Assembly (NCBI RefSeq): GCF_001499855.1
Contig: NZ_LQIK01000009.1
Span: 43,595-107,594 of the forward strand
DNA: 64,000 nucleotides
From: Mycobacterium sp. GA-0227b
GTDB taxonomy: Bacteria > Actinomycetota > Actinomycetes > Mycobacteriales > Mycobacteriaceae
Reading direction: 5' to 3'
Part shown: piece by piece, positions 1-64,000 of the stretch
Position numbering within the stretch: the first letter of the stretch is position 1
Layout: each line of letters starts with the position of its first letter
Program-made: the position numbers and the translations under genes
The notes under the pieces: generated by a model
Databases searched by the model: none
Told to the model about the DNA's origin: nothing
The model's input: only the letters and a program-made list of their open reading frames with translations

Positions 1-145
1 AATCTTCGGGCCCGGCCGAACTCCCGTCGTATGCCGTGAATCTCAGCGGTAGGTTCCCCGCGGCGAGGATCTCCAGAATCTCCGCCAGCGTGAGCTTTCT
101 GGCCGGCGCGTGAGAATGTGCGGCGTTTTCTTTGAAGGTCGTCAT
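1..145 (-). CDS. CFA-synthase-like SAM methyltransferase, N-terminus only
   Basis: Only the first 48 codons are inside the window; the gene continues past base 1. The start ATG (145-143) overlaps the stop of the upstream FAD oxidase gene as ATGA, so the two are probably translationally coupled. The visible N-terminus contains LPLRFTAYDGSSAGP, which resembles the first conserved block of mycobacterial cyclopropane-fatty-acyl-phospholipid-synthase-like methyltransferases (Rv3720 type, placed next to Rv3719). Family assignment rests on this short segment and on gene order. The SAM-binding domain is not visible. A lipid-modifying methyltransferase is the best inference. Confidence 0.65.
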   Translation of the reverse strand, partial: MTTFKENAAHSHAPARKLTLAEILEILAAGNLPLRFTAYDGSSAGPED

Positions 146-1563
146 CGTCTTTGCACCGCCTTCGCATACAGATCGAGGAGCCGGGAATCTGGATCGTAGG
201 CTTTTTTGACGATCTTGTAGGTTTCCCCGCCGTAGAGATCGTCAAACTCGTCGCGGCCGTAGTACGAATCCGAGTACAGCGATTTGTGTCCGTCGAGTTC
301 ACTGACCTTGCGTTCGATCAGCTTGTTGGTGTGGCCCTGCTCGGCAGGCCAGTTGGGTCCGATAGGCACCGAGGACCAGAACCCCACGTTGACGTAGGTG
401 TGGCCCGGCCGCAGAGGATAAAGCGGCCAGCCGCCACCTGTTCTCGGGTCGTCGCGAAGACGCAACGGGCACAACCAGATCGGCTCGATCGGAACATCGG
501 CGAGGAACCAGTGCAGGAATTCGGCGACCCGCTCGATCGGCACCTCGACGTCCTGCACGACGCGTTCGCGCGGCGGCCGCCCGTTACGCTTCTCGATCCG
601 GTCGGCGATGTCGAACCGCTGATCGTAGGCGATGAGCTTCCAGTAGAAGCTGCTGCGCCGGTAGCGCCGTGGCCACCACCGCCGGATCCGCGGGTTCTGT
701 GCGCCGAACGCCCGTGAGCACCAGAACCAGTCGGTGTCCCACCGCCAGAGGTAGTCGTGGATCGTCAGCCGGTCGTGTTTTTCGGCGCCGTTGTCGCCCG
801 AATGCTGGATCGAGCGGTAGTAGATCTGCTGGCCGGTGTAATCGCTGACGGGTCCGGGCGTCGCGGTTTGGAAGCCAAGCGTCAGGTACGCCTCGTCGGC
901 GGAGAACACCACACCGTCGAGATAGTCGACCGGGGTGCCCCCAGAGTCTCCGTAACCGCCGGTCTCGACGATGCGGTCCATGGCGGCGACGAGATCCTCG
1001 ATGGTGTTGAACCGCAGGTGGCGAACGGCGACGAACGGGTGGACCGTCTCCAGCTCGATCTTCAACCGGACCGAATAACCCAACGTGCCATAGGAATTCG
1101 GGAAAGCCCGATACAAGTCGACGTGCTGGTCCGGCGACGCGGTGAGCACCTCGCCGGTGCCGGTCAGGATATCCATCTCCAGCACCGACTCATGCGGTAG
1201 GCCGTTGCGGAACGATGCGGACTCGATGCCGAGCCCGGTGACGGCGCCACCGAGCGTGATCGTCTTCAGTTGCGGTACCACCAACGGGGACAAGCCGTAT
1301 GGCAGCGTCGCGGCGACCAGGTCTTCGTAGGTGCACATGCCCGCCACATCGGCGGTGCGGGCCTCGGGGTCGACGGCGATGACACCGGTCAGGCCCGAGA
1401 CGTCCAACCCCTTGACGGTGGTCTTGGCGCGGGCTCGAAACAGGTTCGACGTGGGCTTGGCGAGTCGCACGGTCGCATCGGGCGGGATCGCACGGTAGCT
1501 GGACAGTAGCCGCTGCACGCCCGCGGCATGTGAAGCACGTGCGTCGGTTCGGGCAACAGACAC
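142..1563 (-). CDS. FAD-binding PCMH-type oxidoreductase (Rv3719-like)
   Basis: 473 aa from a GTG start. An N-terminal FAD-binding PCMH/BBE-like domain is suggested by the segments GVIAVDPEARTADVAGMCTY and LGGAVTGLGIESASFRNGLP (residues about 60-120), typical of the PP-loop FAD fold in the DHCR24/alditol-oxidase group. The C-terminal half is rich in Trp, Tyr and Arg and probably forms the substrate cap. It lies directly upstream of the CFA-like methyltransferase with an ATGA overlap, so both probably act on the same lipid or sterol-like substrate. The pairing is conserved in mycobacteria (from memory). Substrate unknown. There is no signal peptide, so it is probably cytosolic or peripherally membrane-bound. 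Confidence 0.8.
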   Translation of the reverse strand: MSVARTDARASHAAGVQRLLSSYRAIPPDATVRLAKPTSNLFRARAKTTVKGLDVSGLTGVIAVDPEARTADVAGMCTYEDLVAATLPYGLSPLVVPQLKTITLGGAVTGLGIESASFRNGLPHESVLEMDILTGTGEVLTASPDQHVDLYRAFPNSYGTLGYSVRLKIELETVHPFVAVRHLRFNTIEDLVAAMDRIVETGGYGDSGGTPVDYLDGVVFSADEAYLTLGFQTATPGPVSDYTGQQIYYRSIQHSGDNGAEKHDRLTIHDYLWRWDTDWFWCSRAFGAQNPRIRRWWPRRYRRSSFYWKLIAYDQRFDIADRIEKRNGRPPRERVVQDVEVPIERVAEFLHWFLADVPIEPIWLCPLRLRDDPRTGGGWPLYPLRPGHTYVNVGFWSSVPIGPNWPAEQGHTNKLIERKVSELDGHKSLYSDSYYGRDEFDDLYGGETYKIVKKAYDPDSRLLDLYAKAVQRR

Positions 1564-1634
1564 GCATATACGCTAGTCCGCGGTGGCACCTGATGCGACC
1601 CAACCAACCCCTTCAACCAAGGAGCTCGTAGGAG

Positions 1635-2081
1635 ATGGGACAGGTCAGCGCGTCCAGCACGGTTCTGATCGACGCGGCGCCGGAGGCGGTGCTGTCGGCT
1701 GTCGCGGATTACGCGACCGTGCGTCCGAGAATTCTGTCGCCGCACTACAGCGAGTACAAGGTGCTCGAGGGCGGCCAGGGCGCGGGAACCGTGGCGAGTT
1801 GGAAGCTGCAAGCGACGAAGTCGCGCGTGCGCGACGTGACAGCCAACGTCGACGTTGCGGGTCACACGGTGATCGAGAAGGACGCCAATTCGTCGATGAT
1901 CACCAACTGGACCGTCGCGCCCGCAGGGCCTGGCTCCTCGGTGACCGTCAAGACGTCCTGGCAGGGCGCCGGCGGTATCGGCGGCTTCTTCGAGAAGACG
2001 TTCGCGCCGCTCGGTCTGCGCAAGATCCAGGCCGAGGTGCTGGCGAACCTGAAAAAGCACGTGGAGGAAAACCCACGTTAA
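1635..2081 (+). CDS. SRPBCC (polyketide cyclase/START-like) small protein
   Basis: 148 aa with an ATG start preceded by a purine-rich GGAG region. The sequence has the SRPBCC pattern: an N-terminal beta strand followed by DAAPEAVLSAVADYATVRPR, a central beta sheet and a long C-terminal helix (GLRKIQAEVLANLKKHVEE). Proteins of this fold bind hydrophobic ligands in a deep cavity. It corresponds by position to Rv3718c. It is divergent from the FAD oxidase/methyltransferase pair, and a shared lipid ligand is an inference. No catalytic residues can be assigned. Confidence 0.8.
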   Translation: MGQVSASSTVLIDAAPEAVLSAVADYATVRPRILSPHYSEYKVLEGGQGAGTVASWKLQATKSRVRDVTANVDVAGHTVIEKDANSSMITNWTVAPAGPGSSVTVKTSWQGAGGIGGFFEKTFAPLGLRKIQAEVLANLKKHVEENPR

Positions 2082-2083
2082 GC

Positions 2084-2118
2084 GGTTGATCACAAGCACC
2101 AGGTGCGAGCAATCAACC
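2084..2118. terminator. Stem-loop between convergent genes
   Basis: GGTTGAT (2084-2090) pairs with ATCAACC (2112-2118), and the loop contains the further palindrome GCACCAGGTGC. It lies 3 nt after the SRPBCC stop and upstream of the convergent amidase stop. There is no T tract, which is usual for mycobacterial terminators. Confidence 0.45.
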
Positions 2119-2120
2119 CC

Positions 2121-2158
2121 GTTAGAGGGCAACAGGTGCGTTAGAGGGCAACAGGCGC
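2121..2158. repeat. Two tandem copies of a 19-bp unit
   Basis: The unit GTTAGAGGGCAACAGGTGC (2121-2139) is followed at once by GTTAGAGGGCAACAGGCGC (2140-2158), one mismatch in 19. It sits between the stem-loop and the amidase stop codon. It could vary in copy number between strains. Confidence 0.85.
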
Positions 2159-2159
2159 G

Positions 2160-2897
2160 CTAACTGGCGCCCAAGAAGCCCGCTATGCCGCGCACCACGG
2201 CGTCGGCGTACTTCTGCCGGCCTTCCGCCGTCTTCATCAGCGCCGAGTCGACCGGGTTCTTCATGTTGCCCAGCTCGACGAGTATCGACGGGTACTGGGC
2301 GAGGTTCAGCCCGGCGATGTCCGAGCGTGGGTTGAGGCCGTCGGAGCCGATGTAGGTCGACGGCACGAAGCCCGACGCCTGCAACTGGTCGCGCATGATC
2401 GCCGCGAACCGAGGAGACGGCCCCGCCTGCGCGTCGTTTAGCGGCGGGGACGAGTACAGCACGTGAAATCCGCGCCCGGTGGGCGGGCCGCCGTCGGCGT
2501 GAATGCTCACGATCGCGTTCGGCTTAAGCGAGTTGGCCATCGCGGCGCGCTCGTCGACGCAGGGGCCTACTGCGGTGTCGTTGCCCCGCGACATCGCGGT
2601 GCGCACGCCGAGCGCGGTGAGCGCTTGGCGGATGCGCAGGGTGGTATCCCAGGCGAAGGTGTGCTCGGCGTAGCCGTCGCCGGTGGAGGTTCCGCTGGCC
2701 TGGCAGTCCTTGGTGCCGCCGCGGCCGGTGGGCACCTGTCGGCTGATCGATGCGTCGTTGGCGCCGTTGTGGCCCGGGTCGAGGAACACGATCTTGCCCG
2801 CGATACTGGCGGGCGCGGCGGCGACTTCGGCGGCTGGGCTGACGAGGGTCGATGCGGCAACGAGCAGTCCGGTGGCCACTGCGGCGCAACCGCGCAT
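2160..2897 (-). CDS. Secreted zinc N-acetylmuramoyl-L-alanine amidase (Ami1/Rv3717-like)
   Basis: 245 aa from the ATG at 2897. The reading frame is open further upstream, but this start gives a clean signal peptide ([20 protein letters not shown], Ala-rich cleavage zone near residue 30). The Amidase_3 fold is clear: FLDPGHNG carries the first zinc His, YAEHTF the Glu ligand, SIHADGG the second His, and LVELGNM the catalytic Glu. The enzyme cleaves the amide bond between N-acetylmuramic acid and L-Ala in cell-wall peptidoglycan during daughter-cell separation. It is divergent from ybaB. The extended upstream start, which would add 42 residues, looks unlikely. Confidence 0.92.
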
Positions 2898-3045
2898 TGC
2901 TCGAGTGGCGCCGACACGCAGGCGGGCAGGCACGGGCGTCACCGTAGCCGCAACCACGACTACGCTGAAAGGCCAAACCGCCGCGAGCGGGCGAGGCGAG
3001 ACCAAGTCGAAACCCGTCCGCAATCAACACGCAAGGGGACCAGTC

Positions 3046-3378
3046 ATGCAACCCGGAGGCCAACCGGATATGTCGGCCCTGCTCGCGCAGGCGCAGCAGG
3101 TGCAGCAGCAATTGATGGAGGCGCAGGAGGCGCTGGCCAACTCCGAGGTGCACGGGCAGGCCGGCGGCGGTCTGGTGCAGGTCACGATGAAGGGCAGCGG
3201 TGAGGTGGTCGCCGTGTCGATCGACCCGAAGGTCGTTGACCCCAACGACGTCGAGACGCTGCAGGACCTCGTCGTCGGCGCGATCGCCGACGCCTCCAAG
3301 CAGGTCACCATCCTCGCCCATGACCGGCTCGGGCCGCTGGCGGGCGGGATGGGCAATATGGGCCTGCCGGGAATGTAA
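3046..3378 (+). CDS. YbaB/EbfC-family nucleoid-associated protein
   Basis: 110 aa from the ATG at 3046, preceded by AAGGGGA. It has the YbaB signature: an N-terminal Gln-rich helix ([19 protein letters not shown]), a central [20 protein letters not shown] sheet and [21 protein letters not shown]. YbaB proteins are small homodimers that bind DNA. The gene is followed 10 nt later by recR, the usual ybaB-recR pairing in bacteria. The C-terminus is Gly/Met-rich ([13 protein letters not shown]), as in mycobacterial homologues. Confidence 0.95.
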
Positions 3379-3388
3379 TTGTCCCTCC

Positions 3389-4000
3389 ATGTTTGAAGGA
3401 CCCGTCCAGGATCTGATCGACGAGCTCGGCAAGCTGCCCGGTATCGGGCCGAAGAGCGCGCAGCGGATCGCCTTCCACCTGCTGTCGGTGGAGCCACCCG
3501 ACATCGACCGGCTGACCGCCGTGCTCAACAAGGTGCGCGACGGGGTGAAGTTCTGCGCGGTGTGCGGGAACGTCTCCGACGACGATCGCTGCCGCATCTG
3601 CAGCGATCCGCGGCGCGACGCGTCGCTGGTGTGCGTGGTCGAGGAGCCCAAGGATGTGCAGGCCGTCGAGCGCACCCGTGAGTTCCGCGGCCGCTACCAC
3701 GTGCTGGGTGGTGCGTTGGATCCGCTGTCGGGGGTCGGGCCGGAACAGCTGCGAATCCGCGAGTTGCTCAACCGGATCGGGGAGCGGGTGGACGGGGTGG
3801 ATGTCACCGAGGTGATCATCGCGACCGACCCCAACACCGAGGGCGAGGCCACGGCCACGTACCTGGTGCGCATGCTGCGCGATATCCCGGGGCTGACCGT
3901 GACGCGGATCGCGTCCGGTCTGCCGATGGGCGGGGATCTGGAATTCGCCGACGAGCTGACGTTGGGCAGGGCGCTGGCTGGCCGCCGGGCCATGGCATAG
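3389..4000 (+). CDS. recR: Recombination mediator RecR
   Basis: 203 aa, the normal RecR length. It contains the N-terminal helix-hairpin-helix ([20 protein letters not shown]), a four-cysteine zinc finger ([18 protein letters not shown]) and a Toprim domain ([19 protein letters not shown]). RecR acts with RecO, and RecF where present, to load RecA on gapped DNA. It is co-directional with ybaB at 10 nt spacing, so the two are probably one transcript. The start ATG at 3389 begins the canonical [15 protein letters not shown]-terminus. Confidence 0.97.
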
Positions 4001-4010
4001 GTTGGCCGTC

Positions 4011-4409
4011 ATGCCGGACGAGGAGTTCAAGGTCGAGGTCGAGCTGGGCAGCGATGAGCACCGGCTCTCGTTCTGGGAGAAGCTGCGAACCCTGGACCTG
4101 GACGACGGCGCGCGCCGACGGCTCGGGTCGCGGGTGACGGTGACGCGCGACGGCGATCGCATCCAGCTGTACACGCACACGCTCGCGGATGCGCAGGAGG
4201 CCGAACGCACGCTGCGCGCGTTGGTGGCCGACGACCACGTGAGTGCGCAGTACACCCTGAGCCGGTGGGACCCCTCGAGCCAGGAGTGGGTGGATCCGGT
4301 CAGCGGGCACGAGGTGACCGACGATGCGCGCGAGGCGCCCGCGCCGGACCCGAGCTACGTGATCCTCGAGGCCTACAAGCCGCAGTTCCTGCGCGACCTC
4401 GGGCTGTAA
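4011..4409 (+). CDS. Conserved hypothetical small acidic protein
   Basis: 132 aa from the ATG at 4011; a TTG at 4002 is also possible. It is acidic, with no signal peptide or membrane segment. The sequence reads like a compact alpha/beta protein (FKVEVELGSDEHRLSFWEKL, then VTVTRDGDRIQLYTHTLADA). It ends with a proline/acid-rich tail and YVILEAYKPQFLRDLGL. I do not recognise a family with a known function. It follows recR by 10 nt and is probably co-transcribed with ybaB-recR. The codon pattern is typical of its neighbours, so it looks like a genuine gene. Confidence 0.7.
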   Translation: MPDEEFKVEVELGSDEHRLSFWEKLRTLDLDDGARRRLGSRVTVTRDGDRIQLYTHTLADAQEAERTLRALVADDHVSAQYTLSRWDPSSQEWVDPVSGHEVTDDAREAPAPDPSYVILEAYKPQFLRDLGL

Positions 4410-4469
4410 CCACCGCCCTTGTAGCCCGAGCCGATCGGCGCCGTAGGGCCCGCCCGCCTAACCTCAGGA

Positions 4470-4536
4470 GTCACAGCTATCGACGCTTGGTAGACGTGTT
4501 CTCGCACTTTCCCTGCCAAACGTCGATCGGTGTGAC
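4470..4536 (+). repeat. 67-bp imperfect palindrome, left copy (element E1)
   Basis: The element begins GTCACAGCTATCGACG and ends CGTCGATCGGTGTGAC, so its ends are inverted repeats (13 of 16 match, extending inwards through CTTGG/CCAAA). The asymmetric core GTTCTCGCACTTT gives it a direction. An inverted copy of the same length lies at 5541-5607, about 80 percent identical by eye, on the other side of the DUF559 gene. A related core occurs at 34770-34832. Confidence 0.85.
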
Positions 4537-4565
4537 GTGTCGGTGGTCCCGTGCACGATGCCGTC

Positions 4566-5453
4566 ATGACTGAAATCTTCATCGGCAGTGAGGCTGTCGC
4601 GGCGGGACGGCTGACCCGTCATGAACTGAAGCGGTGGTACCGCCCCGTCTTTCGCGGTGTGTACGTGCCCAAAGATGTTGAGTTCTCATTGCGGGATCGG
4701 GCGATCGCGGCATGGTTGGCGTCACGCCGCAAAGGTGTCATCGCGGGAGTCGCGGCATCCGCCCTACACGGCGCCCCGTGGGTGGATCCATCGCAGCCGA
4801 TCGAACTCGTCGGCGTGCGGATTCGTCCACAACCGGGTCTGATTCCGAGAGCGGATGACGTCGACGTAGACGAGGTCACCAGGATCGGCGGACTGCCGGT
4901 GACGTCTCGAGTCCGAACGGCCTTCGACATGGGTCGCCGGCTTCACCGGACCGAGGCGTTGGGTCGTCTTGACGCGCTCATGTGGAATCAGCGCTACGAC
5001 ATCGACGAGGTTGCGCAACTAGGTCAAAGGCATCGACACGCTCCCGGATTGAACCGGTTGTACGAGTTACTTCCACTCGTCGACGGCGGAGCCGCCTCGA
5101 TACCGGAATCCCGAATCCGACTGTGGTTACACGACGCCGGCCTGCCGCGGCCGGAGACACAGATTCCGGTAATCGTCGGCCATCGGCCGCAAGCGTGGCT
5201 GGACATGGGTTGGCGGGAATACAAGGTCGCCGTCGAGTACGACGGGGACCACCACCGCAAGAACCGGCGCCAGTACGTCAAGGACATCGCGAGGCTGCGA
5301 ATGCTGGAGGCGCTCGGGTGGATCGTCATTCGGGTGATCGCGGAGGACAAGCCTGAGGACGTCATTGCACGGGTCGAGGCTGCGCTGATCGGTCGGGGCT
5401 GCAACCTCGACCTCGACGACATGCAAAGGTTCAAGCGCAGTTTGGCCGCCTAG
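4566..5453 (+). CDS. DUF559 (Vsr-like PD-(D/E)XK) protein with AbiEi-type N-terminus
   Basis: 295 aa from the ATG at 4566; a GTG at 4551 is in frame. The N-terminus (AAGRLTRHELKRWYRPVFRG) resembles the winged-helix domain of AbiEi-type antitoxins. The C-terminal DUF559 domain carries VAVEYDGDHHRKNRRQYVKD and LGWIVIRVIAEDK, the Vsr-like PD-(D/E)XK core with its Asp-Gly-Asp-His block. A DNA-nicking or nuclease activity follows from the fold but is not shown for this family. By position it corresponds to Rv3714c (from memory). It is the only gene between two inverted 67-bp palindromic repeats, which suggests a self-contained, perhaps mobile, module. Confidence 0.8.
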   Translation: MTEIFIGSEAVAAGRLTRHELKRWYRPVFRGVYVPKDVEFSLRDRAIAAWLASRRKGVIAGVAASALHGAPWVDPSQPIELVGVRIRPQPGLIPRADDVDVDEVTRIGGLPVTSRVRTAFDMGRRLHRTEALGRLDALMWNQRYDIDEVAQLGQRHRHAPGLNRLYELLPLVDGGAASIPESRIRLWLHDAGLPRPETQIPVIVGHRPQAWLDMGWREYKVAVEYDGDHHRKNRRQYVKDIARLRMLEALGWIVIRVIAEDKPEDVIARVEAALIGRGCNLDLDDMQRFKRSLAA

Positions 5454-5540
5454 TGTCCAACTTTGAGCTCGATTCACGGACGGTTTCGCCCAGCTTCGGT
5501 GATGAATCTGTCCGCAGCCTGGCTTTCTAGCTGGAACGCA

Positions 5541-5607
5541 GTCACACTGATCAACTTTCTGCGGGCAAAGTGCGAGAACGCGTCGGCAAAACGTCGATAG
5601 TTGTGAC
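5541..5607 (-). repeat. 67-bp imperfect palindrome, right inverted copy (element E2)
   Basis: Read on the minus strand it starts GTCACAACTATCGACG and ends TTGATCAGTGTGAC. Aligned by eye to E1 (4470-4536) it has the same length with about 13 mismatches in 67, and the core GTTCTCGCACTTT is identical. It starts 88 nt after the DUF559 stop codon. Nothing coding was seen in 5454-5684. Confidence 0.85.
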
Positions 5608-5684
5608 TCGCGGAGGGCAAGTTGCACAATTGACAGCTCGGCCGCGCTACACAGAGCGCGCAACACAATTCAAAGATGCAACAA

Positions 5685-6404
5685 CTAAGACGCCCGCCGC
5701 GGTGCGGCCAGGCGTTCACGGCGGAGCCGGTCGACCTCGGGCAGCTCGATCGGCGCCAGCTCGCCCACCACCTGGCTCAGCAGATGGTCGGCCAGCTCCG
5801 GATTGCGGGCCAGACACGGGCCGTGCAGATAGGTGGCGACGACGCTGCCCTGCACCGCGCCGTCGTAGCCGTCGCCGGCCCGGTTGCCCGCACCCTTCTC
5901 GACGCGGGCCAACGGCTGCGCATCACCACCGAGAACCGTTCCGCCGCGGTGGTTCTCGAAACCGGTGAGCCGCTGCGACAAGCCGGCCAACAACGGCTCC
6001 GACACGACCTCGCCGATCGTGCGCTGGTCCTGCGGCGAGGTGGTGACGTCGAGCAGGCCGACGCCGTCGACACGTTCACCCGACGACGTCTCATACCAGT
6101 GCCCGAGCACCTGGATGGCCGCGCAGATCGCCAGCACCGGCGCACCGCGTCCGGCGGCCTGCTGCAGACCCGGATACCGCAGTAGGTGCCTGGTGGCCAG
6201 CCGTTGCGCGTAGTCCTCGGCGCCGCCGAGCGTGTACAGGTCCAGTTCGGCGGGCACCGGGTCGGTCAGCGTGATCTCCACGACCTCGGCGTCGATTCCG
6301 CGCAGCCGCAGGCGTTCTCGCAGTACGACGGCGTTGCCGCCATCACCGTAGGTGCCCATCACGTCGGGCAGCACCAGCCCGATGCGCACCGTCGACTCAG
6401 CCAC
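5685..6404 (-). CDS. gatD: Lipid II isoglutaminyl synthase, glutaminase subunit GatD
   Basis: 239 aa from a GTG start that lies 8 nt inside the end of murT, so the two subunits are translationally coupled. It is a CobB/CobQ-like class I glutamine amidotransferase domain. The nucleophile Cys is in PVLAICAAIQVLGHWY, and the catalytic His in VVATYLHGPCLARNPEL. GatD releases ammonia from glutamine for MurT, which amidates D-Glu of lipid II to D-isoglutamine at the membrane-cytosol face. It was formerly annotated CobQ2 (Rv3713). Confidence 0.92.
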   Translation of the reverse strand: MAESTVRIGLVLPDVMGTYGDGGNAVVLRERLRLRGIDAEVVEITLTDPVPAELDLYTLGGAEDYAQRLATRHLLRYPGLQQAAGRGAPVLAICAAIQVLGHWYETSSGERVDGVGLLDVTTSPQDQRTIGEVVSEPLLAGLSQRLTGFENHRGGTVLGGDAQPLARVEKGAGNRAGDGYDGAVQGSVVATYLHGPCLARNPELADHLLSQVVGELAPIELPEVDRLRRERLAAPRRAS

Positions 6405-7623
6405 CGGGCAGCCGCCTGTTCAGTTGCAGAAATGCCGTGTAGTTCGCGATCACCTCGACGTGCCCCGGCGGGCAAGACTCGATCGCGTTGAGCGTGTCGT
6501 GCACCAGCGTGTGCTCGACGCCGGCGTAGCCGAGGCGCACCGCGAGGTCGGTGCCGCGTTCACCGGCGGCCACGACTTGCGTGTCGCCGAAATGCTCGAA
6601 CCGCACATCCCACAGCCACGACAGATCCTCCCCGTCGGGCACCTGGCCGTTGACCGAGATCACCACGCCCGCACCGTGTTTGTCGACCATCGACAGCGCC
6701 TCCTGCCAACCCGCCGGGTTCTTCGCCAGCAGCACGCGCACGGTGTGCTCGCCGAGTCGAACAGTGCGGTACCGGCCCGCGACTTCGTCGACGGCGGACA
6801 CCGCCGCAACAGCTGCGGCGGCGTCGGCGCCCATCGCGACCGCGGCGGCCACCGCCTGGGTGGCGTTGCCACGGTTGACCGCGCCGGGCAACGCCAGCGT
6901 CATCGGTAACGAAAACCCCTCCGGTCCATGAATATTCGACTCGTCGAACCACCATTGCGGGCTCGGACGCTTGAAATCCGTTCCGGTGGAATACCAATGC
7001 GAACCGTCGCGCACGATGATCTCACCCGATCGCGGACAGCTCACCGAGTCGTTCGCCCAGCTGCCACCCGCGGCCACCCATACGACGTTCGGGCTGTCGT
7101 AGGCGGCCGACGTCATCAGCACGTCGTCACAGTTGGCGACGACCACCGCCGAGGGATGACGGGCCAGCCCGCCGCGCAGCGTGCGCTCGATGTGGTTGAT
7201 CTCGCCGACGCGGTCCAGTTGGTCCCGCGACAGGTTCAGCAGCACGACGACGGTGGCTTCAACCGCGTCCAATACGTGGGGCACGTGCATCTCGTCGACC
7301 TCGAGCGCGGCCAACCCGGCGTCACGCGCACCTGCGAGGGCCGCGACCAGACCGGCGTCCATGTTGGCGCCCGTGTCGTTGGTGGCCACTGCGCCGATCG
7401 TGCGCAGCGCCGCGGCGACCATCCGGGTGGTCGTCGACTTGCCGTTGGTTCCGGTCACCACCACAGTGCGGCGGTCCCGGCCCAACTGGCGCAGCAACGA
7501 CTTGTCGAGGGCCAACGCGACCAGCCCACCGATCATCGCGCCCGCACCTCGACCGGTGACCCGCGACGCCCAGCGTGCGGCTGCGCCCGCCGCGAGTGCT
7601 GCCCGTCCCCGAGTGGTGACCAT
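6397..7623 (-). CDS. murT: Lipid II isoglutaminyl synthase, Mur-ligase-like subunit MurT
   Basis: 408 aa from the ATG at 7623; upstream in-frame codons encode a divergent gene's antisense and are rejected. It has the Mur ligase central domain with P-loop TGTNGKSTTTRM, the ALEVDEMHVPHVL and LLNLSRDQLDR segments, and a C-terminal DUF1727 domain ending in YAGVEHTLVHDTLNAIE. It binds ATP and phosphorylates the D-Glu carboxylate of lipid II. The zinc-ribbon insertion seen in Gram-positive MurT appears degenerate: only one Cys (SVSCPRSGEI) remains where four are expected. Coupled to gatD. Confidence 0.92.
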   Translation of the reverse strand: MVTTRGRAALAAGAAARWASRVTGRGAGAMIGGLVALALDKSLLRQLGRDRRTVVVTGTNGKSTTTRMVAAALRTIGAVATNDTGANMDAGLVAALAGARDAGLAALEVDEMHVPHVLDAVEATVVVLLNLSRDQLDRVGEINHIERTLRGGLARHPSAVVVANCDDVLMTSAAYDSPNVVWVAAGGSWANDSVSCPRSGEIIVRDGSHWYSTGTDFKRPSPQWWFDESNIHGPEGFSLPMTLALPGAVNRGNATQAVAAAVAMGADAAAAVAAVSAVDEVAGRYRTVRLGEHTVRVLLAKNPAGWQEALSMVDKHGAGVVISVNGQVPDGEDLSWLWDVRFEHFGDTQVVAAGERGTDLAVRLGYAGVEHTLVHDTLNAIESCPPGHVEVIANYTAFLQLNRRLPGG

Positions 7624-7707
7624 CCCCGGGATTCTAAGGAGCCGACACGCTGGCGAGCGATTCGGCGAGGTCCCGGCTTTGTCACTGCTGCGTGCCATCC
7701 TGACGAA

Positions 7708-8727
7708 GTGACCCGAACTGGCGCCGGATGTCGCCGGCCGGGCGGCTCCTGGGGCCGGCCGGCGAGCGAGGACGGTGCCGGCTGGGCGGTCGTCGACGTG
7801 GAGACGTCGGGCTTCCGGCCGGGACAGGCACGCATCGTCAGCGTCGCCGCGCTCGCACTCGGCGACGACGGCAACGTCGAACACAGCCTCTACAGCCTGC
7901 TCAACCCGGGCGTCGACCCCGGGCCCACCCATGTGCACGGGCTGACGGCCGCGATGCTGGAGGGCCAGCCGACATTCGCCGACGTCGTCGACCACCTCGT
8001 CGAGCTGCTCGCCGGGCGCACCCTCGTCGCACACAACGTCGGTTTCGACTACTCGTTCCTGGCCGCCGAGGCCGAGCTGGTCGACCGCGAACTGCCCACC
8101 GATACCGTGATGTGCACGGTCGAACTGGCCCGCCGCCTCGACCTCGATGTCGAGAACCTGCGGCTCGAGACACTGGCCGCGCACTGGGGCATCAGCCAGA
8201 TGCGGCCGCACGACGCGCTCGACGACGCGCTGGTGCTCGCGCAGATCCTCAAACCGGCGCTGGTGCGGGCCCGCGAACGCAAGGTGTGGCTGCCGGTGCA
8301 TCCGGTCACGCGGCGACGCTGGCCGAACGGCTTCGTCACGCACGACGAGCTGCGCCCGCTCAAGTCGGTGGCGGCGCGGCTACCGTGCCCGTATCTGAAT
8401 CCGGGCCGCTTCGTCGCGGGGCGGCCGCTCGTGCAGGGCATGCGCGTCGCGTTGTCGGCGGAGGTGAAGCACACGCACGAGGAGCTCATCGAGCGGATCC
8501 TGCATGCCGGACTCGCCTACACCGACGCCGTGGACCCCGAAACCTCGCTGGTGGTCTGCAACGACGCCTGCCCGGCGCAGGGCAAGGGCTACCAGGCCAA
8601 CGAGTCGGGTGTTCCGCTGGTCACCGACGCCGACTTCATGCGCTGTCTCGACGGCGTCGTCGGCGGCACCGGCATCGAGGAGTTCACCGACACCACGCTG
8701 GCCGGCGACCAGTTCGCACTCTTCTGA
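7708..8727 (+). CDS. DnaQ-family 3'-5' exonuclease with C-terminal BRCT-like region
   Basis: 339 aa from the GTG at 7708. The exonuclease domain shows the DEDDh motifs: WAVVDVETSGFRPG (Exo I), LVAHNVGFDYSFLAAE (Exo II) and PHDALDDALVLAQIL (Exo III). The C-terminal part (about residues 230-339) resembles a BRCT-type module (GMRVALSAEVKHTHEELIER and LVVCNDACPAQGKGYQANES). It is the Rv3711c counterpart, annotated as a DNA polymerase III epsilon-like protein. Mycobacterial replicative proofreading is done by the DnaE1 PHP domain, so a repair role is more likely. Divergent from murT-gatD. Confidence 0.88.
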   Translation: MTRTGAGCRRPGGSWGRPASEDGAGWAVVDVETSGFRPGQARIVSVAALALGDDGNVEHSLYSLLNPGVDPGPTHVHGLTAAMLEGQPTFADVVDHLVELLAGRTLVAHNVGFDYSFLAAEAELVDRELPTDTVMCTVELARRLDLDVENLRLETLAAHWGISQMRPHDALDDALVLAQILKPALVRARERKVWLPVHPVTRRRWPNGFVTHDELRPLKSVAARLPCPYLNPGRFVAGRPLVQGMRVALSAEVKHTHEELIERILHAGLAYTDAVDPETSLVVCNDACPAQGKGYQANESGVPLVTDADFMRCLDGVVGGTGIEEFTDTTLAGDQFALF

Positions 8728-8729
8728 TC

Positions 8730-8744
8730 GCCGCCTTCGGCGGC
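8730..8744. terminator. GC-rich hairpin between convergent genes
   Basis: GCCGCC-TTC-GGCGGC immediately after the exonuclease stop codon, followed by AGTGTT. It may serve both the exonuclease gene and the convergent leuA, which ends at 8774. Confidence 0.6.
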
Positions 8745-8773
8745 AGTGTTCTGATCGCCTCAGAGACAGCCTT

Positions 8774-10690
<1,917 letters not shown>

Positions 10691-10706
<16 letters not shown>

Positions 10707-10732
10707 CTGCCGAGAAGGAGCACCCGCTGCAC
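10691..10732 (-). CDS. leuA leader peptide
   Basis: 13-codon frame GTG ... TGA encoding (M)QRVLLLGSRDGV, with three consecutive Leu codons (CTC CTT CTC). It ends 75 nt before the leuA start. A promoter-like TTGTGG-17-TACAGT places the probable transcript start at or within a few nt of the GTG, so it would be translated from a leaderless mRNA. Leu-rich leader peptides upstream of leuA are known in actinobacteria. The assignment rests on position, Leu codons and the overlapping hairpins. Confidence 0.72.
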
Positions 10733-10739
10733 GGGGGCC

Positions 10740-10768
10740 ACTGTACTCCGGGCCCCGACGCGCCACAA
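10740..10768 (-). promoter_or_regulatory. Predicted leuA leader promoter
   Basis: -35 TTGTGG (10768-10763) and -10 TACAGT (10745-10740) with a 17-nt spacer. Seven nt separate the -10 from the leader GTG, as in leaderless mycobacterial promoters. Confidence 0.6.
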
Positions 10769-10864
10769 AATGGACTCCTGCAGGCCGCGACCGCGCAGCT
10801 AGGTACGGTTCCGAGCCTCAACGTGTACGTGGGGTGAGCGCTCGCCGCCGCGGCGCTGGCTAGA

Positions 10865-11326
10865 GTGCAAGCGGTGATAAGGCTTGACCGGCGATGGTGG
10901 CTGGCGATCGGCGTCGTCGTGGTCGCGATTGTGGCGCTGGTCTACTCCCAGCTGCAACAACCGCCGCAGGAGTGCCGCCCGGTGCTCGATCTGCTCGAGT
11001 TCAACAAGTCCCAGAACGACTTGATCAGCTCGAAGAGCGAGGGCGCGCAGGGTCCGCCGACCGCGGCCGAGGAGCTGGCGTATCAGCAGTGGGCCGACGG
11101 GTTGTCTGAACGCGCCCGCAAGATCGACGCGCCCGAGCTGCGGTTCACCGCCGTGGAGGTCGCCGACCTCGCCACGGCGTTCGTCGCGAAGATGCCGCGA
11201 GCACGCGCCGCGGTGGAGGCCCAGGCGCCGGGCGCACCGGCCCCACAGGTCTACTACGAGATGTCGGCCCTCGACGTCCAGATCCAGCGCAAGCTCGCGG
11301 AGCTCACCGAGGCGTGCTCGAGCTGA
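10865..11326 (+). CDS. Membrane-anchored hypothetical protein
   Basis: 153 aa from a GTG; a second GTG at 10874 is possible. One N-terminal transmembrane anchor (WWLAIGVVVVAIVALVYS, residues about 10-28) is followed by an extracytoplasmic domain with two Cys near its ends (QECRPVLDLL and TEACSS) that may form a disulfide. The domain looks alpha-helical. I do not recognise a family. It lies divergent from leuA and 21 nt before the C-N hydrolase gene, possibly in one transcript. Confidence 0.65.
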   Translation: MQAVIRLDRRWWLAIGVVVVAIVALVYSQLQQPPQECRPVLDLLEFNKSQNDLISSKSEGAQGPPTAAEELAYQQWADGLSERARKIDAPELRFTAVEVADLATAFVAKMPRARAAVEAQAPGAPAPQVYYEMSALDVQIQRKLAELTEACSS

Positions 11327-11347
11327 GCCCGCATAGGCTCACTGATC

Positions 11348-12331
11348 ATGTGCACACGCGTGGTTTACCTCGGAACGAACGACCGCAACGTCACGGGTCG
11401 CTCGATGGACTGGAAATCGGAGATCGGCACGAATCTGTGGGCGCTGCCGCGCGGTGTCCACCGGACCGGCCAGGGCGGCGCGAACTCCGCCGAGTGGACT
11501 TCGAAGTACGGCAGCGTTGTCGCCAGCGGCTACGACATCAGCACCACCGACGGGGTGAACGAGGCCGGCCTCGCTGTGAACCTGTTGTGGCTGGCCGAAT
11601 CGCAGTATCCGGCGGCGACAGCCGACGGCCCCGCGGTCTCGCTCGCGCTGTGGGGCCAGTACGTGCTCGACAACTTCGCGACGGTTTCCGAGGCGGTGCA
11701 GGCGCTGAGCGCAACCCCGCTGCGGGTCGCCACCGCGGAGGTGCCGGGCGAGGAGCGGATGGCGACGCTGCACCTGGCGATGTCCGACGCCGGCGGGGAC
11801 AGCGCGATCGTCGAGTACATCGACGGTCAGCAGGTGATTCACCACGGCAGGCAGTACCGGGTGATGACCAACTCGCCGACCTTCGACAAGCAGCTCGCGA
11901 TCAACGAGTACTGGAAGGAGATCGGCGGCACGGTGATGCTGCCGGGCACCAACCGCGCCGCCGACCGGTTCGTGCGGGCGTCGTTCTACATCGACGCGGT
12001 CCCCAAGACCGACGACCCGCTGCTGGCGGCCGCCGCAGTCCTCAGCGTGGTGCGCAACGCGTCCACCCCGTACGGCATCTCGACATCGGACGAGCCCAAC
12101 ATCTCGACCACCCGCTGGCGGACCGTCGTCGATCACAAGGCGCTGCGCTACTTCTTCGAGTCGGCGCTCTCGCCCAACACCTTCTGGGTGGAGCTGCGCA
12201 ACATCGACTTCTCGCCTGGCGCCCCGACTCTGCGGCTCAACCTGGGCGAGGGGGAGCGCACGATCTACGCCGGCGACGCCAGCTCCGAGTTCGAGCAGGC
12301 CGATCCGTTCCCGTTTCTCGGGGTGCCCTGA
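11348..12331 (+). CDS. Choloylglycine-hydrolase-family linear amide C-N hydrolase
   Basis: 327 aa. It is an Ntn-hydrolase of the penicillin V acylase/choloylglycine hydrolase family. The start MCTRVVYLGTNDRNVTGRSMDW places Cys2 as the N-terminal nucleophile once Met is removed, with Arg and Asp of the GRSMDW motif following. LWALPRG, GVNEAGLAVNLLWL and the internal beta sheets fit the fold. No signal peptide is seen, so it is probably cytosolic. The natural substrate may be an N-acyl amide such as an N-acyl homoserine lactone, a bile-salt-like amide or a beta-lactam side chain; the sequence does not decide. Confidence 0.85.
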   Translation: MCTRVVYLGTNDRNVTGRSMDWKSEIGTNLWALPRGVHRTGQGGANSAEWTSKYGSVVASGYDISTTDGVNEAGLAVNLLWLAESQYPAATADGPAVSLALWGQYVLDNFATVSEAVQALSATPLRVATAEVPGEERMATLHLAMSDAGGDSAIVEYIDGQQVIHHGRQYRVMTNSPTFDKQLAINEYWKEIGGTVMLPGTNRAADRFVRASFYIDAVPKTDDPLLAAAAVLSVVRNASTPYGISTSDEPNISTTRWRTVVDHKALRYFFESALSPNTFWVELRNIDFSPGAPTLRLNLGEGERTIYAGDASSEFEQADPFPFLGVP

Positions 12332-12332
12332 C

Positions 12333-12393
12333 GGTGTTGTAGCCACTGTGCTTTTCGAGCATCGACTCCAAGCGTGAGATCAGCTACAGCACC
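12333..12393. terminator. Long stem-loop after the C-N hydrolase gene
   Basis: GGTGTTGTAGC (12333-12343) pairs with GCTACAGCACC (12383-12393), 10 of 11, and the loop can fold further (TGCTTTTCGAGCA). It starts 2 nt after the stop codon. The rest of the 214-bp gap to the polysaccharide locus shows no gene; CGTTGTCGCGGCAACG inside it is a near-palindrome that could be a regulator site. Confidence 0.5.
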
Positions 12394-12545
12394 ACGCCTT
12401 TGGTCGTTGTCGAGTTTGCCGGCGGTTGAACTCGCGCCGCATCATGATGACCGCGGACAACTGTGGCGGCCAGTTCGGCAGCATGTTGGACAACAGAAAT
12501 CGTTGTCGCGGCAACGCCTGCGCGACATAATCACGGGACATTGAT

Positions 12546-14114
12546 GTGGCGGATGAGGACGATGACCACCTCGCGCACGCGGGTTTTCGTCCGACCAACG
12601 TCTGGTGGAGCGCCGATGGAAAAGCGTCTGACGACGTGAAGCCTGACTCTTTTGCAAGCCCTCAATTTGCGCCCGATGAGGCGCGGGCCCAGGCGCGCCG
12701 GTGGAGATCGGCCTATCACCGGCGGGTTCTTGCCGTCGATGCGTTGACTCTCGCCGCGGTCGTCATATTCGCCGAATGGATCGGAACGCGGCTGGCGCAC
12801 CGCCATTTCGCCGATTTCACCACGGCAACGGCTTTCTCGGTGGGGATCTACATCGGATGGCTGATAGCCCTCGGTTACGCCCGCTCACGGGATATTTCGC
12901 TGGTCGGCCAGCAGGCCGAGGAGTACCGGCGCGTTGCTGCAGCGACCGGGTGGACATTTGCGCTCGCCGCAGCGTTCGAAATCTTTCTCGACATGCCGAT
13001 CTCGCGCATCCAGTTCGGCGTGACTTTCGGACTCGGCTTGGTCGGCCTTTTCCTCACCCGCTACCTACTTCGGGCGGATGTACGCCGACGCAGGAAGAAA
13101 GGCACCTACATCTCGCGTGTCGTCGCGCTGGGCGATCTGGATTCGGCGCGGACATTGTGTGAGTACTTTGCGCGCTCGCCGACGGCCGGCTATCGGGTCG
13201 TGGGGCTCTGCATTCCCGACGCCGGAGACCAGATCGGGCAGAACGTGAGCCTGCCCACCGGCAGTGTCCCCATCCTCGGTTACGACGACGACAGCCTCAT
13301 CGAGTCGGCCGTGCAGTCCGCCGGAGCAGACACCCTCGCGGCCGTCTATTCCGAGCAGCTGGGGCCTGAGACGGTCGAGTATCTAGCTTGGCGTATGCAG
13401 GCGATCAACACCGAACTGATCGTCGTCCCGGCATTGACAGAGGTGGCCGCGCACCGACTCCAATTGCGACCGCTCGAGAATCTGCCGCTGTTCGTCATCG
13501 ACGCGCCGACACACGATGCGCCGTCGATGATCACAAAGCGCATCCTCGATCTTGTGCTGGCCACCGTTGGACTGGTGGTGGCGCTTCCGGTCATCGCACT
13601 GGCGGGGTTGGCCATCAAGCTCGACGACCGGGGACCGGTCTTCTACCGGCAGCAACGGGTGGGCATGGACGGCAAGCCATTCAAGATCATCAAATTGCGC
13701 AGTATGTACGTGGATACCGATAAGACGGCGCAACCAGAGAGTCACCGTCACGGCAGCATTTTTCACAAACGCACTTCCGATTCCTGCGTGACCCGCGTCG
13801 GAAAATTCCTCCGTGCCAGCAGCGTCGACGAGTTGCCGCAGTTGTTCAATGTGCTCGAAGGCTCGATGAGCATAGTCGGGCCCCGACCGCTGGCTGTGGG
13901 AGAAGCAGGGGCCCGTGAGCACTTCATCGAACACCGGTCACACGTCAAGCCGGGAATGACCGGTTTGTGGCAGGTGTCCGGGCGGTCCGATCTGGAAGAC
14001 AAAGACCGCATACGACTCGACGAGTCGTATGCGGGCAACTGGTCGGTTGTCGGGGACCTGTTGATCATCTGGCGCACGGTGGGCGCCGTTCTCAAACGCA
14101 AGGGCGCATACTGA
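12546..14114 (+). CDS. Polyprenyl-phosphate glycosyl-1-phosphate transferase (WcaJ/CpsE type)
   Basis: 522 aa from a GTG. Several N-terminal membrane segments (about residues 58-170) are followed by a CoA-binding-like domain. The C-terminal Bac_transf domain carries KRILDLVLATVGLVVALPVI, VFYRQQRVGMDGKPFKIIKL, SSVDELPQLFNVLEGSMSIV and GLWQVSGRSDLEDKDRI. It transfers a sugar-1-phosphate from a nucleotide sugar to undecaprenyl or decaprenyl phosphate, starting the lipid-linked repeat unit at the inner membrane. It is the first gene of the accessory polysaccharide locus between leuA and ask. galU at the far end supplies UDP-glucose, so glucose-1-P is a plausible but unproven substrate. Confidence 0.9.
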   Translation: MADEDDDHLAHAGFRPTNVWWSADGKASDDVKPDSFASPQFAPDEARAQARRWRSAYHRRVLAVDALTLAAVVIFAEWIGTRLAHRHFADFTTATAFSVGIYIGWLIALGYARSRDISLVGQQAEEYRRVAAATGWTFALAAAFEIFLDMPISRIQFGVTFGLGLVGLFLTRYLLRADVRRRRKKGTYISRVVALGDLDSARTLCEYFARSPTAGYRVVGLCIPDAGDQIGQNVSLPTGSVPILGYDDDSLIESAVQSAGADTLAAVYSEQLGPETVEYLAWRMQAINTELIVVPALTEVAAHRLQLRPLENLPLFVIDAPTHDAPSMITKRILDLVLATVGLVVALPVIALAGLAIKLDDRGPVFYRQQRVGMDGKPFKIIKLRSMYVDTDKTAQPESHRHGSIFHKRTSDSCVTRVGKFLRASSVDELPQLFNVLEGSMSIVGPRPLAVGEAGAREHFIEHRSHVKPGMTGLWQVSGRSDLEDKDRIRLDESYAGNWSVVGDLLIIWRTVGAVLKRKGAY

Positions 14115-14124
14115 CGTACACGGG

Positions 14125-15072
14125 CTACCAGCCCATCGCGCTGCGCACTTCTCCCGGCCAGGATGCCGGATCCAGACCGTGAGTTCGCAGCATTCCCAAG
14201 GCAATTCGCTCCATGCCGAAACCTACGCAGGCGCTGTGTGCAACGCCACCATCGGCGGTGCGCAGGGCGAACGTTTCACCGAAGTGGTCTCGGTGGCAAT
14301 TGGCCGACACCACGGCGGTGCCCTCGTGCAGGTCGCCGTAGAGCCGCACCACTAGTTCAGTCTTCAGATTCTCGTCACGCTGGTTGGCGGCCAACAACTT
14401 GCCGACCCGGCCGAAGAACGGGTCGTTGGCCGCTACGGGGCGGGCGTCCAAGCCGAGTTCGGTCAGTACCGCCATGCCGTGGTCCACCCAGCTGTCACGG
14501 TGTTCCTGTGCCTGATCGGGTGTTCCGACCAACACGTACTCGTGCATCCGGAACGCCTGCATGCGCGCCGGGTCAATGGCCGGCTCGTGCCGGAAGCAGT
14601 ACCCATAGATGTCCATCAGCACACCGCCGTCGGGCAGGCTCGACGGCAGCGTGGCATAGCTTGGATGGCAGGCCGCCGAAACCAGCATGGTCCCAGCGGA
14701 ACTCAGATGCCCGTCCCACGGCAGGCCGGCATCACGATCAGCCAACAGCGCGCGGTGCTCGGCGTTTCCGCCGGTGAATGTCGAGATCGCACCGGTCAGA
14801 TCCGGGAAAGACGCGATGTAATCGGTCTTCTCGAATTGCTCACGCGGGAATACCGGTGGAAACCGCAGCACCTTCGCGCGATCCCGATGGACCTCGGCGC
14901 CCTTGCCTTCCACCACGTGGTCGACACCATCGACGATGCTCTCGAAAACCGCTCCACGGCCGTACAGTCCGTCGATACCCATCGGCACCAACAAGCCCGC
15001 CGCAATCAGTTCATCGCGGAACTGGTGGCGGGCCGACTCGAGTTGCGCATCAAGGTCACGAGCTTCGGTCAT
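14125..15072 (-). CDS. Amino acid:[carrier protein] ligase (aminoacyl-tRNA-synthetase homologue)
   Basis: 315 aa, far shorter than a seryl-tRNA synthetase and lacking its tRNA-binding arm. It matches the class II aaRS-like aa:CP ligases described in Bradyrhizobium and Agrobacterium. Visible elements are VSAACHPSYATLPS (zinc Cys region), GYCFRHEPAIDPARMQAFRM (motif 2, RHE), VSANCHRDHFGETF and the motif 3-like SACVGFGMERIALGML. The enzyme activates a small amino acid (Gly or Ala in characterised cases) with ATP and loads it on the phosphopantetheine of a small carrier protein. The carrier gene lies divergently 168 bp away, as expected. The amino acid used here is unknown. Confidence 0.88.
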   Translation of the reverse strand: MTEARDLDAQLESARHQFRDELIAAGLLVPMGIDGLYGRGAVFESIVDGVDHVVEGKGAEVHRDRAKVLRFPPVFPREQFEKTDYIASFPDLTGAISTFTGGNAEHRALLADRDAGLPWDGHLSSAGTMLVSAACHPSYATLPSSLPDGGVLMDIYGYCFRHEPAIDPARMQAFRMHEYVLVGTPDQAQEHRDSWVDHGMAVLTELGLDARPVAANDPFFGRVGKLLAANQRDENLKTELVVRLYGDLHEGTAVVSANCHRDHFGETFALRTADGGVAHSACVGFGMERIALGMLRTHGLDPASWPGEVRSAMGW

Positions 15073-15240
15073 CTGCCAAATCCTATCGCCGGCCGGTGGA
15101 GGCCGGACGTGATCCGCGGCCCACCGAATCGTGGTTCCTTGGCTCGTCCCTCACAGCTGTTCGGGGCCGGCACGGAACTGGGTGACGACGCACAGCAGCA
15201 GACCTCGGTCGTGCTCCGCTCGCGAATTATGCTGATCAGC

Positions 15241-15477
15241 ATGCGGGAAAGAATTCAGAAGGCATTGGCCGACCACGGAAGAATGTCGGTCGACCCGAAC
15301 GGCGTCGACGCCGACGCCGACCTCTATGAGCTCGGGCTCACCTCGCATGCCTCGGTCAACGTCATGCTTGCCCTCGAGGACGAGTTCGACATCGAATTCC
15401 CCGACGAGGCGATGAAGAAATCCACTTTTGCTTCGATCAACAACATCGAAGCCGCCGTCACGAGGCTCATCAAGTAG
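15241..15477 (+). CDS. Small acyl/aminoacyl carrier protein
   Basis: 78 aa from the ATG at 15241; an ATG at 15229 is also in frame. It is a four-helix carrier protein with LYELGLTSHASVNVMLALED, where Ser35 (GLTS) aligns with the phosphopantetheine serine of the usual DSL motif, followed by EFDIEFPDEAMKKSTFASIN. The GLTS form is typical of carriers paired with aa:CP ligases. It is divergent from the ligase gene and 42 nt upstream of the AcpS-like gene, giving a complete loading module inside the polysaccharide locus. Confidence 0.9.
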   Translation: MRERIQKALADHGRMSVDPNGVDADADLYELGLTSHASVNVMLALEDEFDIEFPDEAMKKSTFASINNIEAAVTRLIK

Positions 15478-15519
15478 CACCCACCAGGGCGCGCCGCGCT
15501 ACTTCGAACAGGAAGACCC

Positions 15520-15924
15520 ATGAACCCGCCGGAGGTGCAGCTACCGGGTCACCTGATCCGCGTGGGGTGCGATGTGGTGGCCCTCGAAGAGATCGAGAAT
15601 TCGTTGTCCTCGTTCGGAGACCGGTTTCTGGCCAAGATCTACACCGCTGCCGAGGTCGCCACTTGTGCCGGTTCGAACCGGCTGGCCCGCCTTGCCGCCC
15701 GGTTCGCCGCCAAGGAGGCCGCCATGAAGGCATTCGCACGGCCGGACGCCGCGCTTTCGCCGCTCGAAATGGAGGTCGTCCTTTCGGGCGATCTGCCGAC
15801 GTTGCGGCTCAGCGGTTCGGCCGCCCAGCTGGCCGTGGCGCAGCGGTGGCTACAGGTCTCGATGTCGATCACCCATGCAGACTGTCACGCGGCAGCCGTG
15901 GTGGTAGCGGTCTGCGCCGAGTAG
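15520..15924 (+). CDS. AcpS-type 4'-phosphopantetheinyl transferase
   Basis: 134 aa. It shows the AcpS motifs: VGCDVVALEEIENSL with the Mg-binding Asp, RFAAKEAAMKAFA with the WxxKEA-like helix, and VSMSITHADCHAAAVVVAV at the C-terminus. It would transfer phosphopantetheine from CoA to the Ser of the neighbouring carrier protein. Mycobacterial housekeeping AcpS lies elsewhere, near the FAS-I gene, so this is a dedicated second copy. It is co-directional with the carrier gene. Confidence 0.88.
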   Translation: MNPPEVQLPGHLIRVGCDVVALEEIENSLSSFGDRFLAKIYTAAEVATCAGSNRLARLAARFAAKEAAMKAFARPDAALSPLEMEVVLSGDLPTLRLSGSAAQLAVAQRWLQVSMSITHADCHAAAVVVAVCAE

Positions 15925-15990
15925 CAGCGGTGCCCGGGCAATGGTCGTACCGTGTATCGAGAGCGACTCGCAAATGCCGACGTCTGATAG

Positions 15991-17754
15991 ATGTGCGCCA
16001 AGATGCAAAGTTTGGACCAATCCGGGGTCTCTTCGGGGGATGACCGGGTGAACGCGGGCATGACGGGGTTATCCGGTGTGCCGACGTGGTTCGGACCCGA
16101 GGAGTCGCGGCTTTTCGGTGTTTTACACGTCCCGGCCGGCGGGGTTGCGCGGGCGGGCGTGGTCATCTGTCCACCGCTCGGTCGTCAGCACCTGGATACC
16201 TACACCGGACTGAAGCTGCTGGCGCAACGATTGTGCGAAACGGGATTTGCAGTGTTGCGCTTCGATTACCCGGGCACCGGGGACTCGATGGGCGCCCAAT
16301 GTCGGGACAGTGCCGTGGATGACTACGTGGACGGCATTCGGACGGCAGTGCGGTATCTGCAGGCTTGCGGCGCGCAGAGTGTGTCGCTGGTCGGCCTGCG
16401 GGTCGGTGCGTTGCTCGCCGCGACAGCGGCGCCCTCGATAACGAGTCTCGGCGGCCTGGTCATGTGGGACCCCGTCACCAATGGTCGCCGATACCTGCGC
16501 GAACAACAGGCGCTCTATCGGGTGACCGTCGGCGGCGAGGAGGGTTCCGAATTACCGCCCGAGCCGGGCGCGGTCCCGCTTCTCGGTATCACCCTCTCCT
16601 CCACAGCTGCCACCGCCCTCGGCGGACTGAAGATGCCGGCGGATGTCGGATCGACTTCGGTGCTTGTGTTGAGCCGGCCGGAACACACTGGTGACCGCTT
16701 GCTCGCCGACCTGCCCGCATCGGGCGACTGCATGGTCCAGCAAATTGCCGGGCAACCCGAGTTCGTGGAACCACCCAGCATTGTGGTCAGGATTCCGGTG
16801 GAAACCCTGGCGATGATCGAGAAATGGCTCGACGCGACGCTGACATCGGAGACGTTCGCATTCGAGCCGGAGTTCGCCGGTATTGCCGTGGCGGACGAGT
16901 TGCCCGACGGCCGCAAGATCATCGAGTCGATCACCGAACTCGGCCCTAACCGGCTGTTCGCCATCCGGACCGCGTTCAGTGACGCTACTGAGGGTGGGCC
17001 GACGGTGTTATGCCACAACACCGCGTGTGAACATCGGGTCGGCTCGGGGCGAATCTGGCCGGACACGGCCCGGGAACTGGCTGCGCTGGGCGTGAGCGTG
17101 GTCCGCTACGACCGTCGGGGGGTAGGCGACACCGGTGTCGCAACCGGCGAGTTCCCATGGATGCATTCACCAGATGCCCAGGCTGATGTGACCGATGCGA
17201 TTGCGGCCCTGGCAGTGCCGGAAGACCGTCTGGTGATGGCCGGAATCTGTTCGGGTGCTTGGAATTGCGCGTATGGGGCGTTGCAGAGCGGCGCCAAACT
17301 GGTGGTTCTGCTGAACATTCTGCTGTATTCGTTGCGGCGCGCCGACGGCGGATCGGAGCGGATCGCGCAGGTGACTGACGCTGTTGTCGGCGATCACGAC
17401 CCCCAGGAGCGGCGGCTATGGGGAATGGTCAAGCAGGGACTGCGAAATTGGCTGCCATATCAGGGTTGGTTGCTCCTCGGTCGCCTTGGTTACACCCAGG
17501 CTCCGGAGGTGCTGCTCAAGGCGCTCGGCAAGAGCGGAGTGCCGACTGAGTTGGTTTTGTCACCATCGGATTTCGAGTGGTACGTAGAGCATCGCGGCCT
17601 GATCGGGGCCAAGCGGCTGGCACGTCGTGGTTGGGCGCCGAAGCTGACTTTGCCGCCCGCCGGTGATCATGCGGTGCTACACCGCGGATTGCAGAACTTC
17701 ATGCGTGAGTATCTGCTCGCCGCGGCGCGCCGCGAATTCGCCGACCAGCTCTGA
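15991..17754 (+). CDS. Tandem alpha/beta-hydrolase fusion, exosortase-locus-type
   Basis: 587 aa; the true start could be an internal codon up to about residue 24. Two alpha/beta-hydrolase domains lie in tandem, about residues 30-280 and 300-587. Domain 1 has FAVLRFDYPGTGDSMG and an elbow GLRVGA, with Arg at the usual Ser nucleophile position. Domain 2 has SVVRYDRRGVGDTGVATGEF and the elbow GICSGA, with Cys at the nucleophile position. Both elbow types recall the paired hydrolases of proteobacterial exosortase-associated polysaccharide loci, here fused. It follows acpS by 66 nt and probably acts on the carrier-bound group, as a thioesterase or acyl transferase; this is inference. Confidence 0.75.
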   Translation: MCAKMQSLDQSGVSSGDDRVNAGMTGLSGVPTWFGPEESRLFGVLHVPAGGVARAGVVICPPLGRQHLDTYTGLKLLAQRLCETGFAVLRFDYPGTGDSMGAQCRDSAVDDYVDGIRTAVRYLQACGAQSVSLVGLRVGALLAATAAPSITSLGGLVMWDPVTNGRRYLREQQALYRVTVGGEEGSELPPEPGAVPLLGITLSSTAATALGGLKMPADVGSTSVLVLSRPEHTGDRLLADLPASGDCMVQQIAGQPEFVEPPSIVVRIPVETLAMIEKWLDATLTSETFAFEPEFAGIAVADELPDGRKIIESITELGPNRLFAIRTAFSDATEGGPTVLCHNTACEHRVGSGRIWPDTARELAALGVSVVRYDRRGVGDTGVATGEFPWMHSPDAQADVTDAIAALAVPEDRLVMAGICSGAWNCAYGALQSGAKLVVLLNILLYSLRRADGGSERIAQVTDAVVGDHDPQERRLWGMVKQGLRNWLPYQGWLLLGRLGYTQAPEVLLKALGKSGVPTELVLSPSDFEWYVEHRGLIGAKRLARRGWAPKLTLPPAGDHAVLHRGLQNFMREYLLAAARREFADQL

Positions 17755-17770
17755 AGCGCGGGAGCCGATA

Positions 17771-18979
17771 TCAGACCGTTGCGAACAGAGAACGCAGCGC
17801 GGCAGTGGTTGCGGTGATGTCGAATTCCTGCTCGACCAGGTCGCGTCCCGTGCGGGCGTAGTCGTCGAGTGCGGGGCCCGACGATATCAATTGTTCCAGC
17901 GTGTCGCGCAGGCTCTGCGCGTCGGCCGGGATGGCCAGGAGGCCGGTCTTCTCGGGTATGACCAATTCCGGGACGCCCGAGAGACTTGTTGACACGGTCG
18001 GTATTCCGCTCGCCAGCGCCTCCATGAGGGCGACCGGCAGACCCTCCATCTGGCCGTCGGCGGCTACGATGCTCGGCAGTACGAACAGATCGGCCTCGGC
18101 CAATGCCTGCTTGACCGTTGTCTCGGACTGCCCGCCATGGAATCTGACCCGTGATCCGAGCCCGAGTTCGGTTGCCAGCTTGTGCAATTCGTCGTTCAGC
18201 GGTCCGTTGCCGATGAGGTCCAGTTCGGTCCGGTCCAGGCCGGGTCCGCCCAGCGACAACGCCCGCAGCAGCACTTCGTGTCCCTTGTACTCCTGCAGCG
18301 AGGCCACACATAGCGCCCGGATCGGACCGCTGTCCGGGATCCTCCTGGGACGGAACGGATATGCCGCCGAGTCGATTCCACAGTGGATGACGTGCACCGG
18401 TGTCGAGGTATAGCGCTCCAGCAGTCGACGGTTGTACTCCGACACCGTGACGATGAAATCGGCACCGTCGAGTTTGCGGCCCAGCATCGACTGATCGACG
18501 TAGAGGTCGTGCGCATGCACGGTGACGCTGTAGGTGACACCGGCCAACCGCGAGCAGATCCATGCGGCGAGGGCGGGATATGTGGCGTAGTGGGCGTGGA
18601 TGTGCCGGGTGGGACTCGAGGAGTGCAGATCGCGGGCGTGCGCGGTGGCGATCGGCACCGTGATCAGGGCACGGATCAGCAGCCCTGGCCGCGCGGCGTA
18701 ACCGCGCACCACCGTGGCCAGAATCGACAGCGTGGCCAGCGGGTGCCGCACCAGCGCCCACCCCAATCCGGCCACACAGGCACCGACACCGGGCCGTACC
18801 AACTTGTCCATCCACCGCCTGGCGATGTCGTGGACCTGTGGGTCCGGCGATGGAAACAGCGACCGCAGTCCAATTTCACGTCCGTCGGTGGTAGACAGCG
18901 CATCGAGTTCCCGGACGATGAAGGTCTCCGAGATAACCGGGAACCGGGATACCAGATAGTCGATCTGTTTGCCGCTCAA
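17771..18979 (-). CDS. GT4-family glycosyltransferase
   Basis: 402 aa from a TTG at 18979 that overlaps the upstream stop as TTGA; an in-frame ATG at 19030 would give 419 aa. It has a GT-B fold: N-terminal VSRFPVISETFIVREL is a common GT4 opening. The C-terminal UDP/GDP-sugar site reads DGQMEGLPVALMEALASGIP with the E-x7-E motif, then GVPELVIPEKTGLL. It probably adds one sugar to the lipid-linked intermediate in the cytosol. Last gene of the minus-strand run 17771-26300, whose genes mostly overlap by 4 nt. Donor unknown. Confidence 0.88.
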   Translation of the reverse strand: MSGKQIDYLVSRFPVISETFIVRELDALSTTDGREIGLRSLFPSPDPQVHDIARRWMDKLVRPGVGACVAGLGWALVRHPLATLSILATVVRGYAARPGLLIRALITVPIATAHARDLHSSSPTRHIHAHYATYPALAAWICSRLAGVTYSVTVHAHDLYVDQSMLGRKLDGADFIVTVSEYNRRLLERYTSTPVHVIHCGIDSAAYPFRPRRIPDSGPIRALCVASLQEYKGHEVLLRALSLGGPGLDRTELDLIGNGPLNDELHKLATELGLGSRVRFHGGQSETTVKQALAEADLFVLPSIVAADGQMEGLPVALMEALASGIPTVSTSLSGVPELVIPEKTGLLAIPADAQSLRDTLEQLISSGPALDDYARTGRDLVEQEFDITATTAALRSLFATV

Positions 18980-20118
18980 CGTCCACGCTCGATCAGTTCT
19001 CGGTAGAGGCCCTGCAGCCGGTGGGCCCACGAGGTGGCCGAGAACTCGGCGCGGGCGCGCTCAATAGCCGGCTTTCCCAGCGACTTTCGCAGCCCTGGGT
19101 CGTCCAGCAACCGCGTCACGGTGGCGGCCAGTGCGGCCGGATCGTCGGGTTCGAACAGCAGCCCCGTGGAGCCGTCGACGATGATGTCCGGAATGCCGCC
19201 GATCCGCGATGCAGCGATGGCCTTGCCCGATGCCGACGCCTCGATCAGCACCGTGGGCAGATTCTCACCGTAGGTCGACGGCAGCAGTACGACGTCGGCA
19301 GCCCGGTAGACCTGCGGCATGTCCGAGCGAACGCCGGCGAAGATCACAGAGTCGGTAACGCCTACTTCGCCGACCAGCCTCCGGAGTTCGGCTTCGTCTG
19401 GGCCGCCACCGACCAGAGACAGGATGGCGTCCGGATGCGTCTGCAATATCTGCGGCCACGCCGCGATCGCCACCGGGATGCCCTTGAAATCGCGGAAGGC
19501 GGCCGGTAGCACGACCAAAGGTCCAGGGCCACCGCCGAGTTCGCGGCGGACCGTCGGATCCGGTTCGCCGGGGTGGAAATTGCTGACATCGATTCCGTTG
19601 TGCAGCACATCCCAGTTGGCCGGGATCCGGCCTCGGCGATGCACCTGGGCCCACGACACCCGGCTCGCCTCAGAGACGAACAGCACCCGATCACCCCGGG
19701 TCGCCGCTTCGGTCGCGATCTGCTCGCGCCAATGCTCGCGCCCGGGCCAACGCTCCGTCACATGGTGGAACGTGCAGACCACCGGGCGGCCGGTCAGCTT
19801 CGCCGCCGGTACCGCGAACGTTGCCGACATCTCCAAGTGAGTGTGCACCAGATCGTAACCACCACTGCGAATCTCGCGGGCCAATCGGAAAACGCCGGTG
19901 ACGTCGAGAAGTCGGCGGATTCCGAGTGAGCGGGGATGCACGCCGGCTTCAGACAGTATCTTCATGGTCTTCTCGGAATTGACCGATGCGTCGTCCAGGC
20001 CGACGAAGTCCATCTGGACATCGGTGTTGCGCATGGCGAGGGCCATCGGTGCCAGCAGGGTTTCGGCACCGCCCATACGGAACCCGTCGATGAGGGTCAT
20101 CACCCGAATCGGCGTCAT
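18976..20118 (-). CDS. GT4-family glycosyltransferase
   Basis: 380 aa from the ATG at 20118, which overlaps the upstream stop as ATGA; this coupling decides the start over an in-frame codon at 20142. The N-terminus RVMTLIDGFRMGGAETLLAP is the classic GT4 acceptor-domain opening. The C-terminal donor site is YGENLPTVLIEASASGKAIA followed by GIPDIIVDGSTGLLF. Cytosolic or membrane-associated. It is part of the same tightly overlapped gene string as the flippase and polymerase-like genes. Confidence 0.9.
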   Translation of the reverse strand: MTPIRVMTLIDGFRMGGAETLLAPMALAMRNTDVQMDFVGLDDASVNSEKTMKILSEAGVHPRSLGIRRLLDVTGVFRLAREIRSGGYDLVHTHLEMSATFAVPAAKLTGRPVVCTFHHVTERWPGREHWREQIATEAATRGDRVLFVSEASRVSWAQVHRRGRIPANWDVLHNGIDVSNFHPGEPDPTVRRELGGGPGPLVVLPAAFRDFKGIPVAIAAWPQILQTHPDAILSLVGGGPDEAELRRLVGEVGVTDSVIFAGVRSDMPQVYRAADVVLLPSTYGENLPTVLIEASASGKAIAASRIGGIPDIIVDGSTGLLFEPDDPAALAATVTRLLDDPGLRKSLGKPAIERARAEFSATSWAHRLQGLYRELIERGR

Positions 20119-21068
20119 TTGAGAACCCGCAGCTTGTTCCACGGGATCTTCGTCATCCCGTCATAGTCCCATTGAATACCGGCCGCACTGTAGGTTCGCC
20201 CGACGGTTCCGGGGGCGGCTGTGTTGTCCCGTTCGAAGCTGATGCTCAGTGGTGCTCCGCTGACATCGACGATGTAGGCGCCGTACTTCTGGAGAGCCTC
20301 GGCCACTGTGTGTTGCGCCGGGGAAAGTCCCAGGCTGTTGATGTCCACGCTGGGGTCCAGTTGTATGCGCGCCCCTTCGGGAATGCAGTCGGGGCTGGTC
20401 GATTGGCCGTCGGTCTTGAGCGCCGGCGGCCGGAACACCTTGGCGCACACGTTGTAGCTTTGCATGGCGAGCGCATGCGGAATCGAACCCTGAGCGATCT
20501 CGGCTACCCGCACCACTCCGGCCAATCGGGATGCACCCGAGCCTGTGCTCGCACCGCCCCAGCCCGAGCCGTCGAGACTGTTCACAGCGCCGAATTCGGT
20601 TGTCCAGGAACCGTTTGCCTTCTTGGCGCGCCAGAACTCGTAGATCGTTCGGCTGTCCGGGTCGATCACCACCATCGCGCCGTCGGAGCCGTCCTGTGGC
20701 CGTGCGTCGTCAGGGATCGGTACTCGAAGGCCATCAAACGGGCAGGGGCCCCATTCGGTGATGAGGCACGGGACGGAATAGCGGGGGGTGTGCGCGTTCG
20801 CGGTGTAGATCGGGATTCCGAATTCAACAGTCGCCGCGGACGCGCTGTTGTCCCAGTGCACCGCCCGGATCATCGCCGCGCTGTTCGGGTCGACCTCGGC
20901 GTCGGTCGGGATCGGTGTGCGAAATGGGCTGTCTTCGGCAAACGGTTGGGATTGGTCGGCCCGCACCGGCGTATCTGCGACAAGCCTCGCGATGATGAGG
21001 AGCGCGCCGACGGCCGCAGCGACAAGCGCAGCGATGGCGACCTGCCACCGTGTTTGCTTGCTCATCAT
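20115..21068 (-). CDS. Membrane-anchored secreted protein of unknown function
   Basis: 317 aa. One N-terminal anchor (WQVAIAALVAAAVGALLIIA) precedes an extracytoplasmic beta-rich domain. Four Cys occur (VPCLITEWGPCPFDG, YNVCAKVF, PDCIPEG), enough for two disulfides. The pattern DGAMVVIDPDSRTIYEFWRA and the C-terminal AEALQKYGAYIVDVSGAPL recall secreted carbohydrate-active or carbohydrate-binding beta-sandwich proteins of actinomycetes, but I cannot name the family. It lies between two glycosyltransferase genes with 3-4 nt junctions, so a role in assembly, trimming or surface retention of the polysaccharide is likely by context only. Confidence 0.7.
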   Translation of the reverse strand: MMSKQTRWQVAIAALVAAAVGALLIIARLVADTPVRADQSQPFAEDSPFRTPIPTDAEVDPNSAAMIRAVHWDNSASAATVEFGIPIYTANAHTPRYSVPCLITEWGPCPFDGLRVPIPDDARPQDGSDGAMVVIDPDSRTIYEFWRAKKANGSWTTEFGAVNSLDGSGWGGASTGSGASRLAGVVRVAEIAQGSIPHALAMQSYNVCAKVFRPPALKTDGQSTSPDCIPEGARIQLDPSVDINSLGLSPAQHTVAEALQKYGAYIVDVSGAPLSISFERDNTAAPGTVGRTYSAAGIQWDYDGMTKIPWNKLRVLK

Positions 21069-21071
21069 GGC

Positions 21072-22265
21072 TTACATCTCCGGACTGACATGTTTGGTGG
21101 CCGCCGTCACCGCATCGCTGATCGAGGCCGCGGCGACGGACCAGGAGCGCTGTACCGCAGCCTGCCCCGCCTCGCCGAGCTTCGCCGCCAACTGCGGATC
21201 CCGCAACAGTTGAAGCATTGCGGTGGCGAGTGCCCCGGCGTCGTTCGGCGGGACCAGCAGACCGGTGACACCGTCCTCGATCGCGGCCGGTAGGTCGCCG
21301 ACGGTGGTGCCGATGACCGGACGGCCGAAGGTGTATGCCAGGTGCGCTACGCCGCTCGCGCTGGCCCGGATATACGGTGTGACGACGACCCGGGCGGATT
21401 CGACGAGCTCGGATACCTCCTCCATTGCGCAGTAGCCCGGCCGCGCGTCCACGCCGTTGGCCGCGGCCCGGGCCAGCAGTTCCGGAGCGTCCACGTCGGC
21501 ACTGACCGCCCCCGCGAGGATCAGGCGTGCGGTCGGCATTTCGGCTCTGACCAACCCGAACGCATCAATCAGGACGTCAATACCCTTGTAGGCGGTCCAG
21601 GTGCCGAAGAACAGGGCGATCGGCTCGGTCTGGGCCACCGGTGCCGGTGGACGGCCGCGCTGCACGGCACCGGCGTCGCCATGCGGAATGACCACGACCT
21701 CGCCGTTGGGTTGCCAGTGGTCGAGGACGATCTGCCGGGTCCGCGGCCCCAATACGAATGCGACGTCCATCTGGCGCCATGCTGCGGCGAAAGAGGCCTG
21801 CAGCAACCGCCCCTCTTTCGGCGTGCTGGTGTCCTTGGCGTCGGATCGCGGAAGCGGCTCGTGGGCGATGATGCCGAACACCGTGCGCGGCAACAACTTG
21901 CAGATCATCACCACGAACCACGGCTCGAAGGTGAAGCGCCACTGCGAGAACAGCACCGCGCGCGGCGGTCGACGGCGCAGCTGATAGGCCAGCACCAGCC
22001 AGGCGAGCACCAGCTGGCCGGCCCGCCGGCCCCGGCGCACCAGGTACCTCAGGTAGCCGTGGTCACCGGTAGCGTGGGGGTGCCAGGTCGGCAGCACGGA
22101 GCGGATCTCGAATCCGGCTTCTGCGGAAGAGATTTCGGGATCGGGGCCGGTCCACAGCTCGACTTCGTCGCCGTGGTCAGCCATAGCGTTGCCGAGTTGG
22201 GCAGCGAACTGGAAGAGCCCGCCTGACGGCGAGAACTCGACGAGGACCGTGCGGTTGTCCGTCAC
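21072..22265 (-). CDS. GT4-family glycosyltransferase
   Basis: 397 aa from a GTG that overlaps the upstream stop as GTGA. The donor-site region reads ESARVVVTPYIRASASGVAH and GRPVIGTTVGDLPAAIEDGV followed by GLLVPPNDAGALATAM, which is typical of GT4 enzymes, although the first Glu of E-x7-E is replaced here (RASASG). The N-terminus VLVEFSPSGGLFQFAAQLGN is an acceptor-domain opening. It is one of four GT4-type genes in the locus. Sugar donor unknown. Confidence 0.85.
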   Translation of the reverse strand: MTDNRTVLVEFSPSGGLFQFAAQLGNAMADHGDEVELWTGPDPEISSAEAGFEIRSVLPTWHPHATGDHGYLRYLVRRGRRAGQLVLAWLVLAYQLRRRPPRAVLFSQWRFTFEPWFVVMICKLLPRTVFGIIAHEPLPRSDAKDTSTPKEGRLLQASFAAAWRQMDVAFVLGPRTRQIVLDHWQPNGEVVVIPHGDAGAVQRGRPPAPVAQTEPIALFFGTWTAYKGIDVLIDAFGLVRAEMPTARLILAGAVSADVDAPELLARAAANGVDARPGYCAMEEVSELVESARVVVTPYIRASASGVAHLAYTFGRPVIGTTVGDLPAAIEDGVTGLLVPPNDAGALATAMLQLLRDPQLAAKLGEAGQAAVQRSWSVAAASISDAVTAATKHVSPEM

Positions 22266-24118
22266 GCCGCGACCCTGACACGCTCAGGTGGCACCACGGT
22301 CGCGCGCGGCCAGAGTCGGTTCAGCAAGCGGCCCAATAGCAATCGCGCCAACACCAACGCGGCCAGCCCCCAGCCCGCGGCATAGGCCAGCGCCGACTTC
22401 GACCGCACGGAGACGCGTTCCACGTGCACGTCGGTGATGGTTTCGGCGGTGTATTGCATCGGGCCGATGTGGTCGTTTATCCGCGTGCGTGCCACGGCCA
22501 ACGCGTCGGCCAGGCGTCGTTCGGCGCCGTCGGCATCCTGCGCGGTGACTGAGAACGTAGCGATACCGCGGATCGGGTCGGAGTGGATCTCCGCCGGGGC
22601 GTCCGTGTTGTACATGACTTCGATCAGGGTAGGCAGGAATGCCTCGCGGGCTCGGACATTCATCGCGTACGAGGCCCAGCCGTCGAGCGGGCCGACTGGC
22701 ATCATGATGACCTTCTGGCTGGCCCGCACCGCCGGGGTGCTCGCGATGAGCATGCTGCTGCCGGCTACGGCGGCGCCGACGACGACCGCCATCACCCACA
22801 GCGCGGCGGTGCGGAGCATATTGCGGATGACTGCCGGTTGCACGGTTTCGGCCGGGCCGAGGGCGCACGCCAGTGCCAGCACGATGGCGAACGACCGGAA
22901 GTAGGCCAGGTGAAGGAAGATGCTTGCCACCGACCAGGTGACGATGCCGGTGAGCGTTGCCGCGGCCAGCGCCCGATCGACCGATCCGGGGTCCGCAGCG
23001 ATTCGCAGCGCCACGATTGTGAAGATGCCGCCGACCATGATCAGCCAGGTGAACAGCCCGGTCACCCCCGATTCGGCGAGGAACTGGGCGTAGAGGTTGT
23101 GCGGGGCGACGAGCCCTTCGTTGACGGCCGTCCTCACCCGGTCGGTGTAGTAGGGCACCTCATGGCCGAAGGCCCCCGGGCCGAATCCAAAGGCGGGCCG
23201 TTCCTGGAACATTCGCCAGGCCATCTCCTGAGACGCCGCGCGGCCGAGGACCGAGGGATCGATGTCATAGCTCCGCTGAGCACCGGACCCACCAAGCACA
23301 TCGTTGAGAAGGGCGATCATTCGGTCGCCGATGCCGGGGATCGCGAACGTCAACAGCATGACCGGTGGTATCCAGATCAGCTTCTTCGGCTTGCCGGAAG
23401 CGATGAACCACAGCGCGACAGCTGCCCCGGCCGTCAACAGCGTGCCACGGGATTGGGTGAGATAGATCCCGATCAGCATGAGGATGCTGCAGAGCAGCCA
23501 TGCCACCGACTGCGGCTGCCTGCCGGCGCGACGACTGCGCTGTGCCAGCGCCCAGCCCATGGGCAGACCCAATACCAGCTGACGGCCCCAGAAGTTCGAG
23601 TCACCATACGGGCCGGCATACCGCTGGGTGGTGATCAGCTCCCCCTGGGCTTCTGAGATCAGGGCCAACCCGCCGAACGTCGCATCCCCACCGGTCAGAT
23701 AACTCGCGATCGACAGCAGCGACAGCACCGCCAGCGTTACGGCCACCGCCATCGCCACCGCCCAGGGCTTCCCGGTGACCTGGGTCAGCATCAGGATGAC
23801 GAACAGGAACGCGAGATCGACCGCCGTCCGCCAGAGCTCGGCGGTTGACGCGGCGGTGTCGACGCTGCCGACCAGTGCGATCACCTGGCCTGCGACATAC
23901 ACCGCGATCAGGACGACGCCGATGACCGTCCAGCGATTGAGGCGAGCCCGGGCCTGTGGGTCCCGCAGCGCGACGATCAGCGCGAGAACACCAAGCGCCA
24001 CACTGCCTTTGAAGACGGGAGCCGAGGTGTATTGAGTGGCCACCTCGGACAGGTTGGCCACTTCCGCGACCACCATGCCGACGAGGACGCCGACGATCCA
24101 TGGGCTCGAGCCGGACAC
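22262..24118 (-). CDS. O-antigen ligase/Wzy-like protein with C-terminal Wzz-like domain
   Basis: 618 aa from a GTG. About ten membrane segments fill residues 5-450, with the Wzy_C/WaaL signature region PAFGFGPGAFGHEVPYYTDR and VAPHNLYAQFLAESGVTGLF (conserved His-Asn). After a further hydrophobic segment near residue 470 comes an extracytoplasmic stretch of about 120 residues and a final membrane helix (AYAAGWGLAALVLARLLLG). That TM-domain-TM arrangement resembles a chain-length regulator. The protein would polymerise or ligate lipid-linked units on the outer face of the membrane. A polymerase-regulator fusion is my reading. Confidence 0.8.
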   Translation of the reverse strand: MSGSSPWIVGVLVGMVVAEVANLSEVATQYTSAPVFKGSVALGVLALIVALRDPQARARLNRWTVIGVVLIAVYVAGQVIALVGSVDTAASTAELWRTAVDLAFLFVILMLTQVTGKPWAVAMAVAVTLAVLSLLSIASYLTGGDATFGGLALISEAQGELITTQRYAGPYGDSNFWGRQLVLGLPMGWALAQRSRRAGRQPQSVAWLLCSILMLIGIYLTQSRGTLLTAGAAVALWFIASGKPKKLIWIPPVMLLTFAIPGIGDRMIALLNDVLGGSGAQRSYDIDPSVLGRAASQEMAWRMFQERPAFGFGPGAFGHEVPYYTDRVRTAVNEGLVAPHNLYAQFLAESGVTGLFTWLIMVGGIFTIVALRIAADPGSVDRALAAATLTGIVTWSVASIFLHLAYFRSFAIVLALACALGPAETVQPAVIRNMLRTAALWVMAVVVGAAVAGSSMLIASTPAVRASQKVIMMPVGPLDGWASYAMNVRAREAFLPTLIEVMYNTDAPAEIHSDPIRGIATFSVTAQDADGAERRLADALAVARTRINDHIGPMQYTAETITDVHVERVSVRSKSALAYAAGWGLAALVLARLLLGRLLNRLWPRATVVPPERVRVAA

Positions 24119-24120
24119 CG

Positions 24121-24702
24121 CTATGTGCGGCTTCGGCGTGTGCGCAGCCAGGCCACGCCGATTCCAGCGGCAGCGCCGAGCATCAGACCGCCCAGCGCGC
24201 CGGCCAAAACCAGTTGGCTGCGTGGTGTCGACATCGCAGACGCATCACTGGGCGGCGAAACCACCCGGACCTGAAACGGAGCCGAGACCGCGGTGACTTC
24301 GGGTGTGGCCTTGGCGAGGAGGTCAGAAGCCGCGGCTTGGGCGGCTTGAGCCGATGGTGCATCGGCGGTGATCGACACCATTGTGGTGTCCGGCAACGCT
24401 CCGGCCGTCAACGTAAGGCTCGATTCCTCGATCCCCGCGGCCGACGCCGCGCTGGCCGTCCAGCGCGGGTCGGAGTAGACCGCCGCCGCGGTGCGCGAAA
24501 CCTGCCCCTGGGTGAGGACCTCCCAGTAGGCCGATGCATCGGCGGTGGTCAGGTCGGGCCCAGGGACCAAGGCCACCTGTGCGGTCGCGCGATATGTCGT
24601 CGATACGGGCATCAACAGACCGGCGATGCCACCGATGACGAGGCCAATAGCCGCGCAAATTGCGACGATTGGGTTCAGCCAGACGCGCTGCGGGTGACTC
24701 AT
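24121..24702 (-). CDS. Wzz/YveK-like chain-length determinant
   Basis: 193 aa. Two membrane helices near the ends (NPIVAICAAIGLVIGGIAGL and LVLAGALGGLMLGAAAGIGV) enclose an extracytoplasmic domain that begins TYRATAQVALVPG, the standard opening of the Wzz domain. No tyrosine kinase domain or Walker motif follows, so it is the short, kinase-less form. The start ATG overlaps the flippase stop as ATGA, and its own stop is 2 nt before the polymerase-like gene. It probably sets polymer length with that protein. Confidence 0.85.
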   Translation of the reverse strand: MSHPQRVWLNPIVAICAAIGLVIGGIAGLLMPVSTTYRATAQVALVPGPDLTTADASAYWEVLTQGQVSRTAAAVYSDPRWTASAASAAGIEESSLTLTAGALPDTTMVSITADAPSAQAAQAAASDLLAKATPEVTAVSAPFQVRVVSPPSDASAMSTPRSQLVLAGALGGLMLGAAAGIGVAWLRTRRSRT

Positions 24703-26300
24703 GGACAGTCCTTTTCGCCATGGGCGTTACCTCTTCGCCATGATCCTGCCAACCGGCTGACGACCGGCCGGGCCAGCTCCGGCGCAACAACGGCAAGCGC
24801 CGCTGCATAGATGACGATGCCTAGTGGCACCAGGAGGACAAGTTGGACCGGTGCCGGCCAATGAACAACCAGAAGGCCGATGCCAAACAGGATGGCGGCC
24901 ATGGGGATTGTGGCGACCACAGGTCGCCCTACGACCGAGAAGATTTGTTTCCACCCCAGTGGGATGACCCGGCGGACAACGGTCATCCGGATCGTGAAAT
25001 GAACCAATTCGACACTGAGAAGGGCGACCGCCACCAGCGTGGCGCTGTGGCCGGCCGCCCACCAGATCGGTCCGACCAGTAGGACGAGTTTGGCCGCGTT
25101 GATCGCGGTGAGCATGCCGGGGCGCCCCGCGGCTTTGAATACGTCGCCCGCGTGGTACGAGGCCGAATAAATCGCGGTATACAACGCCAGCACGACCAGA
25201 ATGTTCTTGGCGCCGTCGTACTGCGAGCCGTACAAGGTGTGCAATAGGGGGTCGGCCACCACCGCCAAGCCGACACCGGCCGGCAAGGTCAGCACCATGA
25301 CGATGCCCAAGGCCTTCTGGTACTGCGACGACATGGCGCCGCGATCGTGCTGCAGCCGCGACATCGAACTGAACAACACGTCGCTGATGACGGCGCACAG
25401 GTTGAGCACGACGAGCTCAGGAACCCGGTAGGCCAGGGTGTAGAGGCCGAGTTCGGTGGTGCCGAGTCGGGTTCCGACGGCGAGGTAGTCGACGTTGTAG
25501 ATGGCGTAGGCGAGCAGCGTGACGCCGGTGACGGGAATGCCGAAGCGAAGCAGCTCCTTGGCTTGATCCAGATGGAGCCGCGGCCACACGAAGGTCGGTG
25601 CGGCCCACCAATACAAGACCGCGGTGACCAGCACGCCCGCGAGTTGGCCATACACGAGGCTCCACACCCCGTGGCCGGTGGCCGCGAGCCAGATGGTGAG
25701 CACCGTCTTGACCACCGCGCCGGCGAACTCTGGGAGCAGTCGGCGCTGGAAGCTCAGGTCGCGGCGCAACCAGGACAACGGCACGACGCTGGCCGCCGAG
25801 ATCACCAACGCGATCGCGAGGACCCGGATCAGCGGCGCGAGGTCGGGATGGTGTAGCAGCTGCGCCGTGATGCCGGCGGTCGAGGCGAGCAGCGCCCCGG
25901 CGATCACCCCGAATCCGATGGAGAGCGTCAATCCGGTTGGGGCGATGCGGTTCCAGGGCCGGTGACTTTGAATGAGCGCCTCTGCGACGCCGAGGTCCTT
26001 GACGTAATCGAAGAGGTTGACCAGCAGCAAAGCCAAGGCGAAGACGCCGAATTCGGCCGGGGTGAGCAGGCGCGCGACCACCACCGTCATCAGCAGCGTG
26101 GAGCTCTTGCTGATAGCGAAGACGGTGTAGTTCCAGATCGTCTGCGCACCGAGGTTGGCTCGCTTGGCCGGCGGCGGATCCGGGGTGTCGATCGGTGGGT
26201 CGGGGAGATTGGTCGGCGTCACGGCGTTGCGGTTCGGTGAAGAACCGTCTCTCGCCACCGAATCGCTCCCGTCGACTTCGCTGAGGTTGCGTTGGCGCAC
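24699..26300 (-). CDS. Wzx-like lipopolysaccharide/polysaccharide flippase
   Basis: 533 aa from a GTG. A 45-residue proline-rich cytosolic N-terminus precedes about 12-14 membrane segments. The opening GAQTIWNYTVFAISKSSTLL and VVVARLLTPAEFGVFALALL is the polysaccharide_synt/MATE-like flippase signature. It would move the undecaprenyl- or decaprenyl-linked repeat unit across the inner membrane. It is the first gene of the overlapped minus-strand run, so the promoter should lie in 26301-26459. Confidence 0.88.
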   Translation of the reverse strand: MRQRNLSEVDGSDSVARDGSSPNRNAVTPTNLPDPPIDTPDPPPAKRANLGAQTIWNYTVFAISKSSTLLMTVVVARLLTPAEFGVFALALLLVNLFDYVKDLGVAEALIQSHRPWNRIAPTGLTLSIGFGVIAGALLASTAGITAQLLHHPDLAPLIRVLAIALVISAASVVPLSWLRRDLSFQRRLLPEFAGAVVKTVLTIWLAATGHGVWSLVYGQLAGVLVTAVLYWWAAPTFVWPRLHLDQAKELLRFGIPVTGVTLLAYAIYNVDYLAVGTRLGTTELGLYTLAYRVPELVVLNLCAVISDVLFSSMSRLQHDRGAMSSQYQKALGIVMVLTLPAGVGLAVVADPLLHTLYGSQYDGAKNILVVLALYTAIYSASYHAGDVFKAAGRPGMLTAINAAKLVLLVGPIWWAAGHSATLVAVALLSVELVHFTIRMTVVRRVIPLGWKQIFSVVGRPVVATIPMAAILFGIGLLVVHWPAPVQLVLLVPLGIVIYAAALAVVAPELARPVVSRLAGSWRRGNAHGEKDCP

Positions 26301-26459
26301 AGCTCGGTTGGTGACAGCCTGCTATTGAGCGCCGGACCAGTGTATGTCAGCGGACGCTCGATTCAGTTGGAAACAACGTCGCCGATCGGTGATCGTCGGC
26401 TCGGTGCAACGGTTAACTTGATTCGAGTGGGCGACTAGAGCAATCGAGGCAGGTGTGCG
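26301..26459. promoter_or_regulatory. Divergent promoter region of the polysaccharide locus
   Basis: A 159-bp gap between the flippase (-) and a glycosyltransferase (+). It is less GC-rich than its surroundings and contains GTTAACTTGATTC, a plausible -10 area, and the imperfect palindrome GCCGATCGGTGATCGTCGGC (about 26380-26400). No gene was seen. Confidence 0.4.
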
Positions 26460-27719
26460 GTGTCGGTGACACTGATGAGTGCGGTCGATCCATATCCCAG
26501 CGATGCCGGAAAAAAGGTGGTGCTGGCGGGTTTTCTCGAGTACTTCCGGGATCGGCTGGGTCCCCAGAGCGTCCACTACCTACTCGTCGGCGGCCGGGCC
26601 CAGCCGGAGTTTCCCGTCAGGTTGCACCCGCTGCCCCGACCGACCCGAAAAGCGGCGCTGGCAGCGGTGGCCAGTCGAGTACCGACCGGTCGGGCTACCT
26701 TGCAGGAGTCCTTGTTGTACTCACCGGAAGTTGGCCGCGCGCTCCAGAGTTTTCTGGAGCGGATCGGACCGGACCTGGAGATCTACGACACCATCCGGAT
26801 GGCGCAGTACGCCGGCGAGGGATGTGCGGACCGGCAGCTGTGTTATCTCGATGACCTGTTCTCCGAGCGGTATACGGCCATGCTCGACGCGGCGGATCGC
26901 TATCCGGACGTGACGATCCGGCCGCTGGGCAATTTCGCCGAACATGTGCCTCGCCGGCTGCGGCCACTGGCCGACAGCAAGCTTCCGCAACGGGCGCTGC
27001 TACGCATGGAGGCCACCCTGGCCCGCCGCAGCGAAGACCGCGTGGCGTTGCGGTTCCGCCGAAACCTGTTGGTGAACAACGGGGAGGCCGCCCGGTTGGC
27101 GGCCCGGGTCGCGGACCGTGGATCGGCCGACGTGGTTGCGGTGCCGCCATTGGTCAAGCCGCCGCAGTACCGCCGGCGCCAGTACGGTGGAGCACCCGTC
27201 TTCGTCTTTCTCGGTCTGTTGTCGTTGCCGCACAACGAAGATGGCGTGCGGTCGTTCCTGGCTGACGTGTGGCCGACGGTGCTGACCCGGATGCCGAAGG
27301 CCCGGTTGCACATCATCGGACGGGGCTGCAGCCCGGAACTGGCCGAGGTGGCGGCGCGGTTCGGCGGTTCGGTGACGCAGGAGGGCTATGTCGACGATCT
27401 CACCGACGTGTTGTCTTCGGCGGCCGGGCTGATCAACCACCTGCGATTCGGCTCGGGGATCAAACTGAAGGTGATCGAAGCACTGGGGCGGGGGCTACCA
27501 GTGATATCGACGAGCGTAGGTGCGGACGGATTCGCCACCGGGCACGACCATGGAGTGCTGGTTGCTGACCAGGGCGCACAGTTCGCAGAGGCCATGTGCG
27601 AGTTGACCGATCCCGGACGTAACCGCGAGATATCCGACAGTGCCCGTGGACAATTCGAAACCACCTATGCGCGAGACGCTGTATTCGCCTGCTACGACAA
27701 GGCTTTCGCGCTTCGCTGA
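26460..27719 (+). CDS. GT4-family glycosyltransferase
   Basis: 419 aa from a GTG; an ATG at 26475 is in frame. The N-terminal LMSAVDPYPSDAGKKVVLAG is the typical acceptor-site opening of glycosyltransferases that start with a proline-glycine loop. The C-terminus has FVFLGLLSLPHNEDGVRSFL, INHLRFGSGIKLKVIEALGR and LPVISTSVGADGF, where Glu of KVIEALG is the conserved nucleotide-sugar ligand. Divergent from the flippase run. It probably contributes one more sugar to the repeat unit. Donor unknown. Confidence 0.87.
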   Translation: MSVTLMSAVDPYPSDAGKKVVLAGFLEYFRDRLGPQSVHYLLVGGRAQPEFPVRLHPLPRPTRKAALAAVASRVPTGRATLQESLLYSPEVGRALQSFLERIGPDLEIYDTIRMAQYAGEGCADRQLCYLDDLFSERYTAMLDAADRYPDVTIRPLGNFAEHVPRRLRPLADSKLPQRALLRMEATLARRSEDRVALRFRRNLLVNNGEAARLAARVADRGSADVVAVPPLVKPPQYRRRQYGGAPVFVFLGLLSLPHNEDGVRSFLADVWPTVLTRMPKARLHIIGRGCSPELAEVAARFGGSVTQEGYVDDLTDVLSSAAGLINHLRFGSGIKLKVIEALGRGLPVISTSVGADGFATGHDHGVLVADQGAQFAEAMCELTDPGRNREISDSARGQFETTYARDAVFACYDKAFALR

Positions 27720-27731
27720 CGGTCGAGAGGT

Positions 27732-28901
27732 TCATTGCCGGGATATGACGCCCTGCACCTTGTTGACTTCTGGGATCAGCCCCTCGATGGCGAGTGAAAG
27801 TTCGTGCCGTTCAGGTTCAGTCACCTTGTCGTAGGGCACGAAGCCGGCGTTCCACTGGTGCTTGTCCAGCAGCCCCTGGACCTGGGCGAAGGCCAAGTCG
27901 ACCTGCGCACCGAGCTCGTGGTCGCGCTCGTCGATGATCGGCCGGACTGAGCCGACCGCAACACGGGCACCGTCGAGGTTGGCCTGGATGTCCCAGAGGT
28001 CGGTGTGGCTGAAGACCTCTTCCTCGCCGGCAATCGTGTTACCGACGATCCTGTCCAGCAGACGTTGCGCTCCGCCGGTGATCTCGGTGGCGTCGATCGT
28101 CCATTTCGGATCCTTGACCAGAGCGTCGAGTTCCTTGACGTCGGCCACCAGCTGATCGGCGATCGCGCCGGTGTCCGGCTGCAGGTTGCTCACCCACAGG
28201 TCCTTTTCCAAGCGGTGGAACCCGGTCCACCGCTCGCCTGGGCGCAGATCGGCCTCGCGCAGGTCGATCCGCCGGTCCAGTTCGTTCGGGAACGACGCGG
28301 CGATCTGCTCGATGCGCCCGTAGTAGGTGCGCGCCTGGGAATACAGCTCCTGGGCGCCTTGCCAGTCACCCTTCTTTGTAGCGCCGGCGAACGTCTCGGT
28401 GACGGTCACCAGATTGGTGGTCTGGCCGGTGACGTAGGCCTTGTAGCTGTCGATGGCTTCCTTGAACTTGTCCTGGGAGTCCGCCGCAAGCGCCTTGCCG
28501 GTGACGGTGAAGTCACCGCGGATGCCGTCACCGACCATGCCCGGCTTGCAGGCGGTGTAGTACCTGCCTGGCTCCGGCAACTGCAAGATCAGCTTGCGCT
28601 GCAGGCCCGGCGAGATGTTTCCCACCGTGCCCATGACCCGGTCACCGGCGCCGTAGACATAGAACTCGGTGACCGTGGTGCCGTGGTTGGTGATCACGAA
28701 TGTCGTCGTGCCGGTGTCTGCGGACGCCGCCGACAGCTGGCATGACTCGTCGCCGGCGGCCACGGTGATCTCATTGCCATCGGCCTTCCCGTCAGGGACC
28801 GTCGGCTTGGGCGCACACCCGGAGATCGACATTGCGGTGAGGCCGACCAGCAGGACCGCGGCCGTCAACCCCGTTTTTGCGTTGTGCACAGTGCAAGCCA
28901 T
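27732..28901 (-). CDS. EfeO/EfeM-type lipoprotein (cupredoxin plus M75 imelysin)
   Basis: 389 aa from the ATG at 28901. A lipoprotein signal peptide ends in the lipobox ISGC (residues about 26-29). An N-terminal cupredoxin-like domain (VTEFYVYGAGDRVMGTVGNI and YYTACKPGMVGDGIRGDF) is followed by a C-terminal M75 imelysin domain with GFHRLEKDLWV, the HxxE/K iron-site motif. EfeO is the periplasmic iron-binding partner of the EfeUOB ferrous/ferric uptake system. No efeU or efeB is in the window, so this is an orphan copy embedded in a polysaccharide locus. It may bind metal at the cell surface. Confidence 0.88.
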   Translation of the reverse strand: MACTVHNAKTGLTAAVLLVGLTAMSISGCAPKPTVPDGKADGNEITVAAGDESCQLSAASADTGTTTFVITNHGTTVTEFYVYGAGDRVMGTVGNISPGLQRKLILQLPEPGRYYTACKPGMVGDGIRGDFTVTGKALAADSQDKFKEAIDSYKAYVTGQTTNLVTVTETFAGATKKGDWQGAQELYSQARTYYGRIEQIAASFPNELDRRIDLREADLRPGERWTGFHRLEKDLWVSNLQPDTGAIADQLVADVKELDALVKDPKWTIDATEITGGAQRLLDRIVGNTIAGEEEVFSHTDLWDIQANLDGARVAVGSVRPIIDERDHELGAQVDLAFAQVQGLLDKHQWNAGFVPYDKVTEPERHELSLAIEGLIPEVNKVQGVISRQ

Positions 28902-29122
28902 CTCGTGGACCTTTCCAGCAGTCCAGGCACCATCACCAGATAACCAAGCCGACAGCAAAATTGCAGCATTGCGTTTTGTCTTTCCAAGGGGATTTTCCCG
29001 CCGAGAATTGCGAGAAACGAGTGCTGGTCAGCCAATTGCCCGTCGGTCGGCGGTGCCCGCCGGTATCATCCGTTCCCTGTCGGGATTACGAAGGCTGGAC
29101 ATCCGAAAGCAGGTCGAACAGC

Positions 29123-31099
29123 GTGCACCGGCTGAGCCGCAGCATCCTGGCGCGTGTGCTGTCGTCGGCGATGTTGGTGCTCCTGCCGGTAGCGGCCGCC
29201 GGATCGCTCATGGCCCCCGCACACGCGCAGCCGCAGCCGCCCCCACCGGACCAGCCGAGCCTGACGCTGCCCTGGCAGGAACTCGGATTGAACTCCGAGA
29301 TCTACCTCGATCCCGATCACCCGTCGAGCTTCACCATGCCGGTCCCACGGGGGCTGACCGCTGTGCGGTTGCGCGGCACCATTGACGCGTCCCTGAACAT
29401 CGATGCCGGCACGCTCCTGATCACAGGCAACGGCAACCTCCTCGCGGCGATCGAACTGCCCCCCGGCGCGACCGGCAGACCCGCGACGCCGCTCGATGTC
29501 GACCTTTCGGCCGCAGGCGGGGGTGGTTCGTCGGTCGACTTGTCGTTCGCCATTCGGCCACGCTTCGATCCGCAATACTGCGGGCCGCGGCGGCAGTTGG
29601 TGCTGAACAACCTTTCCACGGTCTTCACCGGGCTCGAGGTCGCTCCGACGACGATCGCGAACTTCTTCCCGCCGGTTCTCCAGCGCGCCACGATCTTCAC
29701 ACCGACCGATGCCGATGCCGATGAACAACAAGCGGTCCTGTTGCTGGTATCCACCCTGGCGCGGCTCTACCAGAACCAGCCGATGGTCATCAGCGTCGTC
29801 AACCAACCCCGTGGCGCGGCACCGCCGCCGGCGGGACAGCTGGCGCGCACGATCCTCGTCGAGAGGGGTGGTACCGCGGGCCTGAAGGTCGAAAACCGCG
29901 AAACCCCAGAGGTATTCCTTCGCGTCTCCGGCAGCGGCGGTGAGCTGTCGACCCAGGTGTCGCTGCTTGTCAATCAGCTTCAAGCGCTGGCGCAGGTAGA
30001 CACGGTGCGGGTGGACCAAGCGGGGTCATCAGCCGCAGCGCCGAGCGGTGACACGATGACGTTCCGGCAGTTGAACATTGAGGGCCAAACCGACGTCATC
30101 TGGACCAGTAGCCTGTCAGTCGGCGTCGACCGTGCCGCGCTCGGGGCAGAGCGCGTCGACGGCGTGCAGGTGCATCTGCTTGCCGATTACACACCCGTGG
30201 CCAGAGACGACGCAGCATCGGTGGTGATCCGGTCCGGCGGGGTGGTTGTCTATCGAGCGGCGCTCGACAACACCGGTCTGCTGGATGCGAGGTTCGATTT
30301 GGACAGCGAGAAGATCGGTCAATTCATCAACCTCGATATGGCCCTCACCTACACCCCGCGCGAAACGTGCGGGGCGCTCATCGCTCCGCTCACCTTCGAA
30401 GTCGATCCGCGGTCCACCTTGAAGGTGCACCGTGGTGGCCCCCCGCTCGATGGTTTCGGCGCCGCACCATCGGAGTTCAGCCCCGGTTTCATGGTCGCGA
30501 TGGACGGGACCGGTCCCGATCAGCTGGCCTACGTCGCCCGGCTGGTCGCGTCGATGGCGCGTTCTTCCAGCAAACCGCTGTCACCACAGGTTGTGGATCT
30601 CAACACCGCCGCGGACGCCAGCACGGGAGCGTTGATCGTGGCCAACACCGAGGCGCTGAAGCAGACCTCCCTCGACCCTCCTATCAGTGCCGACGGCACG
30701 ACGGTAGAGGTGGGGCTGCCCACTGTGCTTCGTGCGGAGATCGGGGGTGGTCTGGGGTCGATCCAGGCGTTCGCCGATCATCCTCGGAATCGGTCCGTCA
30801 TCCTCGTCACGACGACCGGCGCCTGGACACTGGTCGACCCGCTGTTCAGCTATCTCGACGGCTTGAACGACGACCTGTCTGCGCTCACGGGGGACGTGCT
30901 CTTCGCCGGTCCGGCGGGTGAGCCGACGAACCTCGCCATCCGAGCCGATGGCAAGGCTTCGGATACGGCGGAATCGCCGCAGTCGCTGAGCCGGTCGATC
31001 GTGATCGGCGCCGGAGTGGCTGTGGTGGCGGTCATCGCGATGGCCGCGGCGGTGCTGTGGTCGAGGAGGCGTCGCACCACCAGGGCTTCGGCAGACTAG
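29123..31099 (+). CDS. BcsB-like secreted membrane-anchored protein
   Basis: 658 aa from a GTG at 29123. A signal peptide (residues 1-36, cleavage after AHAQ) is followed by two jelly-roll/flavodoxin-like repeats and one C-terminal membrane helix (SIVIGAGVAVVAVIAMAAAV) with a short basic tail. VDLSFAIRPRFDPQYCGPRR, TIANFFPPVLQRATIFTPTD and the later repeat resemble the BcsB periplasmic subunit of bacterial cellulose synthase. No BcsA/GT2 catalytic gene is in the window, so it lacks its usual partner. It may guide another exported glycan. Its stop overlaps galU, convergently, by 4 nt. Confidence 0.68.
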   Translation: MHRLSRSILARVLSSAMLVLLPVAAAGSLMAPAHAQPQPPPPDQPSLTLPWQELGLNSEIYLDPDHPSSFTMPVPRGLTAVRLRGTIDASLNIDAGTLLITGNGNLLAAIELPPGATGRPATPLDVDLSAAGGGGSSVDLSFAIRPRFDPQYCGPRRQLVLNNLSTVFTGLEVAPTTIANFFPPVLQRATIFTPTDADADEQQAVLLLVSTLARLYQNQPMVISVVNQPRGAAPPPAGQLARTILVERGGTAGLKVENRETPEVFLRVSGSGGELSTQVSLLVNQLQALAQVDTVRVDQAGSSAAAPSGDTMTFRQLNIEGQTDVIWTSSLSVGVDRAALGAERVDGVQVHLLADYTPVARDDAASVVIRSGGVVVYRAALDNTGLLDARFDLDSEKIGQFINLDMALTYTPRETCGALIAPLTFEVDPRSTLKVHRGGPPLDGFGAAPSEFSPGFMVAMDGTGPDQLAYVARLVASMARSSSKPLSPQVVDLNTAADASTGALIVANTEALKQTSLDPPISADGTTVEVGLPTVLRAEIGGGLGSIQAFADHPRNRSVILVTTTGAWTLVDPLFSYLDGLNDDLSALTGDVLFAGPAGEPTNLAIRADGKASDTAESPQSLSRSIVIGAGVAVVAVIAMAAAVLWSRRRRTTRASAD

Positions 31100-32052
31100 G
31101 CCGGAGCCTGGCGCGACGGACCGTCGATCTCGGTTGCCAGTGTGCGCAGCAGCGGACCTTCGAGCTGGGTCGCCAGATTCCGTAACACCGGGCCGTATTC
31201 AGGATGGGTCAGGGCGAACGCGAACTGCGCGACCAGGTAGTCGGATGGATTGCCGGTGTCACACCAGTGCCCCTGGATCACCTGACCGTAGACGGCATGG
31301 TCCTTGGCGTACGTGTTGATCGCGTCGGTCAGGTAGATCTCACCCGTTTGGGTCTGCGCATACCAGCGTTTCGTCTGCTCACGCAGCTCGTCGACGACAC
31401 CGGGTGTGATGACATAGCCGCCGATGGCGGCGTACTCCGACGGAGCCTCGTGTGGTTGTGGTTTCTCGACGATTCCGGTGACCCGCAACAGCCCGCCGTC
31501 GAGATCCTCTTTGACGATCGGCACGCCGTACCGGCGTGAGTTCTCGGGCGCCATCGGCATCAGCGCCAGGACTGGCGAGGCGGTCTGCTCGTAGGCCTTG
31601 ATCAGTTGCTGGGCGCGGGGCACCTCGGCGACGAAGACGTCGTCCGGCCAGAGCACCAGGACCGGCTCGTCACCGAACGAGCGTGAGGCGTTGAGCACCG
31701 GGGTGCCGTTACCGTACGGACCGTACTGGTAGAGGTACGTGATGTGGCCATGCTGGGACAATTTGCCGACGTCGTCGACCGCGTCGGCATACGCGTCCTT
31801 GCCGTCGGCGCGTAGTTGGTCGACCAGCGCCGGATTAGGGCGAAAATGCTCCTGTATCAGGGTCTTTCCGCCCGACACCACAATCGTTATGTCGGTGATG
31901 CCCGAGTTGATCAGCTCGCGCACAGTGTGTTCGATGACGGGCTTGTCGCCGACCGGCAGCATCTCCTTGGGGATCGCCTTGGTCATCGGCAGCAGACGTG
32001 AGCCGATGCCGGCCGCGGGGATGACCGCTTTGCGGATGGTCTGTCGCGCCAT
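31096..32052 (-). CDS. galU: UTP-glucose-1-phosphate uridylyltransferase
   Basis: 318 aa. N-terminal KAVIPAAGIGSRLLPMTKAI and PKEMLPVGDKPVIEHTVREL carry the nucleotidyltransferase signature; VLVLWPDDVF holds the metal-binding Asp, and TGIVEKPQPHEAPSEYAAIG the sugar-binding Glu-Lys-Pro. It makes UDP-glucose from UTP and glucose-1-phosphate in the cytosol. Mycobacteria carry an essential galU elsewhere, so this is probably a second copy dedicated to the polysaccharide locus. It is the last gene of the locus before ask. Confidence 0.93.
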   Translation of the reverse strand: MARQTIRKAVIPAAGIGSRLLPMTKAIPKEMLPVGDKPVIEHTVRELINSGITDITIVVSGGKTLIQEHFRPNPALVDQLRADGKDAYADAVDDVGKLSQHGHITYLYQYGPYGNGTPVLNASRSFGDEPVLVLWPDDVFVAEVPRAQQLIKAYEQTASPVLALMPMAPENSRRYGVPIVKEDLDGGLLRVTGIVEKPQPHEAPSEYAAIGGYVITPGVVDELREQTKRWYAQTQTGEIYLTDAINTYAKDHAVYGQVIQGHWCDTGNPSDYLVAQFAFALTHPEYGPVLRNLATQLEGPLLRTLATEIDGPSRQAPA

Positions 32053-32447
32053 ATGTGCCTCTCTCCGTCAGGCTTGGCGGCTCGAGCTAGCTCGGACCAG
32101 GCGACCAGCGTGGTTGATTCACCGAATATCCGCCGCAAGTTCCGCGCATATCGTATTCGCCGCAAGGCGATACTTTTGTGCCCAATTCGAACCGCACCCA
32201 CAATGGTGAGTTTGCCGACATTTCGCGGTGGCCTCGCACTCGATAGCACTCGCGGCGAATGGCGTAATCCGCTGTCGAACGCGACCTGGGTTCAGCGGTC
32301 GCTCGCGATGAGCCGCGCACCGCTGGTAGCGGCCGGTCGACGGCTCGGCCCCTCGGGGACGTCCGCCGGACCACCGGCGGAAAAAATCGCGCGCGCCCCT
32401 CCCTTATCCTTGTTGGGACTCAATCCCGGCTTGTTGAGAGGTAGACA
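32053..32447. other. 395-bp gene-free region between galU and ask
   Basis: No convincing gene on either strand. It contains a hairpin GTATTCGCC-GCAA-GGCGATAC (32153-32173) followed by TTTT, an inverted repeat CAGCGGT/ACCGCTG (32293-32325) and a strong stem CCGCCGG-ACCA-CCGGCGG (32363-32380) followed by six A. The ask promoter probably lies in the last 60 bp, where TATCCT (32405-32410) is a possible -10. GAGAGG at about 32435 is the ask ribosome binding site. The region marks the right edge of the inserted polysaccharide locus. Confidence 0.55.
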
Positions 32448-34756
<2,309 letters not shown>

Positions 34757-34766
34757 CGCCACTGCC

Positions 34767-35909
34767 TTGCGCCGAAACCGACGTTTAGGTGGGAAAGTAC
34801 GAGTAGTTTCCGCCGTTTCGTCGATCTCGGCGTTGGGCCTCGTCGCGGCGCCGTCGGCGGTCGCCCAGCCCGCGCCGATTCCCGACCCGGTGCTACCTCC
34901 GCTGGCGTCGGGACAGGTGATCCGGATCGGCCCGACGGCCGGAACCGGCACGCCGACACGTGATTACGGCGTCGGCGCCACCGATCTGTGCGAGTTCATG
35001 GAGTTTTCCAGCGGCATCCTGCAGGTGTGCGGTGACAGCTTCGCCGGCCAGGGTGTCGGCTACGGCGGGTGGTTCTCGCCGATCGCGCTGCACGTTGAGA
35101 CGGATTCGATCGACGACCCGACCGGTGTGCGCTATGACGGTGTGACGGGCACCGACCGACCGCTGCTCGCCGACCCGACGCCGGCGGGCATGTCGCAGTT
35201 GCCTGCAGGCGTGGTCCAGATCAACCGCGAGAACTACATGATGGTCACGACGGTGCGCGAACTGGAACCGGAGTCGTCGCGGTTGGTGAAATCCGACCCG
35301 GCGCAAGGTAGTTGGCCGACGGTGGACGGATCGGAACGGGCGGCTTCCTACGCGGGGGGCCAGCAGTCGCAGATCAGCGGCTACTACGACCCGATCCCTC
35401 GTCCCGATTCGCCCACCGGATGGGTCTACATCGTGGCCGACAACTTCGACCGCAGCGCGCCGCTGGTCCTGTACCGCGTCGCACCCGAGGCGTTCGAGGA
35501 CCGGTCCAGCTGGCAGGGCTGGTCGGCTGTCTCGGGTTGGGGACATCCGCCGACGGCCCTGTGGCCGGACGCGGTGGGGGAGATGAGCATTCGGCAGATC
35601 GACGGCAAGACCGTGCTGTCGTACTTCAACGCCACGACCGGCAACATGGAGATGCGCGTGGCCGACGACCCTACCGGGCTGGGCACCGCGCCGGTGACGA
35701 CCGTCGTCGTCGCGACCGAGTGGCCGGATCCGGTGGACCATCTGGGACCGCCGGAGAACAACCGGCTGGCTCAACCGTACGGCGGCTACATCTCGCCCGG
35801 CTCGACCCTCGACGAGGTGCGGGTGTTCGTCAGCCAGTGGAACACCGGTCCGCGCGGTGGTTCGCCGTACCGGGTGATCCAGTTCGCGGTCAACCCGTTC
35901 AAGCCCTAG
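34767..35909 (+). CDS. Secreted DUF4185-like beta-propeller protein (Rv3707c-like)
   Basis: 380 aa from a TTG at 34767, chosen because it alone yields a complete signal peptide: a basic N-region (MRRNRRLGGKVR), a hydrophobic core and an Ala-x-Ala-like site near AVAQPAP. The mature part begins TRDYGVGATDLCEFMEF and contains GDSFAGQGVGYGGWFSPIAL, the DUF4185 opening. Other blocks are GWVYIVADNFDRSAPLVLYR and LDEVRVFVSQWNTGPRGGSP. Some mycobacterial DUF4185 proteins have been shown to be endo-D-arabinanases (GH183, from memory), so cell-wall arabinan turnover is a reasonable hypothesis. The palindrome at 34770-34832 lies inside its signal-peptide coding region. Confidence 0.72.
   Translation: MRRNRRLGGKVRVVSAVSSISALGLVAAPSAVAQPAPIPDPVLPPLASGQVIRIGPTAGTGTPTRDYGVGATDLCEFMEFSSGILQVCGDSFAGQGVGYGGWFSPIALHVETDSIDDPTGVRYDGVTGTDRPLLADPTPAGMSQLPAGVVQINRENYMMVTTVRELEPESSRLVKSDPAQGSWPTVDGSERAASYAGGQQSQISGYYDPIPRPDSPTGWVYIVADNFDRSAPLVLYRVAPEAFEDRSSWQGWSAVSGWGHPPTALWPDAVGEMSIRQIDGKTVLSYFNATTGNMEMRVADDPTGLGTAPVTTVVVATEWPDPVDHLGPPENNRLAQPYGGYISPGSTLDEVRVFVSQWNTGPRGGSPYRVIQFAVNPFKP
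34770..34832 (+). repeat. 63-bp imperfect palindrome related to the DUF559-flanking repeats (element E3)
   Basis: It starts CGCCGAAACCGACG and ends CGTCGATCTCGGCG as inverted arms. Its core CGACGTTTAGGTGGGAAAGT then ACGAG matches the minus strand of E1 (CGACGTTTGGCAGGGAAAGT then GCGAG) at 21 of 25 positions. It lies in the 5' coding part of the DUF4185-like gene. Confidence 0.7.
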
Positions 35910-36012
35910 CCGACACCAGGGGCGCCCTCGACGAGTGTCAGTGGTCGCATTCACAGCTTGCTCACAGGTGCCGCATGACCCGCACATCAGAAGTGCCCGC
36001 AAGATGGCAGCC

Positions 36013-36426
36013 ATGAGTCAAACACCTAGCGAACCCGGGACTGAACCCGTCGTCACCGCATCACCGCAGAATCCCGTCACGCCGGCCGCGCGTGAGGAAC
36101 CGCGCCGTTCCCGACTCGGCGCCGTCGCCGCTTGGGTCGGCATCGTCGCCGGCGTGGTCTTCGTCGTCGCGGTGATCTTCTTCTCCGGATTCATCATCGG
36201 CGCGCACTCCGGTGGCCACCACGGCGGCGGCCGACCCGGCGGGCACGACCGTGATTTCGCAATCTTCCACCGTGGCCCGCCACCGGGATTCCCGATGGGT
36301 CCGCGCGGCGATTTCCAGGGTCCGCGGTCCGGCGGCCCGGGAGGTGCGGAAAACCCACGATTCCAACCGCCTCAGCAGCCGCAGTCGCCCGAGCCGCCGA
36401 CCACCACCGCGCCGGCGCGGCCGTAA
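36013..36426 (+). CDS. Proline/glycine-rich single-pass membrane protein (Rv3706c-like)
   Basis: 137 aa from the ATG at 36013. A cytosolic Pro/Glu-rich N-terminus (about 37 residues) is followed by one membrane helix (LGAVAAWVGIVAGVVFVVAV plus IFFSGFIIGA). The extracytoplasmic tail is His/Gly-rich (HSGGHHGGGRPGGHDRD), then Pro-rich (FQPPQQPQSPEPPTTTAPAR). The His run could bind metal. No enzymatic domain is visible. By position it matches the proline-rich Rv3706c. Confidence 0.65.
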   Translation: MSQTPSEPGTEPVVTASPQNPVTPAAREEPRRSRLGAVAAWVGIVAGVVFVVAVIFFSGFIIGAHSGGHHGGGRPGGHDRDFAIFHRGPPPGFPMGPRGDFQGPRSGGPGGAENPRFQPPQQPQSPEPPTTTAPARP

Positions 36427-36436
36427 TCACCTCCGC

Positions 36437-36468
36437 CTCGAGGGCCCGGTATCTGCCGGGCCCTCGAG
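36437..36468. terminator. 13-bp perfect-stem hairpin
   Basis: CTCGAGGGCCCGG (36437-36449), loop TATCTG, CCGGGCCCTCGAG (36456-36468). It lies 10 nt after the stop of the proline-rich membrane protein and 110 nt before katA. No T tract follows, but the stem is very stable, fitting a mycobacterial L-shaped terminator. Confidence 0.8.
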
Positions 36469-36578
36469 CCGGCATTGGCGCCGAACGCCGCGATGTTTTG
36501 GATCGAGGCGCTCAGGGGACCACCACCTGGACGGAGGCGGTGCAGCCCGCTGCCGCCCGATTCGAGGAGTGACGCCTG

Positions 36579-38039
36579 ATGACCGACAAGTACACGACCA
36601 ACGACGCAGGTAATCCGGCACCGAGCGATGACAATTCGCTGACCGTCGGGCCGGACGGTCCGATCCTTCTGCAGGACCACTACCTGATCGAGCAAATGGC
36701 GAACTTCAACCGGGAGCGCATTCCGGAACGCCAACCGCACGCCAAGGGTGCCGGCGCGTTTGGCTACTTCGAGGTGACCAACGACGTCAGCCGCTACACC
36801 AGGGCCGCGGTGTTCCAGCCGGGCGCGAAGACCGAGATGGTGGCCCGGTTCTCCACCGTGGCCGGCGAGCGCGGCAGCCCCGACACATGGCGTGACCCGC
36901 GCGGGTTCGCGCTGAAGTTCTACACCTCAGAGGGAAACCTCGACCTGGTCTGCAACAACACGCCCGTTTTCTTCATGCGCGACCCGTTGAAGTTCCAGCA
37001 CTTCATCCGTTCGCAGAAGCGACTGCAGAAGAACAACCTGCGTGACAACAACATGCAGTGGGACTTTTGGAGTCTGTCCCCGGAATCGGCGCATCAGGTC
37101 ACCTGGCTGATGGGCGACCGGGGCATTCCCAAGACGTGGCGGCACATGAACGGCTACAGCAGCCACACCTACAGCTGGTTCAACGCCGACGGCGAAATCT
37201 TCTGGGTGAAGTACCACTTCAAGACCGACCAGGGCATCGAGTTCCTGACGCAGAACGAGGCCGACGTGCTGGCGGGCCAGGACACCGACTATCACACCAA
37301 GGACCTGTATTACGCGATCGAGAACGGCGACTACCCGAGCTGGACGCTCAAGATGCAGATCATGCCGTTCGAGGAGGCCAAGACCTACCGGTACAACCCG
37401 TTCGATCTGACCAAGGTGTGGCCACACGGCGACTACCCGCTGATCGACGTCGGCAAGATGGTGCTCAATCGCAACGTCACCGATTTTCACACCGAGATGG
37501 AGCAAGCGGCGTTCGAGCCGAACAACATCGTCCCGGGCACCGGGTTGAGTCCGGACAAGATGCTGCTGGCTCGCGGCTTCTCTTACGCCGATGCGCACCG
37601 CGCCCGGCTCGGGGTGAACTACAAGCAGATCCCCGTGAACTCGCCGCACGTGGAGGTGAACAGCTACTCCAAGGACGGCGTGATGCGGGTGCAGAACGTC
37701 ACCGACCCGGTGTACGCGCCCAACTCCTACGGGGGCCCGCAGGCCGACGAGGCCCGGGCCGCCGAGGTGCGCTGGATGTCGGACGGCGAGATGGTCCGTG
37801 CGGCGTACACGCTGCGCCCGGACGACGACGACTGGGGCCAGGCCGGCACGCTCGTCCGCGATGTACTCGACGACGCTGCGCGGGAACGCTTGGCCTCCAA
37901 CATCATCGGCGCCCTGTCCGACGGTGTGCGGGAGCCGGTGCTGTCCCGGGCGTTCGAGTACTGGCGAAACGTCGACGCCGATCTCGGCAAGAAGGTCGAA
38001 GAAGGAGTTCGAGCCAAGCTCGATGGCAACGGAAGTTGA
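36579..38039 (+). CDS. katA: Monofunctional haem catalase (clade 3 type)
   Basis: 486 aa, the size of small-subunit catalases. The distal His lies in [20 protein letters not shown], the Asn region in [20 protein letters not shown], and the proximal haem Tyr in [15 protein letters not shown]. It dismutates hydrogen peroxide in the cytosol. M. tuberculosis has only KatG and no gene at this position (from memory), so this is an accessory insertion. Only 46 nt separate it from ohr, so the two are probably one peroxide-defence operon. Confidence 0.95.
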
Positions 38040-38085
38040 CGAGGGGCACCTTGCCGTCTCGGAGTGGGCTGGCATGATCGAGGCC

Positions 38086-38514
38086 ATGAGCATCGAAGTC
38101 GTTTTCACCCAGGAGTCCACTGCAACCGGAGGCGGCCGCGAGGGGCACGTCAAGTCCTCGACCGGCAAGATCGATCTGAACACGAACCACCCGAAGGAGA
38201 TGGGTGGCAGTGGCGAGGGCACCAACCCCGAGGAGCTGTTCTCCGCCGGATACGCCGCATGCTTCCTCGGCGCGCTGAGGCTGGTGGCGAAGAACAACGA
38301 CGTCAAGCTGGACGACGCGACCGGCATCACCGCCCAGGTTGGCTTCGGCAAGGACCCCGAGGGCGGCTTCGGCATCAACGCGCACCTGATCGGCTACCTG
38401 CCCGGCCTCGAGCAGAGCGCGGCCGACGACCTGATGAACAAGGCGCACCAGGTCTGTCCGTACTCGAAGGCCACCCGCGGCAACATCGACGTCAAGCTGT
38501 CGGCGAAGGTTTGA
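38086..38514 (+). CDS. ohr: Organic hydroperoxide resistance protein (Ohr/OsmC family)
   Basis: 142 aa from the ATG at 38086. It shows the two catalytic Cys of Ohr: FSAGYAACFLGALRLVA and HQVCPYSKATRGNIDVKL. N-terminal TGGGREGHVKSSTGKIDLNT and MGGSGEGTNPEELF are typical of Ohr rather than OsmC. It reduces organic hydroperoxides using lipoyl or thiol donors. It follows katA and precedes the PknH-sensor-like gene by 4 nt. Confidence 0.93.
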   Translation: MSIEVVFTQESTATGGGREGHVKSSTGKIDLNTNHPKEMGGSGEGTNPEELFSAGYAACFLGALRLVAKNNDVKLDDATGITAQVGFGKDPEGGFGINAHLIGYLPGLEQSAADDLMNKAHQVCPYSKATRGNIDVKLSAKV

Positions 38515-38518
38515 GCCG

Positions 38519-39169
38519 GTGCGGATCGCCGCCCTAGCCGGCGTCGGTCTTGCGCTCGGATTGTCGATTGTGGCGCCGGCCGACGTCGCCTCGGCGCGCC
38601 CGTCGGATCCCGGCGTGGTGAACTACGCCGTGCTGCCGAAGGGCTCGGTGGGCAATATCGTCGGCGCCACAATGCGATTCGAGACGACGTTCACCGATCC
38701 GGTGCAGTCGTTCCGCGTTGACAACCCGGTGTGCAACAACTGGGCCGACATCGGCCTGCCGGACGTCTACGCCGACCCCGACCTGGCGTCGTTCAACGGT
38801 GCCGTGACACAGGAGTCGCCCACCGACGCGACACATCTCGTCAAGCAGGCGGTCGGGGTGTTCGCGACGAGTGACGCCGCCGACCGGGCCTTCCGCCGCG
38901 TCGCCGACCGCACCGTCGGCTGCAACGGCCAGACCACCGCGATGCACCTGGACAACCTGCGCACCCAGGTCTGGACGTTCACCGGCGGACCCGCTTCGGC
39001 GACGGACGCCGACTGGGTCAAACAGGAGGCCGGCACGGATCGGCGCTGCTTCACCACCACCCGCAAGCGGGAGAACGTCCTGCTTCAGGCGAAGGTCTGC
39101 CAATCCGGGAACGGCGGCCCCGCGGTCAATGTGCTGGCAGGGGCGATGCAGAACACGCTCGGCCAGTAG
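38519..39169 (+). CDS. Secreted PknH-sensor-domain-like protein (Rv3705c-like)
   Basis: 216 aa from a GTG. The signal peptide ends near ASARPS. The mature domain resembles the extracellular sensor domain of PknH: paired Cys in NPVCNNWADIGLP, RTVGCNGQTTAM, DRRCFTTTRKREN and KVCQSGNGGP could make two disulfides, and the C-terminus NVLAGAMQNTLGQ is characteristic. It was probably named by its position upstream of egtA in mycobacteria. Ligand unknown. Confidence 0.78.
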   Translation: MRIAALAGVGLALGLSIVAPADVASARPSDPGVVNYAVLPKGSVGNIVGATMRFETTFTDPVQSFRVDNPVCNNWADIGLPDVYADPDLASFNGAVTQESPTDATHLVKQAVGVFATSDAADRAFRRVADRTVGCNGQTTAMHLDNLRTQVWTFTGGPASATDADWVKQEAGTDRRCFTTTRKRENVLLQAKVCQSGNGGPAVNVLAGAMQNTLGQ

Positions 39170-39293
39170 CCGAGCGGCGCAGTTCACCACATGTAACGAA
39201 CACGTCATCGAAAAAATCGCGAGACTTTGTCGGTCACGTCTGGAAGATGGTTGAAAGGGGGCGAGCGGTCCAGACCCGGAAGGGGACGGTTGG

Positions 39294-40586
39294 GTGACCT
39301 TCACCATCACGACCGAGGTGGACGACGCGCACCCGTCGCGAGCCGCTTCGGCAGAGCTGACCAGCATTGAGGCCGCTGCGCTGCACGTCGGCGCCGGCTG
39401 CTTCCGGGACGGCCCGGTGGGTCAGGTGGGTCTGGAGATCGAGGCGCACTGCTTCGACCTGGCCGACCCGATGCGCCGGCCGACCTGGCAGCAACTCACC
39501 GACATCATTTCCGGACTTCCGGTACTTCCGGGGGGCAGCAGGGTCACCGTCGAACCCGGCGGGGCCGTCGAACTGTCCGGCCCACCATTGCCGGGTCCGA
39601 TGGCCGCGATCGACGCGATGCGCGCCGACCGTGCGGTGCTGCGGGCGGCGTTCGCCGGTGCCGGCTTCGGCCTGGTGCTGCTCGGGGCCGACCCGCTGCG
39701 CTCGCCGCAGCGGATCAATCCCGGTGCCCGCTACCGCGCGATGGAGACCTTCTTCGAGGCCAGCCGGACCGGCGCCGCGGGCGCGGCGATGATGACGTCA
39801 ACGGCCTCAGTGCAGATCAACCTCGACGCCGGGCCGCGGAACGGCTGGGCGGATCGGGTGCGGCTGAGCCACGCGCTCGGGCCGACGATGGTTGCCGTCG
39901 CGGCGAACTCACCGCTGCTGAGCGGACGGTTCTCCGGCTGGCAATCCGCGCGGCAACGGGTGTGGAGTCGACTGGACGCCGCGCGTTGCGGTCCTGTGCT
40001 CGGCGAAAGCGGCGACGACCCGGCCTGCGACTGGGCCCGATATGCGCTCAAAGCGCCGGTCATGCTCGTCAACAACACGGCCGCCGATGCCGAACCGGTC
40101 ACCGAGTGGGTGCCGTTCGCCGACTGGGTCGAAGGACTTGTGCCGCTCGGTGGGCGCCAACCCACCGAAGCCGATCTCGATTACCACCTGACCACGCTGT
40201 TCCCGCCGGTACGGCCGCGTCAGTGGCTCGAGATCCGGTATCTCGACAGCGTGCCCGAAGCCGTCTGGCCGGCGATCGTGTTCACGCTCGTCACGCTGCT
40301 CGACGATCCGACCGCCGCCGACATCGCCGCCGAAGCCACCGAACCCGTCGCCACCGCGTGGGATCTGGCCGCCCGCGTCGGCCTGGCCGACCGCCGGTTG
40401 CGGTCCGCTGCCGAACAATGCGTGCAGGCCGCCGCCGAACGCGCGCCGGCCGAACTCGAGGAATCGATGCGACAGTTGGTGCGTTCGGTCGAACAGGGAC
40501 GGTGTCCGGCCGACGAATTCAGCGACCGTTCCGTGAGATACGGGATCGCGCCGGCGGTCACCCAACTGGCCCGAGGAGAAATGTGA
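39294..40586 (+). CDS. egtA: Ergothioneine biosynthesis glutamate-cysteine ligase EgtA
   Basis: 430 aa from a GTG with GGAAGGGGA upstream. It is a GCS2-type ligase: [15 protein letters not shown] (catalytic Glu pair), [15 protein letters not shown], and [20 protein letters not shown]. It joins glutamate to cysteine to give gamma-glutamylcysteine, the sulfur donor for EgtB. It is the first gene of a compact egtABCDE operon in which each start overlaps the previous stop by 1-4 nt. Confidence 0.95.
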
Positions 40587-41857
40587 CTTCTCGCGACAGC
40601 ATCGCGCGCGAACTCACCAGGGCACGCGAGCGCACCTTGCGGCTGGTCGATTTCGACGACGCCGAACTGGGCCGCCAGTACAGCCCGCTGATGAGCCCGT
40701 TGGTGTGGGACCTCGCGCACATCGCGCAGCAGGAGGAGCTCTGGCTGCTGCGCGACGGCAACCCGGATCGGCCGGGCATGCTGTCGCCCGAGGTCGAGCG
40801 GCTCTACGACGCGTTCGTCAACTCCCGTGCCAGCCGCGCGAACCTGCCGCTGCTTCCGCCGTCGGACGCCAGGGCCTACTGCGGCACCGTGCGCAACCGG
40901 GTGCTCGACACGTTGGACGCGATGCCCGACGACGATCCGGCGTTCAACTTCGCACTGGTCATCAGCCACGAGAACCAGCACGACGAAACCATGCTGCAGG
41001 CGCTGAATCTGCGCACCGGCGCGCCGCTGCTCGACGCCGGTGCCCCGCTACCCCAGGGCCGGTCCGGCGTCGCGGGTACCTCGGTCCTGGTGCCGGCCGG
41101 CGAGTTCGTCCTCGGCGTCGACGCGGTCACCGAGCCGCACTCGCTGGACAACGAGCGCCCGGCACACGTCGTCGAGGTGCCCGCCTTCCGGATCGGCCGC
41201 GTCCCGGTCACCAACGCCGAGTGGCGCCGGTTCGTCGACGACGGCGGCTACGACAACCCGCGATGGTGGTCGCGGCGCGGCTGGGCGCACCGGCAGGAGA
41301 CGGGTCTTCGGGCGCCGCAGTTCTGGAACGAGGACGGCACCCGCACCCGGTTCGGCCACGTCGAGGACATCCCCGGTGACGAACCCGTCCAACACGTCAC
41401 CTTCTTCGAGGCCGAGGCCTACGCGGCATGGGCCGGCGCCCGGCTGCCCACCGAGACCGAGTGGGAGAAGGCCTGCGCGTGGGACCCGGCGGCCGACGCG
41501 CGGCGGCGCTACCCATGGGGCGCCTCGGAACCGACGACGCACCTGGCCAACCTCGGCGGCGACGCGCTGCGGCCCGCCCCCGTGGGTGCCTATCCGGCGG
41601 GCGCATCGGCGTACGGCGCCGAACAGATGCTCGGTGACGTGTGGGAGTGGACCACCTCGCCGCTGCGGCCGTGGCCGGGTTTCACGCCGATGATCTACGA
41701 GCAGTATTCGGCGCCGTTCTTCGATGGTGACTACAAGGTGCTGCGCGGCGGGTCGTGGGCCGTGGCGGCAAGCATCCTTCGGCCCAGCTTCCGCAACTGG
41801 GACCACCCGATCCGGCGGCAGATCTTTTCGGGCGTGCGCCTGGCCTGGGACGCCTGA
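40583..41857 (+). CDS. egtB: Sulfoxide synthase EgtB
   Basis: 424 aa from the GTG at 40583 (GTGA overlap with egtA; GAGGAGAA is the ribosome binding site). An N-terminal DinB-like domain holds the iron ligands His46 ([10 protein letters not shown]), His129 and His133 ([11 protein letters not shown]), equivalent to the His triad of characterised EgtB. The C-terminal FGE-sulfatase domain contains [20 protein letters not shown] and [20 protein letters not shown]. It uses oxygen to couple gamma-glutamylcysteine to hercynine. Confidence 0.96.
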
Positions 41858-42558
41858 TGTGCAGACATCTCGGGTGGCTCGGCGAACCCGTGTCGGTGGC
41901 GTCGCTGGTCCTCGAGCCCGCCAACGGCCTTCTGGTGCAATCGTATTCGCCACGCAGGCAGAAGTACGGGCTCATGAACGCCGACGGATGGGGGGTCGGG
42001 TTCTTCTCGGCCGATGTGCCTGACGGCACGCCCCGCCGGTGGCGCAGCGCGACGCCACTGTGGGGGGACGGCTCGTTCGCGTCGGTCGCGCCGGCGCTGC
42101 GCAGCGGTTGTGTGGTGGCGGCCGTCCGGTCGGCCAGCATCGGCATGCCGATCGAGGCGACGGCGTCGGCACCGTTCACCGACGGGCACTGGCTGCTGTC
42201 GCACAACGGGCTGGTGGACCGCGCCGCCCTGCCATTGTCGCCGCGCGCCGAGTCGACGAACGACAGCGCCCTGCTGGCGGCGCTGATCTTCGACCGCGGG
42301 CTCGACGCGCTGGGCGACACCATCGTCGAGGTCGCTGCCGCCGACCCCGGGGCCCGGCTCAACATCTTGGCGGGCAACGGTTCTCGGTTACTGGCCACCA
42401 CGTGGGGGGACACCCTGTCGGTGCTGCGCCGAAGCGATGGCGTCGTGCTGGCCAGCGAACCCTACGATGACGATCCGGCCTGGGCGGAGATTCCCGACCG
42501 TCATCTCGTGCACGTGCACGGCCCGGATGTCGACCTGATTCCCCTGAAAGGATCGTGA
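41857..42558 (+). CDS. egtC: Ergothioneine glutamine-amidotransferase-like hydrolase EgtC
   Basis: 233 aa. The start [11 protein letters not shown] places Cys2 as the Ntn nucleophile; the stop of egtB and this ATG share one base (TGATG). The class II amidotransferase fold is seen in [16 protein letters not shown] and [16 protein letters not shown]. It removes glutamate from gamma-glutamyl-hercynylcysteine sulfoxide. Third gene of the operon. Confidence 0.95.
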
Positions 42559-43559
42559 TGACAGTCAAGCGAGGAGCGGACACGGATCACGCATCCACCC
42601 TGACGCTGTCGAATCACCTGTCCGCCGACTCGGCGGCGGTGGCGCTGCGCCGTGACGTGCTCGACGGATTGACGCAGCAGCCGAAGTCGTTGCCGCCCAA
42701 GTGGTTTTACGACGCCGTCGGAAGCGACCTGTTCGACCAGATCACCCGCCTGCCCGAGTATTATCCGACGCGGACCGAGGCGCAGATCCTGCGGGAGCGA
42801 GCCGCTGAGATCGCCGCGATCTCCGGTGCGGACACGCTGGTCGAACTCGGCAGCGGCACGTCGGAGAAAACTCGCATGCTGCTCGACGCCCTGCGGGACC
42901 GTGGGTCGCTGCGCCGGTTCATCCCGTTCGACGTCGACGTGGGAGTGCTCGCCGCAGCCGGGTCGGAGCTCAGCATCGAGTATCCCGGCATCGAGATCGA
43001 CGCTGTGTGCGGCGATTTCGAGGAGCACCTCGACCGGATTCCGCGGATCGGGCGCCGTCTGGTCGCGTTCCTCGGCTCGACGATCGGCAACTTCACACCC
43101 GGTCCGCGCGCAGACTTCCTCGCGGCGTTGTCGCAGACGCTGCGGCCCGGCGACACGCTGCTGTTGGGCACCGATCTGGTCAAGGACGCCAGCCGGCTGG
43201 TGCGGGCCTATGACGACAGCGCGGGCGTCACCGCCGAGTTCAACCGCAACGTGCTGGCGGTGGTGAACCGGGAACTGCAAGCCGACTTCGACCCGGGCGC
43301 GTTCGAACACGTTGCGAAGTGGAATTCCGACGAGGAGCGGATCGAAATGTGGTTGCGCGCTAGGACCTCTCAGCGGGTGACGGTACGCGACCTCGACCTG
43401 ACCGTCGACTTCGCCGACGGCGAGGAGATGCTCACCGAGGTGTCGTGCAAGTTCCGCCCCGACGGGGTCGCCGCCGAACTCGCCGCCGCGGGGCTGCGGC
43501 GCACCCACTGGTGGACCGACGCCGCAGGGGATTTCGGCGTGTCGTTGTCGGCGAAATGA
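42558..43559 (+). CDS. egtD: Histidine N-alpha-trimethyltransferase EgtD
   Basis: 333 aa from the ATG at 42558 (TGATG overlap with egtC); a GTG at 42555 is adjacent. The SAM-binding motif is [50 protein letters not shown] and the C-terminal [20 protein letters not shown] are characteristic. It trimethylates histidine to hercynine, the committed step of ergothioneine synthesis. Confidence 0.96.
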
Positions 43560-44680
43560 GCCTCGGCGAACAGTGGCGGTCCGCGCGTCCGGCCGTCGCG
43601 GGGCTGCATCTCGACAGCGCGGCCTGCTCCCGCCAGAGCTACGCGGCGATGGACGCCGCCGCCCACCACGCCCGGCACGAAGCCGAGGTCGGCGCATACG
43701 TCGCCGCCGAGGCCGCCACGCCGGTACTGGACGCGGGGCGTGCGGCCGTCGGCGTGCTCACCGGGCTCAGCGGCAGTGACGTCGTGTTCACCACCGGCGC
43801 CAACAACGCGCTGGACCTGCTGCTGTCCGCCTGGCCGGGCCCGCGCACCCTGGCCTGCCTGCCCGGCGAGTACGGACCGAACCTGGCCATCATGTCCGCC
43901 AACGGTTTCGACGTCCGCCCGCTGGCGGTCGACGGGGACGGACGCCTCGACGTCGAGGCATCGTCCCGCGGGCTCGCCGAAAACCCGCCCGCCCTCGTGC
44001 ATCTCACCGCACTGGGCAGCCACCGCGGCACCGCCCAGCCGCTCGCCGCGCTGACGCAGGTATGCCGTGACCTCGACGTGCCGGTGGCGGTCGACGCCGC
44101 GCAGGCGCTCGGGCACCTCGACTGCGCGGTCGCGCCGTCGGCGATCTACGGATCGTCACGCAAATGGCTCGCGGGCCCGCGCGGAGTGGGCTTCCTGGCG
44201 ATCGCACCGGCGCTTGCCGAACGGCTGCGGCCGCGGTTGCCGCCGCCGGACTGGAATCTGCCCTTGACGCTGATGCAGCGCCTCGAGCAAGGTGAAGCGA
44301 ATGTCGCGGCCCGGGTCGGGTTTTCCGTCGCGGTCGGGGAGCATCTGGCCGCGGGACCTGCTCGGGTACGTGACCGCTTGGCCGAGGTCGGCCGGATGAC
44401 GCGTGAGGCGTTGGCCGGCATTCACGGCTGGCGGGTGGTCGAGGCAACCGACGAGCCGACGGCCGTCACCACGCTGGCGCCGACGGCCGGCGCCGATCCG
44501 CAGAAGGTGCGGGCCTGGCTGATCGCCGAGCGTGGCGTCGTCACCACCCATGCCGAGGTGTTGCGAGCTCCGTTCGAGATGACGACACCGGTGCTGCGGG
44601 CATCGCCCCACGTCGATGCGACCCCAGAAGACCTGGCGCAGTTCGCCGAAGCGCTGGTGACCGCGACCGAGAAGGCCTAG
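43556..44680 (+). CDS. egtE: PLP-dependent hercynylcysteine sulfoxide lyase EgtE
   Basis: 374 aa from an ATG overlapping egtD as ATGA. It has a class V aminotransferase-like fold: [36 protein letters not shown] (PLP Asp) and the Schiff-base Lys in [18 protein letters not shown]. It cleaves the C-S bond of hercynylcysteine sulfoxide to give ergothioneine. The stop overlaps the convergent GCS2-like gene by 4 nt. Confidence 0.95.
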
Positions 44681-46161
44681 TCGTCGAAGCCCTCGTCCCA
44701 GGTGTGCACGGGTTCGTTGCTGTGCATCCGCGTCCCGTACCGGCGCAGCATCTCCGCGAGCGCGGCTGGCCGCGCCATACCGCGTTCCTGCAGCGCCCGC
44801 ACCGTCTCGACCTGCCAGGTGGCGCCGTTGCGACCGGACTTGGCGCGGCCCTCGATCACCCCGAGATACCGGTCGCGCACCTCGGCCGCCACCTCCCAGC
44901 GGCGCAGGCCCTCGTCGGCCATCGGCAACAACTGGCGCAGCACCAACTCGTCCGCCGTCACCTCGCCCAGGCCCGGCCAGTACAGCCGGGCGTCTATCCC
45001 GTGCTGCGCGGCCTGCACGAAATTGTGCTGTGCCGCAGGGAAACTCATTTTGGTCCACAACGGGCGGTCCTCCTCGGACAGCGTCCGTAGCGTGCCGTAG
45101 TAGAACGCGGCGTTGGCCATCATGTCCACCACGGTCGGACCCGCGGGCAACACCCTGTTCTCCACCCGCAGGTGCGGACGGCCGTGCACGACGTCGTACA
45201 CCGGCCGGTTCCATCGATAGATGGTGCCGTTGTGCAGCCGCAGCTCGGCCAGCTTCGGGGTGCGGCCCTCGGCGAGCTCGCGGACCGGGTCCTCGTCGGA
45301 AAGTTCCGGCAGCAGCGACGGGAAGTAGCGCACGTTCTCCTCGAACAAGTCGAAGATCGACGTGATCCAGCGTTCGCCGAACCAAACGCGGGGCCGCACG
45401 CCCTGCGCCTTGAGCTCGTCGGGACGAGTGTCGGTGGCTTGGGCGAACAGTTCGATGCGGGTCTCGGCCCACAGTTCGTGTCCGAAGAAGTACGGCGAGT
45501 TGGCGCCCAGCGCGAGCTGCGGCCCGGCCAACACCTGGGCGGCGTTCCAGTTCTGCGCGAACTCGGCGGGCGACACCTGAAGGTGCAGTTGCATGCTCGT
45601 GCACGCGGACTCCGGCGCGATCGACGCGGTCTGCAGGCTCAGCCGTTCCGGTCCGACGATGTCGATCAGGATGTCCTCGCCACGTGCGGTGAAGATCGAG
45701 TCGTTGAGCGCCTGATACCGCGTCGACTCGCTCATCCAGTGGCCCGACAGGTGCTCGGGTAGCAGCGTCGGCAGAATCCCGATCATCACGATGTGCGCGT
45801 CGTGCTGGCTGGCTTTGATCTCGGCCGCGTTCAGGCTCGCGCGCACCTCGGATTCCAGTTCGAGAGCAGCCCGCCCCGGCAGCCGGCGTGGCGGCACGTT
45901 GAATTCGATGTTGTAAGCGCCCAATTCGGTTTGATACGCCGGATCGGCGATCGCCTGCAACACCTCCTGGTTGCTCATCGCGGGCTGATACGCCGAGTCG
46001 ACCAGATTGCACTCGATCTCCATGCCGGTCAACGGCCGCTCGAACTCGAAACTCGACTGCGCGAGCATGGTCTCGAAGACGTCGAGGCACTGCTGCACCT
46101 TGCGGCGGTACTCCCGGCGGTGCGCGCCGCTGTAGCCGGTGCCCTTGACTTCTTCACCCAC
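44677..46161 (-). CDS. Second GCS2-family (glutamate-cysteine ligase-like) protein, Rv3698-like
   Basis: 494 aa from the GTG at 46161 (MGEEVKGTG); a GTG at 46194 is also in frame. It is a carboxylate-amine/GCS2 ligase core: [40 protein letters not shown] and [20 protein letters not shown], with [20 protein letters not shown] near the middle. It differs strongly from EgtA, so it is not a recent duplicate. It would form an amide between glutamate and an unknown amine or thiol. By position it matches Rv3698. Convergent with egtE, hinting at related metabolism. Confidence 0.75.
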
Positions 46162-46281
46162 ACCCCCATTGTCGGCGAGCGCCGGTATTTGCACCGAGAC
46201 ACGCCGCTATTCGTCGACGTTCGCGCACACACGCCGGGAAGTCGGCGGCATAAACCCCGCCGCGGCGGGTAGTCGGAGGCG

Positions 46282-47082
46282 ATGGACGTCACCGTCACCT
46301 TCATCGGCAATGCCACCGCCCTGATCTCCGGCGGCGGCATAACCCTGTTGACGGACCCGAACTTCCTGCACCAAGGCCAGCACGCCTACCTGGGCTACGG
46401 CCTGCTGTCCAAGCGGTGCAAAGGACCGGCGCTCGACATCGACCAGTTGCCCGCGCTCGACGGGGTGGTGCTGTCGCACATGCACGGCGACCACTGGGAC
46501 CGGGTGTCGCAGCGCCGACTCGACCATGCACTGCCGATCGTGACGACACCGCACGCGGCCACGCGGTTGGCTCACCGCGGGTTCGGCCGCGCCGTGGCAC
46601 TGGACACCTGGCAGCGTCACGCATTCGTCAAGGGCACGACGTCGGTCACCGTCACCTCACTGCCCGGCCGGCATGCGCCCACCCCGATCGACCGCTTGCT
46701 GCCGCCGGTGATGGGCAGCATGGTCGAATTCTCCGACGGGGCGGCGCGCCGGCGGCTCTACATCTCCGGAGACACGCTGCTGGTCGACGAATTGCGCGAC
46801 ATACCAGTGCGATTCGAATCGATCGACCTCGGCGTATTGCATCTGGGCGGTACTCGTCTGCCCTTCGGCAGGCACCTGCCGTTCGGGCTGACGGTGACGA
46901 TGGACGGTCGCCAGGGCGCCGACGTCGTCGAGTTGGTCGACCTGCCGAAGGTGATCCCGGTGCACTTCGACGACTACGGGGTGTTCGCCTCCCCGCTGTC
47001 CGACTTCCTCGACGAGATGAAGAGGCGCGGGCTGGGTGAGCGGATCATCGAATTGGAACGCGGTTCGTCGGTCACGGTCTGA
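46282..47082 (+). CDS. Metallo-beta-lactamase-fold hydrolase (UlaG-like)
   Basis: 266 aa. The metal motif HMHGDHWD lies at about residue 68, with a later ISGDTLL (bridging Asp) and VIPVHFDDYGVF (last His). The N-terminus VTVTFIGNATALISGGGITL is the UlaG/NAPE-PLD-like opening. No signal peptide. Substrate unknown; a phosphodiesterase or lactonase is likely from the fold. Followed 10 nt later by an acyltransferase, so the two may be one operon. Confidence 0.85.
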   Translation: MDVTVTFIGNATALISGGGITLLTDPNFLHQGQHAYLGYGLLSKRCKGPALDIDQLPALDGVVLSHMHGDHWDRVSQRRLDHALPIVTTPHAATRLAHRGFGRAVALDTWQRHAFVKGTTSVTVTSLPGRHAPTPIDRLLPPVMGSMVEFSDGAARRRLYISGDTLLVDELRDIPVRFESIDLGVLHLGGTRLPFGRHLPFGLTVTMDGRQGADVVELVDLPKVIPVHFDDYGVFASPLSDFLDEMKRRGLGERIIELERGSSVTV

Positions 47083-47092
47083 TACTGACCCG

Positions 47093-48238
47093 GTGTCAGG
47101 TCCATGGTCGGGCGACGACCAGGGTGGCCTCGAACAGGTTTCGACGGTCGACCGGGTCGCGTCGCTCACAGGGATTCGTGCTGTCGCGGCGCTGCTCGTC
47201 ATGGGGACCCACGCCGCCTACGGCACGGGGGCATACAACCGCGGTTATCTCGGGTTGACGTTCGCGCGCATGGAGATCGGTGTCGCGATCTTCTTCGTGC
47301 TCTCGGGCTTCCTACTGTTCGGTTCGTGGGTGCGGGCCGCCGCGACCGGAACCGCACCGCCGACCCTGCGCCGATACACCCGCAGCCGGGTGCGCCGCAT
47401 CATGCCGGCCTACGCGGTGACGGTCCTGCTGGCCTACGTCGTCTACGAATTCCGTCCGATCAACCCGAATCCGGGCCACAGCTGGAACGGGTTGCTGCGC
47501 AACCTCACGCTCACGCAGATCTACAGCGGCAACTACCTCACGACGTACGTGCACCAAGGCCTCACGCAGATGTGGAGCTTGGCGGTCGAGGTGGCGTTCT
47601 ACGCCGTGCTGCCCGTACTCGCTTACCTGTTGCTCGTATGGCTGTGCCGGCGCCGCTGGCGACCGGGCGTGCTACTGGCCGGCCTGGCCGCCGCGGGTGC
47701 GCTGAGCCCGCTGTGGCTCGTCGTCATGCACCAGACCGACTGGCTGCCGAACGGTGCCGGCTTGTGGCTGCCGCACTACCTCGTGTGGTTCGTTGGCGGG
47801 ATGGCGCTTGCGGTATTGGCGCACAACAACGTTCGGTGCTACGCATTCGCGGCGCTGCCGGTCGCGCTCGTCGCCTATCTGGTGGTGGCCACCCCGATCG
47901 CCGGACGGACAGACGCCCCGGCGCTCGACCTCGGGCAGGATCTGGTCAAGGTGATGTTCTACGCGGCGATCGCCACGCTCGTCGTCGCACCGCTGGCGCT
48001 CGGCGACACCGGCTGGTACTCGCGGTTGTTGAGCAGCAGGCCGATGGTGTGGCTGGGCGAGATCTCCTACGAGATCTTCCTGCTGCACGTGCTCGTGATG
48101 GAGATCGCGATGGTGTCGGTGTTGCGCTGGCAGGTCTACACCGGTTCGGTGGTGGTGCTGTTCGTCGTGACGCTGACGCTCACGATCCCCGCCGCGTGGC
48201 TTCTGCACCGGCTCACCCGTCCCCGCCGTAGGGTTTGA
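47093..48238 (+). CDS. Acyltransferase 3 family integral membrane protein
   Basis: 381 aa from a GTG at 47093. A 25-residue cytosolic N-terminus precedes about ten membrane helices. The first carries [16 protein letters not shown] with the conserved His; [35 protein letters not shown] and [19 protein letters not shown] are the standard family blocks. These proteins O-acetylate or O-succinylate exported glycans or lipids. Target unknown. Its position is not next to the polysaccharide locus. Confidence 0.9.
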
Positions 48239-48267
48239 CCTGCGGCGACGCGGGTATCAAGGTCAAC

Positions 48268-48405
48268 ATGAAACTGATCGGTGTGCTGATCGCGCGGCAT
48301 CCGGCGTTGTACGACGTGCTCGACGCCCTCATCGAGTACGGGCAGCAGCGGTGGCCGTCGGTGTGGCGCGCCGTGGAGCGTCAGCAGCGCGCAACTACCA
48401 CCTGA
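48268..48405 (+). CDS. Possible 45-aa small protein
   Basis: ATG at 48268 with CAAGG upstream; it reads [20 protein letters not shown] then an amphipathic helix with Trp/Arg/Gln ([15 protein letters not shown]). Third-codon GC is high, as in the real genes around it. The last 25 nt overlap the convergent methyltransferase gene. No family recognised. Confidence 0.45.
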
Positions 48406-49151
48406 GGGCTCATCAACCCGCCGCGCAACTCCAGTTCGATGCCGGGTCCGGCATGTGCGGCCAACGCCCGCAGCGCCGACGGGCTGTAGGCGCGCATCGA
48501 GCTGATCACGCCGTCATGTATGGACGGGAACACCGGCGCGAACGGAAGCATGGTCGCCAGGCGCAGCAGATGGAGCGGCGTCGGTGGCCGAGGAAGATCG
48601 ATTATCAGCAGCTTGCCGGCCACCCGTGTGCCTTCGGCGATCGCCCGCGCGGCTGCCGAGGGCGGCAGGTGGTGGAAGGACAGCGCGAACACCGCCAGGT
48701 CGAACTCGCCGTCCGGGACCTCGATCGCGGTGGCGTCCATCTGCCGGACCGCGGCGCGGGGGTGCCGGCCCAGGTCGCTGTCGGCCATCGCCTCGACGGA
48801 GGCCGCTTCCACGTCGGTGATCGTCAAGTGCGCGGTCGGATGCCAGTCGAGCAGCTTGCGCGACAAACCCCCGTGCCCCGCACCGAGTTCGAGGATCTTC
48901 GGGTCGGCTACGTCGGCGACCTCGGCGAGCGCGATCTCGGCGAACTTGCCGGTGGTGCCGAACCGCTCGCCGGTCCATTCCAGCGCGCGGATAACCCTGC
49001 GCTTGCGGGCGGCGTCGGCAGGACGGTCCGAGTCGCGGTCCAGGTACTCGAGCCGGTCGGTTTCAAGCAGTCGGTCCAGGCACGAGGCGTCTGGTCCGCC
49101 GCGGGGCATGCGGTCAATGTCGGCGAGCGGTCCGGTCATGTAGTCCATCAT
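48381..49151 (-). CDS. Class I SAM-dependent methyltransferase (Rv3699-like)
   Basis: 256 aa from the ATG at 49151; ATGs at 49148 and 49139 are also in frame. Motif I is [17 protein letters not shown], motif [15 protein letters not shown], and [19 protein letters not shown] holds motif IV. The C-terminus [20 protein letters not shown] is typical of small-molecule or lipid methyltransferases. Only 6 bp separate its start from the divergent glpK start, so at least one promoter must lie inside a coding region. Substrate unknown. Confidence 0.85.
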
Positions 49152-49157
49152 GAAGGA

Positions 49158-50690
49158 ATGCCAGCCGAATTCGTCGCCGCGATCGATCAGGGCACCACGA
49201 GCACCCGATGCATGATCTTCGACCACGGCGGCGCCGATGTCGGCCGCCATCAACTCGAACACGAGCAGATCCTGCCGAAGGCCGGTTGGGTCGAACACAA
49301 TCCGGTCGAGATCTGGGAGCGCACCGCGTCGGTCATCATGTCGGCGCTGAACAAGACGAACCTGGCGGCGACCGACCTGGCCGCGCTGGGCATCACCAAC
49401 CAGCGGGAGACGGCGCTGGTCTGGAACAAGCGGACGGGACGGCCGTACTACAACGCGATCGTGTGGCAGGACACCCGCACCGATCGCATCGCCTCGGCGC
49501 TGGACCGGGACGGCCGCGGCGAGGTGATCCGCCGCAAGGCCGGCCTGCCGCCGGCGACCTATTTCTCGGCCGGCAAGGTGCAGTGGATCCTGGAGAACGT
49601 CGACGGCGTCCGGGAGGCCGCCGAGGCCGGCGACGCGATCTTCGGTACACCCGACACGTGGGTGCTGTGGAATCTGACCGGTGGTCCGCGCGGCGGCGCA
49701 CACGTCACCGATGTCACAAACGCCAGCCGCACCATGCTGATGGACCTGGAGACGCTGGACTGGGACGACGAACTGTTGTCGTTCTTCGGGATTCCACGGC
49801 AGATGCTGCCGGAGATCAAACCGTCGTCGTATCCGGAGTCGTACGGCATCACCCGCGACGACGGGCCGGTCGCCGGTCAGGTGCCGCTGACCGGGATCCT
49901 CGGCGACCAGCAGGCGGCGATGGTCGGCCAGGTGTGCCTCGATGCCGGTGAGGCCAAGAACACCTACGGCACAGGGAACTTCCTGCTGCTGAACACTGGT
50001 GAGAAAATCGTGCGCTCCGAGAACGGCTTGCTGACCACGCTGTGCTACCAGTTCACGGACCGAGATGGGCCGGCCAAACCCGTTTACGCGCTGGAGGGTT
50101 CGATCGCGGTCACCGGTTCGGCCGTGCAGTGGCTGCGCGATCAGCTGGGCATCATCAGCGGCGCTGCGCAGAGCGAGGCGCTGGCGCGCCAGGTCGAGGA
50201 CAACGGCGGCGTGTACTTCGTGCCCGCATTCTCGGGATTGTTTGCGCCGTACTGGCGTTCGGATGCCCGCGGCGCGATCGTCGGGCTGTCGCGGTACAAC
50301 ACCAACGCGCATCTGGCGAGGGCAACCCTCGAGGCGATCTGCTACCAGAGCCGCGACGTCGTCGACGCGATGGAGGCCGACTCCGGCGTGCGCATGGAGG
50401 TCCTCAAGGTCGACGGCGGCATCACCGCCAACGATCTGTGCATGCAGATCCAGGCCGACGTGCTCGGCGTCGACGTCGTCAAGCCTGTCGTCGCCGAGAC
50501 CACCGCGTTGGGCGCGGCATACGCCGCCGGTCTCGCCGTCGGGTTCTGGGATAACGCCGATGACCTGCGGTCGAACTGGCAGGAGGGCAAGCGCTGGACG
50601 CCGTCGTGGAGCGACGAGCAGCGCGAGTTCGCTTACGCCGGTTGGCAGAAGGCGGTGCAGCGCACGCTGGACTGGGTCGACGTCGAGTGA
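49158..50690 (+). CDS. glpK: Glycerol kinase
   Basis: 510 aa from the ATG at 49158 (GAAGGA upstream). The FGGY opening is [71 protein letters not shown] and [20 protein letters not shown] are GlpK signatures, and [20 protein letters not shown] is the C-terminal ATP-site block. It phosphorylates glycerol to glycerol-3-phosphate in the cytosol. It matches Rv3696c. Confidence 0.97.
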
Positions 50691-50737
50691 TTTGTGGAGC
50701 GCTAGCGGCGCTGACCGCCGCGAACACTCCACAAATC
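50689..50737. terminator. Bidirectional stem-loop between glpK and padR
   Basis: GATTTGTGGAG (50689-50699) pairs perfectly with CTCCACAAATC (50727-50737), and the loop can fold again around AGCGGCG/CGCCG. It overlaps the last bases of the glpK stop codon and serves two convergent genes. Confidence 0.8.
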
Positions 50738-50751
50738 GCAAACCGGACGGC

Positions 50752-51477
50752 CTACTCAGACTCGCCGAGGATGCCGTAGATCTCGCGCCGGGCGTTGTTG
50801 ACGATGTCGACGATCCGCTGTTGCTGCTCCTCGCCGGTGGCGAAGGCCGCCTGCGCGACGGCGCCCATCAGCTGGGCGACCGCGGTCTGGAGGTTGACGT
50901 GGCTCGGGTCGACGTTGTCGGCGATCTCCTCCCACGGCGCGGTCTCGATCTTCTCCGCCGCAGTGTGTCCGTCGTTGGTGAGCTCGAAAAGCTTCTTGCT
51001 GCCGTCACTTTCGGTCGCCTCGATGAGCCCTTCGTCGACGAGCAACTGCAGCGTCGGATACACCGACCCGGGGCTCGGCCGCCACAGGTTCTGGCTGCGC
51101 TCGGCGATCTCCTGGATCATCTCGTAACCGTGCATGGGCCGCTCGGCGAGAAGTTTGAGGATCGCCGAGCGCACATCGCCGCGACGGCCACGGCCGCGAC
51201 GGCGGCCGCGGTGCAGGCCGCCGGGGCCGAATCCCGCGCCGAAGCCGGGGCGGAAGCCGAAGCCGCCGCGCGGGTCGAAGCCGAACTCGAAGCCGCCGCG
51301 ACCCGGACCGAACCCGGGTGGACCGCCGAAGCCTGGCCCGCCGTCGTGCTGGCGGAGTTGTTCGCGCAGGTTCTCGCGGAACTCGCGCCGGGCCTGCCGC
51401 CGCTGCTGATGCAGGGCGCGCCGGTCCAGTGGGGTGAAGCCGAAGCCGCCGGGCGGCGGCGTGAATGGGTCTGTCAT
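50752..51477 (-). CDS. PadR-family regulator with Gly/Phe-rich N-terminal tail
   Basis: 241 aa from the ATG at 51477. The C-terminal half is a PadR winged helix: DVRSAILKLLAERPMHGYEM, NLWRPSPGSVYPTLQLLVDE and GLIEATESDGSKKLFELTND, then a dimerisation helix. The first 100 residues are low-complexity: a basic/Gln segment (RRQARREFRENLREQLRQ), then a Gly-Phe-Pro stretch (GGFEFGFDPRGGFGFRPGFG) ending in RGRRRGRGRRG. This tail is probably disordered and nucleic-acid-binding. The upstream palindrome 51517-51543 is a likely autoregulatory site. Confidence 0.88.
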   Translation of the reverse strand: MTDPFTPPPGGFGFTPLDRRALHQQRRQARREFRENLREQLRQHDGGPGFGGPPGFGPGRGGFEFGFDPRGGFGFRPGFGAGFGPGGLHRGRRRGRGRRGDVRSAILKLLAERPMHGYEMIQEIAERSQNLWRPSPGSVYPTLQLLVDEGLIEATESDGSKKLFELTNDGHTAAEKIETAPWEEIADNVDPSHVNLQTAVAQLMGAVAQAAFATGEEQQQRIVDIVNNARREIYGILGESE

Positions 51478-51516
51478 GTCCGTTTCCTTTTGATCGTGAG
51501 AAAGCGCGTCGTGCGC

Positions 51517-51543
51517 TTCCGATACGTAGACGATATATCGGAA
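51517..51543. promoter_or_regulatory. Probable PadR operator
   Basis: TTCCGATA (51517-51524) and TATCGGAA (51536-51543) are exact inverted repeats separated by 11 nt, with an inner palindrome CGATATATCG (51531-51540). The site is 40 nt upstream of the first padR gene. An AT-rich ATAT core is usual for PadR operators. Confidence 0.75.
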
Positions 51544-51544
51544 A

Positions 51545-52117
51545 CTATCGTGATGCAACGTCGCGGCGTCGGTCCCGGTCGTCCATCCCCTCGATGACGG
51601 ACCGCGCCCAATCCGCTTCCATCGCATTCAGCTGCAGCCCGTATTCGAGCGCGGCTCGGCCGTAGAAGAGCCCGTCACTGTCGTCCCAGGCGATCGAGTC
51701 ACGTAGCTTCTCGAGCCGGTTGATTTCGGCGTCGGCGCGCTCGGCCATCGCCGTGAGGTGCGCCCGCGCCTGCTCATCAGTGACTTCACCGAGTAGGAAG
51801 ATGCGCAGAAGCGCTGGGCTGCGAAACGGCGGATCATCCTTTGGGTTGACGATCCACCGCCGCAACTCGGCCCGGCCGGCCGCGGTGATGCGGTACTCCT
51901 TGCGGCCGCGGGGCCCGATGGCCGAAACCTCGATCAACCCGGCGTCGGCCAGCTTGTTCAGTTCGCCGTACAACTGGCTCTGGGTGGCCGGCCACACGTT
52001 GGCCATCGACTTCTCGAAGTGCTTGAGCAGGTCGTATCCACTGCCTGGCTGTTGGGCCAGGAGGCCCAGCGCCGCAATCCGCAAACTCACCGCTCCAGCA
52101 TACTTCACTCTTGACAT
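51545..52117 (-). CDS. PadR/Vir-family transcriptional regulator
   Basis: 190 aa. It has an N-terminal PadR winged helix (SLRIAALGLLAQQPGSGYDL, ANVWPATQSQLYGELNKLAD, GLIEVSAIGPRGRKEYRITA) and a C-terminal Vir_act_alpha helical domain (LLGEVTDEQARAHLTAMAER). It is divergent from the carotenoid oxygenase gene, with two identical palindromes in between, one covering its own start codon. It probably represses both genes and responds to a hydrophobic or phenolic ligand. Confidence 0.9.
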   Translation of the reverse strand: MSRVKYAGAVSLRIAALGLLAQQPGSGYDLLKHFEKSMANVWPATQSQLYGELNKLADAGLIEVSAIGPRGRKEYRITAAGRAELRRWIVNPKDDPPFRSPALLRIFLLGEVTDEQARAHLTAMAERADAEINRLEKLRDSIAWDDSDGLFYGRAALEYGLQLNAMEADWARSVIEGMDDRDRRRDVASR

Positions 52118-52135
52118 GTCAGGAGTGACATGTCA
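52112..52135. promoter_or_regulatory. Twin palindromic operators of the PadR/carotenoid oxygenase pair
   Basis: TGACATGTCA occurs twice, at 52112-52121 and 52126-52135, each a perfect 10-bp palindrome, 14 bp centre to centre. The first overlaps the PadR start codon and a TTGACA (52111-52116) that could be a -35 box for the oxygenase gene. Confidence 0.8.
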
Positions 52136-52165
52136 GTGTCGGGTTACCGATTTGAGGAGGGCTAG

Positions 52166-53500
52166 ATGACCGAGACGACCGATTCGACGCTTTTCGGCAC
52201 CGACGACTTCTTCCGGCGCGGCAACTACGCCCCGGTCGCAGACGAACTGACCGAATACAACCTCCCGGTGCACGGCGCGATACCGCCGGAACTGAACGGC
52301 TGGTATCTGCGCAACGGGCCCAACCCGCGCCAGGCCACGGCGCACTGGTTCGTCGGCGACGGCATGATCCACGGCGTCCGCATCGAAGGCGGCCGGGCCA
52401 AGTGGTACCGCAATCGGTGGGTGCGCACCGACAGCTTCGTTCAGGATTTCCCGCTCTACAACGCCGACGGCACCCGCAACCTGCGCTCCAGCGTGGCGAA
52501 CACCCACGTCGTCAACCACGCGGGCAAGACGCTCGCGCTGGTGGAATCGTCGCTGCCCTACGAAATCACCAACGATCTGGAGACGTTGGGCGCCTACGAC
52601 TTCGGCGGCAAACTCGTCGACTCCATGACCGCGCACCCGAAGATCTGCCCGACGACCGGCGAATTGCACTTCTTCGGTTACGGCAACATCTTCGCCCCGC
52701 ACGTGACCTATCACCGCGCCGACGCCAACGGCGAGTTGACCGTCAACCGGCCGCTCGACGTTCCAGCGCTGACGATGATGCACGACTTCGCGCTGACCGG
52801 GTCGTACGTCGTCTTCATGGACCTGCCCATCGTGTTCGACCTCGAGAATGCGATGAAGGCCAACGACGACATGCCGTATCGGTGGGACGACGATTACGGC
52901 GCACGTCTAGGGGTGCTGCGCCGCGACGACCCATTCGGTGAAGTGCGGTGGTACGACATCGATCCGTGCTATGTGTTCCACGTCGCCAACGCCTACGACG
53001 ACGGGAATTCGATTGTGCTGCAAGCTGTCCGATACCCCGAGCTGTGGCGGGGCACTGGCGGCTTCGAGGCCGACGGCGTGTTGTGGAGTTGGACGATCGA
53101 TCCGTCCACGGGCACCGTCTCCGAACGTCAGCTCGACGAGCGCGCGGTCGAGTTCCCGCGCATCGACGACCGGCTGGCCACTTTGCCGGCCCGCTATGCC
53201 GTCGCCGTCGGTGACGGCCGGCTCGTGCGCTACGAGCTGTCGACCGGCGCCGCGGTGGAGCACACCTTCGGTACCGCAGAAGCCCCCGGTGGCCCCGGCG
53301 AGGCGGTGTTCGTCCCGTCGGCATCGGCGCCCGCCGACGAGAGCAGCGGCTGGTATCTCGGCTACGTCTACGACCCCGCGCGTGACGGCAGCGACCTCGT
53401 CATCATCGACGCCTCCGACTTCTCCGGCCCGCCGGTCGCGAGAATCGAGCTACCGCAACGGGTTCCCTACGGCTTCCACGGCAACTGGATCGCCGGGTGA
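52166..53500 (+). CDS. Carotenoid oxygenase (RPE65 family)
   Basis: 444 aa with GAGGAGG upstream of the ATG. It is a seven-bladed propeller of the carotenoid cleavage dioxygenase family; the four iron His are placed in MTAHPKICPTTGELHFFGYG, TMMHDFALTGSYVVFMDLPI, CYVFHVANAYDDGNS and the C-terminal YGFHGNWIAG. The N-terminal IPPELNGWYLRNGPNPRQA is also typical. It cleaves a carotenoid, apocarotenoid or stilbene double bond. Its C-terminus overlaps the convergent AraC gene by 51 nt. Confidence 0.93.
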   Translation: MTETTDSTLFGTDDFFRRGNYAPVADELTEYNLPVHGAIPPELNGWYLRNGPNPRQATAHWFVGDGMIHGVRIEGGRAKWYRNRWVRTDSFVQDFPLYNADGTRNLRSSVANTHVVNHAGKTLALVESSLPYEITNDLETLGAYDFGGKLVDSMTAHPKICPTTGELHFFGYGNIFAPHVTYHRADANGELTVNRPLDVPALTMMHDFALTGSYVVFMDLPIVFDLENAMKANDDMPYRWDDDYGARLGVLRRDDPFGEVRWYDIDPCYVFHVANAYDDGNSIVLQAVRYPELWRGTGGFEADGVLWSWTIDPSTGTVSERQLDERAVEFPRIDDRLATLPARYAVAVGDGRLVRYELSTGAAVEHTFGTAEAPGGPGEAVFVPSASAPADESSGWYLGYVYDPARDGSDLVIIDASDFSGPPVARIELPQRVPYGFHGNWIAG

Positions 53501-54430
53501 CGCGCTCGCGGCGCGGTGGGTGTTCGGGCTGACGCCGTAGGCCCGCTTGAATGCGCTGCTCAATGCGAACGGCGTGCTGTAGCCGACCTGGCGCGCGACC
53601 GCCGCGATCGTCGCCCCGCTTGACTGCAGCAGATCGGCGGCGAGCGCGAGTCGCCAACCGGTCAGGAACGCGATCGGTGGTTCGCCGACCAGATCTGTGA
53701 ACCTGCGAGCGAACACCGCCCGCGAGGAACCCACCGCCGCAGCGAGATTCGCAACCGTCCAGGGATGCTCGGGATTGTTGTAGATCAGTTTGAGCGCGGG
53801 TCCGACGACGGGGTCCTGTTCGGCGTGCCACCACGTCGGCGCGTTGCCGTCACGACCGAACCAGGCCCGCAGCACCGCGATCAGCAGCACGTCGAGCAGG
53901 CGGTCCAGGTAGGCCTCCTGCCCGGGGCCGTCACAGCCCGCCTCGGCGCCGAGCAGGTCCACCAGCGGCGTGTCCCACTCGTCGGCACGCAGCACCAGCA
54001 CCGAGGGCAGCACATCCAACAGGCGGGCGCTGACCTCGCTGCGGCCCTCATAGGCGCAGATCACCGACCGGGTCGCGCCCGACGCACTGTTGCCCCAGGT
54101 CCGCACGCCGATCGACATCGCGAACTCGAGGGTGTCACCGGTCAGCGTCGTGCAGCGCTGACCCGGATGGATGACGATCATCGGGGCGGTCGACGGATCA
54201 TCGGCGACCACGTAGTGATCGATGCCGCGGGTCAATGCGACGTCGCCGGGATGCAGCCATGTCGTTCCGCTGGATTCGCCCACGATGGCTGCGCTGCCGT
54301 GCGTCTGACAGATCAGGGTCAGCGGCGCGTCATCGCGTATGAGCAGCGACCACGGCGGGTCCATCCGCATCCGCAGCACAAACGCGCCGCGCGCCCGCAC
54401 CCCGTCGAGCAAGCCGACAACGGCGTCCAC
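53450..54430 (-). CDS. AraC-family regulator with N-terminal cupin
   Basis: 326 aa from a GTG. The N-terminal Cupin_6 ligand domain (LIRDDAPLTLICQTHGSAAI, TTWLHPGDVALTRGIDHYVV) is followed by two HTH motifs: VANLAAAVGSSRAVFARRFT and VARQVGYSTPFALSSAFKRA, closing with YGVSPNTHR. It ends inside the 3' end of the carotenoid oxygenase gene (51-nt overlap). Nine nt upstream on the same strand lies the TetR gene's stop, so it may be the second gene of that transcript. Confidence 0.92.
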   Translation of the reverse strand: MDAVVGLLDGVRARGAFVLRMRMDPPWSLLIRDDAPLTLICQTHGSAAIVGESSGTTWLHPGDVALTRGIDHYVVADDPSTAPMIVIHPGQRCTTLTGDTLEFAMSIGVRTWGNSASGATRSVICAYEGRSEVSARLLDVLPSVLVLRADEWDTPLVDLLGAEAGCDGPGQEAYLDRLLDVLLIAVLRAWFGRDGNAPTWWHAEQDPVVGPALKLIYNNPEHPWTVANLAAAVGSSRAVFARRFTDLVGEPPIAFLTGWRLALAADLLQSSGATIAAVARQVGYSTPFALSSAFKRAYGVSPNTHRAASASPGDPVAVEAVGNPLR

Positions 54431-54439
54431 GGTGTGAGC

Positions 54440-55081
54440 CTATCCCGCGGGTGCGCGGTAGCCCGCCAGGAAGACCGCGACACCGGCGGCGACATGCTGG
54501 TCGACGTCGATTGCCTCGAGCACATCGGGCCCGCCGTGAAACAGCGCCTGGTCGATGCACCTGCCGACGATCAGGAACGCGAAATGTTCGGCGGCCAAGC
54601 GGGGTTCGGGCGCGTGAAGCAGCCCGCGGCGGTGCAGGTGACCGAAGGAGTCGGCGTAGGCGGCCAGCGTTCGGGCGGGCGCGCGCTCGTAGTACAACCG
54701 CGCCAGCGCCGGCGATCGGTTGGCCTCGCCGATGATGAGTCGGCGCAACTGCACGACGGGTTCCTGCAGTACCGCGTGCAGATAGTCACCCGCAAGAGCG
54801 GTCAGGTCCGCCTCGATATCGGAGGTCTTGGCCAGCGCTTCGATGCGGTCGGCAAACGGGGCGACCGTGTGCTCGAGAGCGTCGTCGACGATCGCGAGAA
54901 GCAGTTCCTGCTTGTCGCCGAAGTGTTTGTACACGGTCTGCTTGGACACCTCGGCCGTCGCGGCCACCTGATCCATGCTGGTGCCCTGGTAACCGTGGCC
55001 CAGAAACAGCGCACGGCCCGCGGACAGGATCGATGCGCGCTTGCGGGCCGATCGGCCGAGTGCCTCCGTCGTCACGACCAT
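54440..55081 (-). CDS. TetR/AcrR-family regulator
   Basis: 213 aa. The N-terminal HTH is GHGYQGTSMDQVAATAEVSK followed by QTVYKHFGDKQELLLAIVDD; the C-terminal ligand domain resembles TetR_C of the AefR type (EPVVQLRRLIIGEANRSPAL). It is divergent from the DUF998-DUF1772 pair, with two operator-like palindromes between. It very likely represses both sides. Confidence 0.93.
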   Translation of the reverse strand: MVVTTEALGRSARKRASILSAGRALFLGHGYQGTSMDQVAATAEVSKQTVYKHFGDKQELLLAIVDDALEHTVAPFADRIEALAKTSDIEADLTALAGDYLHAVLQEPVVQLRRLIIGEANRSPALARLYYERAPARTLAAYADSFGHLHRRGLLHAPEPRLAAEHFAFLIVGRCIDQALFHGGPDVLEAIDVDQHVAAGVAVFLAGYRAPAG

Positions 55082-55086
55082 ATAGT

Positions 55087-55123
55087 ACTGGACAGTCCAG
55101 TTCTCGGTACTGTACCGTCCAGT
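55087..55123. promoter_or_regulatory. Two TetR-type operators
   Basis: ACTGGACAGTCCAGT (55087-55101) is a perfect 15-bp palindrome. A second, weaker copy ACTGTACCGTCCAGT lies at 55109-55123, 22 bp away, two turns of helix. They fill the 62-bp gap between the divergent tetR and DUF998 genes. Confidence 0.85.
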
Positions 55124-55143
55124 CTATTCGGAGGGAGCGCTCG

Positions 55144-55806
55144 ATGACCACGACTGACTGTCCACCCCTGGATGTGCGGGTGACCAAGTCACTGCTGGGC
55201 TACGGCATCATCGCCGGACCGATCTACGTTGTCGTCGCGGCCGCGCAGGCACTCACTCGAGACGGCTACGACCCGACCCGGCATGCGATCAGCCAACTCG
55301 CCAACGGCCCTTGGGGTTGGATTCAGATCGTCAACTTTCTGATCACCGGAGCGATGACCGTCGCCGCGGCAGTTGGTGTGCGCCGCGCACTCGGTCGGGG
55401 ACGCCGGTCCGCTTGGGCGGCGGCGCTGCTCGGCGCCTACGGCGTCGGACTGCTCGGCGCCGGCGTCTTCCGCGCGGATCCGTCGGATGGCTTCCCACCC
55501 GGCACGCCGCCAGGGATGGGCGAAGTGAGTTGGCACGGCATGGCGCACTTCGCGATCGCCGGCCTCGCGTTCGGGTGTCTGGTGGCCGCCTGCTTCGTGA
55601 TCGCCGGCTGGTTCGCAGGCACCGGTGACCCGGCGTGGGCGTGGTTCTCGCGGGCCACCGGCGCCGTCTTCGGGCTGAGTTTCCTCGCGCTGGCCGGAAC
55701 AGGCGGAGCCGCAGCGGTTCTGACCTTCACCGCGGCCGTCGTGCTGGTATGGGGATGGTTGGCGGCGGTGTCGACCAAGCTCTATCGCGGCGTGCGGGCC
55801 ACCTAG
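55144..55806 (+). CDS. DUF998 membrane protein
   Basis: 220 aa with GGAGGGAG upstream of the ATG. Six membrane helices are predicted. The family block RDGYDPTRHAISQLANGPWG and VFRADPSDGFPPGTPPG with SWHGMAHFAIAGLAFG are typical of DUF998. Function unknown; homologues often lie under TetR control next to small membrane proteins. Probably co-transcribed with the DUF1772 gene. Confidence 0.88.
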   Translation: MTTTDCPPLDVRVTKSLLGYGIIAGPIYVVVAAAQALTRDGYDPTRHAISQLANGPWGWIQIVNFLITGAMTVAAAVGVRRALGRGRRSAWAAALLGAYGVGLLGAGVFRADPSDGFPPGTPPGMGEVSWHGMAHFAIAGLAFGCLVAACFVIAGWFAGTGDPAWAWFSRATGAVFGLSFLALAGTGGAAAVLTFTAAVVLVWGWLAAVSTKLYRGVRAT

Positions 55807-55873
55807 ACGCGCGCGTATGCGCGCAGGACGCTCGACGATGGCGTGCCGCTGCGCACACCGGTTGACTGAAGCC

Positions 55874-56368
55874 ATGACAGCCACTCCCTTCGTCATCCTG
55901 ACCTCGATTGCCGCGCTTGCCGCGGCGGCCGCCGCCGGCATGATGTATGTGTTTTCGACCTTCGTGCTGCGCGGACTCGATCGGACCGGTCCGGTCGATG
56001 CGATCATTGCGATGCGCGGCATGAACGCCGAGGCGAACACCAATGCGCCTTTCCTGATCGGCTATTTCGGTCCTGCGGTCCTCGCGGTCGCCGTCGGCGT
56101 GATGGCCGTCGTGAAGTGGGGCCAGCCTGGCAGCGTCTGGGCGCTGGTGGGCGCGGTCTTCGGTGTGCTCGCCGCGATCATCACGATCGCATTCAATGTG
56201 CCGCTGAACAACCACCTCGGCACCGTCGACCCCGCCGGCCTTTCGGTCGCCGAGGCGGCACGTGAATGGCGGGAGTACTACTCGCCGTGGACCGCATGGA
56301 ATCACCTGCGGACGGCCACCAGCATCACCGCGGCGATCCTGATGGTGATAGCTCTGCGCTACAACTGA
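55874..56368 (+). CDS. DUF1772 (anthrone-oxygenase-like) membrane protein
   Basis: 164 aa with four membrane helices. The family pattern is AAGMMYVFSTFVLRGLDRTG, IAFNVPLNNHLGTVDP and a C-terminal YYSPWTAWNHLRTATSITAA. DUF1772 includes fungal anthrone oxygenases, but bacterial members are mostly uncharacterised. It follows DUF998 by 67 nt in what looks like a TetR-controlled operon. Confidence 0.87.
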   Translation: MTATPFVILTSIAALAAAAAAGMMYVFSTFVLRGLDRTGPVDAIIAMRGMNAEANTNAPFLIGYFGPAVLAVAVGVMAVVKWGQPGSVWALVGAVFGVLAAIITIAFNVPLNNHLGTVDPAGLSVAEAAREWREYYSPWTAWNHLRTATSITAAILMVIALRYN

Positions 56369-56370
56369 AT

Positions 56371-57234
56371 TCAGCGGGGCGGGGCGAACCCGCCGGAGTC
56401 CGGACGCGGCATCGGTTGCGGTGGAAGGTTCACCGGTGGTGGCGTTTGATACCCCGGCCACTGCTGCTGGCGTGCCGACTGCGCTGCCTGCAGGCGAGCC
56501 AATTCCCGGCGATGCCGCTCGGCCAGTACCGCGGCGAGTACGAGCTGCGGCGGCGTACCCGGCGGCGGTGGCGGTGAGATCTGCGCGACGACGCCGGCGG
56601 TGATCCGGTATGCCATCTGTTCGCGAACCGCAGGGTTCAATTGCGCTGCCCGGCCGAGGAACTGGCGCGCCAGCTCCGCCAGCTCGGGCCGAAGTCCGGA
56701 CAGCTGTAACGACGATGCCCACCAGGCGAGCTGCGGGGGCATCGGCGGTGGGGGCGACATCCGCGGAGCGCGTTCGCTGATCACCACGGTGCCGGCGAAG
56801 ATGTCTCCGAGCCGTTTCCCTTTGGCCGACAACAAGCTGCAGATCACCGCGGGTCCGCCGGCGAGCATCCAGATTTCGATCACGCCGGACAGCGCGCGAA
56901 AGAACGCCTGCCGGAAGCGTTCCGGGCCACCGTCTTCGGACACCACCCGCAGCCCCATCGCGATCTTGCCCAGCGACCGACCCCGTGTCGCGGTCTCGAA
57001 TACGAGCGGATACCCGAGCAGGGCCAGCACGATGAAGATGATCATCACCGCCGCCGACAGCGCCGGATCGAACTGGGTGATCGTCAGCGAAAAGAGCAGC
57101 AGCCCGATCAGGTAGAGCAGGAAGACCACGGTGACGTCGATGAGCGCTGCGACCGCGCGAACCGGAAGCTGGGCGATCTGAACATCAAGGACCACCGCGT
57201 CTCCGGTCACCACTGGTTCCTGCGGCCCGACCAT
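56371..57234 (-). CDS. RDD-family membrane protein (Rv3695-like)
   Basis: 287 aa. An RDD domain with membrane helices fills residues about 20-150 (LPVRAVAALIDVTVVFLLYL; GRSLGKIAMGLRVVSEDGGP). The C-terminal 110 residues are cytosolic and Pro/Gln-rich (YQTPPPVNLPPQPMPRPDSG). It is divergent from the SpoIIM gene by 29 bp. The RDD-SpoIIM-DUF58-MoxR neighbourhood is conserved in actinobacteria and points to a shared membrane complex. Confidence 0.88.
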   Translation of the reverse strand: MVGPQEPVVTGDAVVLDVQIAQLPVRAVAALIDVTVVFLLYLIGLLLFSLTITQFDPALSAAVMIIFIVLALLGYPLVFETATRGRSLGKIAMGLRVVSEDGGPERFRQAFFRALSGVIEIWMLAGGPAVICSLLSAKGKRLGDIFAGTVVISERAPRMSPPPPMPPQLAWWASSLQLSGLRPELAELARQFLGRAAQLNPAVREQMAYRITAGVVAQISPPPPPGTPPQLVLAAVLAERHRRELARLQAAQSARQQQWPGYQTPPPVNLPPQPMPRPDSGGFAPPR

Positions 57235-57263
57235 AACGGGACACGCTACTAGGATTTGGATTC

Positions 57264-58256
57264 GTGGATGTCGACGCGTTCGTGCTGGCGCACCGACGCA
57301 CGTGGGACCGGCTCGAACAGCTGGTCAAGCGGCGCCGCCGGCTCACCGGCGCCGAAGTCGACGAGCTCGTCGACCTCTACCAGCGCGTGTCGACGCACCT
57401 GTCGATGCTGCGCGCCGCATCCGCCGACCCGGTAGTGGTGGGCCGGTTGTCGGGCCTGGTGGCGCAGGCGCGTAGCGCGGTGACCAGTGTGCACGCACCG
57501 CTGTGGCGGGAGTTCGTCCGGTTCTGGACGGTGTCGTTTCCGGTGGTCGCCTACCGGTCCAGGCGGTGGTGGTTGAGCACGGCCGTCGTGTTTCTCGTCG
57601 TCTCCGCGGTCATCGCGTTGTGGGTGTCGGGCAGTCCGGAGGTGCGCGCGTCGATCGGCACGCCGGAAGAGCTCGACCAGCTGATCAACAACGACTTCGC
57701 CTCGTATTACAGCGAGAACCCGGCCGGCTCGTTCGCGCTTCAGGTCTGGGTGAACAACGCCTGGGTTTCCTTGCAATGCCTCGGCTTTGCGATCCTGCTC
57801 GGCGTTCCTATCCCGTACATTCTGTTCCAGAACGCCGCCAATCTCGGCGTGAATGCGGGGCTGATGTTCGGCGCGGGCAAGGGCGACATCTTCCTCGGTC
57901 TGATCACCCCGCACGGCCTGCTCGAGCTGACCGCGGTGTTCCTGGCGGCGGGCGCGGGGATGCGGCTGGGCTGGACGGTGATCTCACCGGGGGACCGACC
58001 GCGCGGGCAGGCGCTCGCCGAACAGGGCCGCGCGATCGGTGCGGTGGCGGGCGGGCTGGTGGCGGTGCTCCTGGTGTCTGGCCTCATCGAGGCACTCGTG
58101 ACACCTTCGCCGCTGCCGACTGCGGCCCGCATAGGCATCGGCGTGGCGGTCGAGATCGCTTTCCTGGCTTACATATTCCACTTCGGACGTCGAGCCGGGA
58201 GGGCCGGCGAAACCGGAGACGTCGAGCACGCGCCCGATGTGGTGCCGACCGGCTAG
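57264..58256 (+). CDS. Stage II sporulation protein M-like membrane protein (Rv3694c-like)
   Basis: 330 aa from a GTG. A helical cytosolic N-terminus (RTWDRLEQLVKRRRRLTGAE) is followed by about six membrane helices with LQVWVNNAWVSLQCLGFAIL and FLGLITPHGLLELTAVFLAA, the SpoIIM signature (conserved Asn, His-Gly, Glu). Its TAG stop (58254-58256) is made of bases from the end of the repeat element at 58253-58494. Function in non-sporulating actinobacteria is unknown. Confidence 0.9.
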   Translation: MDVDAFVLAHRRTWDRLEQLVKRRRRLTGAEVDELVDLYQRVSTHLSMLRAASADPVVVGRLSGLVAQARSAVTSVHAPLWREFVRFWTVSFPVVAYRSRRWWLSTAVVFLVVSAVIALWVSGSPEVRASIGTPEELDQLINNDFASYYSENPAGSFALQVWVNNAWVSLQCLGFAILLGVPIPYILFQNAANLGVNAGLMFGAGKGDIFLGLITPHGLLELTAVFLAAGAGMRLGWTVISPGDRPRGQALAEQGRAIGAVAGGLVAVLLVSGLIEALVTPSPLPTAARIGIGVAVEIAFLAYIFHFGRRAGRAGETGDVEHAPDVVPTG

Positions 58257-58494
58257 TGTCCTGAGTCGTTACTTCGTCGTCAGTGAGAATTCGAGGTTCG
58301 CGCGTTCGGTGTGGTCCATTTTCGGCTTCCTATGCTCGAGATTGCACACACGGCTGTGGTCGTTTTCTCGGATCAGCACAACCCTGAATGCAATCTCGGC
58401 GCTAGGACCATCTCGCAGACCAGCACCACCCGGCCCCGTGCATGCGTACAAGCACCCCAAATTCTGCTCCCGAACTGATGACTCACGACACTAG
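58253..58494. mobile_element. 242-bp MITE-like element with 23-bp terminal inverted repeats
   Basis: Left end CTAGTGTCCTGAGTCGTTAC then TTC (58253-58275); the right end read inwards is CTAGTGTCGTGAGTCATCAG then TTC (58494-58472): 19 of 23 match. An inner inverted repeat CGAGATTGCA (58337-58346)/TGCAATCTCG (58389-58398) could form a hairpin. There is no transposase. A 63-codon frame inside lacks gene-like features. Both flanking genes take their stop codon from the terminal CTAG. Confidence 0.7.
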
Positions 58495-59813
58495 AGCCGG
58501 CCGGTGGCTTTGAACGCCAGGTAGTGATCGGCCAACGCGGGTGCGAGCTCCTCAGGCGGCGCGTCGATGACGCCGACACCGCGGCGCCGCAACCGCGATG
58601 CGATCGCCCGCCGCTCGTTGCGGGCGCGCTCGGCTGCTGCGGCGTCGTAGACCTGCGGCGCATCGGAGCGTCCGCCGGCGAGGACCTCGACCCGGGGGTC
58701 GGCGACCGCGGCGACGATCACCCCATGCTTTGCCGTCAGCTGCGACAGCACGGTCATCAGGCCTTCGTCGAGCGCGGACGCGTTGAGGTCGGTGAGCAAC
58801 ACGACCAGCGCACGCCGGCGGACGCGGCGCAGAACCGCGGCGACCATTGCGCCGGCGTCGGATTCGATCAGCGCGGGTTCGACGGGGGCCATTGCGGCCA
58901 CCAGTTGGGGGAGGAGTTCGGTGCGTGAGGCGTTGAACACCGCCGCCCTGGTGACGCGGTCGTGGGCGAGGAAGTCGACGTGGTCACCGGCGCGGGACGC
59001 CAGCGCCGCGAGCAGCAGCGCGGCGTCCATCGACCAGTCCAACCGTGGCCATCCGGAGACGTCGTTCGCCGTGGGATCGACGCCGACGCGGGCGGCCGAC
59101 GTGCGGCCCGTGTCGAGCACGATGACCACGCGTTGATCCCGTTCGGGGCGCCACGTGCGGACCACCACGTCCGCGCGACGGGCGGAGGCGCGCCAGTCGA
59201 TCGACCTGACGTCGTCGCCGATGACGTACTCGCGTAGTGAGTCGAACTCGGTGCCCCGGCCACGGATCAGCACCGGCGTATTACCTTCGAGTTCACGCAG
59301 TTTCGCCAGTCGCGACGGAAGGTGCTTGCGGGACAGGAACGGCGGCAGGACCCTGATCCGCCATGGCACCCGGTGCGAGCTCTGTCGTCCGGCCAGCCCC
59401 AGCGGTCCGGTCGCGCGCACGGTGACCAATGCCGAGTCCTGGTCGCCCCGGCGCACGGGCCGCAGTGCCGTAACGAGGCGGAGTTGTTGGCCGGCAGCCA
59501 GATTGACCGGGTGAAGACGGGGGTAGGCGCGGGCGCTCGGCGGCCAGGCGTCGCGGACGACCCCCTTGATGCGGCGCGGGCCGGCGTTGTCGACCAGCAG
59601 TACGGCTGCCACCTGCTGGCCCAACCGTGCGGCGGTGTCGCCGGACCGGCGCAAGCGTACGCGCCGGGTGTTGCCGGCCAGTGTGACGTCGACCGCGATG
59701 AGCACGAGCAATGCGATCAGCAGCACGACGAACGTGAGGGCCGGGCGCGGTGAGACCGCGATCGGCAGGACGCAGATTCCTGCGACCAATCCGGCACGTC
59801 CGGTGAGAATCAC
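58491..59813 (-). CDS. DUF58 membrane protein (Rv3693-like)
   Basis: 440 aa from the GTG at 59813, overlapping the MoxR stop as GTGA; an upstream in-frame start at 59981 would run deep into moxR and is rejected. Two N-terminal membrane helices (VLPIAVSPRPALTFVVLLIA) precede the DUF58 core: GRGTEFDSLREYVIGDDVRS and IDWRASARRADVVVRTWRPE, then a VWA-like region VVIVLDTGRTSAARVG. It partners MoxR-type ATPases. Its TAG stop uses the CTAG end of the adjacent element. Confidence 0.9.
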   Translation of the reverse strand: MILTGRAGLVAGICVLPIAVSPRPALTFVVLLIALLVLIAVDVTLAGNTRRVRLRRSGDTAARLGQQVAAVLLVDNAGPRRIKGVVRDAWPPSARAYPRLHPVNLAAGQQLRLVTALRPVRRGDQDSALVTVRATGPLGLAGRQSSHRVPWRIRVLPPFLSRKHLPSRLAKLRELEGNTPVLIRGRGTEFDSLREYVIGDDVRSIDWRASARRADVVVRTWRPERDQRVVIVLDTGRTSAARVGVDPTANDVSGWPRLDWSMDAALLLAALASRAGDHVDFLAHDRVTRAAVFNASRTELLPQLVAAMAPVEPALIESDAGAMVAAVLRRVRRRALVVLLTDLNASALDEGLMTVLSQLTAKHGVIVAAVADPRVEVLAGGRSDAPQVYDAAAAERARNERRAIASRLRRRGVGVIDAPPEELAPALADHYLAFKATGRL

Positions 59814-60775
59814 CAGCGCGGCACCGGTACTGCCGCGAGGATGCCGTCGAGCACGCCGTCGGGGGTGGCGCCCTCCAGTTCGGCCTCGGGCCGAAGTTGG
59901 ATGCGGTGGCGCAGGGTCGGGCGCGCCATCGCCTTGATGTCGTCCGGGGTGACGTAGTTGCGTCCCGACAGCCAGGCCCACGACCGGGCGGTCGCCAGCA
60001 GCGCGGTCGCCCCGCGCGGCGAGACTCCGAGTTGCAGCGAAGGCGAGTGTCTTGTCGCGGAGGCGATGTCGACGATGTAGCCGAGAACCTCGTCGGCTAC
60101 CAACACCTCCCGCACGGCAGCACGCCCCGCGGCCAGTTCCGCGGCTCCCGCGACGGGCCGCACGATCGACAGGTCCCGAGGGTCGAAGCCGTGCGCATGC
60201 CGGTTCAAGATCGCGACCTCCTGTTCCCGCGACGGCAGCGGCACGTTGAGCTTGAGCAGGAACCGGTCCAACTGCGCCTCCGGGAGCTGATAGGTGCCCT
60301 CGTACTCGATCGGGTTCTGCGTGGCGGCGACGATGAACGGATCCGGCAGCGGGCGCGCTTCGCCTTCGACGCTGACCTGGCGTTCCTCCATCGCCTCCAG
60401 CAGTGCGGCCTGGGTCTTGGGCGGCGTCCGGTTGATTTCGTCGGCCAGCAGCAGGTTGGTGAACACGGGTCCGGACCGGAACTCGAATTCAGCGGTGCGC
60501 GCGTCGTATACGAGTGAGCCGGTGACGTCACCGGGCATGAGGTCGGGGGTGAACTGCAGCCGCTTGAAGTCGAGCTGCAACGCGGAGGCGAGCGTGCGGA
60601 CCAACAGCGTCTTGGCGACCCCCGGGACTCCCTCGAGGAGAACGTGGCCGCGGCACAGCAGCGCGATCACCAGTCCGCTGACGACCGCGTCCTGTCCGAC
60701 TACTGCCTTGGCTATCTCCGAGCGCAGCGCCAGTAGCGCGGTTCGCGCCGAATCGTGTCCGCCTGCCTGAGTCAC
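59810..60775 (-). CDS. MoxR-family AAA+ ATPase
   Basis: 321 aa from the GTG at 60775, coupled to the upstream gene by GTGA. Walker A is LLEGVPGVAKTLLVRTLA, Walker B LLLADEINRTPPKTQAALLE, and sensor 1 FIVAATQNPIEYEGTYQLPE. MoxR ATPases act as chaperones that assemble or activate partner proteins, usually with VWA/DUF58 proteins. It matches Rv3692 (moxR2). The operon order DUF4129-DUF4350-MoxR-DUF58 is conserved. Confidence 0.94.
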   Translation of the reverse strand: MTQAGGHDSARTALLALRSEIAKAVVGQDAVVSGLVIALLCRGHVLLEGVPGVAKTLLVRTLASALQLDFKRLQFTPDLMPGDVTGSLVYDARTAEFEFRSGPVFTNLLLADEINRTPPKTQAALLEAMEERQVSVEGEARPLPDPFIVAATQNPIEYEGTYQLPEAQLDRFLLKLNVPLPSREQEVAILNRHAHGFDPRDLSIVRPVAGAAELAAGRAAVREVLVADEVLGYIVDIASATRHSPSLQLGVSPRGATALLATARSWAWLSGRNYVTPDDIKAMARPTLRHRIQLRPEAELEGATPDGVLDGILAAVPVPRW

Positions 60776-61941
60776 GAGCGTGCGACCTGCCTTTCGATGT
60801 TGTCGAGTTCGCGTGCGAGATTGACCAGTTCGGCGTCGTCCCGGGGTGGTGGGCCGAACAACGCGTAGGCCACCGACTGCGGTTGGACGCCACAGTGTGC
60901 CGAAATCCCTTGGACGACCGCGACCGGGTCGGTGTTGACGCCAAGGCCGAGGCGGGGCTGCATCCGCTGCAGCGCGGCGGTGCGCAACGCCGCGGCCGCG
61001 CTGTCGCGGGCCCGCCGCGAACGGTACAGGCGGCCACGTCCTTCCACGGTCTCGGAGGCTCGCACCACGACGGGGAGTCGTTCGGCCACGAGTGGGCCGA
61101 TGCGCCGGCTCTTCCAGGCGGCCAGCAACACCACCACCGCGACGAGCTGCCACATGATCCACTTCACCTGCTCAGGCGCGAGGTCGAAAAGCGTTGCCCC
61201 ACCCTCTGCTTCGCCCTCGGTGAATTGCGGCGCATACCAGATCATCCGCTGATGTGTGCCCGTGAGGTTCATGGCCAGCGCGGCGTTGCCTTCCTCGAGC
61301 AACCCGCCGTTCGTCATGAATTCGGAGTTTCCGACGACCGTGATGTCCCGGCCGTCGGCGGTGTACCGGACCAGCGCACCGTCGTAGCAGCGCGTCACGC
61401 TGGTGTCGTCGTCTGATGCGTCGTAGGCGTCACTGACTCCGAACTGCACCGCCCCGGCGCGGGTCGCCTCGCGCAGATCGCAGTTCGGCCGCTCCCCGCC
61501 CCCGAAGGTGGTTGCCCCGCTCAACTTGATCGCCGGCGCCAGCACTTCCCGGCTACGCGAGATCGGTTGTACGAGAAGACGATCACCGGGCAGCCCGGCC
61601 AACCGGCGCAGCGCGCCACGGTCGACGAGGTGATAGGTCTGCACCACCACCAGCAGGGTGTCGGGGCCGGCGGCCGCCTCGACCGCGGCCACATCGGGTG
61701 CCTCTACGACGTCGACACCGTGCTCGCGCAGCAGCGTCATCAGCGCCCGAGCGCCGTCCGGCGAAGTGGAGTCCGGATCCATCCGCCCCCCGGGCCGGGG
61801 TGCGGTCAGATAGGCGCTGAGCGTCGCGAATGCGACGATGACGGCCAGCGCCAGCAGCACCCAACGGGCACCGCGCCACCGCTGGCCTATCGTCGGTTCC
61901 GTGGCGGTGCCTCGCCCGCCCGGGGTGGCTTCGACGATCAA
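60772..61941 (-). CDS. DUF4350 membrane protein (Rv3691-like)
   Basis: 389 aa from a TTG at 61941 that overlaps the upstream stop as TTGA; a TTG at 61956 is also possible. One N-terminal membrane helix (ARWVLLALAVIVAFATLSAY) is followed by an extracytoplasmic GATase-like DUF4350 domain (SPDGARALMTLLREHGVDVV; LLVVVQTYHLVD). A second helix (WIMWQLVAVVVLLAAWKSRR) leads to a cytosolic C-terminus. Function unknown; part of the MoxR operon. Confidence 0.85.
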   Translation of the reverse strand: MIVEATPGGRGTATEPTIGQRWRGARWVLLALAVIVAFATLSAYLTAPRPGGRMDPDSTSPDGARALMTLLREHGVDVVEAPDVAAVEAAAGPDTLLVVVQTYHLVDRGALRRLAGLPGDRLLVQPISRSREVLAPAIKLSGATTFGGGERPNCDLREATRAGAVQFGVSDAYDASDDDTSVTRCYDGALVRYTADGRDITVVGNSEFMTNGGLLEEGNAALAMNLTGTHQRMIWYAPQFTEGEAEGGATLFDLAPEQVKWIMWQLVAVVVLLAAWKSRRIGPLVAERLPVVVRASETVEGRGRLYRSRRARDSAAAALRTAALQRMQPRLGLGVNTDPVAVVQGISAHCGVQPQSVAYALFGPPPRDDAELVNLARELDNIERQVARS

Positions 61942-62591
61942 CGGATTTCCGCCCAACCATCGGATGCCGTGGGCGCGGGCGCAGCGGAGGCGGCCACCGG
62001 CGACCGCGACCTCAGGTGGTCGTCGAGACCGGTGATCAGCGCGTAGGCGTCCTCGGTGCCCGGTCGGTCGCCGTAGGTGACGTCGTTGAAAGCCGTTGCA
62101 GCGGCGTCTAATTCACCGGTGAGATGCGGCAGCTGTCGTCCCGCGTCACGCGCGAGTTCGGTGGCGGTGCGGCCGGGGACGGGATCCAGCACACCGGTTT
62201 CCTCCAACTGGCGGGCGACGGCGCGCAGCCGGTGCCGAATCGCCGCCGCCCAGTCCGCCGCCGCGGCCGAACGTTCGGCGGCGGCCCGGTGCTGTGCCGC
62301 GGTCAGCTCCTGGCCACCGAACAAGGCCTCACCGCGGCCGCGACTGGTCCTCATCGACCGTCGCGCGATCCGGACCGCCACGACCACCGCCACCCCGACC
62401 AGGATCAGCAGCACCGTGACCGTCACCCACCCCCCGGGCACCGATGCGCCCTGCACCGCCAATCGGTACAACAGGTCCTCGATCCAGTCGATGGCCTGCT
62501 CGGTGAGGGACCCCTTGGGGTAGATCGGCTTTGCGAGTTCGCGCTGCGCGGCCTCGTGCGCGGCATCGCGGTCGATGTCTATCGTCGGCAC
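61938..62591 (-). CDS. DUF4129 membrane protein (Rv3690-like)
   Basis: 217 aa from a GTG. One membrane helix (GWVTVTVLLILVGVAVVVAV) separates a short outer part from a cytosolic DUF4129 domain with AAIRHRLRAVARQLEETGVL and PGRTATELARDAGRQLPHLT. It is 1 nt downstream of the PPGY-repeat gene and overlaps DUF4350 by 4 nt. DUF4129 also occurs as the C-terminal part of transglutaminase-like membrane proteins. Confidence 0.87.
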   Translation of the reverse strand: MPTIDIDRDAAHEAAQRELAKPIYPKGSLTEQAIDWIEDLLYRLAVQGASVPGGWVTVTVLLILVGVAVVVAVRIARRSMRTSRGRGEALFGGQELTAAQHRAAAERSAAAADWAAAIRHRLRAVARQLEETGVLDPVPGRTATELARDAGRQLPHLTGELDAAATAFNDVTYGDRPGTEDAYALITGLDDHLRSRSPVAASAAPAPTASDGWAEIR

Positions 62592-62592
62592 G

Positions 62593-63768
62593 TCAGTTCT
62601 GGCGGGTCAGCCAAAGATGGTCGGTGGAGTCGGACGGGGCGGCGGGGCCGTACCCCGCGCCGGTTTGCAGCACGAGATCGAAGGCCTCTCTGCGGATCCG
62701 GCCGTCGGTGTACTGCAGCGCGACCACGCCCGCGTTGAACGGTGCGGTGATGATCTGACCGATCGCACCGCCGACGGTCAGCAGGATCAGCGCGAGCATC
62801 GCGGCAGCCGTCGTCGTGGCCGCCATCAGCACGATCTGCCCGCCGAGACTGAACGGGAACGCGACGGCACCCGCGACGAGTTGGGCGACGATCACCGCCA
62901 GCAGCCGAATGCCCAACACCCGCCAGAAGTCTCGCTTGATCAGCGCGAACGACCGTTGGACGGCGGCGACGATGCCGAGACGCTCGAGCACGATGATGAC
63001 CGGCGCGAAGGTCAACATCGTGCCCAGGTACACCAGCGCCGCAATCAGCGCCAATACCAACGGGATTCCGATGACCACCGCGGCGGCGCCGCCCGCGGCG
63101 ACAGCTATCCAGACGATGAGGCCGACGACCGCGGCGATCAGCAGCAGTGCGCCGATCATCTCGAGGACCGTGAACCCGATCAGTGCCCACAGCCGGCCCC
63201 GAAGTCGTTGCCACGCTTCGCCGATCGTGATCTCGGAGCCGAAGACGGCCCTGCCGACGACGACGGTGAGCAACCCGCTGAGCAGGATCGACGACAACCC
63301 GGTTGCCACCGATCCGGCGAGGCTCGACATCATGGAGCCGAGCAGCACCCCCGTCGACACCTCTTCTTCGCCGCTGAGTGCCGGCACCAGCTGACCGCCG
63401 ACGGCCAGCGGGCCGATGGACAGGATCAACGCGAGGACCTGCGTGATGACCACGACGATGGTGGTCAGGCCGAGCGTCGCTTTCGGGTTCGCCCGGATGT
63501 AGCCGACCGCGCCGTTGAAGATGTCGGACAGGCTCAGGGGCCGCAGGGGGATGACCCCCGGCTTCAGCGCGAACGGCCCGTATCCCGGCGGCGGCCCGTA
63601 GCCCGGCGGCGGCCCGTAACCCGGGGGCGGCCCGTATCCCGGGGGCGGCCCGTAACCCGGAGGTGAGTAGCCCGGCGGCGCCGCGTAGCCCGGCGGTGGA
63701 TAGCCGGGTGGTGGCCCGTACCCCGGCGGCGGACCTGCGGTACCGGACCCGCCGGCGTGGGTGCTCAT
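62593..63768 (-). CDS. PPGY-repeat multi-pass membrane protein (Rv3689-like)
   Basis: 391 aa from the ATG at 63768 (MSTHAGGSG); a longer frame upstream is rejected because it runs through the divergent gene. The first 75 residues are Pro/Gly/Tyr-rich with five YGPPPG units. The rest has about six membrane helices and resembles the glycerophosphoryl-diester-phosphodiesterase membrane-domain family (LSLSDIFNGAVGYIRANPKA is its usual opening). First gene of the MoxR operon. The first 12 codons and 39 bp upstream are repeated in inverted orientation at 63926-64000. Confidence 0.85.
   Translation of the reverse strand: MSTHAGGSGTAGPPPGYGPPPGYPPPGYAAPPGYSPPGYGPPPGYGPPPGYGPPPGYGPPPGYGPFALKPGVIPLRPLSLSDIFNGAVGYIRANPKATLGLTTIVVVITQVLALILSIGPLAVGGQLVPALSGEEEVSTGVLLGSMMSSLAGSVATGLSSILLSGLLTVVVGRAVFGSEITIGEAWQRLRGRLWALIGFTVLEMIGALLLIAAVVGLIVWIAVAAGGAAAVVIGIPLVLALIAALVYLGTMLTFAPVIIVLERLGIVAAVQRSFALIKRDFWRVLGIRLLAVIVAQLVAGAVAFPFSLGGQIVLMAATTTAAAMLALILLTVGGAIGQIITAPFNAGVVALQYTDGRIRREAFDLVLQTGAGYGPAAPSDSTDHLWLTRQN
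63576..63665. repeat. 18-bp tandem repeat in the PPGY-coding region
   Basis: Five near-identical copies of an 18-bp unit of the form GGCCCGTANCCCGGSGGC encode successive GYGPPP hexapeptides. Differences between copies are almost all synonymous. Likely variable in copy number. Confidence 0.85.
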
Positions 63769-64000
63769 GGCCACCATCCTGTCGAGGGCGATGCGAATTG
63801 ACAACGTCGTCGCGCGGCCGTGCCGGACTTCGGCGGCGTAGTTTTGGCTCATGGCGGAGCTCAAGGACCGGTTGCGGGCCGACCTGACGACGGCGATGAA
63901 GTCCCAAGACAAGCTGCGCACCGCGACGTTGTCGATTCGCATCGCCCTCGACAGGATGGTGGCCATGAGCACCCACGCCGGCGGGTCCGGTACCGCGGGT
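63733..64000. repeat. 75-bp inverted repeat at the window end
   Basis: The minus strand of 63733-63807 equals the plus strand of 63926-64000 except for two mismatches in 75. The arms are separated by 118 bp. The right arm runs off the window, so its true length is unknown. A short shared sequence ACGTTGTC lies at the junction. Confidence 0.9.
63851..64000 (+). CDS. GatB/YqeY-like protein N-terminus, apparently fused to duplicated sequence
   Basis: From the ATG at 63851 the frame reads MAELKDRLRADLTTAMKSQD then KLRTATL, a clear GatB/YqeY-domain N-terminus (Rv3688c position). A normal homologue continues with RMLLAAIQ-like sequence. Here, after codon 27, it enters the inverted copy of the neighbouring gene's start and reads SIRIALDRMVAMSTHAGGSG in frame. 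The gene is therefore either truncated and fused or the sequence is chimeric. It runs off the window end. Confidence 0.6.
   Translation, partial: MAELKDRLRADLTTAMKSQDKLRTATLSIRIALDRMVAMSTHAGGSGTAG

Follow-up and report, generated by a model that had tools for sequence, protein, structure and literature searches.

The window analysed here, a stretch of 64,000 nucleotides of Mycobacterium sp. GA-0227b, carries a four-gene module encoding an amino acid:[carrier protein] (aa:CP) ligase, a small carrier protein, an AcpS-type phosphopantetheinyl transferase and a two-domain protein of the alpha/beta-hydrolase fold, referred to as HYD. The module is flanked by a phosphoglycosyltransferase, which likely begins synthesis of the polysaccharide unit, and on the other side by glycosyltransferases, Wzy and Wzx (Table 1); all four genes were confirmed in this position, where a first-pass annotation of the DNA had placed them. 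Gene order of the module is identical in two near relatives (G065 and G107), and in a further genome (G035) the module is accompanied by the same polysaccharide genes. A neighbouring protein that matches neither Pfam nor NCBIfam recurs in the clusters of G065, G107 and G035, with identities of 85, 90 and 68%, respectively. The four module genes are under purifying selection, with dN/dS values of 0.055-0.185 (0.14 and 0.17 for the ligase) that are similar to those of the neighbour genes. Since the order is conserved in two near relatives and the dN/dS values are this low, the placement of the module is not due to chance.

Table 1. Features of the module and its surroundings, with positions in the window.
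Feature	Position	Strand	Basis or remark
CBAH protein, Ntn-type	11348-12331		adjoins phosphoglycosyltransferase
Phosphoglycosyltransferase, polyprenyl-phosphate type	12546..14114	+	TIGR03025 362.9 bits (cut-off 295.55); PF02397
Amino acid--[carrier protein] ligase, 315 aa	14125..15072	-	NF005479
Carrier protein, 78 aa	15241..15477	+	NF005480, PF00550
AcpS-type phosphopantetheinyl transferase	15520..15924	+	TIGR00556, PF01648
HYD, two-domain alpha/beta-hydrolase protein	15991..17754	+	TIGR03101-like and TIGR03100-like halves
Arg137 codon of HYD, N-half, at nucleophile position	16399..16401	+	
Cys420 codon of HYD, GICSG nucleophile motif	17248..17250	+	
GT4 glycosyltransferase	17771..19030	-	PF00534
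GT4 glycosyltransferase	18976..20142	-	PF00534
No-family protein, conserved in cluster of relatives	20115..21068	-	no match in Pfam or NCBIfam
GT4 glycosyltransferase	21072..22265	-	PF13692
Wzy-type polymerase/ligase (Wzy_C)	22262..24118	-	PF04932 72.8 bits
Wzx-type flippase	24699..26300	-	PF13440 249.6 bits
Glycosyltransferase	26460..27719	+	PF13692

The ligase scores 430.6 bits against NF005479 over residues 8-313 (curated cut-off 357), and the top-scoring PDB entries are those of Bradyrhizobium Bll0957 (4h2w, E 3e-73; 3mey, E 9e-71), which bears out its first assignment as an aa:CP ligase homologue. Its fold class is class II aminoacyl-tRNA synthetase (aaRS)-like. Residues C135, E178 and C282 are invariant in all nine aligned ligases, and their counterparts in the aligned Bll0957 chain are presumably the Cys, Glu and Cys that bind zinc in the class II core. 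Judging from the family, the loaded amino acid is predicted to be Gly or Ala. The carrier, described earlier as a 78-aa protein with a GLTS serine, indeed passes NF005480 (96.4 bits, cut-off 72; PF00550, 35 bits) and has its phosphopantetheine site at S35, a serine in 48 of 48 aligned relatives. Similarly, the AcpS assignment holds, with both TIGR00556 (60.2 bits, cut-off 45.35) and PF01648 (46.3 bits, cut-off 25) over their cut-offs. The genome has two further PF01648 matches besides the module AcpS, which likely activates the module carrier.

HYD had been labelled a double hydrolase. It does consist of two alpha/beta-hydrolase halves, a "hydrolase 2"-like N-half fused to a "hydrolase 1"-like C-half (AF2 model, pLDDT 90.4), but the label is misleading because a catalytic triad is present only in the C-half and its nucleophile is a cysteine. 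Cys420 is a Cys in 61/61 homologs of a first alignment, where Asp527 and His560 are conserved in 52/61 and 58/61, and in 233/233 homologs aligned at this position in a larger set; among the 235 homologs of that set, the triad positions hold Cys in 233, Asp or Glu in 231 and His in 231, the remainder being gaps. The nucleophile of the N-half has been lost and Arg137 stands in its place, a position occupied by R in 121, G in 102, A in 5, S in 4 and C in 2 of the 235 homologs, with one gap. We therefore rejected HYD as a serine hydrolase in either half and predict it to be a cysteine acyltransferase. Fold searches returned the alpha/beta-hydrolase class with no single close relative and so do not separate transferase from hydrolase; many esterases are found among the solved structures close to the C-half, together with the thioesterases DcsB and curacin TE, and a Cys enzyme of this fold could also hydrolyse or release the group rather than transfer it.

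HYD shares common ancestry with the exosortase-A hydrolases 2 and 1. It scores 77.8 bits against TIGR03100 (exosortase-A hydrolase 1, cut-off 168.45) and 90.9 bits against TIGR03101 (exosortase-A hydrolase 2, cut-off 202.75), and is thus a homolog rather than a member. As in the exosortase-A (XrtA/PEP-CTERM) set, the order is carrier, hydrolase 2, hydrolase 1, with Arg in the first hydrolase and Cys and His in the second, whereas in the window the two hydrolases are fused into one protein that falls under both equivalog cut-offs. Cys420 and His560 align with Cys and His in 15/15 hydrolase-1 proteins (14 over the cut-off plus one from locus L138), and Arg occupies the N-half nucleophile position in 14/14 aligned hydrolase-2 proteins. 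In 13 of the 14 exosortase-A-type hydrolase loci a carrier-profile match is present upstream; some of these matches are weak (E 1e-8 to 1e-3). Since NCBIfam gave no exosortase-type ligase among ten genes near hydrolase pairs, a home-made AMP-binding query was used, a weaker test than NCBIfam, and it matched in the flanks of 8/14 exosortase-A-type loci versus 5/80 loci of the aaRS-like type (the best 80 of at least 584). Hydrolase and carrier terms returned no passage in a text search of the PEP-CTERM paper (PMC1569441).

Within the genus, a ligase over the cut-off occurs in 6 of 148 genomes, a count that leaves aside weak NF005479 matches in three others (G023, G064 and G146; L015-L017), and all six carry HYD on the same contig. 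HYD is found in only 4 of the 142 other genomes (Fisher p 1.6e-8, kinship ignored). In the three of these four mycobacteria without this ligase that have full flanks, carrier and AcpS adjoin HYD, and AMP-binding-type matches lie within 10 kb of it.

Our comparison of related loci beyond the genus revealed that the window module is a widespread ligase cassette in reduced form. The cassette, found in Azospirillum, Rhizobium and others, has ligase, carrier and often HYD in common with the window module, which lacks its acyl-CoA-dehydrogenase-like protein (ACAD), DUF1839 and GH2. The 80 loci compared are the best 80 of at least 584 and therefore lean towards the window's own type; all counts out of 80 given here refer to this set. 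The ligase is accompanied by the carrier in 78, ACAD in 72, HYD in 58, DUF1839 in 51, a GH2-like protein in 48 and an AcpS profile match in 41 of them, and HYD is thus its most frequent partner after carrier and ACAD. In 35 of the 58 loci HYD is about 125 bases or less away from the ligase, and in none of them is the distance more than 8.4 kb. In the GH2-like partner, two Glu are conserved in 43/43 and 42/43 aligned sequences. The DUF1839 count covers flanks only; 9 of 29 genomes without a flank copy have a match elsewhere, including a remnant in that of locus L044. DUF1839 is described as papain-like in PMC10318531, which takes its context to suggest acyl-CoA-dependent processing of cell-wall glycans. 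Given these usual partners, the loaded amino acid may be altered before use in other bacteria.

The composition of the cassette varies. The window genome yielded neither a match to DUF1839 (E <= 0.001) nor one to the cassette-type ACAD (E <= 1e-15), and no traces of ACAD, DUF1839 or GH2 were above threshold in the module gaps of the window, G065, G107 and G132. A Tsukamurella module is similarly small: AcpS, carrier, ligase and HYD are interleaved with phosphoglycosyltransferase (PGT), glycosyltransferase (GT) and flippase-type genes, with no ACAD or DUF1839 match; its HYD is annotated as "hypothetical" in the plasmid and in locus L070, which comes in addition to the 58 loci with HYD, lies just beyond the flank. 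Three ligase-carrier loci (L044, L081 and L089) have neither ACAD nor a visible HYD, and one R. leguminosarum plasmid cassette has no HYD in view. The studied type, represented by three Bll0957-like loci (94-96% identity), has ACAD and carrier in 3/3 and no HYD, DUF1839 or GH2 match in 20 kb. The window module resembles Bll0957 and its relatives in a family score over the curated NF005479 cut-off, in the zinc-ligand positions and in the vicinal carrier, but differs from their loci in having AcpS and HYD, in lacking ACAD and in its polysaccharide locus setting.

The first-pass annotation had proposed that the loaded amino acid, or a product of it, decorates the polysaccharide or its lipid carrier, and that a module found mostly apart from polysaccharide genes would speak against this. 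GT, PGT or Wzx genes flank 39/80 loci versus 2/31 control stretches; the search profiles, which started from sequences of the window and G098 and were extended over cases and controls jointly, may favour the cases. Of 40 control stretches, nine shorter than 5 kb were removed, and the remaining 31 come from 22 of the 29 genomes of the DUF1839 whole-genome search. Conversely, 41/80 cassettes, e.g. those of Curtobacterium, Azospirillum and planctomycetes, show no such match within 10 kb with our own profiles, so that the objection applies to about half of the loci. This number rises to 48/80 when matches below 60 bits are excluded, as seven loci with only 41-57-bit matches count in the 39/80 but not in the resulting 32/80, and a HYD gene without either a GT match of at least 60 bits or GH2 occurs in 17 loci. 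A direct tie to glycan export comes from HYD proteins fused to the flippase Wzx, which were observed in two lineages, Williamsia and Rhizobium, both in loci L049 and L248 and as 57 protein clusters of at least 1050 aa; in locus L251 the order is carrier, ACAD, ligase, DUF1839, GH2, GT4, Wzx-HYD fusion, GT4. Hence, the proposal is partly supported: a link of a carrier-bound amino acid to glycan assembly is backed by the 6/6 co-occurrence of ligase and HYD, the enrichment over controls and the fusions, while the decoration as first put forward is weakened by the 41 cassettes lacking polysaccharide matches and by the absence from the window of the usual ACAD, DUF1839 and GH2 partners.

The same 41 cassettes would fit a module that makes a small soluble amino-acid-derived metabolite, in which HYD is an off-loading thioesterase and the presence of polysaccharide genes nearby is incidental; the thioesterases among structures near the HYD C-half and the flavoprotein-type ACAD of the full cassette, whose substrate would be the loaded amino acid, point in the same direction. 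The Wzx-HYD fusions, the GH2-like partner of 48/80 loci with its two conserved Glu, and the purifying selection on ligase and HYD in a form without ACAD argue against this explanation, which we consider rather unlikely. HYD and carrier might instead serve the polysaccharide while another enzyme of the locus, such as the CBAH protein or another acyltransferase, performs the transfer and HYD edits or removes groups. The position of CBAH beside the phosphoglycosyltransferase is conserved in G065 and G107, and in other bacteria DUF1839 is a second Cys enzyme in 51/80 loci; this division of labour nevertheless appears improbable, as CBAH had no match around the module in the searched stretches of G035, G098 and G132, the window genome gave no DUF1839 match in the profile search, and HYD is the commonest ligase partner after carrier and ACAD. 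That the module is a decaying, non-working remnant of the larger cassette is suggested by the missing ACAD and DUF1839 and by a Mycobacterium MAG in which remnants of both adjoin an intact ligase and carrier, but intact frames, conserved active-site residues and the low dN/dS values make this quite improbable. Finally, the 62 phosphopantetheine-site matches in the genome, many within very long frames, might suggest that ligase and carrier feed a nonribosomal peptide synthetase in trans from a chance location, which is very improbable given the conserved order in G065 and G107, the shared polysaccharide genes in G035 and the absence of a synthetase among the scanned window proteins.

We favour, by a little over even chances, the interpretation that the module loads a predicted Gly or Ala onto the carrier and that the HYD cysteine then passes it to the polysaccharide unit while this is still lipid-linked and not yet exported. 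Against it speak the cassettes apart from polysaccharide genes, the ligase loci without HYD, the Bll0957-like ones included, and the chance that HYD hydrolyses the bond. The holo form of the carrier would arise through AcpS, acting at S35, and the ligase, as its family suggests, would activate a small amino acid by adenylation and attach it to the phosphopantetheine. The aminoacyl group would then move onto Cys420, forming a thioester, and from there, at the inner face of the membrane, onto a glycan hydroxyl or amino group; the N-half, which lacks a nucleophile, may hold the carrier or the glycan. To judge from their gene families, Wzx and Wzy would export and polymerise the decorated unit.

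The Dlt system D-alanylates teichoic acids with an ATP-dependent ligase, a small carrier and a glycan polymer as acceptor, independently of tRNA; its parts include the ANL-type D-alanine ligase DltA, the membrane acyltransferase DltB and DltD. The predicted route in the window is similar in that an ATP-dependent ligase would load an amino acid onto a small carrier for tRNA-free transfer to a glycan, and the idea of tRNA-independent, carrier-based glycan aminoacylation is therefore not new. However, the module has a class II aaRS-type ligase rather than an ANL-type one, and the part of the membrane acyltransferase would fall to a Cys enzyme of the alpha/beta-hydrolase fold. Neither DltB nor DltD was found among the scanned locus proteins.

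More tentatively, and at somewhat less than even chances, carrier and hydrolase-2/hydrolase-1 pair may represent a general bacterial chassis for glycan acylation with an interchangeable loader, aaRS-like for amino acids and ANL for other acyl groups. The pair would act as a Cys acyltransferase on lipid-linked glycans at the flippase, with which it forms one protein in two lineages, and the window would hold a minimal, Dlt-independent and tRNA-free aminoacyl version that answers what aa:CP ligases are for. By the same logic, hydrolases 1 and 2 of the exosortase-A system would not be serine hydrolases but a pair that transfers acyl groups supplied by the carrier. Among the open-licence papers listed in our searches, we found no link of this ligase family to polysaccharide genes, and a review (PMC9437257) gives the biological role of these ligases as unknown. 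If true, our interpretation would provide the first role for a ligase family of unknown purpose, and gene order, invariant Cys and Wzx fusions make the end use of aa:CP ligases directly testable.

Our analysis bears out the four-gene module proposed in the first-pass annotation. An amino acid:[carrier protein] ligase, a carrier protein, an AcpS-type transferase and a two-domain alpha/beta-hydrolase protein (HYD) lie where they had been placed, and match their family profiles (see table). Residues 23-314 of the ligase align with the solved chain of Bll0957, and C135, E178 and C282, which fall on the zinc-ligand positions of Bll0957, were invariant among the nine ligases aligned. The module is surrounded by a phosphoglycosyltransferase, GT4 glycosyltransferase genes, a Wzy_C protein, a Wzx-type flippase and one more glycosyltransferase, in a cluster bordered by 2-isopropylmalate synthase and aspartate kinase genes. 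The Ntn protein next to the phosphoglycosyltransferase could be a further acyl enzyme of this polysaccharide locus.

Features of the window, with supporting profile matches and remarks (G065 and G107, two other genomes of the genus)
Feature	Position	Strand	Evidence or remark
MurT-like protein (lipid II isoglutaminyl synthase family)	6397-8343		score far under curated cut-off
2-isopropylmalate synthase gene	8774-10615		cluster border
Choloylglycine-hydrolase-type Ntn protein	11348-12331		adjoins phosphoglycosyltransferase; same position in G065, G107
Amino acid:[carrier protein] ligase	14125-15072	-	NF005479 430.6 bits, cut-off 357
Carrier	15241-15477		NF005480 96.4 bits, cut-off 72
AcpS-type transferase	15520-15924		TIGR00556 and PF01648 both passed
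HYD	15991-17754		two alpha/beta-hydrolase halves
740-aa protein without Pfam match	28877-31099		between imelysin-like and nucleotidyltransferase genes; conserved in G065, G107
Aspartate kinase gene	32448-33713		cluster border
EgtB-type ergothioneine gene	39962-41857		TIGR03440 cut-off exceeded

The AlphaFold2 model of HYD comprises two alpha/beta-hydrolase domains (pLDDT 90.4; C-terminal half modelled alone, 90.7), and fold searches returned esterases, lipases and thioesterases. The nucleophile of the C-terminal half is Cys in 61/61 proteins of a first alignment, which conserved Asp in 52 and His in 58, and in all 233 homologs aligned at this position (2 of 235 are gapped); Asp or Glu and His are each present in 231/235, the remainder being gaps. 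At the nucleophile position of the N-terminal half, 223 of 235 homologs carry Arg or Gly and just four Ser. The same Cys and His occur in 15/15 aligned exosortase-A hydrolase-1 proteins (TIGR03100), and Arg takes the N-half nucleophile place in 14/14 hydrolase-2 proteins (TIGR03101). Moreover, hydrolase 2 has a carrier-profile match upstream of it (E 1e-8 to 1e-3) in 13 of the 14 exosortase-A-type loci, defined as those above the TIGR03100 cut-off; in the 14th the contig ends there. From these shared sequence marks, HYD is a fusion of hydrolase-2 and hydrolase-1 homologs, differing from the exosortase-A pair in that the two are joined. HYD falls outside both equivalogs, since it scores 90.9 bits against the TIGR03101 cut-off of 202.75 and 77.8 bits against the TIGR03100 cut-off of 168.45.

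Among 148 genomes of the genus, nine matched NF005479 and six passed its cut-off. HYD was present in all six ligase-bearing genomes compared with 4/142 others (Fisher p 1.6e-8, overstated because the genomes are akin to one another). To place the module more widely, we used the best 80 of 584 related loci from one scan of named genomes. The co-occurrence survey suggested in the first-pass annotation gave a divided answer in these 80 loci: glycosyltransferase, phosphoglycosyltransferase or Wzx matches were found near 39, compared with 2/31 control stretches (p 1.8e-5; the controls are mostly actinobacterial, unlike the case loci), and near 32 without matches under 60 bits (p 4e-4), but our profile search found no polysaccharide gene inside the flank at the other 41. 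Also against a glycan link, 17 of the 80 carry HYD but neither a glycosyltransferase match of 60 bits nor a GH2 protein.

Also in favour of the link are Wzx-type flippases with HYD fused at the C-terminus, as in Williamsia herbipolensis (L049, 1141 aa) and a member of the Rhizobium order (L248, 1108 aa). Protein searches returned fusions of this kind in 7 clusters, five of which are named Williamsia, and in a further 50 of 108 (named ones mostly Rhizobium), the 57 counted being those of 1050 aa or longer. In Rhizobium sp. NLR16a, the order is carrier, acyl-CoA-dehydrogenase-like protein (ACAD), ligase, DUF1839, GH2, GT4, Wzx-HYD fusion and GT4. Upstream of this cassette lie efp, epmA and a lysine-2,3-aminomutase-like gene (L251:4413-9131), which makes two aaRS-derived protein-modifying enzymes close neighbours there. 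A plasmid of Tsukamurella tyrosinosolvens carries a second small module within a polysaccharide locus, in the order phosphoglycosyltransferase, AcpS, glycosyltransferase, carrier, ligase, two glycosyltransferases, flippase-type protein, glycosyltransferase and HYD; ACAD, DUF1839 and GH2 profiles were unmatched in this locus. Tsukamurella sp. TY48 (L070) resembles it, with HYD immediately beyond the flank. Eight of the 80 loci lack ACAD: HYD occurs in L070, L072, L079 and L112, those having a polysaccharide match and either uncut flanks or a visible HYD, L047 is truncated, and in L044, L081 and L089 both HYD and a polysaccharide match are absent.

Elsewhere the ligase usually belongs to a larger cassette. 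Profiles built from the 80 best loci themselves and scored within their flanks found the ligase in 80, the carrier in 78, ACAD in 72, HYD in 58, DUF1839 in 51, GH2 in 48, AcpS in 41 and a phosphoglycosyltransferase in 15; hosts include mycobacteria, Rhodococcus, Williamsia, Curtobacterium, Azospirillum, Thiomonas, planctomycetes, Myxococcales and Dictyobacter. L210 (genome G633) has ACAD, ligase, DUF1839, GH2 and HYD consecutively and a second, separate HYD ~6 kb further, and in an Acidimicrobiales MAG (L077:9743-13507) two HYD genes on opposite strands lie beside a single cassette. The ligase cut-off was passed in 26 of 150 genomes of the order to which a Rhizobium MAG belongs; in 18 of the 26, the short flank contains carrier, ACAD and DUF1839. 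The other eight ligases are Bll0957-like (61-96% identity), with ACAD and no DUF1839 in the short flank; at three of these loci (94-96% identical to Bll0957), profiles over 20 kb found carrier, ACAD and ligase only. A table in PMC10888616 gives both bll0957 and bll0958, an acyl-CoA dehydrogenase gene, a fold change of 3.0 in a Bradyrhizobium diazoefficiens phaR mutant. DUF1839 occurs in 2/396 genomes of the phylum, both with the ligase (under the family cut-off in one); PMC10318531 describes it as a papain-like cysteine family and suggests, from context, acyl-CoA-dependent work on cell-wall glycans.

Within the genus, the gene order of the window module is conserved in G065 and G107, and G132 also has a small module. 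G035 shares the polysaccharide genes of the window (65-72% identity; phosphoglycosyltransferase just 36% alike), adjoined by a larger module of ligase, ACAD, carrier, DUF1839, GH2-like protein and AcpS, with HYD ~11 kb away; G098 has a larger module with different neighbours. The window form is best read as a reduced version of the larger cassette, because DUF1839 and cassette-type ACAD were not found in the whole genomes of the window strain, G065, G107 and G132, and because a Mycobacterium MAG (L044) retains an intact ligase and carrier next to remnants of ACAD (C-terminal part) and DUF1839 (N-terminal part). Decay of the window module is very unlikely: in two comparisons, dN/dS is 0.055-0.185 for its four genes, within the range of five neighbours (0.035-0.200). 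Separately, two weak NF005479 matches precede small carrier-like proteins of another type (L035:2283-2513, L038:2310-2561), perhaps a second ligase-carrier subfamily.

HYD occurs without this ligase in four mycobacteria: G017, G058 and G051, whose flanks are complete, and G147, where the contig is short. In the first three, AcpS and a carrier 66-70% identical to that of the window adjoin HYD, and an AMP-binding-type match lies within 10 kb (two Pfam-confirmed); in G058 an adenylation, carrier and thioesterase protein directly precedes HYD, and G147 has an AcpS end piece. Such matches occur at 8/14 exosortase-A loci or, pooled, at 11/17, compared with 5/80 aaRS-like loci (pooled p 4e-7, overstated as the genomes are related). 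This distribution fits a carrier and hydrolase pair acting as a shared chassis for two kinds of loader.

The first-pass annotation had read the module as a route to an aminoacylated glycan. A tie between the carrier-bound amino acid and polysaccharide assembly is partly supported: HYD-ligase co-occurrence and the Wzx-HYD fusions speak for it, the 41 loci without a polysaccharide gene against it. The review PMC9437257 lists ligases for Gly, Ala and Ser and gives their biological role as unknown. In the route we propose, AcpS would activate the carrier and the ligase, by analogy with its family, would load it with Gly or Ala; Cys420 of HYD could then accept the aminoacyl group and hand it over to a lipid-linked unit near Wzx, and the decorated units would be exported and joined by Wzx and Wzy. 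ACAD and DUF1839 as usual partners suggest that in other bacteria the amino acid is altered first, or that a second Cys enzyme does the transfer. In the open-licence papers searched, we found none tying the ligase family to polysaccharide genes. The Dlt system aminoacylates a glycan independently of tRNA, so the mere idea of such a glycan is not new; unlike the idea, the enzyme set for it would be.
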